From Eretmocerus hayati (lineage: Eukaryota > Arthropoda > Insecta > Hymenoptera > Aphelinidae), in contig CM056742.1 of NCBI GenBank assembly GCA_029851415.1, positions 92,742,748-92,806,747 of the forward strand: DNA of 64,000 bases. The letters run 5' to 3'. Every line of letters begins with the position of its first letter. Position 1 is the first letter of the stretch. The translations under genes and the position numbers were made by a program. Under the pieces are notes generated by a model, which was not told the DNA's origin, made no database searches, and saw only the letters and a list, made by a program, of their open reading frames with translations. Below, in pieces: positions 1 to 64,000 of the stretch.

Positions 1-267
1 TATGATGGGTTCCAGTAGTCATACCATGATAGAGAGCCTCAACCTTTGCTCAATAAACGTGACTTCATCAGCAACGCCGCTTTGTATGTGATTGACTGTT
101 CGATGCAGAACGAGTCACTAAGAACAGGTGCAGTGGATATTCGTCTCGAATTTGAAGCAAGGTATAATTTTCCCGATAACACTTCAGCATATTGCCTTAT
201 CCTACACGATCGCATCGTAGAGTACAATCCACTCAGTGGAGATATCAGGAAATGCATGAGCAAGTAG
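1..267 (+). pseudogene. DJR capsid-like protein, C-terminal fragment (copy A)
   Basis: The fragment runs off the left edge and ends in TAG at 265-267. Its last ~75 codons (core motifs VIDCSMQNES, VDIRLEFEA, AYCLILHDRIVEYNPLSG) match, residue for residue in many positions, the tail of the broken gene ending at 7280 (AIDCSKQNEA, AYCLILHDRIIQYDPISG). I recognise this tail as belonging to the insect-genome family annotated as double jelly roll-like, thought to be major capsid proteins of Polinton/adintovirus-like elements. An in-frame TAG at 16-18 lies upstream of the conserved block, so this copy is probably dead. The next reading frame starts 36 bp downstream on the same strand, as in a compact viral cassette. 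The family assignment is from memory of the motif; the similarity between the two copies is visible here. Confidence 0.75.
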
Positions 268-303
268 TGGGAGAAATTGGATAAAAGGGGGAGAGAGCGT
301 GAG

Positions 304-852
304 ATGAGCTCAGTCTCCGGAGAGATGGCGTACGTTGTGGACATGCATGGCTTCAAACAGCCTGGCAACGATTTTATCCTAAAAGAGTTGGCCATAGCAC
401 CTCTTCATGGAAATTCAGATCCAGTGGTATTCCTGTTCAAGGAGCCCTTCTCTTGGGAACGGCTCTCAGAAAAGGATAGGAATACGAATCGATGGCTTCA
501 GAATAAGTATCATGGTATTCCTTGGAGTTCTGGACAAGTGCCATACACAGAAGTCGGTAATGTCCTGAGAGAAGTGCTGAGCGATGCAGAGCTCGTCTAT
601 GTCAAGGGCTCGATCAAAAAGTCTTGGCTGGAACGTTTTCGTTTCAATGTTCAAGATATCGAGAAGTCAGGATATCTGTCCTTGGATGAGCTGTATCATC
701 AGAAACAAGTCACCGTTTGTTCAAATCACACAAAGTCTAATACTGTGATCTGGGCTGTTCATAATGTTAAACTCATCCGAAAATTCTTGCAAGATCACGC
801 AGTCACAGATTGTGAAGGGATGGAGTGGGAGACTATAAATACTGTGCAATAA
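304..852 (+). CDS. Cassette-associated conserved protein (function unknown)
   Basis: This is an open frame of 182 codons from the first ATG at 304; the frame is also open upstream to 277 but without an ATG. It lies 36 bp after the capsid-like tail. The N-terminus reads AYVVDMHGFKQPGNDFILKE, followed by a YHGIPW block, a LVYVKGSIKKSWLERF block, and a late C-S-N-H motif with NVKLIRKFL. I recognise this pattern (hydrophobic-VD-x-x-GF near the start, later VKG...K..WL, then C..H) as an insect-lineage family seen beside DJR capsid-like genes. The VD..GF start resembles the first motif of RNase H-fold exonucleases, but that is only a suggestion. There is no signal peptide or membrane segment. The frame is intact although its capsid neighbour is not. 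Confidence 0.6.
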   Translation: MSSVSGEMAYVVDMHGFKQPGNDFILKELAIAPLHGNSDPVVFLFKEPFSWERLSEKDRNTNRWLQNKYHGIPWSSGQVPYTEVGNVLREVLSDAELVYVKGSIKKSWLERFRFNVQDIEKSGYLSLDELYHQKQVTVCSNHTKSNTVIWAVHNVKLIRKFLQDHAVTDCEGMEWETINTVQ

Positions 853-874
853 TTAGTACGATCATCATTCCATA

Positions 875-1072
875 ATGGCAAACCAACCGAGCAACTGTGA
901 ACAGCGCACTCTCCTCTTGGATGAGAGTAAGCAGAAGAGAAATGGACCTTCTGAGTGGAAGAGTTACACTCGGACATCTTCATCGTCATCTTCTACAAAC
1001 TCTCAGACAAACACAAGTGAGTACAAGAAGTTGAAAAATGACGACTCCCATCGCAAGATAGGAGATCGTTAA
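875..1072 (+). CDS. Small Ser/Thr-rich hypothetical protein
   Basis: A 65-codon ATG frame starts 23 bp after the preceding gene, same strand. It is hydrophilic with a serine run (SSSSSS) in the middle and Lys/Asp-rich ends. I see no domain. It could be a short structural or regulatory product of the same cassette, or a chance frame; spacing and strand are the only support. Confidence 0.3.
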   Translation: MANQPSNCEQRTLLLDESKQKRNGPSEWKSYTRTSSSSSSTNSQTNTSEYKKLKNDDSHRKIGDR

Positions 1073-1145
1073 CGAGGCGTGATAGTATTGGAGGAGTGAA
1101 GATATTGGCTGTACTCCACAGGTGTGGGCGTGGCTAGGGCCCCCA

Positions 1146-1290
1146 CCAATCCGACCTCTGCAGGTTGAGTCCTGCAACAACCAATCAGCAGCAGACTATG
1201 AGATGCCGGCCAATGAGCGCTCAGCTGCGGCGTCGGCGGCTCGGATCCTCAGGGTATAAAGCAGGCGAACACAGTGTGGCTAGATCATTC
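1146..1290 (+). promoter_or_regulatory. RNA polymerase II promoter: three CCAAT boxes, TATA box, initiator
   Basis: CCAAT occurs at 1146-1150, 1181-1185 and 1210-1214, TATAAA at 1255-1260, and an initiator-like TCATTC at 1285-1290. The A of the initiator lies about 32 bp after the start of the TATA box, which is the expected distance. The following ATG at 1306 is in a strong context (CAACCATGG). This is unusually complete for sequence otherwise full of decayed genes. Confidence 0.6.
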
Positions 1291-1305
1291 AACAAGCAGT
1301 CAACC

Positions 1306-1758
1306 ATGGTATTCTGTTTCTTCATCTGCGTTCATTTCCTCGATGAGGATGGGGATTCAAAGAGAGAAGAGAGAGTGGTATCCCATGGAGGCTATCCGGA
1401 ATCAAAAGATTGGAAGATGATGCCTGGTGGAACAACCATCAGTGTCAATTTCCATCGCGAGGATGATGCATGCAAGAAATGCGTTGAGACCGCACCCATA
1501 GAATACAATATACTAGATAACTCGCTATGGATTGCTGACGTCATCTTTTATAACTTCAAAATTGGCAAATACCAGGACTATCCCTCACTATCTATCATCG
1601 AAGATATCGATCGATATTCGAGAGATGATTGTGGAAGCACAAAACTGTATCTGCTCAGGTTAAGGAAATATGTGGAAACAATTCTGAGCAGTGGCATCAA
1701 AATGGATGATCATGCCCGTATCCAAGCGCTGGGCATAGACATCGAGGAAGAAGATTGA
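1306..1758 (+). CDS. Hypothetical 150-aa acidic-tailed protein behind the strong promoter
   Basis: This is an open frame of 150 codons; the ATG at 1306 is chosen because it follows the TATA/initiator pair and has a good start context. The first residues (VFCFFICVHFL) are hydrophobic and could be a signal-like stretch, followed by a charged segment, a central CKKC motif, and an acidic end (DIEEED). I do not recognise the family. It is on the same strand as the capsid-like gene and the 304-852 gene and may be the distal gene of the same cassette, with its own promoter. Function unknown. Confidence 0.45.
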   Translation: MVFCFFICVHFLDEDGDSKREERVVSHGGYPESKDWKMMPGGTTISVNFHREDDACKKCVETAPIEYNILDNSLWIADVIFYNFKIGKYQDYPSLSIIEDIDRYSRDDCGSTKLYLLRLRKYVETILSSGIKMDDHARIQALGIDIEEED

Positions 1759-1760
1759 AC

Positions 1761-1841
1761 AAAAAAAAAGCCGAAACCCGGGATCGGACTGAGGACCTCA
1801 TGATTTGCTGACATGACGCTCTCCCACTGAGCTATTCCGGC
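1761..1841 (-). tRNA. tRNA-like gene (possibly Cys-derived) with Pol III terminator
   Basis: On the minus strand 1841-1770 folds as a cloverleaf. The 7-bp acceptor stem pairs GCCGGAA with TTTCGGC, the D arm is GCTC/GAGC around AGTGGGA (A-box-like), the anticodon stem is TCATG/CATGA, and the T arm has a loop TCCGATC close to the B-box consensus. A run of nine T (1769-1761) directly follows, as expected for a Pol III terminator. The anticodon loop is 9 nt (or 7 nt with an extra T-T mismatch), and the T stem has weak pairs. A GCA in the loop hints at a Cys origin. It is probably a tRNA pseudogene or tRNA-derived element rather than a functional tRNA. Confidence 0.5.
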
Positions 1842-1842
1842 T

Positions 1843-1843
<1 letters not shown>

Positions 1844-1896
<53 letters not shown>
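1844..1896. repeat. (CA)n microsatellite
   Basis: An uninterrupted run of about 26 CA dinucleotides directly next to the 5' side of the tRNA-like gene. Confidence 0.95.
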
Positions 1897-1898
<2 letters not shown>

Positions 1899-1924
1899 TG
1901 TATATTTGGTCGAAAGGGGGGGGG

Positions 1925-2081
1925 TGCCACTGCGCTCGTACCGGCCACTGCGCTCGTACCGGACACTGCGCTCGTACCGGACACTGCGCTCGTACCGGAC
2001 ACTGCACTCGTACCGGACACTGCGCTCGTACCGGGTGCGCTCGTACCGTGTGCGCTCGTACCGGGTGCGCTCGTACCGCTA
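1925..2081. repeat. 18-bp minisatellite (GCGCTCGTACCG core)
   Basis: Six units of CACTGCGCTCGTACCGGA (small variants) are followed by three shorter 14-bp units that keep the GCGCTCGTACCG core. Open frames across this block on both strands come from the repeat and are not genes. Confidence 0.9.
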
Positions 2082-2089
2082 TAGCTCAT

Positions 2090-3299
2090 CTACTAAGATT
2101 CCAGGAATATCCCCAGCTGCGGACATAACTATATATCAGGAAGGTTTCAGTGGAATCTTCGAGAGATCTTTCACTGAATGGTTTCTGGGAGATTTCCGTA
2201 AGATTTTTGGGAATCTGTCCATGAAAGCTTCAAGAAAAATTCCTAGCTGAGGACATCAATATATTCCAGAAATACTTCAGTCTAATATTCCCGGAATATT
2301 CCAATCTTTCAATAAAATATTCCTGGAATATTTCTGGAAGATTCCCATGTTGCGTGGGCAGAAGCCTTCTAGCCGAAGTAAAAAAGGATTAACTTTGAGG
2401 CCGTTGCAGGGAGAGTTCTTGTAAGAACGTTCAGAAACCTTATCTTGCAAGTGTCTGTGAACTTTCTGGACACTTTCTCTGTAAGCTTTCGAAAACTACT
2501 CAGCAAGAAGTTGAATGATACTCCTCGGCCATTGCAGGGAAAGTTTTGGTGGAAGCTATCAGAAAGCTTTCATGACATTACATGGGATCTTGCATTTTTG
2601 AGTGTCCGATAACTTCCTAGAAAACTCCCTGAATCCTTCCAGAACCTATACTCTAGATGAGACCATCCAATGGAATAGGATCAAATTCCCTCCCCAATGA
2701 GGTATATATATTTTTTGAGTTGGAATGGGGCGACACGTGTGTTTCTGTTTGGCCCAGATCAACTTTGTTTCGGAGCTATGCAGATTTCCAGTTTGGAGTC
2801 GAAAATTCAAATTTTCACTCTGAAATCAGGAAAAACTTCGAAATAACTCCACTCACATAATGGCTCTCTCGAGATGAATCATGATACATTGTATCAAATC
2901 CAACGGTTTTTATCAGGAAAAAACCTTATGGTGCTAGAAAATTCTCATAGAACGCCGGAAAGTGACAATTTGATGGAAAATGAAAAAATGCGATTGCTCA
3001 AAAATATAAATTCGTATCCTCTCGAATTTTCTTCAGAGTACTTTGAACGATGTTGAACATGATGCAATCGGTCCGGTAGGCGCTCAAAAATAGTAGGAGG
3101 TGCTAAAAAATTTTCCCTGAAGAATATTTAGATGCCAGATACTTAGTTGATGGAATTTAAGTAACAAATGTTGTGGAGAGATTCGTTCCTCCTCCCAAGA
3201 GTGTTATAACCCCATGGAACTATCCCAAGATGATCATTTTCAGAACCTAAATCGAACTGTCATCACTCGAGAGAGGATTCTCGGTGAAACCTCCCAGCG
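2090..3299. other. Non-coding stretch with degenerate GGAATATTCC and AGAAAGTTT-type motifs
   Basis: No gene seen. 2100-2345 is rich in imperfect palindromes built on GGAATATTCC. 2400-2650 contains degraded copies of the CTTTCAGAAA-type sequence found in the array that follows. 2690-2800 (ATGGGG..ACACGTGT..TTTGGCCC..TTTCGGAGCTATGCAG) is visibly related to 15690-15780, so this is a dispersed repeat family. Confidence 0.5.
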
Positions 3300-3845
3300 A
3301 GAGCTGGTTTCATCGACACCTCTTGGAAACTTTTCAGCGAAGTTTTCGGGGAGTCGACTCCAGGGACACCTTTCGGGAACCTTTCAGAAACCCTCCACCG
3401 AAATTTTTGACGAGTCGATTCCAGGGACACCTTTCGGAAACCTTTCAGGAACCCTTCACCGGAAGTTTTGACGAGCCGATTCCAGGGACACCTTTCGGGA
3501 ACCTTTCAGAAACCTTCCAGCGAAAGTTTTGGCGGGCCGATTCCAGGGACACCTTTCGGGAACCTTTCAGAAAACTTCCAGCGAAAGTTTTGGCGAGCCG
3601 ATTCCAGGAACACCTTGCGTAAACCTTCCAGAAACCTTTCACCGAAAGCTTTGGCGAGCCGATTCCAGGGACACCTTTCGGAAACCATTCAGAAACCTTT
3701 CACCGAAAGTTTTGACGAGCCGATTCCAGGGACACCTTTCGAAAACCTTTCAGAAACCTTTCACCGAAAGTTTTGGCGAGCCGATTCCAGGGACACCTTT
3801 CGGGAACCTTTCAGAAACCTTTCAGCGAAAGTTTTGAGTAGCAGT
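3300..3845. repeat. 61-bp tandem repeat (about 9 units)
   Basis: The motif ATTCCAGGGACACCTTTCGG recurs with an exact 61-bp period (TTCC at 3419, 3480, 3541, 3602, 3663, 3724, 3785; a variant at 3358). Each unit also holds GAACCTTTCAGAAACC and GAAAGTTTTG(G/A)CGAG. Because 61 is not a multiple of 3, all frames look open in turn; these are not genes. Confidence 0.95.
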
Positions 3846-4033
3846 TTGTTCGCTTTCCTCCAGGAACTTTTCGAGGACAACTGCTCAATCTCTCTCGGGA
3901 AAACTCCCAGAATGGTTTCCTGAAGTGTTTGAAGCAATCTTTCCAGAAATCCTTCATGAAATCTTTCTTGAAATATGTCCAGTAACTTCCGCCAAAACCT
4001 TTCGGAAAGTCCAGCCAACAGTGGCATAGTTAA

Positions 4034-4068
4034 CTTTCTGAAAACTTTCCGCGAAAGTTTTCAGAAAG
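4034..4068. repeat. Perfect 16-bp palindrome arms, 3-nt spacer
   Basis: CTTTCTGAAAACTTTC (4034-4049) is reverse-complemented at 4053-4068. It sits in a CTTTCTGAAAG-rich degenerate tail (3900-4130) of the 61-bp array. Confidence 0.85.
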
Positions 4069-4129
4069 GTTTCAAACCTTTCACGGAAAACTTTCTGAAA
4101 GCTTTCAGAAAAGTTTCGATGCTGTCTGG

Positions 4130-5215
4130 GAAGTCCGTATGAGAAAAGAGGATGGGTGGTTGTAATATCAGATACAGCCTGAGGGGTCTGTGGCAGACGA
4201 TCTGAGGGAACTTTTGAACATGAAACTTCATGTGCTGTCCAATCAGTAGGAGCTTCGATCGTTCAGCAAGGTTCATAAGGTCAAAATCGCAATTTTCCGC
4301 TTTGTTCGTTAAAACTCAACTTTTGGAGTAATTGAGATAGCTCAGCTTCAATGACACGGAATTGATCGTACTTCAGCTCATTTCAAAGTGTTTGGAACAA
4401 GCTTCGAAATGAGCTGAGATACGTCAAAATATGTCAAGATGCGTCAGAAATACGTGCTGAATAGTGGAGCAAAAATGAGTAGAGAAGGTACTTTCCCATT
4501 TGAACCTGTGTTAATTTGAAAAAAACCTTCACGGCTCTTGCTGCAACTGAAGATGTGGTTTCTCAGCGCTCAGCGGAAAAGTTTCCACATGTACTAGTTG
4601 AAACTCAACTTTTCCGACCCCAAGCGTATCGATATCGAAAAAAGTGGTTTCTTGGCCCACCCTCATGTGCATGCGCCGAATCCTGTCTAATGCAGTCCGT
4701 TCCGGGAGGACACAGTAGCCGACAGTAACGTGAAGTAGCCTCTATTGGAAATATATCAAAGCCGGCATCAAATGGGTGAACTTCGCCGTGTTTTAACATA
4801 TTGATAACGGCTAATGTCGGCTACTTCGGGGTTTTCTTTATGAAGTGAAAACAAACGACCGAAAATGTACGGAAGGTTGGAAGTAGCCAACATAAGCCGG
4901 CTCTGGATAGCCAGTGCACGACAGCGATGCTTTCTCGTCGTGTGTAGGCCACTCTTGGCTACTTCCTGCTACGATTCAAATAAAGTTGGTGGCTTCACAG
5001 GTCTGCAATACAAGCTCTACAGTAGCTAGAAGTAGCCTACAGCGGCTGTAAAGTAGTGTGCAGTACAACGCGGCTCCACGAATTCTACTCTTTCGCATCT
5101 GATCGAGGCTACTTTTGACTACTCTTATCTGCTTGCGCCTGGTGGTGGCCCTATTGCAGTAGCGCGCATTAGCCTAGGCAGTAGCCGTATTAGCCGACAT
5201 TGGCATCGGCCACTC
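4130..5215. other. Non-coding stretch with clustered AGTAGCC/GGCTACT motifs
   Basis: No gene seen. From 4710 to 5190 the heptamer AGTAGCC or its reverse complement GGCTACT occurs at least eight times (about 4713, 4735, 4818, 4882, 4954, 5031, 5107, 5181), just ahead of the penton-like gene. Confidence 0.5.
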
Positions 5216-5219
5216 CCTA

Positions 5220-5829
5220 GTGAGCGGCCTCCTGCCCAATATTGATATCCGCTGTAATAAGCAGTATGTGGGTGACGAGGTCATCACTATACCCCCAGGT
5301 AGCTACAAAATTGATACTATCGAGTTGTATCTCTCTGAACAATTGAAATCCAAGGCAACATGGTTCACTCTGCTGAAACCAAACAACAACACTTTACGCA
5401 GCATAGGCAAGTGTACTAAGCTAATCGATCACTCGCGGAGATTCAATAAGTAGAATTCTCGGTTTCACGAAGCGGGTCTTCGAACCAAATTTCACTTATG
5501 AATCAGATCTCCCTGTCACAATCCTCAAACATAAAATCTTGAGTGTTGAGTGCAACCTCACAATGGGAACCTACATAAACAATAGACCTTCGCATATCAT
5601 TCATAAGTTCTTTCCAGTAGTTGCACCAGGATACGTGATTATTCAGGTACCATCCACTCCTCTTCATCTCCCAATGACTCAGTCTGATGGTCTTGATCTG
5701 CTACAAATTTGCATCGTTGACCAAGACGGAGATCTTGTTAATTTCCGTGGAGGAACAATACCTATAAGATTGCACGGATATCGTGTGGATCGAAAATGGG
5801 GATCGTCTACAGCTCGAAAAGGTATATAA
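5220..5829 (+). pseudogene. Penton/minor-capsid-like protein, 5'-truncated and frameshifted (copy 1)
   Basis: The first half (5220-5453) contains IPPGSYKIDTIELYLSEQL, then LKPNNNT. After a frame change near 5450 the second half (to the stop at 5827-5829) contains LPVTILKHKILSVECN, FFPVVAPGY and IVDQDGDLVNFRG. This order of motifs marks a family common in insect genomes next to DJR capsid-like genes; I infer it is the penton/minor capsid partner. Copy 2 at 22107-23081 has the same motif order plus ~60 more N-terminal codons, so this copy lacks its true start (no ATG is available; the frame comes out of the AGTAGCC region). The stop codon overlaps the TATA box of the next gene. Dead as it stands. 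Confidence 0.65.
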
Positions 5830-5836
5830 AACTACC
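5820..5836 (+). promoter_or_regulatory. TATA box of the capsid-like gene
   Basis: TATATAAA at 5823-5830 lies 7 bp before the ATG at 5837 and contains the stop codon of the penton-like gene. Such tight packing fits a viral or virus-derived cassette. The start-site spacing is short, so translation could begin further downstream. Confidence 0.45.
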
Positions 5837-7280
5837 ATGTCTAAGACAATTCAGTCGACCGAGGATTCTCCCAACGGTAGCTTGAGAGAGCCCAGTGAAA
5901 GAAGTTATATCACCTGTAGGTCACGGTGTCGAACCGCTAACACGTTGCAGCTTACAGATTCTCAAGAGTCTTGGCTTAACACCTATTTCTCGCATTGGAA
6001 GATTGCGTGGTGGAAAATAACGTGCATGATCTCCTGTTGCGAACGTCAAGACAGAGGGGATCTTGGATATTCAGACACCTATAGTGTATGATGAGTCCAT
6101 CGCGCACTACGTAGTGCATGCTCATGCACCTAGCACACCATCAGTGAATAACGATGATAAAATACGCATATCTATTCAGAATGGTGATGCATGCGTTCTC
6201 TCATTAGGAAGCTCATAACATATTGGTGGGGAACTCACTAAGAATGATGGGGAAAAAGTCACTCGTGCGGAGTTCGACGATAATGGAGTTTGTCATCTGT
6301 TTGATTATGTACGCTTGGAAGTCGATGGAATCGAAATCGACCGGAGCAAAAACACTGGCTTATTGACTACAATGGAAAACTGGATATCTATGAATCCCAG
6401 TCAGATATCAATGGTTGCGAATGCTCGGTGGTTGGGTATCGATGAAACAAAGAAGATTGAGGATGATTCAGGAAATTTTGATGTGAAAATTCCTATGAAA
6501 ATGCTCCTCGGTTCTGCTGAAGGTTTTCGTAGGGTAATGATTGGAACAAGATTCGATCTAGTATTGATCCAGTCGAGAACAGATTTGAATGCAGTCGTTC
6601 AAATGCGAGGTGCGGCAGCAGATCCGAATAAAGAATGCAAAATAACATTGACCAAGATTGAATGGCCCATGCTATATGTTGGAGCATCTGATAGAGAGAA
6701 GGTGGTGGTCCTAAGGAGAATTGAGAAAGACCACCCTTTTGGCATGAGTTTCCGATCATGGGAGTTATATGGACTTCCAAGACTACCGAGCTCCAACAGA
6801 CATATCTGAACCGTTAAAACATCAAGTCAACTTGAGAAACCACGCTACGTCATATTGGGCTTTCAGACCAATAGAAAAACGAAAAATTTCAAGAATGCCA
6901 GTAAACCTGATCACTGCAACGTCACCAATGTCACGCTCTATCTCAATTCTCAATGCTATCCATATGGGAATCTCAATCTCGACATTACAAAGAAACACAA
7001 TGCACTATTGTATGACATGTATGCAAATTTCCAGGAGACCTACTGTGGGAGATGCCTTGAGCCAGTGCTCAATAGATCAGACTTCATGAATCATATGCCT
7101 CTCATTGCCATCGATTGCTCCAAGCAAAATGAGGCTATCAAAAGCGATGCAGTCGACGTGTGCTCAGAGTTTGAGACAAAAGATAGTTTTCCAGGAGAAA
7201 CATGTGCTTATTGTCTCATTCTGCATGACAGAATAATTCAATACGATCCGATCAGCGGAACCGTGAAAAAATTGACGTGA
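5837..7280 (+). pseudogene. DJR major-capsid-like protein, nearly full length, broken (copy B)
   Basis: This is a ~480-codon coding relic. Recognisable blocks in order: ILDIQTPIVYDESIAHY (near 6057), KIRISIQNGDACVLSL (to 6215), FDYVRLEVDGIEIDRSKNTG, KIPMKMLLG, GFRRVMIGTRFDLVLIQSR, MSFRSWELY (6315-6770), then VTLYLNSQCYPYG, YDMYANFQETY and the terminal IDCSKQN...LILHDRIIQYDPISG ending at 7280. Breaks: frame changes between 5990 and 6060, an in-frame TAA at 6216-6218, and a pair of compensating frame changes around 6780 and 6860. I assign it to the double jelly roll-like family of insect genomes. It follows the penton-like gene on the same strand; no ATPase, protease or polymerase B gene is seen nearby. 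Confidence 0.72.
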
Positions 7281-7714
7281 ATTTCACTCGAGCGTGAAAT
7301 GGGGAGGATGGGGGGTGAGAGTAGTAGCATAAGTTAGCTAGGAGAGTGCGACAATACCTTCCTCTAACTGGTCCAGAATTCCATCTCTGATAGTCCAGAA
7401 ATCCATCTCTGGTGGGTCTAGAAACCCTTGGTCTAGAAAGCGGTGTTCCGGAACTCTCCGGGTCCAGGAAAAGGTGATCGTGAAATCTCCTACCTCAACT
7501 CACTTATCAATCGACCCATCCATGCCCCCGTTACCCATGAATCTCATACAACCACCTACTAACTCTAACTATTCAAGAGAAGGAACTTAGTTTGAACTTT
7601 GAACAATGAACATCAGTAATGCAAATGAAAATCTCAAGTAAATTATACTGAGTGAATTTTAGAAAATTTCCAAATTCAAAGAATCTCTAATCTTCGCTGA
7701 TCCGGTGTCCAGAC
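7281..7714. other. Non-coding
   Basis: No gene seen. 7370-7440 has short direct repeats (TCCAGAAATCCATCTCTG-like). It ends at the 26-bp array. Confidence 0.5.
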
Positions 7715-8190
7715 TGGTACTCGCGATTGGAAACTCAATGTGGTTCTCGTGATCTAGAACTCAATGTGGTACTCGTGATCGAGGACTCAATGTGGTATCC
7801 GTGATCGAGAACTCAATGTGGTATTCTTGATCGAGAAGTCAATGTGGTACTCGTGATCGAGAACTCAATGTGGTATTCGTGATCTAGAACTCAATGTGGT
7901 ACTCGTGATCGAGGACTCAATGTGGTATCCGTGATCGAGAACTCAATGTGGTATTCTTGATCGAGAAGTCAATGTGGTACTCGTGATCGAGAACTCAATG
8001 TGGTATTCGTGATCTGGAACTCAATGTGGTACTCGTGATCGAGAACTAATGTGGTATCTGTGATCGAGAACTCAATGTGGTACTCATGATCGAGAACTCA
8101 ATGTGGTATTCGTGATCGAGAACCCAATGTGGTACTCGTGATCGAGAACTCAATGTGGTATTCGTGATCTAGAACTCAATGTCATACTCT
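7715..8190. repeat. 26-bp tandem repeat with a 130-bp higher-order unit
   Basis: The unit is TGGTACTCGTGATCGAGAAC plus TCAATG, repeated every 26 bp (TGGT at 7741, 7767, 7793, 7819, 7845, 7871 and on), about 18 copies. Five-unit blocks recur: the variants at 7741-7870 appear in the same order at 7871-8000, giving a 130-bp higher-order repeat. Confidence 0.9.
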
Positions 8191-9975
8191 AACTATTTTT
8201 CCGAATGATAGATAACGTAGATCAATCGATATGCGCGCCACTTCTCAAATTCTCTCGGACACGGGCGTCACCGATGTGAAACGTCAATGTCTCGGAAATC
8301 AGATTTCCAAACTGGAGAATACTTTGCAGGAGTAATGGTCTGAGGGATGTGTTATCCATCCTCCTCTAATTTACGGATCGTCTTTGAGATGCGAAAAGTC
8401 GAATATCAATATTCATGTATGAGACTGATTGTTTTGTCGCTCAAACTCCATTCCTAGTTTCCATCCTCCTCGATTTTTTTAGATCATGCTCTGAACGAGC
8501 TCCCAAAATGTTTGTCCCTCGTTGGAAGAGAAGTGTGACACGTATGTACTCCATCCGGATCATTCTTCGTTTCTCTCGTAAACAAGCATGTATTTATGAT
8601 TTGAGAACTCTAGCGACATCATTTGTGTGACACTTATGAGTAGTTTTATATTTCTTCGAATAGAATTTTGTCTGGGGATTTTATAGAAGCCTCCAGTTGC
8701 TTTTTGGGAATCCTTGGATCTCTCAGATCCGCCTCCTTGGAATCCCTGAGAAATCCTCGAACTTGGTTCCAAAACTTCTATGGATACCCTGTTTGAACAA
8801 AATTTCGTATCAACCGATCGATTCAGCATCTCAAAAAACATCAAATTACGTCTCTGAAATTTTTTTTTGGTAGGAGGAGGAAGTACAAATCATTCGGCAC
8901 TGGATCTCAGCTCGGCTGCTTCCTCTCGAACATCCTAATATACTCACGTTTTTACTGCTTTGATCGAATGAAATCCTCGTACTTTCAATCGATCGATCGG
9001 GGATCGGATCTTTGGGAATACTACACTCTAGGTGTTCAATGCTGAACAAGTTACTTATATCAAAGACTATAAGCAACAAGAATGCAAATTGATTGGATCA
9101 TATACGAATAAAGCTCTATTTTAGTCAGTTTACTGAATAAAACGATTCAATTGATAAGATCGTTCGTTCTCAAGTTTGGTACGTGATAATTACATGTACC
9201 TTGGCTTGGATTGTAGGTAATTGAGTCTATTACTGGATTAAATCGAGAAACAGAACAACGCCGTCGCCTGAGACCAGTATCTGATCGATTGAAGGTCGAT
9301 TTTCACGACATCGACAGCTAAAATATATCATGCAAATACTTACGATAGCTCATGCAATAAACGTTATTCTACTGCAAAAACTACCTGGAATGGTGCATAT
9401 TATATGGGCAAATCTCAGGATTCGGGCGACTTTATGATTACAAACTAATTTACGTCTTAGGAGACATGGTTTTCGACAAGTGAGGTCTTCCACTGGAAAT
9501 TTTTGAAAATTCACTCGTCCTCAACACTTCCGAATGCTTCTGAGGTCCATATTTTGCTTTGGGCCAACGATTTGAGATACTCTGTGCGAGAAAACTCGAT
9601 TTTTCGGCTGTCACAACGATTTTCAGGTGCACGCCTTAGCTTGGAGGTCCAAGGGCGATTGATCAACCATCCTGGAAATTAGATGGGTGATTGATTATAC
9701 TCTGAAGAATTGAATTTTCTTTGCCTCACGGCCGTCCTCGCCTAGATGCGAGATCCGATGGAAGGTTGTTGGCGTGTCACACAATTTTTGTCATTTTGAA
9801 GAATCGCTCTTGCTTACGATCCTGTCATCGGGGCTATAAAAGTAATGGAACTCTGAAGACGGGATCTGATTCATCACGAAGAAACCTATGAATTGAGCCA
9901 AGTCCCATTGATGTCATCAAATCCTGGGAGCTGTTGTCACGATGGGAAGAAAAATTGCTCCTACGTGATTTTACC
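8191..9975. other. Non-coding
   Basis: No convincing gene. Small frames here are short, AT-rich and lack recognisable motifs. 8860-8900 (T-run followed by GGAGGAGGAAGTACAAA) resembles 13165-13215 in inverted orientation, suggesting a dispersed repeat. Confidence 0.4.
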
Positions 9976-10966
9976 TTAACTCTCAGCTGGCACACCTCCG
10001 ACAAATAACATAGCTGGCCAACCTGGGTCGATTCGACCCACGCCGGAAAATTGATGCTGTAGCTATTATATTGACTCTTTCGACTCGGAAAATCTTTTGT
10101 AGCTCCTTTAATATGTTTTTGATGGGCCAATGTATTCAGATAATCTTCAAGGCCAAATAAAAAATTCCAAAAAATACAAATGTCCAGAAAAATGCAAAAA
10201 TTCCCCTTTTTCACTAAAAAAATTGTAGACGGCGCAATTTTTACCCAAATGAGCTGAAAATTCAACTGAGTCATCTTGAGATGGGGTCAACCCAAGGAGA
10301 AAAAAGCGCAAGCGTGGATCTTGAAGAAGAGGTATTTATTCTGACATATTACGACGCATGAATTGAAAACTTCTATTCTCACCTAATATGCCGGAATAGA
10401 GACCTCTATTGGAAGATCGACCACTGGACTATTTTTTTCTCATATCTACTTGATCTTGAGATAACTCCGTTGAATTTTCAGCTCATTCCATTGGAAATTG
10501 CGTCCTCTAGAATATTTTCAGTGGAAGGCCTCTTGTTTGCAATTTTTTGCAATAATTTGTTATAAAAAAAAAAAACCCATTCTTTGCAGTTCGTCGTTCG
10601 TCTCGTGCATGGCTATCGAGTATACGATATTGAGCTGTATGGACGCGAAGTCGGATGAGAAAACAACGTACGTAACCAAAAATTATATGTAATTGATTCT
10701 GATCCATGAAACAAACTCGAGTGGAAAATACACGACGCGCGCATAGCTGGCACACCCGGGTACTTTAGACCCAGCGTCAACTTCGCTTGGCTGTGGTGAG
10801 AAGACGCGCACGCCAGACCTGTTGCTATATGTACGGTCGGTAAGTGGCACATCTTGACTACCGACAAATGTCACCCTAAGCCCGGGGAACTTCGAGTTAC
10901 GAGCGTGGTGATCTCATAAAAAAAGCCTTGGGTCCAATAGACCCACGTGTGCCAACCGAGGGTTAA
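9976..10966. mobile_element. TTAA-flanked non-autonomous TIR element (piggyBac-like)
   Basis: TTAA at 9976-9979 is followed by CTCTCAGCTGGCACAC. At the right end GTGTGCCAACCGAGGG precedes TTAA at 10963-10966. These ends match in inverted orientation at 13 of 16 positions, and subterminal TGGGTC(G/T)ATT(C/G)GACCCA blocks are also shared. A further terminus-like sequence AGCTGGCACACCCGGGT at 10744 suggests a second, nested or rearranged copy. No transposase frame is seen. The TTAA duplication and ends fit a piggyBac-type mechanism. Confidence 0.45.
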
Positions 10967-13308
10967 AAATGTCATTTCCTTATGGGACATGAAGATGTGG
11001 ACTCCATTGCACCTGGAACCACGTGTGATTTGATCTCTAGGATAACAGAAACATATATACAAACTGCCTCAATCGTAGACCTACCCCGGGAGGAATGCGG
11101 GGCTCATAAAAACTGAGAATCGACGGAATCGTGCATTTTGGTGAATGTAGAGTATCTTTATCCTGTAACAGAGGCCATTGGGAAGCATCTTATAATGTTG
11201 ATCACGACTTTTTCTCACTCCTCTGATACCAAGGTCACCTCATTTCGGCGAGAAAGCATTCTCATGAGAATGATTGTAACACGAGGCCCCCATTTACATG
11301 CATAGGATTATTCGTTATTCGACCGCGAGTGCGCAGTGAAGCTGCAAAATGAGTTACGCGACTGTTTTATCATTGTTTGAATACTACTCTACTCAAAAGA
11401 AGTTTGCCGGGTATGTCCTGCGATATTGAAAATTTCCAAATTTTTCAACGAAAAAGACCCGAATTGTCAGATTCGCCCATATGTATAAAAGCGGCTCTAT
11501 GTACGAAAACTCAATTGCCGAAGGAGGGCCTGGAAATATTGAAACATATATTCTGAGAATTGGAGTATTGGGTATTTTCTCATGAAAAGAGTTTCGTTTG
11601 TTTGACCATGATTTCATTTCTATAACTTATATAATTATTTGAAATTCATCTCAAAAATTCGATTCTACACAATTCAAAACCACGATCTCGATCATGTACA
11701 TAGAATTGGAAATTACTATTATTGCTGATTTTCTCTATGGCCGACGATGTCACCCTCATCCTCAATTTGACTTATTTGGATTGATAATATAATACGTCTA
11801 TCTGTAACATATCTGAATCAGTGAGCATTAGTACGCACTTAATGTGAATTTGAGCACTATTTGCGTGTCTCGTATTTTCGAGATACAAAAAATTTCAAAA
11901 TCGCGCATATTCATTGTGGGCCGAACGAACAGATTTTATTTGTTTGATAGTTGGATTTCTACGCGTATACCCGGTGAATTTACATTAAAACCGAACCGGC
12001 ATCAGACCACTGCGTTATGTTGGCTTCTCGTGAGTCTGAACCCCATCCTGGGTACAGAGACGATTGGTCCAGCTCGCCCAATTGGGTCTGATACGTGAGA
12101 CTTGCCCACGTTCGCGTAAAAATTAATTCCTGTTCCGTCTTAGATCACGAATAATCGCCAGGTTGACTATTCATTCCGATTCAAAGAGGGTCGCGATGTT
12201 TAAATCCGCGTGCTCGCCGAAGCGGACCACTTGGATTTTCTAAGATTTAAACTTACATTGGTCTTTGGGAGACCTGGTGACGCTCCCGATACTGGCATGT
12301 ATAATTTTTAGCTGTTGGTTGGCTGTAGTTCCAGCACAAGTGAGCGCACACCCGTCGGTCGGCTTACTAAATGCCCAAGCTCACCAGATCCCCTCTTCAA
12401 GACCAATTTCGGCGGCTCGACTGGACGATTCCATAGACATGCGTATTCATGCATGCTAATAGAAATTTCACCGCGAATTTAAATTAATTGCTCAGCTTTT
12501 AGTATTCGTATATCGGTGATCGTTCGTCGTGGAAAGGGTGTAAAATATAGCTGACCAGACATATACATTTCGTATCCCACAATCGTCGCGTAAAAATGGC
12601 TTCTAGTATTAGTGCATCGATTACTTCACAATAGCCGAATATACAGTTGTTAGTGTTAGTATTTACCACACCATACATGCATGATTCTACTTACACGACC
12701 AGTCTGATGGTCATCTGCTCAAGCGGCTGACTGAAAATGCTCATTTCTAAAACTTTTAAAATTATCTGAGTTTTCGCGTTACATATAAAGCCATAATATT
12801 CCGATTTTTTCGTCTGCGACAACACATTATCTCCTTTCCCCTTCCATTGATTCTCTACGAGAATTTATGATCAACCAATTGATTCAGATCGTCCACATAC
12901 ATCTAAGTCATGACCCCCCTTAGGTTTGAGTTAGCAGGAGGGAGTCCAAATTATTTCCAATTCACAAATATTGTGCTTTGTTTCGAAAAGATTCGAAATA
13001 TGGCATAATAAAAATGACAAGCCATCTCTGTATATACCTACCTATACGTATCTCTGTATTTACCTCCTTCCCTCATCGAAATAGCGTTCTAGCAAGAATT
13101 GCGTTCCGACCACTCGATTCAGGACTCCGGAGAAAGTCCTTGTCGAAGTCCTCCATATTCCTAAAGCAGATCCAAAGGAGTACAAACCATCTATAAGGAT
13201 TTTTTTTTCCCCCAAATTTGTAAGCCCTCAGACAAAGAGATGCTGAATTTGACGAAGGAGAACTGACATATCGAGAAAGATTTCCTGATCAAGATTTGGT
13301 TTTGATAA
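10967..13308. other. Non-coding
   Basis: AT-rich sequence without a gene, tandem repeat or TIR that I can support. Short frames (for example 11844-12098) have no recognisable motif. Confidence 0.4.
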
Positions 13309-14258
13309 ATAAGGTCAGTGCACCCAACTTGCCCCCATCAAGCCATTTTCTTGATAACTTTGGTCCATCTCCATATTTCCCAACAAACCTCAGCTTATTT
13401 TGAAGTTTGTCTTCAGACCTTCAAAATGAGTTAAGCAACGTTTGATTCGAATCAACTGGAGCCAAACTGTTTGAATTCTCCCAAGAGGTGATTTTTGATA
13501 GTTTACAAAAGTGTGTACCCAAATTGCCCCCATTAAGCCACTTTCTCAATCACTTGGGTTTACTTCAACGATTTTCAACGTGCTTCAACTCATTCTGAAG
13601 CTTGTTTGAAGACCTTCAAAATGCACTGAACAACGTCCAATTTGGATCAATTGGAGCCGAACTGTCTCAATTCTTCGGAAATAAATTATGGAAATCGGCG
13701 ATAAAGTGTTTTCATCGCCGTGCACGCACATTTGGAGCTGTTCCGTGGTTCGAAACACTATTTTTGACCCATTCTGACGTGATGAACACGTTCTGAGTGG
13801 TGGGAAAAGTTGTTCTGCACGCCCTTTCGAGATATACATATGTATGGGGGCATGTTAGGTACACTCCGATGCTCGCATCCTTGTTTACAAATCGTCTCCG
13901 TGTTTTGCATATAAAACAGCTCCATATCCAAATTTCGCAATTCTAAAAGAGCCATGCTGAAGCTCTTAAAACAAGGAATCGCATGCGCTGAGGTACGTTG
14001 AAATTGGTTGAACTCAAAGAATTTGGCACCGATTTTACTGAACGCAGTTCCCTCGGTGCTTGCTTAGCTAAGCAATCACGAGAAATAGAAAAATCACTTT
14101 AGATTTTCTGGAGACCGCAGGAATGATTCGGGGTCGACGCAAACGACTCACTCTCTCATATTTGAAAATAACAAACGTAAAAAAAAATTGCCGGGAGGCC
14201 AAGGAGTGCCCATCCCCGAGATCGGCATATGGGGGCAAGTTGGGTACACTTACCTTAT
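13309..14258. mobile_element. 950-bp TIR element (MITE-like)
   Basis: 30-bp terminal inverted repeats at 13309-13338 and 14229-14258 agree at 28 of 30 positions (core CACCCAACTTGCCCCCAT). Related internal termini occur at about 13510 (TACCCAAATTGCCCCCAT) and, inverted, near 13842 (ATGGGGGCATGTTAGGTACA), suggesting a nested or duplicated ancestor. No transposase is seen. The target duplication is unclear. Confidence 0.55.
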
Positions 14259-15866
14259 GTGATTTCGGAAAGATATAAAATTATTCTCATTATAATGAGA
14301 AGTTATCATATTTCTGATTTCAGATATTCGGTAGATGAAATGCTGATCTCATGAAATTGGTTTGAGGGAGCATTCTGCTAATCTCTTTCAGCAGCGTATA
14401 TTGGATTGCAATCTCGATGCACCAATCCGTCTCTGTCCGAATCTATTCGAACGAATCCGGATTGATCTAACTCTATCCGTCTCAATCCCAAAAATTAGAA
14501 CGGCTCCTGTACGGCTCAATCCAATCACCAAGAGTAAAATTTCGAAACATTGTACTTCATCCGAATCACCCCATCTCGTGGTGTTTCCATCAATTTTAGA
14601 CAGTTTAGATATGGAAGTGGATCAAGACATCGACTAAGACAATGTTATTGTATATTTCATATTTATAAGCACCATCTCCCCTCATTTACAACTTATCGCA
14701 TCTCAACACTTAACTCACACAACTCATAACTAAAGCACTGGTCGTCGTGTTGGAGACCTGACTCATATACGAACCGAGTGGATAATTCGTCGATTGCGAT
14801 AGTGGAGATATATATCTGTTCTATATCTGAACTGATAGGTTCCCACAAAACGCCACCAAGCGGTAGATGGCGTATCAATACTATTGTTGTCGACTCTTTC
14901 ACCAAGACGTCAATCCGTTCTCATCCCACAAGGCCGTAATGGTACTCGGGCACTCTATCGTATGACAGCGGTCCCGAATAAGGATGAAGGACCTGGACTC
15001 CTATCCTTTTTCCAGGTAGACCTAGAAAAGTCACAAATTTAATTAGATCCATTCGAGTATAGTATTCAATTCATCAGGACTAAATCTGAAAGAGACCCCC
15101 TCATAAAACGAAACCCAAACCACTGCAAGTAGAGGTTTCAGAGAGTGGACTTGGGTGATTTGATGTGAAATATGATCTAATAGGTATAAGAAGGACCTTA
15201 CATAATTGCTAGAGGCGAGGAGAATCAATGTTGATGATTAGCCTACCTCTGGACACCACCAGACCAAGTTCATCTTTGAACGCATACCTCGTTTCTATGT
15301 TTCCGCAAAACCTGCAATCAGAAAAATGTTGGATATAATCAAACTAGCTACATGAGAGTTACTTCATTAGAAAGAGTATATTTCTTGGAATCATTCGAGT
15401 ACAAAAATTTAACCACCTAGTCCCAAATGAATGAGACTGATAAAATAATAGTCTTTGTTCGCATGCAGCCCATGCTGATACATAGTAGAACAGTGCCCTG
15501 TTTGAACACAGAGTAATTTGTGAGTACGGCTCTTCCAGTTCTCCTGGGGTACTCATGTTCTAGAAGAACGTCATGCGGAGATGCTAGGACCAATATTGAT
15601 GAATAGAAGTATCGATTGGCTGAATCCATGTAAGATCGTCCGGTGGAAACGGCCGACATTTCAAATTTTCTTGGAGAGGGAATATATGATTTTGGAGACA
15701 AAATGGGGATACACGTATTTTTTCGTTTTGCCCAAAACCGATTCGCTCGGAAGTTGTGCAAGTTTTGAGTTTGTATGTAAAATGACGAATTCCTCGATAT
15801 GACTCAAAAATCACTGAAATTGCAACCACTCGGCTGGCAGTCAGGGTATCGATACGAATCTTTTAC
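14259..15866. other. Non-coding
   Basis: No gene supported. 14420-14530 contains short AATCCG/TCCGAATC-type repeats inside a small open frame. 15690-15780 is a second copy of the dispersed family seen at 2690-2800. Confidence 0.4.
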
Positions 15867-16270
15867 CTATTGTTGAGTGTATGTTTTCACACCAAATTCC
15901 ATTGCTGTATAGCAGGTAAATCCGCTAAGAGCTCGAGGAATCGTTATTTCATGGAGAATGGTCAAAATTGAATATCTCAAGAAAGTATTGATATTTTCGG
16001 CTGAGATTCCGTATGAAACTAGATTCGAATATGAAGAACGCGGTAGGATTCGTCCGGTCCACAGGACATGATCGGATCGAGCAGGAAAGAATAAATTGGA
16101 GACAAACAACGTTTTCGTCCTCCAACCAGCAATAGCGTTGAGCACCAATCTTTTTTTTCAATCAAGATCATCATGAGATGCCAGTTACCTTAAATGTATC
16201 TAGATCTACTAACGTAATGCTCATGATGCCCTTATCTGCTTTACGATATTCCAAGAGTCTCAACCGACTC
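15867..16270 (-). repeat. ~400-bp dispersed repeat, left inverted copy
   Basis: The reverse complement of this segment matches 17826-18240 over its length (roughly 80% by eye), including TCAACGCTATTGCC/T, TGCTCGATCCGAT(C/T)ATGTCCTG, CAGCCGAAAATATC and GCTATACAGCAATG. Part of it is open in the same frame in both copies (for example SRKY(Q/R)YFLEI(F/L)NFDH). Confidence 0.75.
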
Positions 16271-17825
16271 AAAAAAATGAAGTGACACTGACATCATCCA
16301 TTTTAATCAATATTATGTTGTCGATTTGAGATATGAGGAAATCCCAGAAACTGTTGATTTTTGGCCTCTAAAAGTGGAATGATAGGAAGAAGCCTTGTAC
16401 ATGTCTGAAATTTCTCATATCCCTTCTTTGAAGGCTCCAAAAACATAATCTTCCATGTGAGTCAACTGACAGAAATCGCTAAACGACTTACAGGACAAAG
16501 TCTTGAGCGAGTACTTTTGGGAAATTCGTTTCTAAATTTTCATTGTTTGGGTAAGCATTGGGGGTCTCTTAGAATACTTGAATGGACGTGAAGGAGTCTC
16601 GAATTCCTGAATGCGTGAAAAGAATTGCACAATAGTAATGATGGAGGCTTGTGATCTATTGGAAGGTGGCAAAAATACACTAAATATTGAAGTGTCTCGG
16701 GAAAAATTGTTCTCCGGGGAGATTGACAAATACAAACATCAAATACGATCCCGGTCATTTTTATACAAATCTGGGATGTCCCTGAATGCTTCGAAAGATT
16801 TGATGAAACATTCCAAGGCGATTTTGTCTATATAAAATTGTCTATTATCCCCATTCAACCAGATGGCACTCTCAAACGCGCTAGAGCCTGAGCGTAGTGA
16901 AGTGGATATGGTTTCTTGATACTATTACCCATTATTTCTCGGTATTTAGGAGTTCGTCCGTTGATTAAAGTAAGTGTACACCGCCGAGAACGGCGTGAAT
17001 ATACCATGAGTTACACTCATTCCATTCCGGTTTAACGCAATCTCTTGATTTCCCCATTGATGTACATAGATGTGCGATAGGTCGATTTCTCTGTTTTTCC
17101 GTGGGAAAGACAATGAGTTTATCGCAGAGTCCTTCCAGAATGCGCTGAAAAGTGTATGAGCTTAAGAACAGAAATGATGATTTCTTATCGAAACGGAGTA
17201 ACAGACCGTCCAATGCCTGTCACGGCTCAGCACGTCGATGTCCATCTCCCACTAAAAGAAAAATCACAACTTCGGATCATTAGAAACATCCCTGCAGAAA
17301 TACAGACCCCGCTGTGGTACGCTAGAACCGCGAGAGCTCAACGAATTTTGAGAGTCGTTCCGAGTGACACGTTAATTCCTCGATTTTCGGGTGTTCTCAC
17401 ACATGACCTTCTCTAGTATCTATCCGCATCCACCAATCGATCCCAAATCAGGTGTCCAGTTTCAGGACATCGGAACGAAGGGAATTTGACTGGTTAGGCC
17501 CCATAAGACGTCGTACAATCCAAATGATCGCGGAGTGACAGCAAAAGTCAACAGTTTCTGGGATTTCCTCATATATGGGAATTGGCGCGAGGGAACAATG
17601 TTCCATCAATTTGTCATCATCCGTATTGCAGTGGAAAGAGCTCTGCTATTCCCCTCGTGTTACTCTTCCTCTGAAAAATAGCGTGGCTTTGACGAAATTT
17701 GCGGGAGGAAATTGCTAGACCATGATTCCCCCAGACCCATTCCCATATCTCTCAAATCGACAGCATGATATTGAACATATAGATATTGATCACAGTAAAT
17801 AGTGGCAGTCACTCCATTTTACTGA
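16271..17825. other. Non-coding spacer between inverted repeats
   Basis: No gene supported; several small frames without recognisable motifs. Confidence 0.4.
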
Positions 17826-18240
17826 ATCAGAAGAGCCTCTTGAGATATTGTAAGGAAGATGGGGGCACCATGAGCATCATGAGAGTGAATCTAGATACAT
17901 TTTGGATGATTGGCATACCTCTCATGATGATCCCAATTGGGAAAAATGGTAGGAGTTCAACGCTATTGCCTATTGGAGAATGGAAAAGTTGTTTTTCTCG
18001 GATTATTCCTTCCATGCTCGATCCGATTATGTCCTGCAGATCGCATGAATTTGACCTCATTCTTCATATTCAAATATAGTCTCACGAGGAGTTTCAGCCG
18101 AAAATATCGATACTTCCTTGAGATACTCAATTTTGACCATTTTCATGGAATAACGACTCCTCAAGCTCTCAGCAGGTTTGCCTGCTATACAGCAATGAAA
18201 TTTGGTGTGAGAACATGCTGTGCTGTGCCTCAGTTGTTTT
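17826..18240 (+). repeat. ~400-bp dispersed repeat, right copy
   Basis: Partner of 15867-16270. The frame through 17937-18302 stays open and carries the shared segments RYC(L/W)LE, PCSIRLCP, FSRKYRYFLEILNFDH and CYTAMKFGV. A C-x-x-C-x-x-H follows (ICYQCSYHEVE near 18265). It could be the relic of an unrecognised element protein; no known family identified. Confidence 0.6.
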
Positions 18241-18467
18241 TCATGTTTGACATAGAGAACATATGTTACCAATGCAGTTATCATGAGGTGGAGGTCTGGT
18301 AAATTCCACCATCAACAGCATTCCTTCCGAACTCCATCTTCGAGGCTATGAGTTTGAGGCTATGGTCCTGGAACGAAATTACATCAGAGTCTTATACGAG
18401 GTGATAAGGGTGAAAATAAGCCTGACCGATACTGCATGAAGCATAATTTATCTCATGCGAAAAGTAA

Positions 18468-18647
18468 CGACATTGCTGGCGTGCCCTTCAGCTTGGGGCT
18501 GAAGAACGTGCAAAAAGAGGAGGTTTCTTGGAGCGGCTAGGTGTGAAAGCAGTTCCAGCAACCATGCGTGCCAAGCGACGATTTGGAATGAGTCTGAAGC
18601 AGCGTAAGATTACTGATGTCCAGAGGAGGGGGAAGAGGAGTGGATAG
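18468..18647 (+). CDS. Short basic reading frame (uncertain)
   Basis: The frame is open for 59 codons after a TAA at 18465-18467 and ends in TAG. It is rich in Arg/Lys at the end (MRAKRRFGMSLKQRKITD, ending in RRGKRSG); the only ATG inside (18564) gives 27 codons. It resembles the basic tail of a DNA-binding or core protein and lies upstream of a penton-like copy, but there is no solid support for function or expression. Confidence 0.2.
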   Translation, partial: RHCWRALQLGAEERAKRGGFLERLGVKAVPATMRAKRRFGMSLKQRKITDVQRRGKRSG

Positions 18648-18744
18648 ACTCTTGGAGGTGTGAATATGCGTAATCTTGGCCTGGCTCAATGAAGAGGGTT
18701 CTTACCAGCAATCTTACCCCCCTCCTTCAGCAGCACTTAAAATA

Positions 18745-21483
18745 CCCCTGTGAACCTGGCCCGCCAAATCGGGCCAAAATACGCTTGTGGTAGGCCGGAA
18801 TTTGTTGTAATTGCTTGAACAAATCTCGAATTTTGGGCCGGCTGCGTTTTTGAGTTACGAGCCCTCAAAGTAGCCCAATTCCATCCCCCACTCCTCCCTC
18901 CGTACACTTACAGAAGTGCCCAGATCTTCGCGAATTTAGCTGCTGGAGGGACGCACGCGGGCTCAAATTGGTGCTTGAATTTTGGGCCACCACAAGCAAT
19001 TATAAAAAAATCGAAGTAATTACGTTGAAGTACCAAAAAACTGCTCGCAGTGTCCCCGTGTAAAAGCATACGGGCGGATGGTCGGCGGAGAGGGGACAGT
19101 CGAGGGAGAAGAGGAGAAGCCCCGCGCAGACGCATCATCGTTCAAAAAACTTGTCTGCTGCGCTGATGTGCAGCATCTGATCTGATCGTCGTCGTCGTTT
19201 ATCACGCTGTGTTTACACCGGTGCCGAGGTCGACGAGCACCCTGGGCACTGGCTGGCACTGGCTCTGGACTCTCGGTGCTCTTTGGATGAATGCGTGTGT
19301 TACAGGGAGAAGCTGCGTGTCATCCTGGACGACGTCGCCAACATGTGCTGTGTGCCTGTGCACCACGACGCCCGGGGCTCCACACCCGACCTGGTGCACC
19401 GGCGGTGGTCTTCTTGCCCAGTCCTCTATCAAGCTACGGCTACGTCCTTTCATGCACCTTGCACTCTAAGCCAATATTTGATGTATGTAGATTGAGCATA
19501 TAAGATTCGATTCAAAGGCCTGGGAGCTTCAGAGTCAAATTCTTATCTTTTCGATATTGGGAAATCTTCATCCAAGTTCCTTGTGTTAGAGCTCTGTTGC
19601 ATATTCTTCCAAACAAGGAGGCAGGAATTTCATTACTTAAACCTGCCATCTCATCATGCATGTATAGCATTTCAATGAAAAGGATAACCCACCAGTTGAT
19701 CGTTCAATCACGTTAAAGTGTTAATGATGCAAAACTTGAGTGACTCAATATTTTCAGAAGCGCTTTGACTCCTACAATCTCCAAGATGAAGATCTGTTTG
19801 GAGTTATGTCAAAGCTTGAAAATGAAGACTTGTCATTGTTAGATAGAGATAAGATCATTTTGCCAAATTTGGATGTTCTGATATTAGTTAGTTCAATTCT
19901 ACAGTAAACGCTATATAAATTCACTCACAGTTCTCATTCGAGTGTCTCATCTATCATTTTGTAGACCGATATCCGAGTCTACACATGACCAACACTTCGA
20001 AATCTTTTCACCTAGCAGCGATTGCCTAGAAATCTTGCATGTATGCAAACAGTGTAGCAATGAAAAGACCTTAAAGCATTAATAGCCTGCACCAGATAGA
20101 AGTCAATGAATCTAAGTTGATGTCACTATTCTATCCGTTCCACTCTCAAAGTCAAGGGTAGAGTATTCCTTCACCAATTCCAGAAGAATATTATTCAAAC
20201 AGTGTGGGTATGGACAATTCAATTTAGACTTTGCATGATTCAAACATGAGATATGTAATTAGCCATAAATGATTGGCAGTACTTTGAATGGTCACTAGCA
20301 CAATATGTGACTTCTGATATGTTCCTCTATTCTCACTGGAGCGCTGGAGAGGCTCCGAGTTGACCAAGTCCAGCACGTCATAGAACTGAATAAGCTGCAA
20401 GCCCTGCGCTGGTATAGTGCTGAGATTCCACTGATGTGAAACGAATACTGTAGAAATGTCAATCGCATGAAAAAGCATAAGATCAGTTCATTTCATACAA
20501 TGTCTTTCAAGGATGAATGAGACAAGAGAACCAGGAATCAAAACAGTAAGACTCAATTTCAATTCATGATGGTCAACTCAATGTACGGAAAACTTAGCAC
20601 ATTTAGAGTCAAGGGAGAATAGTTTTTTGGGTCCACATATGAGCAGCAGCTTGAAGCAGTGAATCCTGAAACTATTGTGTAAAAATGTCTCAGCCTCAAA
20701 GTATTGCCAAAAAAAAGCATATAAGGCACATTCGCAATCACGGTACTTTTGTCTAGTCCGATTCCAACGAGAGCGTGAAAAGACGTAACTTGATAGAGGA
20801 CTGTTGGCATGAAGACCACCGCCGGTGCACCCGGTCGGGCGTGGAGCACCGGACGTCGTGGTGCACAGGCACACAGCACATGTTGGTGACGTCGTCCAGG
20901 ATGACACGCAGCTTCTCCCTGTAACACACGCATTCATCCAAAGAGCACCGAGAGTCCAGAGCCAGTGCCAGCCAGTGCCCAGGGTGCTCGTCGACCTCGG
21001 CACCGGTGTAAACACAGCGTGATAAACGACGACGACGATCAGATCAGATCAGATGCTGCACATCAGCGCAGCAGACAAGTTTTTTTAACGATGATGCGTC
21101 TGCGCGGGGCTTCTCCTCTTCTTCCTCGACTGTCCCCTCTCCGCCGACCACCCGCCCGTATGCTCATACACGGGGACACTGCGAGCAGTTTTTTGGTACT
21201 TCAACGTAATTACTTCGATTTTTTTATAATTGCTTGTGGTGGCCCAAAATTCAAGCTCCAATTTGAGTCCGCGTGCGTCCCTCCGGCAGCTAAATTCGCG
21301 AAGATCTGGGCACTTCTGTAAGTGTACGGAGGGGGGAGTGGGGGTGGAATTGGGCTACTTTGAGGGCTCGTAACTCAAAAATGCAGCCGGCCCAAAATTC
21401 GAGACTTGGACAAGCAATTACAGCAAATTCCGGCCTACCACAAGCATATTTTGGCCCAATTTGGCGGGCCAGGTTCACAGGGG
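18745..21483. mobile_element. 2.7-kb foldback-like element with ~710-bp inverted arms
   Basis: The ends are CCCCTGTG (18745) and CACAGGGG (21483). The arms 18745-19453 and 20775-21483 are reverse complements with high identity and few indels; both contain an AT-rich outer half with a TGGCCCAAAATTC-type motif and a GC-rich inner ~250 bp. No clear target duplication is visible at the flanks and no transposase is found. Mirror-image open frames in the GC-rich inner part of each arm arise because all frames are open there and are not called as genes. It could be a long-TIR DNA transposon derivative, a foldback element, or an inverted duplication. Confidence 0.7.
19454..20774. other. Unique spacer of the foldback element
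   Basis: AT-rich sequence without a recognisable gene or repeat. If the locus is transcribed through, this would be the loop of a long hairpin RNA. Confidence 0.5.
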
Positions 21484-22106
21484 TTTGGAGCACTGGGTTC
21501 ATCAGCAAGGTGCCCTGCGAACGTTACGGGATCCACGAGTGCTATGTGTATAAATAAGGAGCAATTGGCTGAATTGAGAAGGTAAATCTTGCATTAGAGG
21601 CTGAAGGTCGGGGATCGCGATTGAATCCATCATCCTGCAGCAACTAGCTAGGTGGGGGTATGATGAAGAAAAAATCTCAAACAAACAAAAGGGAGGGGGA
21701 AAAAGTGGAAGGTATGTCGAGGAGTCAACTGTTGAGGTTAGTTCACAACATACCCTACATAAGAGGTGTATTTTCACTAACTGAACTACCTCCCCCCCCC
21801 CACCTGCGTGGAAAACCGAAGCGAATCTAGTGAATCTGGGTAATGCACACTGGGGTGCCTACACAAAGAGAGTTTTATCGATTCCTTCGATAGTTTTGGG
21901 TATCTAAGACCACCACGTGAATTGGTGAATTTTTGGGGGAAGAGCTGTCCAGATTGTCGAGTTTTGTACAACAGAAGTCAGCGTCAAACCTTTGGTCAGA
22001 GCCATTGCGGTCCGCTGGGTGTGTAACTCTTGCGAGAACATCTCCTAAAAAAGGTGTTGCGTGATTGTCTTTCAGTCAATTGCTCATTGCAAATCAGTTG
22101 TGAAAG
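21484..22106. other. Non-coding
   Basis: No gene supported. A TATA-like TATAAATA lies near 21547. A TCAGT initiator-like sequence is at about 22073, ahead of the next frame. Confidence 0.35.
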
Positions 22107-23081
22107 ATGTCTGAACAGTTTACAGTCTCAAGCACCTCATCGCACATTGATCAGAACATGAGGCCTAGATAGCAGTTGTGTCCCAATGAGATGTATGAAC
22201 TCGGTCGGGTTGAATTAAGAACTTCTCACGCCATCCCTAATGTTGATAGGGATAATAATACCTCCTACTGGGCTGATCAGGAACTACAGATACCAACAAA
22301 ACCTTATAAAATAGAAGATTTGGAACACTATTTGCAGGAACAGATTCCTCTGTGGACTCCGACTGGTACACACACTGAGGAAGAAGAGAATAATGCTGAT
22401 CCAACAGGATTGAGTGGAAAACCAATTTTTCTGCATGTGAACAAAAACACCTTTCACTGTGAGATCTACTTACATCACGACATCAATCTTCACAATTTAA
22501 CACGTTCGCTGCGACGGGGCCCACCGGTGGGACCCACGATTTTCTATTCTTCAATCTTTGCCGACTCAGGCTTGCTCGGGGAATTCTTCCAAAATCATCT
22601 ATCATGATGGTTCACTTCTCCATGAACGTGAACAATGAGATAAAAAGAAAGTCTAGAACCATATGAGCGTTTTTACCCAAACGCGGGGGCCCAATTCGTG
22701 ACCAAAATGGAATTACGAAAAAACGGCGTCGCAGCGAACGTGTTAAACAATATAGGTCAACCGTTGGGCTTTGGTAGGTGTTTGTCCCTACAAGCCTACA
22801 GATGGCGTAAGTCTGATCATATTGTGAAAATCAGTCGAGTTGATATTGTGCGGGTGGAGTGTAATCCGATTAAGGACACCTTCTACAACGGGGAGCCTTG
22901 TTACACCATATTTGAATATAGTGCTGGTGGAGTTCTGATTGATGAACAATACACCGTCAAGTCGAGAGATATTCCTCATCTACGAACGTGCACAGACGAT
23001 ATACGCCATGTATGTATTAGACTCTCGGATCAGGACGGTAACCTGATTAATAACACAGCCCCACAAGAAAAGACGTTCTGA
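22107..23081 (+). pseudogene. Penton/minor-capsid-like protein (copy 2), interrupted by a MITE
   Basis: The ATG at 22107 opens a frame that hits TAG at 22170-22172, then continues with IPNVDRDNN, IPTKPYKIEDLEHYLQEQI, FLHVNKNTFHCEIYLHHDIN, and after the insertion (22497-22746) IGQPLGFG, KISRVDIVRVECNPI, YTIFEYSAGG and IRLSDQDGNLINN, ending at 23081. These blocks occur in the same order as in copy 1 (5220-5829), with greater divergence at the C-terminus. The two halves flank the MITE in the same frame, so the insertion, not a frameshift, separates them. With the early TAG the gene is dead. It is not accompanied by a capsid gene downstream; a tandem repeat follows. Confidence 0.65.
22497..22746. 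mobile_element. 242-bp TTAA-flanked MITE (piggyBac-like) inside the penton-like gene
   Basis: Perfect 16-bp inverted repeats CACGTTCGCTGCGACG (22501-22516) and CGTCGCAGCGAACGTG (22727-22742) are flanked by TTAA at 22497-22500 and 22743-22746. An internal GGGCCCACCGGTGGG palindrome follows the left end. There is no coding capacity. Homologous capsid-like coding on both sides fixes the boundaries independently of the inverted repeats. Confidence 0.88.
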
Positions 23082-23099
23082 CCTAACTCCCAAGCTATA

Positions 23100-24430
23100 T
23101 CGCCCTTATGTTTTGGGGGTTGCTGAATCCAAATCCAGGGTCAGTTTTATTCCAGCACGTCGAGATTTTGACATAACCTCAAAAAAGCATGATTTGACAA
23201 AATCGCTCCAAAATCATAATCAAACCGTACTGAAACCACTTTCCACCACCAACTTCATGTTTTCGGGGTCACTGAAACTGAATACGATGCCAGTTTGGTC
23301 CCAGCATATTTTCGTTCTGACATAACTCCAAAAAATCATGATGTCCTAAGGGTATTCGGACCTGGTGATCGGACCATACTTTGTTTTGCCTACACTACAT
23401 GTTTTTGGGATCGCTGAATCCGAATTTGGGGCTAGTTTGGTTCTAGCACACCATCATTCTGACATCACCTCAAGAAATCATGATTTCCCAAGGATATTCG
23501 CATGTCGGAACCTACATTGTCGAGAATCCTCCTCGATTTTGGGAGTCGGGAGTCAGTGGGTTAGATCAACTCGCAAAAAACGCGGTGACAGTGGAGTTGG
23601 TTCAACAGATCTAATGGACACTGTTCATCTGATATTATTTTGAGAAATGGACGTGCTTGGATGAAACTGAATCTAGATTAGGCTCCAGCAATCCCAAAAC
23701 CACCAAATAAGCTCATGAAATAGTATGGTTGGATCACCAGCTTTAAGTACTCTCCAGGAATTCTAGATCTTTGATATTATATAAGAACCTACACGTTCTA
23801 GGACCAAACTGACGTCGACTCTAATTCAGCGACCTCAAAAACATGTAGTCTAGGCAAAACAAAGTATGGGTCGATCACCAGGTCCAAGTATCTTTAGAAC
23901 ATCACGATTCTCCGAGGATATGTGAGAAAGCTGATTTGCCGGGACGAAACCGACCTTGGATTTGTATCCAGCGACCCCGAAAACATGGAGTATAGGCAGG
24001 ATGAAGTATGGTTCGATCACCACGTCCGAGTATCCTTGGAAAAACATGATTTCTTGAGGTTATGTCAGAATGATTGTGCTGGAACCAAACTGGCCCCAAA
24101 TTCGGATTCAGCTACCCCAAAAATGAATGAGACAGGCGAAACAAAGTATGGTTTGATCACCAGGTTTGAATATCCTTGGAAAATCCTGATTTTATAAGGT
24201 TATGTCAGACCGATAATATGTTGGGACCAAACTATCCTTGTTTTTGGATTCAGCGACCCCGAAAAAATAAGGTTGGCGGTCAAAAGTGGATTCAGTATGG
24301 GTTAATTATGATTCTGGAGCAATTTTGTCAAATCATGCTTTTTTGGAGTTATGTCAAAATCTCGAAGTCCTGGAACAGAACTGACCCTGGATTAGGATCC
24401 AGGGACCCCCGAAACATACAGTTGATGTAG
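23100..24430. repeat. ~142-bp degenerate tandem repeat with an internal inversion
   Basis: Units begin with (T)TTTTGGGGTCGCTGAATCC-like sequence at about 23109, 23260 and 23401 in the forward direction. Reverse-complement units (CAGCGACCCCGAAAACATG-like) lie at about 23687, 23826, 23969, 24109, 24252 and 24400. Spacing is 140-150 bp. Orientation flips between 23560 and 23690. Small open frames on both strands are by-products. Confidence 0.75.
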
Positions 24431-24479
24431 TTTGGGAGTTAGTTCAGATATTCTTTTCATGAGGCTGTGTGATAGGGGC

Positions 24480-25350
24480 GGAGTCATCACTATGCGTACC
24501 CCATCGTATCTCCTGCGTGACCAGAGGATACTTATGAGATACTATGAGATACCATGTGTACGCCAGGAGAATGAATCGTTGTTCTGACTACTCAGAAAGG
24601 CTATGGATGAGTTGGGGTATGATATCACATGCCTTGAAAACGTTTACACCAAAATTCATTACTCAATGAAATCTCTATGGGTACGCCATGGTATCCCATG
24701 TGTAATTAGGACGATACTCATGAGATACTATGAGATTCTATGTGTTTGCATGGATTGTTAGGAGTTGATTCTGAATCGCCAAGTGTGCTGATATATTCAT
24801 AAAGATGATCTCTATCATAGATCAGTGCTTCGAGAACGCTCAGGACAAAAGATTGTGAACCAGGAAGATGGGCACGGTGACTTCATGGTTTCTCATGCGT
24901 GCTCGGAGAGGATACTCATGAAATATCGTAGGACTCTCGAGGGAACCTACAGGATCATTTTTGTTTACAAACAGCAGTTTGTAAACATCCTCAAAAGCGG
25001 CAATTAGTGTCCGAAATGATATTTATGATGATTCTATGACTTGAAAACACTTAGAATAGGGATTCGTGTCTGAGTAAACTTGGCATGGGTACTTCATGGT
25101 ATCTCACGCGTATTCGAGACGATACTTGTGATATACTATGAGACGCTCGAGGCACCTACATTGAATCTCTTATCCTCCCACGTCTTCAAAAGCAGCAATG
25201 ATAGTCTGGAATGATCGTCGTAAACAATTTTATCCTCACGAAAGACTTGGAAACACGATATGCGAGCCATTGAGAATCTCGTGGGTACACCATGGTATCT
25301 CATGCGTGATCGAGACAAAACTCGTGAGATACTATGAGATTCTCTGGGCA
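24480..25350. repeat. ~190-bp degenerate tandem repeat (5 units)
   Basis: The core GATACTCATGAGATACTATG preceded by ATGGTATCTCATGCGTG-like sequence recurs, with the unit at about 24497, 24676, 24866, 25085 and 25277. Confidence 0.7.
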
Positions 25351-25935
25351 CGGACTATACGATAAATTCAGCTGCTTTCGTTCGCCGGTCCACCGCGCCT
25401 CACTTGAGCGTGGTGGCAGCACCGACTCGTGCACATATATTACAGTATGGAAAGCCAGAGCACCAAGCCTCTTCACAGCTCTAAGGTTCAACTAAGTGCT
25501 AGCTTCCTGCAATGGGCTGACGAGCCTGTATTCATACTTGGTCCTCTGGCTGTACAGTATGTCTATATCGTATGTAGATGACCCAATAGATAATACATTG
25601 TTTGGAAAACTCGTATTTTGCAGAAAATCTGGCCTGAATCGATGATATCTACATGATTCATTCATATCCTTAGATTCTCCATCTCAAAATGCATTGGATT
25701 CGGTGCAAAAATCAATCTCATTAGTTCTTGATCCATTTTCATGAACAAGAAGAAAATCCTCCGGGATGTTCTAGAAACACGTGGCTTTCTATCTATGCTG
25801 AAGAATCAATGGGAATCAATAAAAATATTAGTTATTCTTATATCATCTCATCCTAGCCATGTGGATATCTGTATAAAAGAGACTATGTTGTTGAAAATTA
25901 ATCTTACAAAGATATTGTTCATCGCCGAAAGTAGT
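25351..25935. other. Non-coding
   Basis: Nothing recognised; a small AT-rich open frame at 25741-25956 has no motif. Confidence 0.4.
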
Positions 25936-26572
25936 AGTGTAAATAACTTTCACTGACACTCATTATTTAATAGAAATGATGAGTTGAATTTATTGCCTAT
26001 AGATACATCCTAAAAGACGAGGTGGTGCAGACGAGCGAAGGACGAGAACTAACGAGAGTCGCGGAAGGCGACAGACGCGACGGCGCGGTACTTGAGCCTG
26101 AACACAAAATGGCGGAAGCGCGCCAAGCTTCGAATTGAATAAAAATGGATTAATATGAAACTGAACATCCCGCCTACCTCGATTCATCACGATAAAGAAA
26201 TAATCGATGACTCAAGAAATTTCATTTTACATTATAATCTATCAAAAATAACTCGAACCGAAATGAATATGATTCAAAGGTGGCGCGGCCAAGAAATCAA
26301 AGTATCTGATGAAGAGCAGTAGGCCTCAGAGCGAATTTTGCTCCGAAAATTCCAAAAAATTAGGAAGATTGACCGGATGTTTTGACGGTGGTTAAATTGA
26401 TCAAACGTGAATAAGTGTTTTGGACTGGTGAGCCCCAATCGAACCAATCCGTAAGTACAAAGAAAGAGTTCTCTGATTACACTAGTCAGAAGAATATCAA
26501 TGATCCAAAGATGGAAAATATCATTGCTGAAGATCGATATCACCCCGGTTCTCAAAAAATGAGCTAAGCTCC
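25936..26572 (-). repeat. Candidate 3' LTR of the BEL/Pao element
   Basis: On the minus strand this follows the pol relic after a GGGTGGCCGGAG purine-rich tract (about 26576-26565) typical of Pao primer sites. It contains a CGCCATTTTGTG / TCTCGTCCTTCGCTCG GC-rich R-like block (26115-26030) and an AATAAA-type signal (ATAGGCAATAAA near 26000), ending at GTTATTTACA. No second copy was found, so this is inferred from position and composition only. Confidence 0.4.
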
Positions 26573-26819
26573 GGCCACCCAGGAACTAGTCCCGAAAAGA
26601 AGTGCATCCATTCCTTTGGATATGAATGTCCTTGGCAACCGCGCAAGTGATTTTAAATTCATATCGTGATCGCACGATCACAAAATACTAACCTAGTGTT
26701 TGTGCACGGTCAAGGTACCGATACTACTTGAGATAACTCTAAACTCTGAATCCTGATTCAACTCCGTATCACTAAGTGACCATTAAGAGAATTCAATTCT
26801 CATCACTATCTTCTTCCGA

Positions 26820-27787
26820 CTACTCATCAGGAACAAGCAGTACCTGTTTGAATATAGGTCGAACGAATGTAGAGGTGGTGATGCGGACCTCGACCACCCG
26901 AATACTTCCATCAGCACCAGGGAATGTTTGAGTGACAGCCACCATAGGCCAGAGTGCTGGTGAACAACAGTCCTCTCGAAGCAATACAACGAGGTTAAGC
27001 CGGAAAGCCCTCGAAGGACTCGACCATTTGTGCTGTTCTTGTAGAGCTTGGAGATAATCCTTTGACCATGACTTCCCAAATTCCTGGACCAATTGAATCA
27101 TCCATCTCCAACGCTCATTGACTGAGATTGGTCCTTTAGGTACAAAAAGCTCTGGAATTATGAACGAGGGTCTCTGTATCAAAAAATATGCTGGTGTAAG
27201 CATGGCAAAGTCAGAAAGGTCATCTCGGAGAGGAGCTAGCGGTCTCGAATTTGAACAAGCTTCAATCTGACATAGTAAGGTGGAAACTTCAACCGAAGTG
27301 AGAATATGGTCACCAACTTTCCTTTTAAAGTGATATCTCGCGGATTTAACAGCAGCCCCCCATATTCCCCCGAAGTGTGGTGCCGAAGGTGGGTTGAATC
27401 TCCATTCCGTTCCCAGATTTGTCAGATCTATAGCAAGGTCCTTGAACTCCTGAGATGCCTGATCAAAGCGCTGGCGAAGTTCAGCATCAGCACCAACGAA
27501 GTTAAGCGCATTGTCGCTCTCTAATTTCAAACAGTGCCCTCACCTCGCAGTGAACATTTGAGGGCAGCGAGGAATGTATCCGAAATGAGGTCTTCGACAG
27601 CTTCCGAGTGCGTTCCTCTTGTGCTAAGACATACAAAAATACAAACGTAAGTTTTCATGGTCCCTTTCCCTTCAGCCTTTACCAACCGTATTTTGAATGG
27701 ACCGGCAAAGTCCACTCCCGAATGCTCGAGAGGGTAAGCTGGAGTGACTCGATTTTCAGGCAGATCTCCCATCAATCGGGTAGACAT
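26820..27787 (-). pseudogene. pol: BEL/Pao integrase core and C-terminal domain
   Basis: Minus-strand coding in two frames that meet near 27530. The first part has HSGVDFAGPF (first catalytic Asp) and a YVCIFVCLSTRGTHSEAVEDL stretch. The second part has SDNALNFVGAD (second Asp), PPSAPHFGGIWGAAVKSARY, and a C-terminal region with FIIPELFVPKGP, WSKDYLQALQEQHKW and GSIRVVEVRITTSTF. In Pao integrases the third catalytic residue (Glu) normally lies in the GLWEAAV-type motif; here it reads GIWGAAV, so catalysis is likely lost. The frame change near 27530 also breaks it. Confidence 0.85.
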
Positions 27788-27788
27788 T

Positions 27789-28721
27789 TTAGCGAAGGAT
27801 CTGAGATATGCCGTGCATTTGTCGATTAGAACCTTTATCGCTTGTCGAATAGTGATAATCCAGTACTGGTTCCAACGTTATGGGATGAGCCAACGTCAGC
27901 TGCGTCCCTCCGTGCTGAGTTTCTTCGTGAGCTCTCCGGGTGAGCAGAACAGTAGAAGGGCCCTTTTTAGGCAGAATCAGTGAGTGTTCTGCGGTGTTGT
28001 CCAAATTTGGATGACGAACTTTGCCTCCAACCCGCAGAAGTCCTCGATCTAGAAATGGTCGTAATTTCATTGAATGTGTATTTTTGAGCTGTAGGTTTCT
28101 CTCAAGGCACCTGAAAACATTCCAAAAACTTTGTTTCCGAACAAGATAAGCCCATAGCAATTCAGCATTCTTAATCTCGATGGTATTCAACAATCCTTCA
28201 GACAGAGCATCGAGATCCATGAATGACAACCGTAGTAGTTCGATTTTTTTTCTATTCCCCTCGCCAAGACGAGAACCAAGTTTTGTCAAGAAGCGAACAC
28301 GAAGTGCAGTAATACGAAAGAGCTTAGTAGCAGATGAATATCTGTTGAGCAAATCGTTGTCAGGTTCGTCATCCGGATACTGTAGCGCAGTAGCATTTGA
28401 AGTGGTTCGCTCTCCGAGATGTTCGACCTGCACATTCTCCGCCTCAGTAGTCCACGGATGACTCGACTCTTGGAGGAACAAAGGATCTTTCCACCAAAGA
28501 TCGAATGTGGATGACAGCTCAGGACTTAAGCCTCGCGAAACCACATCAGAAGGGTTACCCTGTGATCTGACATGGTGCCAGTGCGACTGGGGGAGTAACT
28601 CTTGGATTCGCGAACACCTATTTGCAACGAATGTCTGCCAACGATTTGGCAAAGCCCTAATGCAATACAACACATCTTCCGAGTCTGACCATAAATGAGT
28701 CGATACTATTCCAAGAGGCAT
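27789..28721 (-). pseudogene. pol: BEL/Pao RNase H and zinc-binding integrase N-terminus
   Basis: Open for 310 codons on the minus strand. It carries LWSDSEDVLYCIRALP, WQTFVANRCSRIQEL and HHVRSQGNPSDVVSRGL, which are typical of the Pao RNase H region. Later come HSLILPKKGPSTVLLTRRAH and ETQHGGTQLTLAH (the H...H of the zinc-binding integrase domain). The expected Cys pair after this lies beyond a frame disturbance around 27830. It directly precedes the integrase core. Confidence 0.82.
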
Positions 28722-28772
28722 AATTTTTAAGAGGTGATCAGTGAGTTTTTCTACTAATAACGCCGCACAAAG

Positions 28773-29840
28773 CTATAGGCGAGGTATACCAATTGTCTTA
28801 ATTGGAGCTACCTTTGACTTGGCGCACTGCAATGACACATTGACTTGACCATCTCTGATCATTCTTAAGTCTGCTACGAATGCCTTAGAAGAGGCATCTA
28901 CAAACCCGTGAAGCTGTACGATCAACCCCTGACTCGGATAACTTTTCCACCTAGGTATCCTGATTTCTTCCAAATTCGTCAGCTTCTCATACCAACCAGA
29001 CTCCTTTGCGGAATATTCATCAGGGAGCCCATCATCCCAGTCACACTCCAGCAACCAGAGAGATTGCATGAATATCTTTGCCCAAATAACTACAGGAGCT
29101 AACCATATCAAAGGGTCAAAGATTTTCGCCGTGAGTGACAGAACCGATTTCGTAGTCAATTTCTGACTGTGAAAAGCTTGAGGCTTGATGCTGAAATGGA
29201 AATAATCCTCTTTCGGTGCCCACGAAAGGCCCAGTATAGAGGTACAATCATCAGAATCAAACGTCGCCGAACCGTGAATTTTATGATCGACCGGAATATC
29301 TTCGATGAATTGAACATTATTGGCTGGCCATTTCCTATGCTCAAATCCGCTCACCTTGAGAATTCGTATCAGCTGAGATTGTTCCTCTCGCGTTTCATCA
29401 AAAGTTTCTCCCCCCGTCATGAAATCATCAATAAAAGGTTCATCTTCGATGACTTCAATAGCAAGGACGAAAAAGTGACCGGAATCTTGCTGACTGCTTT
29501 AGCACTCTGATAGCTAGAAACGGTGAACATTTCAACCCATGAGTTTCTGAGTGAGTAGAGCAAAACTTCTTAATCCGAATTTTCTCTCCACAAAATCATT
29601 CGCAGATGTTGATCTCGAGAATCTACTAATATTCGCCCGTACATTGGCTCAATGTCTGCTACAAACACGAATTCATAACGCCTCCATTTTAGAATCAGAT
29701 CAATCAACTCTGGGAGCAAATTCTCACCAGTGTAGAGAAGATCATTTAATGACGTGCCGTGGATTTTGTTCGAACCATTGGAAACCGTCCGTAACTTCTT
29801 AGAGCCTTTTTCAAGTGGAATATAAGAAAAAATCTGATGA
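28773..29840 (-). pseudogene. pol: BEL/Pao reverse transcriptase
   Basis: Minus-strand coding in several frames. 29810-29570 has KLRTVSNGSNKIHGTSLNDL, LILKWRRYEFVFVADIEPMY and DQHLRMILWRE. 29450-28773 has FIDDFMTGG (the YxDD box, here F-I-D-D), FDSDDCTSILGLSWAPKED, SLTAKIFDPLIWLAPVVIWA and LHGFVDASSKAFVADL. The catalytic Asp pair is kept, but frame changes between 29570 and 29420 break the protein. The 5' side is interrupted by an R1-like fragment. Confidence 0.85.
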
Positions 29841-30897
29841 CAAGATATCCCTAATGGATCTCCCACCGACAGACCATGAGCGCTCCCATCTTGCTTTTCC
29901 GGTAAACCGGATGAACATAAATCCAACGCCCGTGTACCCTGGGGGCTCAAACTTTCTGCTCTCTGTCCTACGATGTTGGCAAGCCATCATTGCAGGACTG
30001 GGGGCAGCTAACCACTTTCTAACTAACCCACCCCGGAACCGCATTAGCATTACTTCAGGGTGGGAGGCGTCTTGTGCGCTAGAGGGCGTCCCTCTTCGGC
30101 GTGTTCGCTCTTCTGTCTTCTCTCTTCGTCGTCAATGATCACTCTTCAAGTCGTCGTTGTTCGCTATGGAGCGCCCCTTGCTTGACGCTGCAATGCCCGT
30201 TCTCGCTCTCCTTTTCGAGTGATCACCGTCTCGATGTAGGTGGCGATCTTATCCCACGTCTCTTTGCTGCGGAGCATGAACGGCACTAGGGTCTCAGGGG
30301 CGATCTGATCCCCAACCCGGTTCTCGAGCTTCTCTCTCCATGGCTGTGTTCACGCACTGGAAGTGTGCGTGCTCTGCTTCGTCCCCTCTGCCTCACACAT
30401 CTCATGAAACGGAGTCTCCCTCTTTTGGAACCACTCCAGGTACTCTCCGAAGCAGCCATGCCCGCTGAACGCCTGCGTCAGCCAGTAATCCAGCTTCATG
30501 AACTCGAACCATCCACCTGGCTATGTTAGGGATCAACCTTCGCGTTCACTTCTCTTTTGTCGAGCTCTCCCACTCTTCCTGCCACTCTTCGACGATCTCC
30601 TCCCTCTCGACGTCTCGTATGAGAGCCTTACGAATGGGGTTGAGCACGACTTCATCGCTCTAAAGGGTTTCTTGGCGTTTCCACACCCGTACTTTCTCGG
30701 CTACAAGCAGGCGAATAGGTGCTGTACCCGCAAGCACACAGGTTGCGTGATCGGACACCGTGCAATTAGCGCTGATCGTCCGTAGCGCAAAACGCCGCTA
30801 GACTGGACCTAGCTTTGCATCGATTACGGACCCTCTAGCTACCTTTCCCCAAATTGGTGCCCCGTACAGCATGATGGAATAGCTCACGGTGCTGAGG
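29840..30897 (-). pseudogene. R1-like non-LTR retrotransposon, 3' end, inserted in Pao
   Basis: Minus-strand sequence shows YSIMLYGAPIWG (end of the RT of R1/LOA-type LINEs), ATCVLAGTAPIRLLVAEK, a Trp-rich EEWQEEWESS block, an EHAHFQC(V) Cys/His remnant and a final PFMLRSKETWDKIATYIETV block, in more than one frame with stops. It is followed by an untranslated tail with CGGTTCCGGGGTGGG. Pao coding occurs on both sides (before 30897 and after 29840), so it is a 5'-truncated insertion. A diverged AAGGCTCT(G/A)A(A/G)AA(A/G)TTAC sequence at both junctions may be the target duplication. Confidence 0.65.
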
Positions 30898-31439
30898 TAA
30901 TTTTTCAGAGCCTTGGAGAACTTCATGATCAGGGAGAACGTATCCACGATTCTTATTCTCGACCGACAAATTCGAAGCTTTTTCCATTTGCGAAAGCTGT
31001 CCGTACTTTAACATAAAGATTCTGTATCGAGCTCCAAAATCCGAATTTTTCGCAAATTTCCGTTCCATAGAACAGAGCTTTTGGAGGGATGATTTAGATG
31101 GATCGCCGAGATTGAAATTCAAGTTATTCATCAGATTCTGTTCCACCAGTAAGCGTACAACGTATCTACCACTCGAATATGACTATGGGTCTCCTGAAAA
31201 TGTTCCTGACATTCACGATCGTCTTCAATAAACCTTTCACTAACAGTGGGAATTTCTTCCTGCTTCCAAAATTCCTCAATTATCGAGGCTAGTATTGAAT
31301 CATCGGCCAAGTGAAAATGAGAAGCATCAGAATCCGAATTTTGACCAACTCTAGAGGGAACAACCCAACCCAAGGCAGTGTTCGTTGCAATGAGATGATT
31401 TGATGGATCGGTTCTTGCCTTTCTCACCCCACCAATCAC
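30898..31439 (-). pseudogene. pol: BEL/Pao pol, protease-RT linker segment
   Basis: Minus strand: HLIATNTALGWVVPSRVGQN, EEFWKQEEIPTVSERFIEDD and CQEHFQETHSHIRVVD, then after a frame change SSLQKLCSMERKFAKN and RYRIFMLKYGQLSQMEKAS. This is the characteristic Pao segment between protease (GWVV) and RT. It abuts the end of a LINE ORF at 31436-31440, so upstream gag/protease sequence is missing. Confidence 0.8.
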
Positions 31440-32815
31440 GATTCAGAATGATCCCATTTCTCTACATCCAGAGCAATAGGAGCTTCATGGCCAGATACTT
31501 TAAGAATTATGAAGGCCTGTACATCATAACTAAAATCAGAGAGGAATCTTGCAGACAGGTAACCAGGTTCCCTCATGTGCATGATCTTATATATGATAAT
31601 GCCTGCAAAGTACATTCGCCGCGAATCAGTACGCAGCCAGTCCAAGCTCTCCCTGAACGGAGTGATGTGCTCACCCTCCCTAAGATCATATACGTATCTA
31701 ACAAATGAATTGCTCAGTCTTTGTATCCGTTGCCGCTGTTCGTCTGTGGCGTCAAGATATACGACCGGACAGTAGCCCAGGTGGGGTTGGACTAACGCCT
31801 CGACTAGTCGAATTCGCAGAGTCCTGGTGATGCAAGCCCTAAAAAACCGCAAACCATATAGGGCTCTGTTGATTTTCTTCGTCACTTGATTCATTTGCGG
31901 TTCCCACGATAATTTACTATCCAATACGACACCAAGACTCACGACTGTATCACTGAAAGGGACGAAAACTCCCTCCTGTATCTCAACACCTGTCAAATCC
32001 ATCCTTCTCAGATCCTTCATGTTCCTCTCAGAGGAGAGAAAGATTGCTTTAGTTTTACCAGCGTTGAGACGCAGGCCGGAGTCCGCAGCCCAATCAGCAA
32101 CCAGTCGCCCTACTGCTAGTTGAGCGATTCCCTCCCTCATCTCGTTTCTCTCCACTTGGAGATGAATTTGAAGGTCATCAGCGTAGAAGAGATGATCTAC
32201 CCACTTTCCGTCCAGTAACCCGGGCAAGTCATTGACGTCCAAATTGAAGAGTAGTGGTCCGAGAACGGAACCCTGTGGAACACCCAGATTGGTCGTGAGC
32301 CAACCAGATTTACTGTTTTTGGAAGTGACTAGCTGGGTGCGACCTTGTGTATATGATTTGATCCACAGGAGTGCCGATCGCGAGATACCAAGTTGTCGCA
32401 ATTTACTCAGCAATTTCGATGGTAATATTGTGTCAAAGGCTTTGCTGAAGTCGAAGAGTAGTAGTAGGGTGATCTTTTTCCTATCTATACCTAATCTGAC
32501 GTCATCAGTCAATTTCAGCAAAGCTGTCTGGGTACTGTGGTGTTGGTTGAAACCAGCCTGGAAGCGATCTTGTAATTTTTCTTTCTTCAAGTACTCTGTG
32601 ATTCGGTCATGTGCGATTTTCTCGAGAACTTTAGAAAGGGAGCACAGGAGCGCAATGGGGCGGAAGTCCGAAACTGATGATGGAGGTACAGTCTTTTTTA
32701 GCGGAATCAACTGTGCTCGCTTCCAAGCCTCGGGAAAGATATCGAAATCGCCTGCAATGCTTTTGATTTTGTCCAGCGTGTTTCTCGGGTTTCCCTGCGT
32801 CGAATCGACTTCGCC
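31436..32815 (-). CDS. Jockey/CR1-type LINE reverse transcriptase, 5'-truncated but open
   Basis: A single frame of about 460 codons without a stop, ending 31436. It begins within the RT domain with DIFPEAWKRAQLIPLKK, then VSDFRPIALLCSLSKVLEK, FQAGFNQHHSTQTALLKL, LLFDFSKAFDTI, GVPQGSVLGPLLF, the catalytic FYADDLQIH, LRLNAGKTKAIFLSS, VSLGVVLDSKLSWEPQM, and a C-terminal region with LVEALVQPHLGYCPVVY. The order and motifs fit the Jockey/CR1/Kiri group. The endonuclease is missing. Its 3' end touches Pao sequence. The intact frame suggests a fairly recent, 5'-truncated insertion; start codon not defined. Confidence 0.85.
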   Translation of the reverse strand, partial: GEVDSTQGNPRNTLDKIKSIAGDFDIFPEAWKRAQLIPLKKTVPPSSVSDFRPIALLCSLSKVLEKIAHDRITEYLKKEKLQDRFQAGFNQHHSTQTALLKLTDDVRLGIDRKKITLLLLFDFSKAFDTILPSKLLSKLRQLGISRSALLWIKSYTQGRTQLVTSKNSKSGWLTTNLGVPQGSVLGPLLFNLDVNDLPGLLDGKWVDHLFYADDLQIHLQVERNEMREGIAQLAVGRLVADWAADSGLRLNAGKTKAIFLSSERNMKDLRRMDLTGVEIQEGVFVPFSDTVVSLGVVLDSKLSWEPQMNQVTKKINRALYGLRFFRACITRTLRIRLVEALVQPHLGYCPVVYLDATDEQRQRIQRLSNSFVRYVYDLREGEHITPFRESLDWLRTDSRRMYFAGIIIYKIMHMREPGYLSARFLSDFSYDVQAFIILKVSGHEAPIALDVEKWDHSES

Positions 32816-33680
32816 AAGGGGCCATTTCGAAGGAAATTGACCGAGCTATCGAAGTGAGTAGGCTACAGAGTGGTAACTTGATGGTAAGTTATGGGACATT
32901 GAACATTTGATACCTTTCAATCGAATAAAAAAGTGTTTCCAACCGTTGTGCGTCATTATATTGTTACTTAACAGCCACTTAACACTTGATACGCCGCAAT
33001 CTACTAATTCCGTTAGCTCAGACAATTTCCTTTGAAATAACCCTTTGGTGAAGTCAATTCGACGCAGGGAAACCCGAGAAACACGCTGGACAAAATCACA
33101 AGCGTCGCAGGCGATCTCGACCGATTCGCACGGATTTTTATCTTGGACTTTACCTCATTTAAAATGATTCACTACTCCGGTCCCATTGCGTTGAATTGAC
33201 TTTTATCAGTGGTCATTTTGAAGGAAATTGCACGGGCTATCGATTGAAAATATTATCAAAACCGTAGAGAATCACGCATGCGCAGGAGAACTCGAAAACT
33301 GCGATAAAAAGTGATTCTAGGACTGTATTTCTGCCGTTCTGGCCCCGTTCTGACCATTTAATTCAACTAAAACTAACCGCTCCATGCGTTGAAAGTTTCC
33401 TAAGACCATCCCAATCAATGTTGTTCAGCTCGGTCTGCTCCATTCTACTTGGATTGCAAGTGTTTGCCAAGTGAAACTGACGAATTTTGTCGAAAAACGT
33501 CTCAAAACTGCAAAAAAATCGAAAATGTATGTCAAAATGGGCACTATATAGGCTACCTCTAAAAATCTGAAAAAAATTGCATCGATCTAGTTTCATATTG
33601 AAATTGAAATATCCGCGCGTGCGCGAAGGATCCAGGGGAGTCGGAAAATGAGTGATACCCTAATATATATTATATATATA
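32816..33680. other. Rearranged LINE-derived sequence and non-coding DNA
   Basis: 33053-33120 on the plus strand repeats, in inverted orientation, the first ~65 bp of the LINE frame (the CGACGCAGGGAAACCCGAGA block also at 32740-32815). GGAAATTG(A/C)(C)C(G)GGGCTATCGA-like sequence occurs at both 32829 and 33219. The remainder shows no gene. Confidence 0.55.
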
Positions 33681-34870
33681 TGAGAGTTTCCACGGAACTT
33701 TTAACTTTTGTGTTACTGCAGTGTTCCAGGAGTATTTTGAACTATTCGGAGTGCGCCTGAGTGGCATTTTATAGTATTTGGCATCATTCAATATGGACTA
33801 CATTCTTTTTTGTTGAAACGCATCCCGATTGGTCGATAGCAGACCGCAAAAGATGATTTTTGGATAGTTTACAAACCACCAACGCGATTTTTTGAATTGA
33901 TAAGGCTGTAACTAAAATACCTATGCCTCAACTACTTCGGTGGAATGATATATCCATCTATTCATCTCATATTTTGAGAAAATCTTTGATTCAGAGGTGT
34001 GCGCTGATTTGGCCATGATATTAGCTCTCATTCATCGATGTTACCGAGTTTTGTGGGAAAACTTTTTTTGGCTATTGTTTACGAAATTGATGAAATACCT
34101 TGTGCGAAACGGAAAATTTAGCAATGAGTTTTTGAAGTTGAAAAGAAGACGAATCGAATCCCGTTTGGTTTGTGAGTGTGCGTTGACCCGGACAAATTTT
34201 ATAGAGCTTCAAAGCTCATGAAGTTATCGCGCCACTGGCTTCCAAAATGGTCATTTTTTGATGTCATACTCAGGAGACGCGAAGCACAGGGTTGGGACCT
34301 TGTGCTCTTTTTTCTTCATCACAAAGAGGATATAACCGCACTATTTTTAGTTGCAATTGTCGATCGGTATTTCTGTGAGAAGCTGAGGAGAAATATTTGA
34401 ATCCGGATGGTAAGCTAAATAAGCCTCTAAATATGATGGTATCGCGATTTTCTTGGTTTTTACATGGTATACGGCTAAAATATGAACAAAATAACACTAC
34501 AGTGTATTCTAGAAATTGAAATGAGACTCATAGCTCTTGACTTGATTTTGGAAATTTATATCGAATTTCGGAGAAAACGATGATGAAATTCATCTTAAGG
34601 TCAAGTCAGGCAAAATATAATCCGTATCGATCGTCTAGACAATGTTTTGAATCGAATCTATCCGATTGAAGTTGATTCACGAATGTTTCAAGTGTGAAAT
34701 TCCGTACATGTCGTTCTGAACCAGATACCTCGGCTTGGAAGAGAGTGACACCACTATTTTCACATGTTTTCGAGGTCTAAGAATCACATGAAACCCATTT
34801 CAAACGTGTGCGTTGAGAAATTTTTTTTTTTTATTTCAGAGGGTCAATAGTTAAAAGTTCCATGGAAACC

Positions 34871-34874
<4 letters not shown>
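33681..34874. mobile_element. 1.2-kb TA-flanked TIR element
   Basis: 26-bp inverted repeats at 33681-33706 and 34849-34874 (core TTTCCA(C/T)GGAACTTTTAACT) agree at 24 of 26 positions and lie in TA-repeat DNA on both sides, consistent with a TA target. No transposase is recognisable; small frames inside lack motifs. Confidence 0.6.

Positions 34875-34904
<30 letters not shown>
34875..34904. repeat. (TA)n run
   Basis: Simple TA repeat between the TIR element and the Helitron-like 5' end. Confidence 0.9.
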
Positions 34905-34908
<4 letters not shown>

Positions 34909-34924
34909 CCCCTAATATATAGTA

Positions 34925-35225
34925 CTAAGAATGAGATTCCTCTGAATTTCCCTGAATTCCCTTGAACTCCCCTGAATTCCCTTGACTGCCTTGAATGCCC
35001 AGGAGGGCCCCTGAGGGCCTCTGAGGTCTTTCGAGGTCCCTTGAGGGCCCCCGACGGCCCCTGAGGGCCCCGAGTGCCTCTGACCGATTAACCTAAATTA
35101 TGTTCCATATTTACCTTAGGGGCTGAGAGATTCCCCTGAGATCCCCTGAGGGCCTGCGAGAGCCCCTGAGACCCTCCGAGGGTCTCCGAGGGCCCCTAAA
35201 TTTTTCTGAGCCCCTGCAGTCTCCT
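34925..35225. repeat. Low-complexity CCCCTGA(G/A)(G/T)(G/T) repeats
   Basis: Short irregular repeats of CCCTGAATTCC, CCCCTGAGGGCC and CTCCGAGGG without a fixed period. Confidence 0.7.
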
Positions 35226-35879
35226 CAATTTTTCTTTGCAGCTTCCCAGAAATTACCTCCTCCTCATCATCATCATTTCTCATTCGATTATTAAATTATT
35301 ATAACATTCAAAGTGAGCTTGCGTTACGGAGAAGATGTATATTCCTTCCAAGAAAGTATGAATCAGGAAAATTTTACAGTATATCTGAGAATCAAAAATC
35401 AATAATCGAAATTATTGGTGATGGGACACTCTTCCACAACATGAACTTCATTCTCTAAAATCAATTTCTCAATTTTCATCTTTCCACCACCTAACAATTT
35501 CATTTCATCTACAGCCTCCACTTCCACATGTACGTTGAACCTGTAAGGACCACTCAATAAAATCAATCTCGAAACGATTCATTTCAGTTTCATCTGATTT
35601 CAGGAAATTGATCATTCTCTTGCAAGTCACCGCAAACTTCTAACTCCACTCCACGATCGTACGATTCAATTTGACCGTTTTCATCTTTCACAACAATAAC
35701 ATCAAGTTTGTGACGTATATTCGTAATCACACCCAAAATTTCATTTTCATTCTTCTCATTCCTCTGAACGAATTGATCCTTCGGATAATCTTCTATCTCT
35801 GGAGAATCGACAAGACTTATGTAAGAATCATGTCATATAGTCGAAACATCACCAGTTCAACTCATTCATTGTTCCTTTT
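35226..35879. other. Non-coding interior of the Helitron-like element
   Basis: No gene supported; AT-rich. It may include further decayed helicase sequence on the minus strand, which I cannot align by eye. Confidence 0.35.
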
Positions 35880-36065
35880 TTCGAAGGTCTATCATCATAC
35901 TGTATTTTGTTCTATATCCCAACGTTTTGCGATTTTCTCGTTCAATTTGATAATATTCTCGTTATGAGATGACAGAACAACTCTATTCGTAGAAGTATTC
36001 CCATTTATGTCTTTGAGTATGGTTCTCCATACATCATTACTCATACACATATACTCAATTTCATA
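35880..36065 (-). pseudogene. Pif1-like helicase fragment, second copy
   Basis: The minus strand here repeats the segment found at about 37430-37320: TRTIL/WRTILKDI, STNRVVLSSH and IIKLN(E/K)KI. At DNA level CAACTCTATTCGTAGAA and TTCTCGTTCAATTTGATAAT-like sequence occur in both. It is a partial duplication of the helicase relic. Confidence 0.6.
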
Positions 36066-36670
36066 TGATAATTAATTTCCTAATATTGTTCTCAATTTCG
36101 TTTGAAGTCAACCATTGTGCACGAACCTCACTCATTTTTATATTTTTATGTATTCCCTCATATCTTCATTGGGAATACTGCATTGTATCGTACTCCATAC
36201 TTGATTACTCAACAGAAATTTGAAAGCTGTCGGTTCACTGTCATCGCCCTTTTTCTGGAACTCAGACTTGCGAAACAATTCGTCAACATACCCAACTATA
36301 TTTCTGTAATATCAATCTCATCAACATCTCTAATCATAGAGATTCATATCAGTGAACTGAATTACTAACGTTGTTCCATCTCCAATTCTGACTATTCTTC
36401 GAATAATCGTTATTCGACATATCAATTCCCTTCAACTTTTCGGGTCCGGGAATTGCTCACATTCGCTGTGAGCTCTCAAAAAATACTCTCTGTTTCATGC
36501 AATGCTATCATTCCATTCAAACACTCGATTTCTGTAAATCCTTCTGACTATTTTGAGCATTTCCCGTATTTTTCACAACTTTTTTCTCTCCCACTGCTCG
36601 TTTAGACACCACAAGATTACCTGCTTCTTCAGTTTATATACTTGTACTATCTCTCCCAACTCCGGATTCC
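36066..36670. other. Non-coding, AT-rich interior
   Basis: No gene supported. A small open frame at 36102-36368 has no motif. Confidence 0.35.
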
Positions 36671-36673
36671 ACT

Positions 36674-38000
36674 TCATCTTAACGAGATTTGAGAAGAATA
36701 TACTTGAATTTCATATTTATAGATGACACAGATATCAAACATCAGGTACTCCATCCCCAACAACATTTTCGATCTCATCTGAACCATCATATCTATTTTC
36801 AATGAACGAATTTTTCGGATCCCTTCACCGAAAGAGAGCAATGTGAAGCTGTCCATGGGAGAAAAGCGGCCGTTTTACATAAATACCAACCTTATCCAAA
36901 CGTTGACGTTGGGACTTATTAATCGTCATTGTGAATACCCAGACCACAGGAAACTGTTTCCTGTGAGCTACAAACAGCAGGAAAGACTCACCCTTGGTTA
37001 GTCTTATCTTAGATATCAAAACTATCCTCCCCATATTCTCCCCAGTTATAACTTCCGCTTCAATATCATGCTTTTACAACTTTCTAATTTTCAATCAAAT
37101 CCCATTACACAAATCCTCTGCCACGCTCAGATTCCGAGTCATCGGATTCCGAATCGACATCACAATAGCATTTACTTTCAAATCAAGTTTATGTGGAGTT
37201 AAACCATCTCTAATTTCATTCAGGAACTCGGGTGAATATTCCAGATGAGTGTGCTCCTCAGTTTGATGTGCACCTTATGTGAGTCGCATAATCAACGCTT
37301 AGTAAGAGGATGTAGGACCATCAAACATTTTCAAGATTTTCTTGTTCAATTTTATGATATTTCCTTCATGAGATGACAAAACAACTCTATTCGTAGAAAT
37401 ATCTTTAATGTCTTCCAATATGGTTCTACGTAGATCATTACTTTTCCGCTCAGGTCTCACTTCCACTTCATCAATTCTACCCTCGTCTCCACCAGAAGGA
37501 TGTTGGAAAAATCAGTGTTCTTAGATTTCAAATTTTTAGTCAGCTTCATTACATCAAACAATGGCCATAAGGCTGACGATGTGATAGTTTCCTGGATTAT
37601 AGAAAGTCTATTCCCATTGGTCAAAACTGGCAGGATTTGTCTAAAGGCCCCGCCTGGAAGCACCAATTTTCGACCAGAGGGTGAGTCATTGAAAAAAAAC
37701 GTCAAGGGATGTTCTATCGACCACCTCTTAAGCTTTTTTGGTGATCATTGATGCTTCGTCCCAGATGATAACACTTGCTTTCCTCAATTTCATGTCATCA
37801 GCATCAGATTCCAAGAAAATGCTCCCAATACTTTCTAGATCCAAGGGTAGTCTGAAGTATCTATGACTTGCCATACCTTGTGGTAAAAAAGTCGACGCGA
37901 CACCTGTCCACGCCATTGACAGAACCTTCTTTTTTGGGACAGAAAATCATAAATGAGAGACCTTTACAAGCAGTTTCCCCACAATCTCCAGGACCATCAA
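36674..38000 (-). pseudogene. Pif1-like DNA helicase relic
   Basis: On the minus strand, in several frames: a degraded Walker A (DGPGDCGET near 38000), AWTGVASTFLPQG (about 37910), LPLDLESI, VIIWDEASM (Walker B; 37750), LVLPGGAFRQILPV (37660), ITSSALWPLFDVMKLTKNL, then the PHKLDLKVNAIVMSIRNP region, FPVVWVFTMTINKSQRQRLD (36950) and VKRPLFSHGQLHIALFR (36830). This order is diagnostic of Pif1-family helicases, including the Hel half of Helitron RepHel. No Rep (HUH) domain was found. Multiple frame changes and a damaged nucleotide-binding loop make it non-functional. It runs opposite to the Helitron end at 38144. Confidence 0.8.
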
Positions 38001-38144
38001 TGGAATTGATGATTTTTTACTAGATTTTCATTACTTCTTCTGTTGCTATGGATGGATTATTGATTCTTCACTCCTCCAAATCACTAATCACGGGTAGCGG
38101 GGCTTGGCGAGCGGAGCGAGCAGGGGGGGCTTGCCCCCCCCTAG

Positions 38145-39441
38145 TATATATATATATCGCTTTGCGCCTTGCACCGATATATGTCTGATGGAACTATATA
38201 TATTCTTCCATCTCTGCCTCTATCGCTCACCTACGTATAAAACATGAGGGCGAATCCATACATCTCTGTTTGAAGAATAAAAGTTGCGTGAACTAATGAG
38301 CAGCATGCATGAATTTCGCGTGTCTACGCAACCGCTAATATCGAGCTGCCTAATTCACGTAAAGTGGGGAATGACGAGAGCTGGATGTATCGTCAGCAAC
38401 GGGGGCGGAGGTGCCAAGCACTTCTCTCTGATACACTTATCCTACAGGTAGTCCAGGACCTCAGCGAAGCCCGCCGAGGAGTCAGCCTAGGGCCCGGACG
38501 CATATAAAACTCTCGCTTGACCCGTCCCCGCTCGTCATTCCCAAATGGAGTTCATTTGAGAACTTGCGTTCTAATTTTTTGGCAAAAAGTAAGTCTAATA
38601 TAAGTCCCTCTTTGCGTGATGATATGAGAATTCATTATTTCTTTTCACTATCGCTACGCAATCCTGATCGATTGTGAGCGTGCCGGATCTCTCTTGTAGA
38701 TCCTTAACTCTATGCAGCCTTACTCCAAAGGCTAGTAAAGTTAAGAACTCACGGATAAATCCTGTCATGCATCCGCGAATTAGAGAAAACTGTGAACGCC
38801 ATACATGAGCTGAACACAAGACAGGGAATTCAGCACGTATATATCTACCATATACTTTTACAGTCATTCGGACTAGGTAAAATCCCTAATCTCCCTGTAT
38901 TAAGCGTGCTGAATTCCCAGTCTGATTTTCTAGGATCGGACATTGACCAAGACGAACGGCAGCATACCCAAGGGCGACACAGTCGTAGAACCGTATATCT
39001 TTGTTAGGCTTTCTCTTCTCATATTCCAACACGCGAGCGAGCGAGGAAGTTAGCTGAAATCATTTGTCTATTAGAAACGTACACACATCAAGAGTGTGGG
39101 AGCCATTATATCCCGCATACTTGCGATGTATGCCTAACAGGATGACAATTTGTTGAAAACAGCTCATAGATGGCTATTTTCCTTATATGTTCACAGATGT
39201 AATCATTATACGATCATTGCGAGGCAAACTTCACCAATATATTGGATCAAATACATATGTCCAGCAAGGCAGCAGTATTGAGCTCGAAGCCAGCATATTT
39301 TCTTTGTACGCGGCCTGCAAGCCGTGGGATTGAGATGTATAGAGTCAGATCAATTGAATTCCTAGAAACGATATTCAAAATCTCAGTCGAATTTATAACC
39401 CGTTGTGGACAATGGCTGACTACGCTCGTTGACCCCTGCAG
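38145..39441. other. Non-coding between Helitron and Gypsy LTR
   Basis: No protein-coding gene supported. It contains the promoter-like segment at 38499-38595 described separately. Confidence 0.45.
38367..38595 (+). promoter_or_regulatory. Candidate promoter and first exon
   Basis: GCATATAAAA lies at about 38498 with TCATTC about 35 bp later (38535-38540) and an AAAGTAAGT splice-donor-like sequence at about 38586-38594. GGGAATGACGAG (38367-38378) is inverted as CTCGTCATTCCC at 38531-38542. It could start an unidentified spliced transcript. No downstream coding exon was identified. Confidence 0.3.
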
Positions 39442-39786
39442 TGTATTACGAATATATTGTAAGAGTGAGCTCAGCACTGTATTAGTCATCTTACGATGAA
39501 TCAGAATTCTCGCGAATATATTGAAGCTGTGTCACAAAGAAGTGCATAGTCTCTCTGCACTCATTCACATATGAATGTGTCTGGCCCCGAATTCACGTAC
39601 CAGGTACGAGCTGGTACGATGCAGGGTATGAGAGAGGCACCTACTGCACAGCCAGGCAGACGGCTCAAGACCGGCAAGCCTCATACACGGCCCCGTGTCA
39701 TTTGTATCAATATTGAATAAAGTTTTAGTTATCACTCAGAACACCGATCTCATCATATATTGCACGCCCTCTCCCCGGACACCACA
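39442..39786 (+). repeat. 5' LTR of the Gypsy element
   Basis: It starts TGTATTACG and ends ...ACCACA, giving TG...CA ends right before the primer site. It matches 57781-58100 at most positions (small substitutions such as GGTATGAGAG versus GGTATAGAAG). AATAAAGTTTTAGTT near 39717 is a probable polyadenylation region. Confidence 0.85.
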
Positions 39787-39787
39787 C

Positions 39788-39798
39788 TGGCGACGAGG
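39788..39798 (+). other. Primer binding site (tRNA-Ser type)
   Basis: TGGCGACGAGG lies 1-2 nt after the LTR and is complementary to the 3' end expected for tRNA-Ser(GCT), whose acceptor ends in CCTCGTCG plus CCA. CGA(C/T)GA(G/A)GAT-like sequence recurs four more times up to 39896. Confidence 0.6.
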
Positions 39799-39910
39799 AT
39801 AAAAGCAGCAATCCGACGAGGATGAAACAGACCATACGATGAGGATAGGTAAATCTATCTGACGAAGATAGAAGAAGACAATCCGACGAGGATTACTCGA
39901 TACAGCAAAG

Positions 39911-40175
39911 GTGAGAAGACAGGTCCTCCGCAGCATACTAATAGAGCCATTTAACAAGAGTTATGTGTCAATAGGAATTCTACGCAAAATAGCTAGAAAG
40001 ATACGACAAGTTCAATTCACTGTAAAAACTCAGGTAGTCGATATTCCGAAGCAAAATATTAGTATCGAAATACCAGAAGATAGTGATTTGGGCGAGGGGA
40101 GTGCATTAACTCCAACTTCATACCAAAACAGTCCCACAGTAGACAAAGAAATACAGAAATCAGGAGAAGATGATA
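39911..40175 (+). pseudogene. gag: Gypsy leader/gag N-terminal segment
   Basis: The frame is open from about 39911 to the insertion point (RRQVLRSILIEPFNKSYV..., acidic and polar later, ending EKSGEDD-like). After the insertion, with one TA discounted, the frame continues into the gag frame starting at 53726, so it belongs to the same transcript and possibly the same protein. No recognised domain. Confidence 0.5.
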
Positions 40176-40637
40176 CACGGTCATTCAAAACTATAGGTAA
40201 GCCCAGAAAGGGGTTGAAGATCTTGCTTGCCCGGTCCCAATCGCGTAGGCAAAATGAGGATTGGGGCCCTGGTCATTTTGAGAATCAAATTTGAATGCCG
40301 TCTTGTTTTGAAGCCTCGACCGTCTCGCGCACGCGTCTCCCCAGCTCTTGCGTTGGCGTCTCGCGTCTCGCGTCCGCTGCTTTTCCTCGATTGCATTCCG
40401 TCGCCGCGACGAGCAATCCTGCGAGAGTGAAAAGTAAGCCTAACAGTCGCGTGGTCGTACCTGATGCGAAGATTGCTCGTCGCAGCGACGAATTGCAATT
40501 GATTGCAATCGAGGAAAAGCAGCCGGAGACACGAGACGCGAGACGCTTGTGTACTTATGAGGGGTTATGGTCCGCTTGTATTTTCCGTTCGTGGCTGCTG
40601 TATTTTTGTTCCAAGTCATTCGTAATGACATCTTTTC
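40176..40637 (+). repeat. Left terminal inverted repeat of the giant element
   Basis: Reverse complement of 53257-53718 up to GACATCTTTTCT. It contains its own imperfect inverted repeat: GCGTCTCGCGTCTCGCGTCC...TTTTCCTCGATTGCA (40351-40400) pairs with TGCAATCGAGGAAAAGCAGC...ACGCGAGACGC (40502-40547), and CGACGAGCAATC pairs with GATTGCTCGTCG, so each TIR can fold. Confidence 0.9.
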
Positions 40638-40656
40638 TGAATCAAACTACATACTA

Positions 40657-43600
40657 ATAAACCTTTTGTCTCTTTCATTCACACGATTTTGATGACGGGG
40701 ATGTCGAATAGTCAATGCCGATCGATATCCAATGACAGAAATTCGCGAGTAGATGACTCGATGCTCGAGCTGTAGTCGTGGCTCGCTAAGATTCAAAGCA
40801 GACGCGTAAGAAATTCCGGATTTTGATCAATGTACAGACTAATTAACAGTTCGACATTTTCACTCACACGATTTTGATGACGGGGATGTCGAATAGTCAA
40901 TGCCGATCGATATCCAATGACCGAAATTCGCGAGAAGATGACTCGATGCTCGAGCTGTAGTCGACGCTCGCTGAGATTCAAAGCCGACGCGTAAGAAATT
41001 GCGGATTTTGATCGAATTACCCACTAATTGAAATTTCGTCTCTTTCATTCACAAGATTTTGTCACCGGAGATGTTGGGAAGTCGATCCTCATTGATATCC
41101 AGTGACAGAATTTCGCGAGAAGGTGACTCGATGCTCGAGCTGTAGTCGACGCTCGCTAAGATTCATACCAGACGTAAGAAATTGCGGATTTTGATAAAAC
41201 TACCGACTAATTGACATTTCGCCTTTTCCATTCACACTATTTTGTCACCGGAGATGTGATAAAGTCAATGCTGATCGATATTTGATGACCGAAAATCGCG
41301 AGGAGATGACTCGATGCTCGGGCTGTAGTCGACGCTCGCTAAGATTGAGAGCAGACGTGAGAATTTTCGGATTTTGATCAAAGTACACACTAATTAACCA
41401 TTTGTCTCTTTCATTCACACTATTTTGTCCCCGGAGAAGTTATGAAGTCAATGCCGATCGATATCCAATTACAGAAATTCGCGAGGAGATGACTCGATGC
41501 TCGGGCTGTAGTCGACGCTCGCTAAGATTCGGAGCAGATGTAAGGTATTTGCGGATTTAGATAAATTTAAACACTAATAAACCATTTGTCCCTTTCATTC
41601 ACACTATTTTCCCCCGGAGAAGTCATGAAGTCAATGCCGATCGATATCCAATTACAGAAATTCGCGAGGAGATGACTCGATGCTCGGGCTGTAGTCGACG
41701 CTCGCTAAGATTCTGAGCAGATGTAAGGTATTTGCGGATTTAGATCAAAGTACAGACTCATCGATAACTTGTTTCGTTCATTCACACGATTTTGTCGCCG
41801 GAGATGTTGGGAAGTCAATTCTCATTGATATGCAGTGACAGAGATTCGCGAGGAGATGACTCGATGCTCGAGCTGTAGTCGACGATCGCTGAGATTCAGA
41901 GCAGATGTAACGAATTTGCGGATTTCAATCAAACTACACACTAATAAACCGTTTGTCTCTTTCATTCACACAATTTTGATGACGGAGATGTCATAAACTC
42001 AATGCGGATCGATATCCAATGACCGAAATTTGCGAGAAGATGACTCATTGCTCGAGCTGTAGTCGACGCTCGCTAAGATTCGAAGCAGATGTAACAAATT
42101 TGCAAATTTCAATCAAACTACACACTAATAAACCGTTTGTCTCTTCCATTCACACTATTTTGTCACCGAAGATGTCATAAAGTCAATGCTGATCGATATC
42201 CAATGACCAAAATTGACGAGAAGATGACTCGATGCTCGAGCTGTAGTCGACGCTCGCTAAGATTCAGAGCAGATGTAAGGAATTTGCGGATTTTGATCAA
42301 AGTACAGACTCATCGATAACTTGTTTTGTTTATTCACACGATTTTGTCGCCGGAGATGTTGGGAATTCAATTCTCATCGATATCCAGTGACAGAAATTCG
42401 CGAGGAGATGACTCGATGCTCGAGCTGTAGTCGACGCTCGCTGAGATTGAGAGCAGACGTGAAAATTTTCGGATGTTGATCAAAGTACAGACTCATCGAT
42501 AACTTGTTTCGTTCATTCACGATTTTGTCCCCGGACAAGTCATGAAGTCAATGCCGATCGATATTTAATTACCGAAATTCGCGAGGAGATGACCCGATGC
42601 TCGGGCTGTAGTCGACGCTCGCTAAGATTCAGAGCAGATGTAAGGAATTCGCGGATTTTGATCAAACTACACACTGATAAACCATTTGTCTCTTTCATTC
42701 TTACTATTTTGTCCCCGGAGAAGTTATGAATTCAATGCCGATCGATATCCAATTACAGAAATTCCCGAGGAGATGACTCGATGCTCGGGCTGTAGTCGAC
42801 GCTCGCTAAGATTCAGAGCAGACGTGAGAATTTTCGGATGTTGATCAAAGTACAGACTCATCGATAACTTGTTTCGTTCATTCACGATTTTGTCCCCGGA
42901 CAAGTCATGAAGTCAATGCCGATCGATATTTAATTACCGAAATTCGCGAGGAGATGACCCGATGCTCGGGCTGTAGTCGACGCTCGCTAAGATTCAGAGC
43001 AGATGTAAGGAATTCGCGGATTTTGATCAAACTACACACTGATGAACCATTTGTCTCTTTCATTCTTACTATTTTGTCCCCGGAGATGTTGGGAATTCAA
43101 TTCTCATCGATATCCAGTGACAGAAATTCGCGAGGAGATGACTCGATGCTCGAGCTGTAGTCGACGCTCGCTGAGATTGAGAGCAGACGTGAAAATTCTC
43201 GGATGTTGATCAAAGTACAGACTCATCGATAACTTGTTTCGTTCATTCACGATTTTGTCCCCGGACAAGTCATGAAGTCAATGCCGATCGATATTTGATT
43301 ACCGAAATTCGCGAGGAGATGACCCGATGCTCGGGCTGTAGTCGACGCTCGCTAAGATTCAGAGCAGATGTAAGGAATTCGCGGATTTTGATCAAACTAC
43401 ACACTAATAAACCATTTGTCCCTTTCATTCACACTATTTTCCCCCGGAGAAGTCATGAAGTCAATGCCGATCGATATCCAATTACAGAAATTCGCGAGGA
43501 GATGACCCGATGCTCGGGCTGTAGTCGACGCTCGCTAAGATTCAGAGCAGATGTAAGGAATTCGCTGATTTTGATCAAACTACACACTAATAAACCATTT

Positions 43601-44235
43601 GTCTCTTCCATTCACACTATTTTGTCCCCGGAGAAGTTATGAATTCAATGCCGATCGATATCCAATTACAGAAATTCGCGAGGAGATGACCCGATGCTCG
43701 GGCTGTAGTCGACGCTCGCTAAGATTCAGAGCAGACGTGAGAATTTGCGGATTTCGATCAAACTACAGACTCATCGATAACTTGTTTCGTTCATTCACAC
43801 GATTTTGTCGCCGGATATGTTGGGAAGTCAATTCTTATTGATATCCAATTACAGAAATTCGCGAGGAGATGACTCGATGCTCGGACTGTAGTCGACGCTC
43901 GCTAAGATTCGGAGCAGATGTGAGGTATTTGCGGATTTAGATCAATTTAAACACTTATAAACCATTTGTCTCTTTCATTCACACTATTTTGTCCCCGGAC
44001 AAGTCATGAAGTCAATGCCGATCGATATTGAATTACCGAAATTCGCGAGGAGATGACCCGATGCTCGGGCTGTAGTCGACGCTCGCTGAAATTCAGAGCA
44101 GACGTGAGAATTCGCGGATTTTGATCAAACTACAGACAAATTTGGGACTCGTCTCTCTCACTCACACGATTTTGTTGATGGAGTTAACGTAAAGTCAATG
44201 CTTATCGATATCTTATAATAGAGATTCGCGAGAAG
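40657..44235 (+). repeat. ~184-bp satellite, forward array (about 19 units)
   Basis: Successive GATGACTCGATGCTCG positions are about 40752, 40937, 41122, 41305, 41488, 41671, 41855, 42039 and 42223, i.e. 183-185 bp apart. Each unit carries TTCATTCACACGATTTTGT, CCGGAGATGT, CAATGCCGATCGATATCC, AAATTCGCGAGGAGATGACT and GTAGTCGACGCTCGCTAAG. Long open frames across units occur because 183 is a multiple of 3; they are not called as genes. Confidence 0.95.
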
Positions 44236-44760
44236 ATCACTTCAGATTCGCGTACGCGAATGTGAAGCTGTTCGCGTACACGGATGCCGAGCTGATTCGC
44301 GTGCGCGAGCAAGCCAAGATTCGCGTACGCGAATGGGAAGCTGATTCGCGTGCGCGAGCAAGTCAAGATTCGCGTGCACGAGCAAGCCAAGATTCGCGTA
44401 CGCGAATGGGAAGCTGATTCGCGTGCGCGAGCAAGCACAGATTCGCGTACGCGAATGCCAAGCTGATTCTCGTGCGCGAGCAAACCGAGATTCGCGTACG
44501 CGATTTTGGAGCTGATTCGCGTACACGGATGCCGAGCAGATTCGCGTGCGCGAGCAAGTCAAGATTCACGTACGCGAATGGGAAGCTGATTCGCGTGCGC
44601 GAGCAAGCACAGATTCGCGTACGCGAATGCCAAGCTGATTCGCGTGCGCGAGCAAGCACAGATTCGCGTACGCGAATGCCAAGCCGATTCGCGTGCGCGA
44701 GCAAGCCGAGATTCGCGTACGCGAATGTAAAGCTGATTCGCGTGCGCGAGCGATTCAAAT
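44236..44760. repeat. ~49-bp palindromic GC-rich tandem repeat (element core)
   Basis: Alternating GATTCGCGTACGCGAATG and CTGATTCGCGTGCGCGAGC motifs with a ~49-bp period (about 44318, 44391, 44440, 44489, then on to 44710). TTCGCGTACGCGAA is a perfect 14-bp palindrome. The blocks are runs of alternating purine/pyrimidine (CGCGTGCGCG, CGCGTACGCG). A looser continuation extends to about 45040. All frames are open on both strands because 49 is not a multiple of 3. Confidence 0.92.
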
Positions 44761-45044
44761 TCCCAAGTAATTTGGAACTCGCGTATGCTACGTTTGGATA
44801 TCATCATGTGCGCGATCGGCATCTTCTCCTCTAAGGTCTCGCGTACGCGGATATGAATCTCACTAGTGCATGAAAGCCCATGTGATGCGATCGACACCTC
44901 AGTTGATTCGCGTACGTGAACGTGGAGATACTCCGCGTGCGGGAGCGAGCCGAGACTCGCGTACGCGGATGGGGAGCTGACTCGCGTGCGCGAGCGAATT
45001 ATTTTTCCAAGTCGATGGAGCCTTATTCTCTCGACGGTGATGTC

Positions 45045-48000
45045 GAGAAGTCGATGCGAATCGACTCCGGGGACAAAATGGTGTGAATGAAAGAGACAAA
45101 TGGTTTATTAGTGTGTAGTTTGATCAAAATCAGCGAATTCCTTACATCTGCTCTGAATCTTAGCGAGCTTCGACTACAGCCCGAGCATCGGGTCATCTCC
45201 TCGCGAATTTCTGTATTTGGATATCGATCGGCATTGAATTCATAACTTCTCCGGGGACAAAATAGTGTGAATGAAAGAGACAAACGGTTTATTAGTGTGT
45301 AGTTTGATTGAAATCCGCAAATTCGTTACATCTGCTCTGAATCTCAGCGAGCGTCGACTACAGCTCGAGCATCGAGTCATCTCCTCGCGAATTTCTGTCA
45401 CTGGATATCAATGAGAATTGACTTCCCAACATCTCCGGTGACAAAATCGTGTGAATGAACGAAACAAGTGAACGATGGGTCTGTACTTTGATCAAAATCC
45501 GAAAATTCTCACGTCTGCTGTCAATCTCAGCGAGCGTCGACTACAGCCCGAGCATCGGGTCATCTCCTCGCGAATTTCTGTAATTGGATATCGATGCATT
45601 GACTTCATGACTTCTCCGGGGGAAAATAGTGTGAATGGAAGGGACAAATGGTTTATTAGTGTGTAGTTTGATCAAAATTCGCGAATTCCTTACATCTGCT
45701 CTGAATCTTAGCGAGCGTCGAGTACAGCCCGAGCATCGGGTCATCTCCTCGCGAATTTCGGTAATTAAATATCAATCGGCATTGACTCCATGACTTGTCC
45801 GGGGACAAAATCGTGTGAATGAACAAAACAAGTTATCGATGAGTCTGTACTTTGATCAACATCCGAAAATTTTCACGTCTGCTCTCAATCTCAGCGAGCG
45901 TCGACTACAGCTCGAGCATCGAGTCATTTCCTCGCGAATTTCTGTCACTGGATATCAAAGAGAATTGACTTCCCAACATCTCCGGCGACAAAATCGTGTG
46001 AATGAACAAAACAAGTTATCGATGAGTCTGTACTTTGATCAAAATCCGCAAATTCCTTACATCTGCTCTGAATCTCAGCGAGCGTCGACTACAGCTCGAG
46101 CATCGAGTCATCTTCTCGTCAATTTTGGTCATTGGATATCGATCAGCATTGACTTTATGACATTTTCGGTGACAAAATCGTGTGAATGGAAGAGACAAAA
46201 GGTTAATTAGTGTGTAGTTTGATTGAAATCCGCAAATTCGTTACATCTGCTCTGAATCTCAGCGAGCGTCGACTACAGCTCGAGCATCGAGTCATCTCCT
46301 CGCGAATTTCTGTCACTGCATATAAATGAGAATTGACTTCCCAACATCTCCGGCGACAAAATCGTGTGAATGAACGAAACAAGATATCGATGAGTCTGTA
46401 CTTTGATCTAAATCCGCAAATACCTTACATCTGCTCCGAATCTTAGCGAGCGTCGACCACAGCCCGAGCATCGAGTCATCTCCTCGCGAATTTCTGTAAT
46501 TGGATATCGATCGGCATTGACTTCATGACTTCTCCGGGGGAAAATAGTGTGAATGAAAGGGACAAATGGTTTATTAGTGTTTAAATTTATCTAAATCCGC
46601 AAATACCTTACATCTGCTCCGAATCTCAGCGAGCTTCGACTACAGCCCGAGCATCGGGTCATCTCCTCGCGAATTTCTGTATTTGGATATCGATCGGCAT
46701 TGAATTCATAACTTCTCCGGGGACAAAATAGTGTGAATGAAAGAGACAAACGGTTTATTAGTGTGTAGTTTGATTGAAATCCGCAAATTCGTTACATCTG
46801 CTCTGAATCTCAGCGAGCGTCGACTACAGCTCGAGCATCGAGTCATCTCCTCGCGAATTTCTGTCACTGGATTTCAATGAGAATTGACTTCCCAACATCT
46901 CCGGTGACAAAATCGTGTGAATGAACGAAACAAGTGAACGATGGGTCTGTACTTTGATCAAAATCCGAAAATTCTCACGTCTGCTGTCAATCTTAGCGAG
47001 CGTCGAGTACAGCCCGAGCATCGGGTCATCTCCTCGCGAATTTCGGTAATTAAATATCAATCGGCATTGACTCCATGACTTGTCCGGGGACAAAATCGTG
47101 TGAATGAACGAAACAAGTTATCGATGAGTCTGTACTTTGATCAACATCCGAAAATTTTCACGTCTGCTCTCAATCTCATTGAGCGTCGACTACAGCTCGA
47201 GCATCGAGTCATTTCCTCGCGAATTTCTGTCACTGGATATCAAAGAGAATTGACTTCCCAACATCTCCGGCGACAAAATCGTGTGAATGAACAAAACAAG
47301 TTATCGATGAGTCTGTACTTTGATCAAAATCCGCAAATTCCTTACATCTGCTCTGAATCTCAGCGAGCGTCGACTACAGCTCGAGCATCGAGTCATCTTC
47401 TCGTCAATTTTGGTCATTGGATATCGATCAGCATTGACTTTATGACATCTTCCGTGACAAAATCGTGTGAATGGAAGAGACAAAAGGTTAATTAGTGTGT
47501 AGTTTGATTGAAATCCGCAAATTCGTTACATCTGCTCTGAATCTCAGCGAGCGTCGACTACAGCTCGAGCATCGAGTCATCTCCTCGCGAATTTCTGTCA
47601 CTGCATATAAATGAGAATTGACTTCCCAACATCTCCGGCGACAAAATCGTGTGAATGAACGAAACAAGATATCGATGAGTCTGTACTTTGATCTAAATCC
47701 GCATATACCTTACATCTGCTCCGAATCTTAGCGAGCGTCGACCACAGCCCGAGCATCGAGTCATCTCCTCGCGAATTTCTGTAATTGGATATCGATCGGC
47801 ATTGACTTCATGACTTCTCCGGGGGAAAATAGTGTGAATGAAAGGGACAAATGGTTTATTAGTGTTTAAATTTATCTAAATCCGCAAATACCTTACATCT
47901 GCTCCGAATCGTAGCGAGCGTCGACTACAGCCCGAGCATCGAGTCATCTCCTCGCGAATTTCTGTAATTGGATATCGATCGGCATTGACTTCATAACTTC

Positions 48001-49445
48001 TCCGGGGACAAAATAGTGTGAATGAAAGAGACAAATGGTTTATTAGTTTGTACTTTGATCTAAATCCGAAAATTCTCACGTCTGCTCTCAATCTTAGCGA
48101 GCGTTGACTACAGCCCGAGCATCGAGTCATCTCCTCGCGATTCTCGGTAATCAAATATCGATCAGCATTGGCTTTATGACATCTCCGGTGACAAAATAGT
48201 GTGAATGGAAAAGACGAAATGTCAATTAGTCGGTAGTTTTATCAAAATTCGCAATTTCTTACGTCTGGTATGAATCTTAGCGATCGTCGACTACAGCTCG
48301 AGCGTCGAGTCACCTTCTCGCGAAATTCTGTCACTGGATATCAATGAGGATTGACTCCCCAACATCTCCGGTGACAAAATCGTGTGAATGAAAGAGACTA
48401 AATGTCAATTAGTGGGTAATTCGATCAAAATCCGCAATTTCTTACGCGTCGGCTTTGATTCTTAGCGAGCGTCGACTACAGCTCGAGCATCGAGTCATCT
48501 TCTCGCGAATTTCGGTCATTGGATATCGATCGGCATTGACTATTCGACATCCCCGTCATCAAAATCGTGTGAGTGAAAATGTCGAACTGTTAATTAGTCT
48601 GTACATTGATCAAAATCCGCAATTTCCTACGCGTCTGCTTTGAATCTTAGCGAGCGTCGACTACAGCTCGAGCATCGAGTCATCTACTCGCGAATTTCTG
48701 TCATTGGATATCGATCGGCATTGACTATTCGACATCCCCGTCATCAAAATCGTGTGAATGAAAGAGATAAAAGGTTTATTAGCATGTAGTTCGATTAAAA
48801 TCTGCAAATCCCTCACATCTGCTCTGAATATCAGCGAGCGTCGACTACAGCTCGAGCATCGAGTCATCTTCTCGCGAATTTCTGTAATTGGATATCGATC
48901 GGCATTGAATTCATAACTTCTCCGGGGACTTTTGTCCTCGGATCGGCATTGAATTCATAACTTCTCCGGGGACTATTTTTAGTGTGAATGAAAGAGACAA
49001 ATGGTTTATTAGTGTGTACTTTGATCAAAATCCGAAAATTCTCACGTCTGCTCTCAATCTTAGCGAGCGTCGACTACAGCCCGAGCATCGAGTCATCTCC
49101 TCGCGAATTTCTGTCATTTGATATCGATCGGCATTGACTTCATAACTCCTCCGGGGACAAAATAGTGTGAATGAAAGAGACAAATGGTTCATTAGTGTGT
49201 ACTTTGATCAAAATCCGAAAATTCTCACGTCTGCTCTCAATCTTAGCGAGCGTCGACTACAGCCCGAGCATCGAGTCATCTCCTCGCGATTTTCGGTAAT
49301 CAAATATCGATCAGCATTGACTTTATGACATCTCCGGTGACAAAATAGTGTGAATCGAAAAGACAAAATGTCAATTAGTCGGTAGTTTTATCAAAATCCG
49401 CAATTTCTTGCGTCTGGTATGAATCTTAGCGAGCGTCGACTAAGA
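45045..49445 (-). repeat. ~184-bp satellite, inverted array (about 24 units)
   Basis: The same satellite as 40657-44235 on the opposite strand. Distinct unit variants appear in mirrored order: the GACGGGGATGTCGAATAG variants at 40695 and 40878 match those near 48740 and 48553; the AAGGTGACTCGA variant at 41122 matches 48312; the AATTCGCTGATTTTG variant at 43560 matches 45130. Units near 48900-49440 repeat units near 48050-48290, so the right arm has an extra duplication. Confidence 0.93.
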
Positions 49446-51560
49446 TCCATGGTACATGAAAGGCTCATCTCGGGCGTGAAAAATCCTTGCGTGCGGAAAA
49501 ATTCTCAGCTTAGCGTGCGCGAGACCCAACATCAAGACTCCAGCAGTTCGACATGACCACTGGCATTCCTCGCGTGCGCGAGCCTTCTCCAACTATACGT
49601 GTGCGAAGCTCAGAATGTGAGGCTTATCTCAGTCGTAGAAACTTCTCACGTGCGCGGAAAATTTCCAACCGCGAGCTCGAGCTTGAAAATTGAAACTTAA
49701 GAATTCACCTCGACCATAGGAATGTCTCGTGTGCGCGAAAATTGCACACTGAGTGTACTCGAAGCCCGGAATCATAAGCTCATGTTGGCCATGGAAAATC
49801 CTCCCAACTTCGCGTACGCGAGGTACAACATCAGAGGCTTACCTCGGACGTTGAAAATTCTCGCGTGTGCGAAAAATTCTAAATTAGCGTGCGCGAGGCT
49901 CGATATCGAAACTTCAGCAGTTCACCTCGAACATGGGAATTTCCCGCGCACGAGAGAATTACCACACAAATTGTACGCGAGGCCTGAAATCAGAAGCTCG
50001 AGGCGCGCGAGAAAATCTCAACTTAGCGTACGGGAAACTCAAGGTGCAGGATTCATTTTGCTCAAGGAAATTGCTCGCGTGCGTAAGACCCATTACCAGA
50101 AGCTCCTTTCGGTTGTTTTGCGTGCGAAATTCTTTTTTCTCAAGTATCAAATGGCGAAAAATCACTAAATTAGCGTCCGCGAGGCTCATCGAAACTTTAA
50201 CAGTTCAGCTCGACCAAATCACCGTGCTCGAGGCCCAACATAAAAGGCTTACTTCGGGCGTGAAAAATCCTCGCGTGCGCGAAAAATTCTCAGCTTAGTG
50301 TGCGCGAGACCCAACATCAAGACTCGAACAGTTCGACTTGACCATTGGAATTCCTCGCGTGCGCGAGCCTTCCCGAACAATACCTGTGCAAAGCTTAGAA
50401 TGTGAGGCTTATCTCAGTCGTAGAAAATTCTCACGTGCGCGGAAAATTCCCAACTTGGCGAGCGCGATCCTAAACATCGAAACTTTAGAAGTCCACCTTG
50501 ACGATACGAATTTCTCGCGTGCTTGAAGATGACCACAAGGAATGTACGTGAGGCTCAGAATCATAAGCTCATGTCGGCCATGGGGAATTCTCGCGTGCGC
50601 GAACATTCCCAACTCAACGTACGCGAGACACAACATCAAAACTTTAGCAGTTCATCTCGACCAAGGGAATCCCTCGCGTGCGTGGGCATTCTACAACTAA
50701 GCGTACGCGAAGCTCAAGAACATGATCGTATCTCAGCCGTGAAAATTTCTCGCGTGCGCGAAGAATTTCCAACTTAACGTGCACGAGGCCCAACATCAGA
50801 GGCTTACCTCGAACGTAGAAATTTCTCGCGTGAGCGGAAAATTCCCAACTAAGCGTGCGCGAGGCTCAACATCAAAATTTTCGCATTTCACCTCGATCAT
50901 GGGAATTTCTCGTGTGCACAAAAATTGCACACTGAGTGTACTCGAGGGCCGGAATCATGAGCTCAAAGCGCGCGAGAAATTCCAAACTTAGCGGGTGCGA
51001 GGCCAACATCAGAGGCTCATCTCGGTCTCGCGTACGCTCAGTTGCGAATCTTTCCGCGCACGCAAGAATTTTCCACAGCCAAGAGAAGCAGCTCCTAATA
51101 ATGCGTCTCGCGTAAGCTGATCCGGAAAAGTCTCGTGCACGCGTTAAATTTCCATGATCGAAATGAAGTACCTAATTTGGGTCTTGTGTACGCTGAGCTG
51201 GGAAATTTTGCGCGCACCTGAAAATTTAGCTTGATCAAGAGGAGCTTCTGATGTCGGAGCCCGCGTAGGCTAAGTTGGGATACTTTCCTTGCACGCGAGA
51301 ATTCCCCACAGCCGAGAGAAGCTTCTGATGCGTGTGCGAGAGAATTTCTTCCATGGTCGAAGTTAAGTCCCGAATTTGGTCTCGCGTATGCTAAGCTGGG
51401 AAATTTCTCGCGGGCGCGAGAATTTTCCCCGGCTGATCTGGGGGCTCGCGTGAGCCAAGTTGGAAACTCGCACACGCGAGAATTCACCACGGCCGAAAAG
51501 AGCTCCTGGTGTTGGGCCTCGCGCACGCGAGAAATCCACCCGGGCTCTCTCGAGAGAAGG
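49446..51560. repeat. GC-motif degenerate array with ~778-bp higher-order period
   Basis: TCTCGCGTGCGCGAAAATTC-like motifs recur every ~75-85 bp with spacers such as GAGACCCAACATCAAGACTC and GAGGCTTATCTCAGTCGTAG. The block at about 49466-49660 is repeated nearly intact at 50243-50440, giving a higher-order period near 778 bp. Degeneracy increases to the right. Small frames inside are repeat by-products. Confidence 0.8.
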
Positions 51561-53254
51561 TCTATTTCCCGTTTATGGGATTTTGCGTACACGAAACGGC
51601 TGTCTCGCCTGCGCTGATTAGGCCGTAATCGTGGTAGGCACTTCACACCGAGCACTTCCTGACATGTACCAGGCTGTCTTCCCTTCAAGCAGATTTTCAC
51701 TCTTTCACCGGCGATTCGGGAGAAAAACGGCACTTTGGTGCTCCATCATCGCCGAGAAGACATCGCCCAGCCAGTATTACTGCGCACGACTACATTCAAG
51801 CTCACCTGTGATCACGAGCATTCGATTGCAGAGCATACGACAACGACACCAAATGTTAGCGTCATTGGCTCAGCTAGCTGCCAACTGAGTACTGTGCACC
51901 AGCTCTCGGCATGAGCGATGTGTACTCGACGACGATGATGCACCAGAGCGCCATACCTCTCCAAACGGCCGGTCTACATGTCTAAAAACATTCTGCAAGG
52001 ACGTGAGCACTCCATGAGTGTTGTGGGGTGCACTCAATACTTGCAGACGAGGGAAAAATGAGCAACGACGAGAGTGATTGTGGCATGGTGCTGAACTAGT
52101 CACGGCTACACTATCAATTAAAAATCACCAAACTTGTCACACTCGTAGAAATCACTTTCCAATGATGCCGGGCTCTCGTCCCTGCAGGAAAATTGTCGAC
52201 ACATCCGCAGATAATCCACGCGAAGGATGGACAGTCTGGTTCTTCATCGCCGCCGAATACACATCGCGCGACCTAGAGGCAAACGGTGGCCGAGTTCTCG
52301 AGCTGATTTTGTAATTTGATGCACACCGGGTCGCAACAATAACAAAGCCGACGACGCAAGCCTTGACTTCTGCGGGCGTCTGCTTTGCAGCATTGCCGCT
52401 GATCATGGGTCGAGGTTAACTCGTACGACTTCTGCGCAAATGAGAGGCGCATCAATACACGATTTAGCAATAGACCGGTTTATGCGTGACCTGCCGTTGC
52501 CGACTTTGCCGTATTATGCTGCCGGGATAATTTCGAGCTCTCTTTACTATTCAATACACATAACCTCGAAAGCATTACACTAATCATTACATATTGTTTA
52601 TGTAATGATTAGTGGTAAATCATTACACAACAAACAATTGCCGCCAAATTTCAAACATTACAAATGTAATGATAAAAGTGACTTTTTCTATTGAAAGTTA
52701 CAAAATCTGAAAATTATTACAAAACTTCTTGAAAAACTTTTCTGAAAATACAAAATTTTTTTTCAACTCCCTGTTACGGTATGTACACACCTTTTGAAAC
52801 ACGGTGTATAATGATGTTCTATATGACTGCACAAATGATTTCAATCACAGATCAATGTTTGAGGTCACTTTTTCCTGAAAAGGTAGTTGAAACTATTGAA
52901 AACTGCACTCAATCCTGAACTTGTGTATAAATATTGATCATGAAAAAAATTTGTTGGAGCTTTTGCCCTTCTTACACTCCCGCGCACCAAACACTTTTTC
53001 GGTGGTAGTGCGAAGTACAGCAGCAGTTTCCTGAAATACAAATCTATTTCAGAAAAATCCTGTAATTTTAGCTGGATGTGCGACATTCTGTACGATGATC
53101 CGCACCAATCCGCACTGCCGCTAAAGTACACGTGGCCCGCGAGACAGCTGTGTCCAATGTCGAGACATGTGCCAGCGCCCAGCACAACTGATGCCACCTC
53201 AATCGCCGACTAAAAGATGCATCACTTATTACACGATGCCCATGGCAAAGCGAG
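51561..53254. other. Unique non-coding region of the giant element
   Basis: No transposase-like or other gene recognised on either strand; the short frames have no motifs. It contains a perfect hairpin (52579-52613) and a CACGGTGTATAATG sequence (52800) slightly reminiscent of the element's end. Confidence 0.5.
52579..52613. repeat. Perfect 15-bp hairpin
   Basis: ACTAATCATTACATA (52579-52593) and TATGTAATGATTAGT (52599-52613) with a TTGTT loop; TAATGATT/AATCATTA recurs nearby (52630-52680). Confidence 0.9.
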
Positions 53255-53256
53255 AA

Positions 53257-53718
53257 AAGATGTCATTACGCATAATGACTTGGAACAAAAATACAGCAGC
53301 CACGAACGGAAAATACACGCGGACCATAACCCCTCATAAGTACACAAGCGTCTCGCGTCTCGGGTCTCCGGCTGCTTTTCCTCGATTGCAATCAATTGCA
53401 ATTCGTCGCTGCGACGAGTAATCTTCGCATTAGGTACGACCACGCGACTGTTAGGCTTACTTTTCACTCTCGCAAGATTGCTCGTCGCGCCGACGGAATG
53501 CAATCGAGGAAAAGCAGCGGACGCGAGACGCGAGACGCCAACGCAAGAGCTGGGAAGACGCGTGCGCGAGACGGTCGAGGCTTCAAAACAAGACGGCATT
53601 CAAATTTGATTCTCAAAATGACCAGGGCCCCAATCCTAATTTTGCCTACGCGATTGGGACCGGGCAAGCAAGATCTTCAACCCCTTTCCGGGCTTACCTA
53701 TAGTTTTGAATGACCGTG
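53257..53718 (-). repeat. Right terminal inverted repeat of the giant element
   Basis: Reverse complement of 40176-40637, differing at few positions (for example GCCCGG versus GCCCAG near the end). TA follows at 53719-53720. Confidence 0.9.
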
Positions 53719-53725
53719 TATATCA

Positions 53726-54523
53726 ATGAATACGCAGATATCTGACAGAATGGATTCAATGGAGTTCATTCCAAATAAGAAAAACTGGGATAATTACATC
53801 GATCGGATAGAATTCTATTTTACAGCAAACGATACTACCACGGATGCAAAACAAGTAGCAATATTGCTTACAAAATGTGGCAGTGAAACGTACAAGCTAA
53901 TCAAGGATCAAGCATAACCCGATCTGCCAAAGAACAAAAAATTCGCAGAAATAAAGAAATTAATGTCGGATCATTTATGCCCAAAGAAGAGCAAACGCAT
54001 GGAACGGAGCAAATTTCGTCAAGCTCGTCAAAATGCAGGCGAATCTATAGCTGAATAAATCGCAAGGTTGAAAGAATTGGCTATAAATTGCGATTTTACG
54101 GACTTGAACGATGCGCTGTGTGACCAACTGGTCACAGGTCTCACGGATCGAGGTACCAAAGTCGCACTATTTAGCGACAAAGGTCTCACATACTCGAAAG
54201 CAGTCGAGATCGCTACCATCCGAGACGCAGCAGCGAGGGATGCAGCAAACACAGAGCGACATCGTAGCAGCAGGTCAATTCAACACGTCTCAGCACAACG
54301 TCACAACAAGCCGAACACGTATAAAACTATTTCCTCAGGTAAAAGTGTATCAAATCCGAAATTATACCCGAAATGGTGTTATTGTTGCGGCATGCGAGAT
54401 AGCCATTTCAGCAAAGATTGTCGTTATAGAGATAGGAAATGCTCATTTTGTCAAAAGCAAGGTCAATTAGAGGAAGCTTGCATGAAAAAAACACGGGAAA
54501 AAGGTACTTTACGGTATTCCTAA
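53726..54523 (+). pseudogene. gag: Gypsy gag with two zinc knuckles
   Basis: One frame with in-frame TAA at 53915-53917 and 54056-54058. It begins with EFIPNKKNWDNYIDRIEFYF (typical start of insect Ty3/Gypsy gag), then LLTKCGSETYKLIKDQA, LKELAINCDFTDLNDALCDQ and DRGTKVALFSDKGLTYSKAV. A basic linker leads to a C-x2-C-x5-H-x4-C knuckle (CYCCGMRDSHFSKDC) and a second knuckle in which the usual His is replaced by Gln (CSFCQKQGQLEEAC). The frame is continuous with the leader at 39911-40175 across the giant insertion. Inactive because of the stops. Confidence 0.85.
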
Positions 54524-54529
54524 CAAAAC

Positions 54530-55219
54530 AAATTTTTCAACCAAGTACACTCGTGATGGACGAGATGAAGAAGTGGAAATTTTAGATGCGGAATCTGACA
54601 CCGAAGATTCAGTTTCAAACAGAGATTTTTTCCAAATATCAGAGAGTTCTTGACAAAAACTTCATCAGGTTCATGAAATCATTGCTGATCCATTATATTT
54701 TGATTCACTGATAGATGACATTCAAGTAAGATTGGAACTAGATACTGGAATATATGTAACTACAATTTCTGAATGGCACAAAAATAGAATTTCTCCAAAT
54801 TTACCATTGAAGGAATGTGATTTCATGCTTCAAGGTTACGGTGGAACACCATTCCATCCCATTGGCAAATGAAAATCATTAAAAGTAGTTCTCAATCAGA
54901 CTAGTAAGATCTTGGATATTTACGTCATAAAAGGCAAAGGACCTATGTTAATGGGTCGACAATGGCTCGCAGCTTTCGGACTTTGGCCATTAGAATTATG
55001 GAGGAATACGAATTCCTCGAAAATTCTAAAAGTACAAAGTAACGATGTGAGACAACAAATGCTCAAAAAATTTCCGAACCTTTTCTCGAACACGCAAGGG
55101 TGTTACAAAGGTAGGAAAATACACTTGGTCTTCAAAGATGACGCAAAACCCATTCAAATGAAGCCATATCACGCACCTTTTGCGTTAGCAAATAAAATCT
55201 TACGTGAAATTGAGAGATA
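54530..55219 (+). pseudogene. pol: Gypsy protease and RT leader
   Basis: The frame partly overlaps the gag end. The protease motif is LELDTGIYVTTIS (Asp at 54741; the usual DTGS/A reads DTGI), then LQGYGGTPFHPIGK followed by an in-frame stop near 54870, then MLMGRQWLAAFGLWPL. The RT N-terminal approach is FPNLFSNTQGCYKGRKIHL, KPIQMKPYHAPFAL ending REIER at 55219 with a TAA just before the RT proper. Another stop lies near 54652. Inactive. Confidence 0.8.
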
Positions 55220-55220
55220 A

Positions 55221-56660
55221 ATGAAATTAGGCAATTTAGAACCAGTTTCTTGTAGTCAATGGGCAACACCCATAATACCAGTTCTCAAGAAGGACGGCGA
55301 CGTTAGAATTTGTGGTAACTTTGAAATGACTGTTAATCCACAATTGATTATAAGAAGACATCCAATTCCATTGAAAGAGGAAATTTTCAATACATTACGC
55401 ATTGGAGACAAATGGTCCCAAATAGACTTGACACATGCATTCATGCAATTCGAACTCAATGACTCATCGAGAGATGCCCTTACGATTATTTCACACGAGG
55501 AATTACACAGATACACACGTTTAGGGGAGGGCATAGCCTCAAATCCCGCGGAAGTACAGGATATTCTAGAGGGAGTCCTCAAAGGTATAGATCATACAGA
55601 GATCTATATTGATAACATATATTGCACCGGAAAAACAGATTCTGAGCATTTACAAATACTAACACAAATTTTTGAACGTTTACAAAACGCAGGATTAAGA
55701 GTGAACCTCGAGAAATGCGATTTTTTCGAAAACGCAATTGAAATACTAGGCTTTGTGATAGACAAAAATGGGTTAAAGCCAAGTCAATCCAAAGTACACG
55801 CGATTACGAAGGCTCCAACACCAAAAAATTCGGAAGAACTGGAAGCTTTCTTAGGTCTTGTGAATTTTTATGAAAGATTCTTAACAAACCGAGCGGAACA
55901 CATTTATCCACTCTACAATCGAATCAAGAATAAAACTTTCAAATGGACAAACAAATATCAAAAAGCATTTAATTGGATCAAAAAAGAAATGTCTTCAAAC
56001 AAAGTCTTAGCAATTTACGATCCAAACGTAAAACTCGTTTTGGCATGTGACGCTAGTGACGTGAGAGTTTCAGCAATATCGTCACACAGATACGATAATG
56101 ATTCTGAAGAACCTATAGCATTTGCATCCAAGATAATTCCAAAATCGGAGATACATCGCGCAATAATCGACAAAGAAGCAGGAGCAATCATTTTCGGATT
56201 CAAAAAATTCCATCAATACGTTTACGGAAACGATATTATTCTGAAGACCGACAACGGAGCTCTAAAATATATATTCGGCAACAAAGACATGTCAAAAATG
56301 CTAAACAGCAGATTACTACGCTGGGCATACTTTTTGTCGGGCTATAGATACACCATCGAGGGAGTAAAATCGAGAGCAAATGGCAACTGCGACGCGCTTT
56401 CAAGGTTACCGATCGCATACAGAACGCCGGTATTCGAGACAAAATACACGAGCATTAATTTTATTCAGGACGAATGCAAGGTCATAGACTTCCCAAAAGT
56501 TGTAAGAGCAACACCGCACGATAAAATTTCACGAAAAGTTATTTCATACATACAAGCGTCAGGGCCTAAAATTGAAGCTCTGACCAACATAGAGAAAAGC
56601 TTTCATCATAAACGCCATGAACTGAGCTTTGAGAAAGGATGCCTATCGTGGGGTTATTGA
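55221..56660 (+). pseudogene. pol: Gypsy reverse transcriptase and RNase H
   Basis: Open for 479 codons, no internal stop. RT: VSCSQWATPIIPVLKKDGDV, RICGNFEMTVNP, SQIDLTHAFMQFEL (first Asp), then a diverged thumb/palm region lacking the usual FG(L/I)xxAPxxFQ, then YIDNIYCTGK at 55605, where the YxDD active site reads Y-I-D-N, and GLRVNLEKCDFF, ILGFVIDKNGLKPS, LEAFLGLVNFYERFL. RNase H: LACDASDVRVSAI, FASKIIPKSE, IIDKEAGAIIFGFKKFHQYVYG, LKTDNGALKYIF and NGNCDALSRLP. The loss of the second active-site Asp makes RT inactive despite the long open frame. Confidence 0.9.
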
Positions 56661-57706
56661 ATAATAATTCCAGAATCAATACAGAGAAGTATACTCGATG
56701 AACTTCATTCATCTCATCTTGGAATCGTGAAAATGAATCGAATAGCCCGGTCTTATTTTTGGTGGCCACGTATCGATGAAGACATCGAACGAATCGCGAA
56801 TTCCTGTAGAATCTGTTTAGCAACGCGATCAGAACCACGAAAAATATCTCTAACCCCGTGGCAGTGGCCCAGTCAGCCTTGGTCGCGAATTCACATCGAT
56901 TTTATGGGTCCATTCCACAATTGCATGTTTTTGATCATCGTAGATGCTCATCCAAAGTGGCCTGAAGTCATAAACATGAAAAAGATACAACATCGTACAA
57001 ACTCATACAGGTACTAGACGAAATTTTTTCACGATATGGTATCCCTCATCACATAGTGAGCGATAGTGGTCCACAATTAACGAGCCGAGAATTTGCAAGA
57101 TTCGTGAAACAATACAAGATTGAACACACATTCTCAGCTTCTTATCACCCTGCTACTAATGGCGCAGCAGAAAATTTTGTTAAAACAGTGAAACTCAAAG
57201 TAGACAAAATAATCAAAGATGGTCATTCATTAGGATTTTCAATCAACAGGTTCTTAAGCGATCATAGGAATACAGAACATTTGACAACGAATAGAACACC
57301 AGCAGAACTATTCTTCAATAGGAAGTTGCGTACAAGATTCGATTTATTGATACCCAATTCAACTAGCAATGTTGAAGAACACCAATTTGATCAGAAACGA
57401 TACAAACAGGGTAACAGGATAATAGAGTTTACAGAGAATGGAATTGTTTTTGTGAACGATTTTCGAGTATAATCCGAAAATAAGAGTCCAGCAAAAATTA
57501 TAAGACGACTCTCACCAGTCGTGTATGAAATAAAATTTGGAGATGGATATGTAACTAAGGGACATGCAAATCAAATTGTGAGAACACAACTGGACGATAC
57601 CTTAAGAGGAGGGGAATTGATATGTAAGGATTATTGTAAGAATTCATATGTGGAACCGAATATTACCAAGAATTTCAAGAGCAGAATGTACCCTGACAAT
57701 GATTAA
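56661..57706 (+). pseudogene. pol: Gypsy integrase, frameshifted
   Basis: Zinc-binding domain: LHSSHLGIVKMNRIARSYFW, IANSCRIC (H...H...C..C kept). Core: SRIHIDFMGPFHNCMFLIIV (first Asp near 56902), a frame change near 57000, HHIVSDSGPQLTSREFARFV (second Asp, 57062), SASYHPATNGAAENFVKTVK (Glu, 57169). The C-terminal part is TTNRTPAELFFNRKLRTRFD and, after a stop at 57471, VYEIKFGDGYVTKGHANQI to 57706. All three catalytic acids are present, but the frame change and stop break the protein. Confidence 0.87.
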
Positions 57707-57761
57707 AATGTACCGAGACGTTCGTCTCGAATAGCTAAAAAAACGGCGACCCAATCTCAAA

Positions 57762-57777
57762 AATAAGAGGAGGGGAG
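57762..57777 (+). other. Polypurine tract
   Basis: A purine run (AAGAGGAGGGGAG) directly upstream of the 3' LTR, expected plus-strand priming site. Confidence 0.7.
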
Positions 57778-57780
57778 TTG

Positions 57781-58100
57781 TAGTGTATTACGAATATATT
57801 GTAAAAGTGAGCTCAGCACTGTATTAGTCATCTTACGATGAATCAGAATTCTCGCAAATATATTGAAGCTGTGTCACAGAGAAGTGCATAGTCTCTCTGC
57901 ACTCGTTTACATATAAATGTGTCTGGCCCCGAATTCACGCACCAGGTACGAGCTGGTACGATGCAAGGTATAGAAGAGGCACCCACTGCACAGCCAGGCA
58001 GACGGCTCAAGACCGCCAAGCCTCATACACGGCTCCATGTCATTTGTATCAATATTAAATAAAGTTTTAGTTATCACTCAGAACGTCGAACTCATCATAT
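57781..58100 (+). repeat. 3' LTR of the Gypsy element (3' end incomplete)
   Basis: It matches 39442-39763 and stops matching after CTCATCATAT, whereas the 5' LTR continues ~23 bp to CACA. The 3' LTR thus lacks its last bases, and TGTTATGGCCCGAGCGG follows instead. Confidence 0.82.
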
Positions 58101-58616
58101 TGTTATGGCCCGAGCGGAGGCCTCGGGGTAACAAATAAATTAGAGTTCGTGTGAACAGCTCACGGGCGGACTGCCCAGTTGCACCTACCTATTCTCTGTT
58201 ATTGCGTTGAGGCTTCCGACTGGATGTATATATATACATATATATTGCTGGTCTCTGGTTGCGTATATATATGAATATTTCAAATTGAGAAGTATTGGTT
58301 CATCAAAGTTGTAATTTTAAAAGAATGATTGAAGTGCGTTTGGATTTGGAATGTCTTATAATGCTGGATACTTGAGAGAATAAAATAATTTATCTGATTT
58401 CAAAAAGATATAAAAATCCAGTTATCTTATGGCTTTTAGAAAAGAATGAGATAGAATTATAGGAGTGATACATTCTATTTTATCCAAATCAAGTTATAAA
58501 ATCTTGGTCAGAAATAAAACTTATCGTCTAAATATAATTTGAATAGCTTAACCTAGGCGCACTTACAAGTCTACTTGAAGGAATGATGATTCTTCAAGGC
58601 AGGAACGTATAAGCAG
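58101..58616. other. Non-coding, possible LTR-like start
   Basis: TGTTATGGCCCGAGCGGAGG...GGTAACA at 58101-58134 is GC-rich and partly palindromic, like the start of some arthropod LTRs, but no partner copy is seen. No gene. Confidence 0.3.
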
Positions 58617-58742
58617 GGCGAATTCGTAGCTGGCCCTTATGCAGCTGAGGCGGGTATCGTCGGCCTACTTTCCGACGAAGAGCAAATTCGGAGCTGCCCC
58701 TTGAACAGCTGAGACGGCTATCGTCGGTCTACTTTTCGACGG
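58617..58742. repeat. ~65-bp tandem duplication with conserved small hairpin
   Basis: Two units each read GC(G/A)AATTCG(T/G)AGCTG...CAGCTGAG(G/A)CGG(G)TATCGTCGG(C/T)CTACTTT(C/T)CGACG. In the first unit TCGTCGG and CCGACGA pair (7 bp); in the second CGTCG/CGACG pair. Confidence 0.75.
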
Positions 58743-58999
58743 AATTAATCTGACTTATTGGTCCGCACTTTTTCGAACTTTGCTTTGTCGTGTGTTTTCT
58801 AGGCACACTTGGGCAAAACGGTACGTGTCTCAAAGACTCCCAAAGCTTTACTAACTGAATCGAGTCAGTGACTAATCGAAGAATTAATTTTGATGTTCGA
58901 ATTTATACGTGTGGACACGAGCTAATTTTGATGATTTGAAGTAATTTCGAAACTGTCCTCTTTAGAATTGATTTTGAAATTGACTTACTTTCGAAACTG

Positions 59000-59125
59000 T
59001 AACACTTGTAACACATGTGTTACACCATTCATAAGGTGTGTGTAACTCGGGTGTTACACTTGTAACACACGTGTTACATCATTCATAAGACATGTGTAAC
59101 TCGGGTGTTACACTTGTAACACATG
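59000..59125. repeat. 54-bp tandem repeat of GTGTTAC palindromes
   Basis: ACTTGTAACACA occurs at 59004, 59058 and 59112. TGTAACACATGTGTTACA at 59007 is a perfect 18-bp palindrome. Confidence 0.85.
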
Positions 59126-59188
59126 TAATTTGGACTACGGCAATTTTGCTGATTGCATCTTGACTTGCTTACAGATTCCTGCTGATCA

Positions 59189-59232
59189 AGTTAAAATAAT
59201 ATTTCTCCATGTTGAGAAATATTATTTTAACT
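59189..59232. repeat. Perfect 19-bp hairpin
   Basis: AGTTAAAATAATATTTCTC (59189-59207) and its exact reverse complement (59214-59232) with a CATGTT loop. It could be a hairpin RNA precursor or a relic of a short inverted insertion. Confidence 0.92.
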
Positions 59233-59566
59233 GTTGCGTCGTCTGGGACGCCACACCTCCCCTGTTAGTCCATTCTCGTCCCGAGAATGTGCCTGGGTGG
59301 CAGAATTTGGAAAAGGGCATACATAATTATTTTTATGCGAAGTTCTCTTGAAAACAAATTTCTTCTAGCTGTGGATGATCAAATTTACAATTTCATAAAA
59401 TAATGGATGGGACTTTGATGTTTGTACATTTCGGGAATATTCGGACTTAAGAATGTCACACAATATTAGTTCCATGTGTGAAGTTGTGTGCATGTGTGTG
59501 TGCGCATCTATGGAGGTGTATGTGTGACTGTTCTGTCGAGGTTCATTGTTGTTATTGTCTGACACT

Positions 59567-60754
59567 TCATACACTTGAATTCGCTAAACTCGAATATTTT
59601 ATGCATGAATACTCAATCTGGCTCTTATCGCAGCCCTTGCACGGTAACCACCTCGTTGTCTGTTCATTGTGGTAATGCCTACACAAATAACACCAGGGGC
59701 CTTTGAGTTTTCCGTTTCTTTTATTTTCCCTATGTTTCTGAATTTTCCGCCGCTGATTTGCTCTCTTCCTCTCCGCCTTTTGTTGTTCGGAACTTCCATA
59801 TGACTGGTAGGAGGTCGTAATTCCTGCTTCACTAATATCGCTATAGTTATTATCCATGGCCCCGTTAGGTTCATCTTCCGGTCCTTGCGATTGAGTGCGA
59901 GCTGCAATTTCCTGCGACACGACGATAAGCAGATCAGTATCCATCCTCTCCTCTGGGTGCAGTGGGAGCAAGATGTCCGGAATTGATGAATTGTGGACTT
60001 TAGATTCTTGAATATTTTTGATAGTGATGAATTCATATCGTGGCGTGTCCTCATTGCTTGAGTGTGGGCTGCAGATGATGTATTGCGCCTCTGTTAGAGG
60101 GACATCACTCAATATTCGCAGAAGGGGTACTTGTAGCGCTTGTTGTTCGCTTGTGCCCTGTGTTGGGGACCGAGCCATTTGGGCATCCGTATCGGGTCGG
60201 TCTTCTCTGTTTGGTGGTGTTACACTCGACGTCGTTGTCGGAGAGCCATGCGGTGCGGCGATGATGGGAAGTATTGTAGGTAACATACTCACTGTGTCGT
60301 CCGCTATGCTGGCTGCGCGCGCCGAGTGTAACACGTTGCCACATGTACCTGTCGCAGCGGATGCTTGTGGGACTTCCTCGGGCAAGTGGTGCGGCGAGGG
60401 GATAAAGATGGAAAAGAGTGTCTGTAACATACCAGTCGCGTCGCCTGCTAGGCTGGCTGCGCGCGCCGGTTGTAACACGATGTCATGAGTATCAGCTGCA
60501 GCCGGCATCAGAGGGCAATCCTCGTCGGAGCGGTGAAGTGTGGGGGCAGGTGTTACTGGCGCCCCACTTGTCGCATACTGTAACACCGTGTTACTCACTC
60601 CAGGAGTAGGATGTGTTACCTGGTTGTCGACATCAATGCAGCGGGCCCTTATGTTTCTTGTATACGGTTTGTCGGCTGTGTAGCCCATCATGCAGTCCAT
60701 CCTGGGGTACACAGAAACTCCTACATCCCGCACTTCCTGGGTGGTTTGCGTCAT
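59567..60754 (-). CDS. Orphan protein with basic region and C-terminal Cys/His cluster
   Basis: The longest apparently intact non-TE-like frame of the window. It is open on the minus strand for 409 codons from about 60796; the first ATG is at 60754 (395 codons). A TAG with an acceptor-like TTCCATAG just upstream (about 60810) leaves room for an upstream exon. The N-terminal half is Pro/Thr/Ala-rich with an internal repeat: VLQPARAASLAGDATGMLQT and VLHSARAASIADDTVSMLPT. Residues ~340-368 are strongly basic (AERKRANQRRKIQKHRENKR), resembling a nuclear localisation or DNA-binding region. The last 41 residues carry CYLCRHYH...CKGC...C, a possible zinc-binding cluster. There is no membrane segment. 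I do not recognise the family; it may be a regulatory protein or an unusual element protein. Confidence 0.55.
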   Translation of the reverse strand: MTQTTQEVRDVGVSVYPRMDCMMGYTADKPYTRNIRARCIDVDNQVTHPTPGVSNTVLQYATSGAPVTPAPTLHRSDEDCPLMPAAADTHDIVLQPARAASLAGDATGMLQTLFSIFIPSPHHLPEEVPQASAATGTCGNVLHSARAASIADDTVSMLPTILPIIAAPHGSPTTTSSVTPPNREDRPDTDAQMARSPTQGTSEQQALQVPLLRILSDVPLTEAQYIICSPHSSNEDTPRYEFITIKNIQESKVHNSSIPDILLPLHPEERMDTDLLIVVSQEIAARTQSQGPEDEPNGAMDNNYSDISEAGITTSYQSYGSSEQQKAERKRANQRRKIQKHRENKRNGKLKGPWCYLCRHYHNEQTTRWLPCKGCDKSQIEYSCIKYSSLANSSV

Positions 60755-60810
60755 CGTACTGATATAATTCACCAGGTCTTCGGTTTGACATGCCACTGAT
60801 CCATCAGCCT

Positions 60811-61345
60811 ATGGAATGTTCCGGTGCATTCTTCGTGTTCTGTGCTAACCTATTGAATTGTAAATTTCTTATGGCCCTGCTCTGATGACTTGACGGGTTT
60901 TGTAAATTCGTGCGATTGTGTGTATGAATTCGTTATATAATATTAATACACAACTAAATTCAAATTTCACACTAGTCCCTATTCAAAAAAAATTCCTGAC
61001 TGATCTTCCAAATAAGAAATGCCACAACTTCACAATAATATTCGAAATCCATTTTTGGAATGTAAAATTTATAGTATTACTTAGTGTCAACCACAACTAG
61101 CTGGTTTTTCAGTCGAAACATGATGAAGCCACGACAATCGAACATTTCGGATTATTAAGACTAAATAAAATATTACATATATTGGTATATGTTATATATA
61201 TAGATATATGACCATGATGCGAATCTAATATTAGTATTATATATGATATATATATATAGATATACGGGTATATACACATCATCAATAGTATATCTTCAGA
61301 ATCGTGGACCTTTCCTTTTTCATTTCACTTACATATATATATATA

Positions 61346-61392
<47 letters not shown>

Positions 61393-62529
61393 ATACATCT
61401 TTTGAGACATGATGGATATTCATATTTAGACCAATTTTGAGTTTTGCCGCAAGAAATCGAGACTGCAATTTCGCAAGCGTGATTCCAATCCACATAAAAC
61501 GATTTTTCAATTTGTGTATCTCAGAGGTTGAAATCGCAATGTTGCTAGAATATTGCAAAGGTGTTCATACTCGAGAATTTCAATGTCAGCAACTTTATGC
61601 AATTTACTTAAGTTAGTGCGATGTGATAAAAAAAATTTTCCACTAAATAAAATTTAGTAGGTAACAGCAAGATTTAGTCTTATAAAATTTGGATACGTGC
61701 TATTATCATTCACAATTATTTTTCCGAAAATGATGTTCTTTGAGGAATATTGTATATCTTATAGTCGTGAGAGAACTCATATAATAATTTTGATGAATAA
61801 TTATTTATCATTATCTCAAAGGTATATACAACTATTGTTAATGAGAATTTTCCTCAATATCATGATATACAAGTAATCGAACAAGTTCTTGCTACTATAG
61901 GGAATAATTTAAGAATTCCCTATAGCGAATTTCATAATTTTGGGAATTTTGAGTAATGAAAATAGATATGAGTTTACAGCTTGCCTTATGTTCTAACTCA
62001 TATCTAGTCTTCCCTTTTCGGGTAAGCTATAAACCATCGCACATGTTTCTGATTCTAAAAATTATTTTCTTCAAAAAGCTCAATCGTTCCTGAATATATA
62101 ACTTTTGGTAATTTGAAATTATTTTGTTGGAATAAAGTGCCGTTAGGTCTATGCATGTGAATTTGAGAAGACTTTGAGGTGCAACTGAATTGTGCTGACG
62201 CTGCATCAGGAACTTGACTCTCCCAAGTTCCTTAATAGTCAGTTTGTCGTGGTCTGGTATGTCGGGGCGAAATTGAATGTAATTGGTTTGTTTATTCAGT
62301 GATTGTCAGTATTGTCTAGTCGATCATTATGAGACGGAAAATTTTCAATTATAGAGAAAGAGTATGGAGCGTTAATGCTACTTGATACCGCGGCCACGAT
62401 ATCAATGGGTAAATGTGAGTTACTGCAGAATACTTAACGTACGCTTCGGAATAATTGCAATTTTCAGTTTGACAGTCGCGGAAAAAAATTTTTTGTTCAC
62501 AACCATTGGAAGTGACAAATCATGCTAGG
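60811..62529. other. Non-coding, AT-rich
   Basis: No gene seen. It contains the TA/TG microsatellite listed separately. It would be the upstream region of the minus-strand orphan gene; no clear TATA/initiator pair was found. Confidence 0.4.
61333..61394. repeat. (TA)n/(TG)n microsatellite
   Basis: Runs of TATATA and GTGTGTGT alternate; the small frames here are by-products. Confidence 0.9.
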
Positions 62530-63385
62530 TTTGAGATGAATCGTGTGTGAGTGTACAACAGGTCAACAGAGTGTTACACAGGTAACAGGATGTTATATGA
62601 GTTATCGGAATCATGAAGTGTAACATGGGTAACAGCGAGTTACAGCAATAACAAGTGTTACAAGGGTAACAGGAAGTTACGGGAGTAACACAGTGTGACA
62701 TGAGTTACAAAACTCAAACGTGTGATTTCATACCTCTTTGAGACTGATATGGATTTTATGGAAGATTGTTCATGAGGAGCGTGATAAAGGGTAACACGCC
62801 CTTGCAGGAGTAACAAACTATTCCAGCAGTAACAGAGTGTTCCATGAATTACATAACTCAAGTCGTGTTTTTGAGTTATCCGAAGGTATTTGCGAAACCA
62901 TGCAAAAATTTGGAAGTTATGAATATTAACGCGCCACGGAAGGATAGGTTCTTGTTGTTTGGATGAATTTCTTGGAAATAGACCAGCGTGGTCCTGTATA
63001 ATTTGGAGATTGGTCTTGACGTATCCGGGATTGCACGTGAAAAGGTTGAGAGTTATGGGTGAATTCTCCCTCACGAAGGGTTCGGGATTCTAATGATGCA
63101 GGAGTTGGATCCGAGTTCTGAGCAAATTTCTTTCTATTACTCGAGATTTCGAATGGCTCAAAAATGAAATGTGAGGAACGTTCGATCCATGGATGAATTT
63201 ATATACGGAATCCAAACTCCATTGAGATTTGAAATGAATCGTGTGTGATGTTACAAGAGTAACAGAGTGTTACAGGGCAACCGAGAGCTACAGGGATATA
63301 AAGCTGTTACAGCTGGAGTCGGGTGTTACATATGTAACAGGATGTTACATATGTAATCTCCCATGATGGGATGTTACACATGTGC
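62530..63385. repeat. Dense GTGTTAC / GTAACAC motif region
   Basis: GTTAC or GTAAC appears well over 15 times (for example TGTTACACAGGTAACAGG near 62572, GTAACATGGGTAACAGCG near 62620, TGTTACAAGGGTAACAGG near 62656, and TGTTACATATGTAACAGG near 63325), often as closely spaced inverted pairs. No coding sequence supported. Confidence 0.75.
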
Positions 63386-64000
63386 GATACGTGGTCACCA
63401 GAGTGTGCTTGTCGGATTTTCTCCGAAACTCGTCGTGTGGAGTTTTAACACCAATAATACTCCATCCTTGGGAATGCGAAATTTATTTCGTCGTCTATTC
63501 GATCATTAGTTTCGAAGATTTGAGATTTAAGTTCTTTTGAAGAATACGGAATAGAATCATGTTGGATTGATTAATCTCCAACGAGCATATGAAGTCCAGA
63601 AACATACTTTAAAAGTTGCAAAACTTAATACGCCATCATTAGGGATTGAATTTTGATCTTTCAATGGGCACTACGAAATTGAAGGAGTCTACTTTCGCAT
63701 AATTCCGATGGCGGCTTGGGTTCCCTGGACTCTGAACACAGAAATGGGAGGGATTGTGGCGGAGTTCCTTCGCCAGGGGTTCGAGGTGTTAATTGTACTT
63801 GAATGGTGTTTATATTTTGAAATGATTTCTTTCCATGGATTGAACTTCTGAATGGTTCAGAGTAACCTGTTCTGAGTGACACGTACTTTGAAAGAGTGTT
63901 TTCCAATGAGCATTTTGAAATGGAATAAGGTTGAAACCCTCTTTGTATTTTTGATTTGAAGGAACTTTTGAGATTTTCATCGAATGATCGTTCCCGGTTA
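63386..64000. other. Non-coding to the right edge
   Basis: No gene supported; an 81-codon minus-strand frame (63661-63906) has no motif. Confidence 0.4.

Follow-up and report, generated by a model that had tools for sequence, protein, structure and literature searches.

Giant foldback transposons with satellite arms: a probable young, TA-flanked family in the genome of Eretmocerus hayati

Can a satellite be carried about a genome as the cargo of a transposon? The question is raised by the window analysed here, a stretch of 64,000 nucleotides (C2:92742748-92806747) from a 17-contig genome totalling 692,130,109 bases, nearly all of which lie in the four largest contigs. Within a Gypsy element in this window sits a unit of 13,543 bp, with its ends (CACGGTCATTC) at 40176 and 53718 (Table 1). 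The first-pass annotation had described near-identical terminal inverted repeats (TIRs) of ~460 bp with TA on both sides, and we recovered these as inverted repeats of 463 and 466 bp with 454/466 identities (97%) and TA outside both. Its estimate of ~8 kb of ~184-bp satellite likewise agrees with the two arrays found, which together span ~8.0 kb. It was silent on the inversion, the second array being the inverse of the first. The 49-bp CGCG-rich array also occurs in inverted form in several other units; in the window copy, this inverted half is mostly absent. A Pfam scan of the five open reading frames (ORFs) of the window copy returned 0 matches, consistent with the earlier statement that no transposase was found in it. 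An Rfam scan of positions 40000-54000 found no family at gathering score, and the 29-base end was absent from the viral contigs searched.

Table 1. Features of the inserted unit and of the Gypsy element around it (window positions)
Feature	Position	Strand	Evidence or detail
5' LTR of Gypsy	39437..39758	+	304/323 identical to 57779-58100
TA target duplication, left	40174..40175	.	sequence at junction and frame test
Left TIR, 463 bp, L type	40176..40638	+	TIR alignment, comparison across copies
184-bp satellite array, forward arm	40641..44241	+	repeat analysis
49-bp CGCG-rich array, inner domain	44244..44751	+	
Central spacer (loop region)	44752..45064	.	
184-bp satellite array, inverted arm	45065..49442	-	
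R block	49442..53252	+	RA 49442-51615, RB 51616-52525, RC 52526-53252
Right TIR, 466 bp, R type	53253..53718	-	
TA target duplication, right	53719..53720	.	sequence at junction and frame test
Gypsy pol	55221..57472	+	Pfam: RT and RNase H 55221-56660, integrase 56966-57472
3' LTR of Gypsy	57779..58100	+	304/323 (94%) vs 39437-39758

The Gypsy element offers a reading frame against which the insertion can be checked, its reverse transcriptase, RNase H and integrase domains all lying to the right of the insert. With one TA counted, the frame entering from the left was found to stay open for 65 codons beyond the junction, compared with 3 codons when both TAs are counted and 7 when neither is. Because counting a single TA keeps the left frame open, a TA target duplication is supported. 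A gag frame had been proposed to continue across the insert; its continuity stands, with the 65 open codons, while the gag label is unsupported by Pfam, which gave no match in the left frame (39872-40294) or in the right ORF (54059-54523).

To place the unit in the genome, the 24-base end was searched genome-wide with up to 3 mismatches, giving 182 matches (90 forward, 92 reverse), while a reversed-pattern control gave none on either strand. Chance formation of the TIRs is thereby rejected as a whole explanation. Among 101 ends (100 of the 182, plus one from a genome search with the TIR in which the best 40 of 199 candidates were scored), there are at least 32 adjacent convergent pairs less than 60 kb apart, at distances of 2.2-46.7 kb (median 10.0 kb), although the largest pairs may not be single elements. 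We analysed 15 units in full, namely the window copy and 11 others (E01-E12), plus L051, L052, and L054; they measure 7.2-16.0 kb, the smallest of all pairs being 2.2 kb. TA adjoins 35 of the 36 examined ends, the exception being GA at one end of a 29-kb pair, and the base preceding the TA is A at 27/36. When the 24 one-kb flanks of 12 units were compared, only two pairs were alike: those of E06 and E09, which share a repeat (85.5% over 621 bp), and the two flanks of E11, which are inverted copies of each other (527 bp, 99.6%). The TA pair of E11 is not independent, since its second TA sits in the inverted copy of its own flank. The first-pass annotation had proposed a genome-wide search for copies with TA duplications and would have abandoned its reading if no further copies with the same termini and TA were found; the count of 182 ends, 15 full units, and TA at 35/36 ends removes that objection. 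It also leads us to reject an assembly chimera as the whole explanation.

The 184-bp satellite is present in 11 of the 15 units (E01-E11). Each of these 11 has its first array in forward and its second in reverse orientation, the arms being separated by 49-bp CGCG-rich arrays together with a short centre. Tandem repeats within long inverted arms, set around a short centre, are the hallmarks of a foldback, and the satellite-bearing units are giant foldbacks and near-palindromes. In E02 and E04, inverted repeats make up 98% and 97% of the unit around a loop of 182 bp; in the other nine, the palindrome fraction is 0.53-0.75. These same nine carry a 3.8-kb R block between one satellite arm and the TIR, which E02 and E04 lack. 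The RB and RC parts of the other copies match those of the window copy at 97.5-99% identity, while RA has gaps in some copies and a 3.6-kb insertion in E08. Two TIR types, L beside the satellite and R beside the block, differ at common positions across copies, and their retention indicates that the asymmetric unit is copied whole. E02 and E04, without the R block, have the L type at both ends, and the right TIR of E11 resembles the L type in its outer and the R type in its inner part. The double L type of E02 and E04, together with the mosaic TIR and inverted flanks of E11, suggests that the arms have undergone strand switching or conversion with each other. A TIR origin of the satellite, which in part holds for Tetris (discussed below), was rejected, as a search between satellite and TIR found no similarity at E 0.1.

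To explore whether the arrays travelled with the element, we extracted 374 full monomers from the 11 satellite-bearing units, each complete unit holding 11 to 55. By arm, the mean identity of the best match was 96.0-98.7% in another unit, compared with 87.2-98.2% in the same arm and 89.9-96.6% in the opposite arm. In the right arms of E06 and E07, the match within the arm equals that in other units, which suggests local duplication. Monomers 1-7 of the left arm of the window copy pair with left-arm monomers 1-7 of E05, E06, and E07 at 96-99%, and inner monomers pair with inner ones between units, with skips and repeats where arrays grew or shrank. Divergence of RB+RC among 9 copies averages 1.24% (0.73-1.96%), each copy lying 0.4-1.2% from the consensus. 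Given that the monomers are collinear at ~96-99%, near the 1.24% divergence of this non-repeat block, the arrays moved with the element, and their independent acquisition at each site is rejected. The same two measures indicate a recent spread of the family, with arrays about as old as its single-copy part.

We therefore consider it likely that these units form a family of giant foldback transposons with satellite arms, one that is young and probably non-autonomous. The proposal that a mobile TIR unit disperses the satellite is borne out by the many copies, by TA at 35/36 ends, by flanks that are mostly unrelated, and by monomers that are collinear between sites. In the mechanism we envisage, a Tc1/mariner-type transposase would act in trans on the CACGG ends and insert the unit in full at TA. 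Monomers would then be gained and lost through slippage or unequal exchange within the arrays, such that the element could both spread the satellite and enlarge it in place. Strand switching across the palindrome, or conversion across it, may have created the inverted arms, and would also re-copy them now and then.

An enzyme of the Tc1/mariner kind is proposed because TA adjoins the ends, and we infer that such an enzyme, acting in trans, is the most likely agent. Insertion at TA with duplication of TA, as in this superfamily, was observed at 35/36 ends and in the frame test. The genome is rich in DDE_3 genes, some of which keep a frame of 370-490 codons open. When the best 150 of 821 DDE_3 candidates were compared by eye with the 32 pairs, none was located inside a pair, and no autonomous partner was found among those compared. 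Foldback elements commonly have no transposase gene of their own, though this is not a requirement. No outer segment of the TIR beat shuffles (lowest p 0.14) in a search for a repeated transposase site (IR/DR), an arrangement of some Tc1/mariner subgroups only. The usual Tc1/mariner size is far below the 7-29 kb of the units here. These three observations, that no transposase was seen in the family among those candidates and pairs, that no repeated transposase site was found within the TIR, and that the units are so large, count against the young-family explanation, as do the local duplication in the right arms of E06 and E07 and the dependent TA pair of E11.

Other known classes fit less well. 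MITEs are under about 1 kb, while the 15 units measure 7.2-16.0 kb; Polinton/Maverick elements carry their own polymerase/integrase genes and make a duplication of about 6 bp, whereas the flanks here are TA and the Pfam scan of the window copy's five ORFs gave no match. Large autonomous, gene-bearing members, like Starships or Teratorn, might nonetheless exist among the other copies, given that the 15 units analysed account for a minority of the 182 ends and that pairs of 18-47 kb exist. We regard this as unlikely, since the ORF lists of some units among the 15 complete ones contain no long non-repeat ORF, as well as the window copy lacking any Pfam match in its five.

Since the satellite arrays are mirror-image arms, the foldback class is the closest comparison. 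Polintons and Teratorn, to which the unit had initially been compared, are more distant than this class, in which Tetris has the same plan (PMC4079207). Tetris, from the Drosophila virilis group and a relative of DAIBAM, is described as a flanking domain, ~220-bp tandem repeats, an inner domain, and a middle; that account reports that no autonomous copy was found, that the tandem repeats have grown into satellite arrays of kb size (66 copies at most), and a link between foldbacks and satellite growth (PMC4079207). The surprise of the present family is limited by this published link. The domain plan, the long inverted arms, and the growth into satellite arrays are shared (PMC4079207), and by analogy the family would work like Tetris, the likeness being one of domain plan that does not imply membership in the Tetris family. 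In Tetris, the target duplication is 8-10 bp, the arms reach 1,735 bp, only three copies are structurally complete, and the repeat has 37 bp in common with the flanking domain, whereas here the duplication is TA, the arms extend several kb, 15 units are full, satellite and TIR have no similarity, and there are, unlike in Tetris, two unrelated cargo arrays (PMC4079207). The TA duplication, the unit size, and the double cargo set the family apart from Tetris. Mobilisation of this foldback family by an enzyme of the Mutator or P type, the kind suggested for Tetris and Galileo, rather than by a TA-inserting one, would account for the domain plan shared with Tetris, but we find it highly improbable given the 8-10 bp duplication of Tetris and Mutator-type foldbacks, as opposed to TA at 35/36 ends and an open frame restored by one TA (PMC4079207).

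Partial likenesses to other systems were also noted. Galileo and other Drosophila foldbacks have long arms with internal tandem repeats, though Galileo belongs to the P superfamily, while the family here has a TA duplication (PMC4079207). The Xenopus Tc1/mariner MITE miDNA4 is non-autonomous, as the family here probably is, and holds a satellite as monomer or array, yet it is a MITE, whereas the units here are giant with the array as inverted arms (PMC12628747, PMC9659126). Our literature search of open-licence PMC papers found no description of a TA-inserting giant foldback with satellite arms. Helitron/DINE elements differ in their ends and mode, Helitrons not being known to have TIRs or target duplications. 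Their likeness to the family lies in being transposons, with central tandem repeats, that carry and spread arrays resembling satellites (PMC9659126, PMC12628747).

Longer arrays were observed at two further places. A 10-kb stretch from the middle of the 29-kb pair is satellite, 8.1 kb of it forward and then reverse. The family end at C1:94541081 carries RC and RB. Listed satellite matches beside it extend over 94548199-94585391, neighbouring ones lying no more than ~1.5 kb apart, and near-identical matches recur at a spacing of 5.14-5.15 kb in three steps. The adjoining 7 kb, up to 94592299, is satellite throughout, giving ~44 kb of mostly continuous satellite in one orientation as far as followed, with one family TIR seen. 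A family TIR accompanies the satellite at each of the 8 loci where matches were listed genome-wide (best 16 of 179 candidates scored). Satellite palindromes are hard to assemble, and the array lengths in the 29-kb pair, like those at C1:94.54-94.59 Mb, are taken from the assembly, so an artefact, with satellite collapsed or misjoined between two inverted-repeat copies, has to be considered; it is very unlikely, however, with one plan at 11 loci with differing flanks and an end present 182 times. Spread of the arrays by circle copying or ectopic recombination, with the TIRs as mere passengers, would suit the variable array lengths and the signs of strand switching, but has scarcely any probability when the unit boundaries fall on one set of TIR bases next to TA and the L and R types are kept.

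For the transposon family itself, the remaining units broaden the cargo. Four of the 15 (E12, L051, L052, and L054) have the family ends and part of RC without the 184-bp satellite, and carry instead 50-55 copies of a 33-bp repeat in tandem, so that one end type is shared by two unrelated arrays. In the 2.2-kb pair (C1:137119081-137121314), a short array of the 33-bp type was found in 800 bases from the middle. Pairs of 2.2-3.0 kb had been candidates for autonomous copies; in the 800 bases from this one, no ORF exceeds 94 codons. It is possible, and we suggest it tentatively, that one TA-inserting transposase system serves as a general satellite disperser, moving at least two unrelated repeats in units well over 10 kb, and that insertions then grow in place through ~5.1-kb higher-order units to arrays of ~44 kb or more, presenting nascent satellite at successive stages in one genome. 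The scattering of satellites and the rise of long arrays are usually inferred from fragments, while one-to-one matching of monomers between insertions makes transposition, in-place growth, and arm exchange separable and datable in one genome. From this family one would learn, too, what unit size a TA-inserting transposase is able to move, and whether the palindromic arms are of use or simply a by-product.

As for the protein relatives of the window's ORFs, which by themselves suggest a probably hymenopteran host, the best named relative of the Gypsy pol is from the ant Vollenhovia, with further named matches from many animal groups. One other ORF in the window has a single relative, from the wasp Leptopilina.

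Many genes matching DDE_3 were found across the whole E. hayati genome (150 of 821 candidates scored), and because they form sets of equal score with open frames of 370–490 codons, they suggest that Tc1-type families have recently been active.

Among the units of the main element's family that we read elsewhere in this genome, E11 (contig C1:106720654-106731719) has its own flank duplicated in inverted orientation around it, over 527 bp with 99.6% identity, a possible scar of strand switching. In another unit, E08 (C1:123463621-123480658), RA, the first part of the R block beside the right TIR, is interrupted by a 3.6-kb insertion, within which no ORF longer than 138 codons was found.

The window holds a further long-TIR element, with inverted repeats of ~705 bp that are 95.5% identical, and an inserted stretch with short ORFs was observed near it. 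A pair of neighbouring ORFs corresponds to the double-jelly-roll domain PF21738, one ORF matching each half, and the sole relative found for the first ORF is a protein of Leptopilina heterotoma that is uncharacterised. The pair may be left over from a virus-like or Polinton-like element.

Table. Positions of other features in the window
Feature	Position	Strand	Detail
61-bp minisatellite	3326-3837		outside main TIR element
ORF pair (PF21738)	6219-7280
26-bp minisatellite	7715-8189		outside main TIR element
Inverted-repeat pair	15881-18216		identity 79%
Long-TIR element	18744-21484		total length 2.7 kb
Inverted-repeat pair	23053-24470		identity 82%
BEL/Pao-type retrotransposon pieces and LINE-like reverse transcriptase	26820-32845	minus	BEL/Pao pieces: Peptidase_A17, DUF5641
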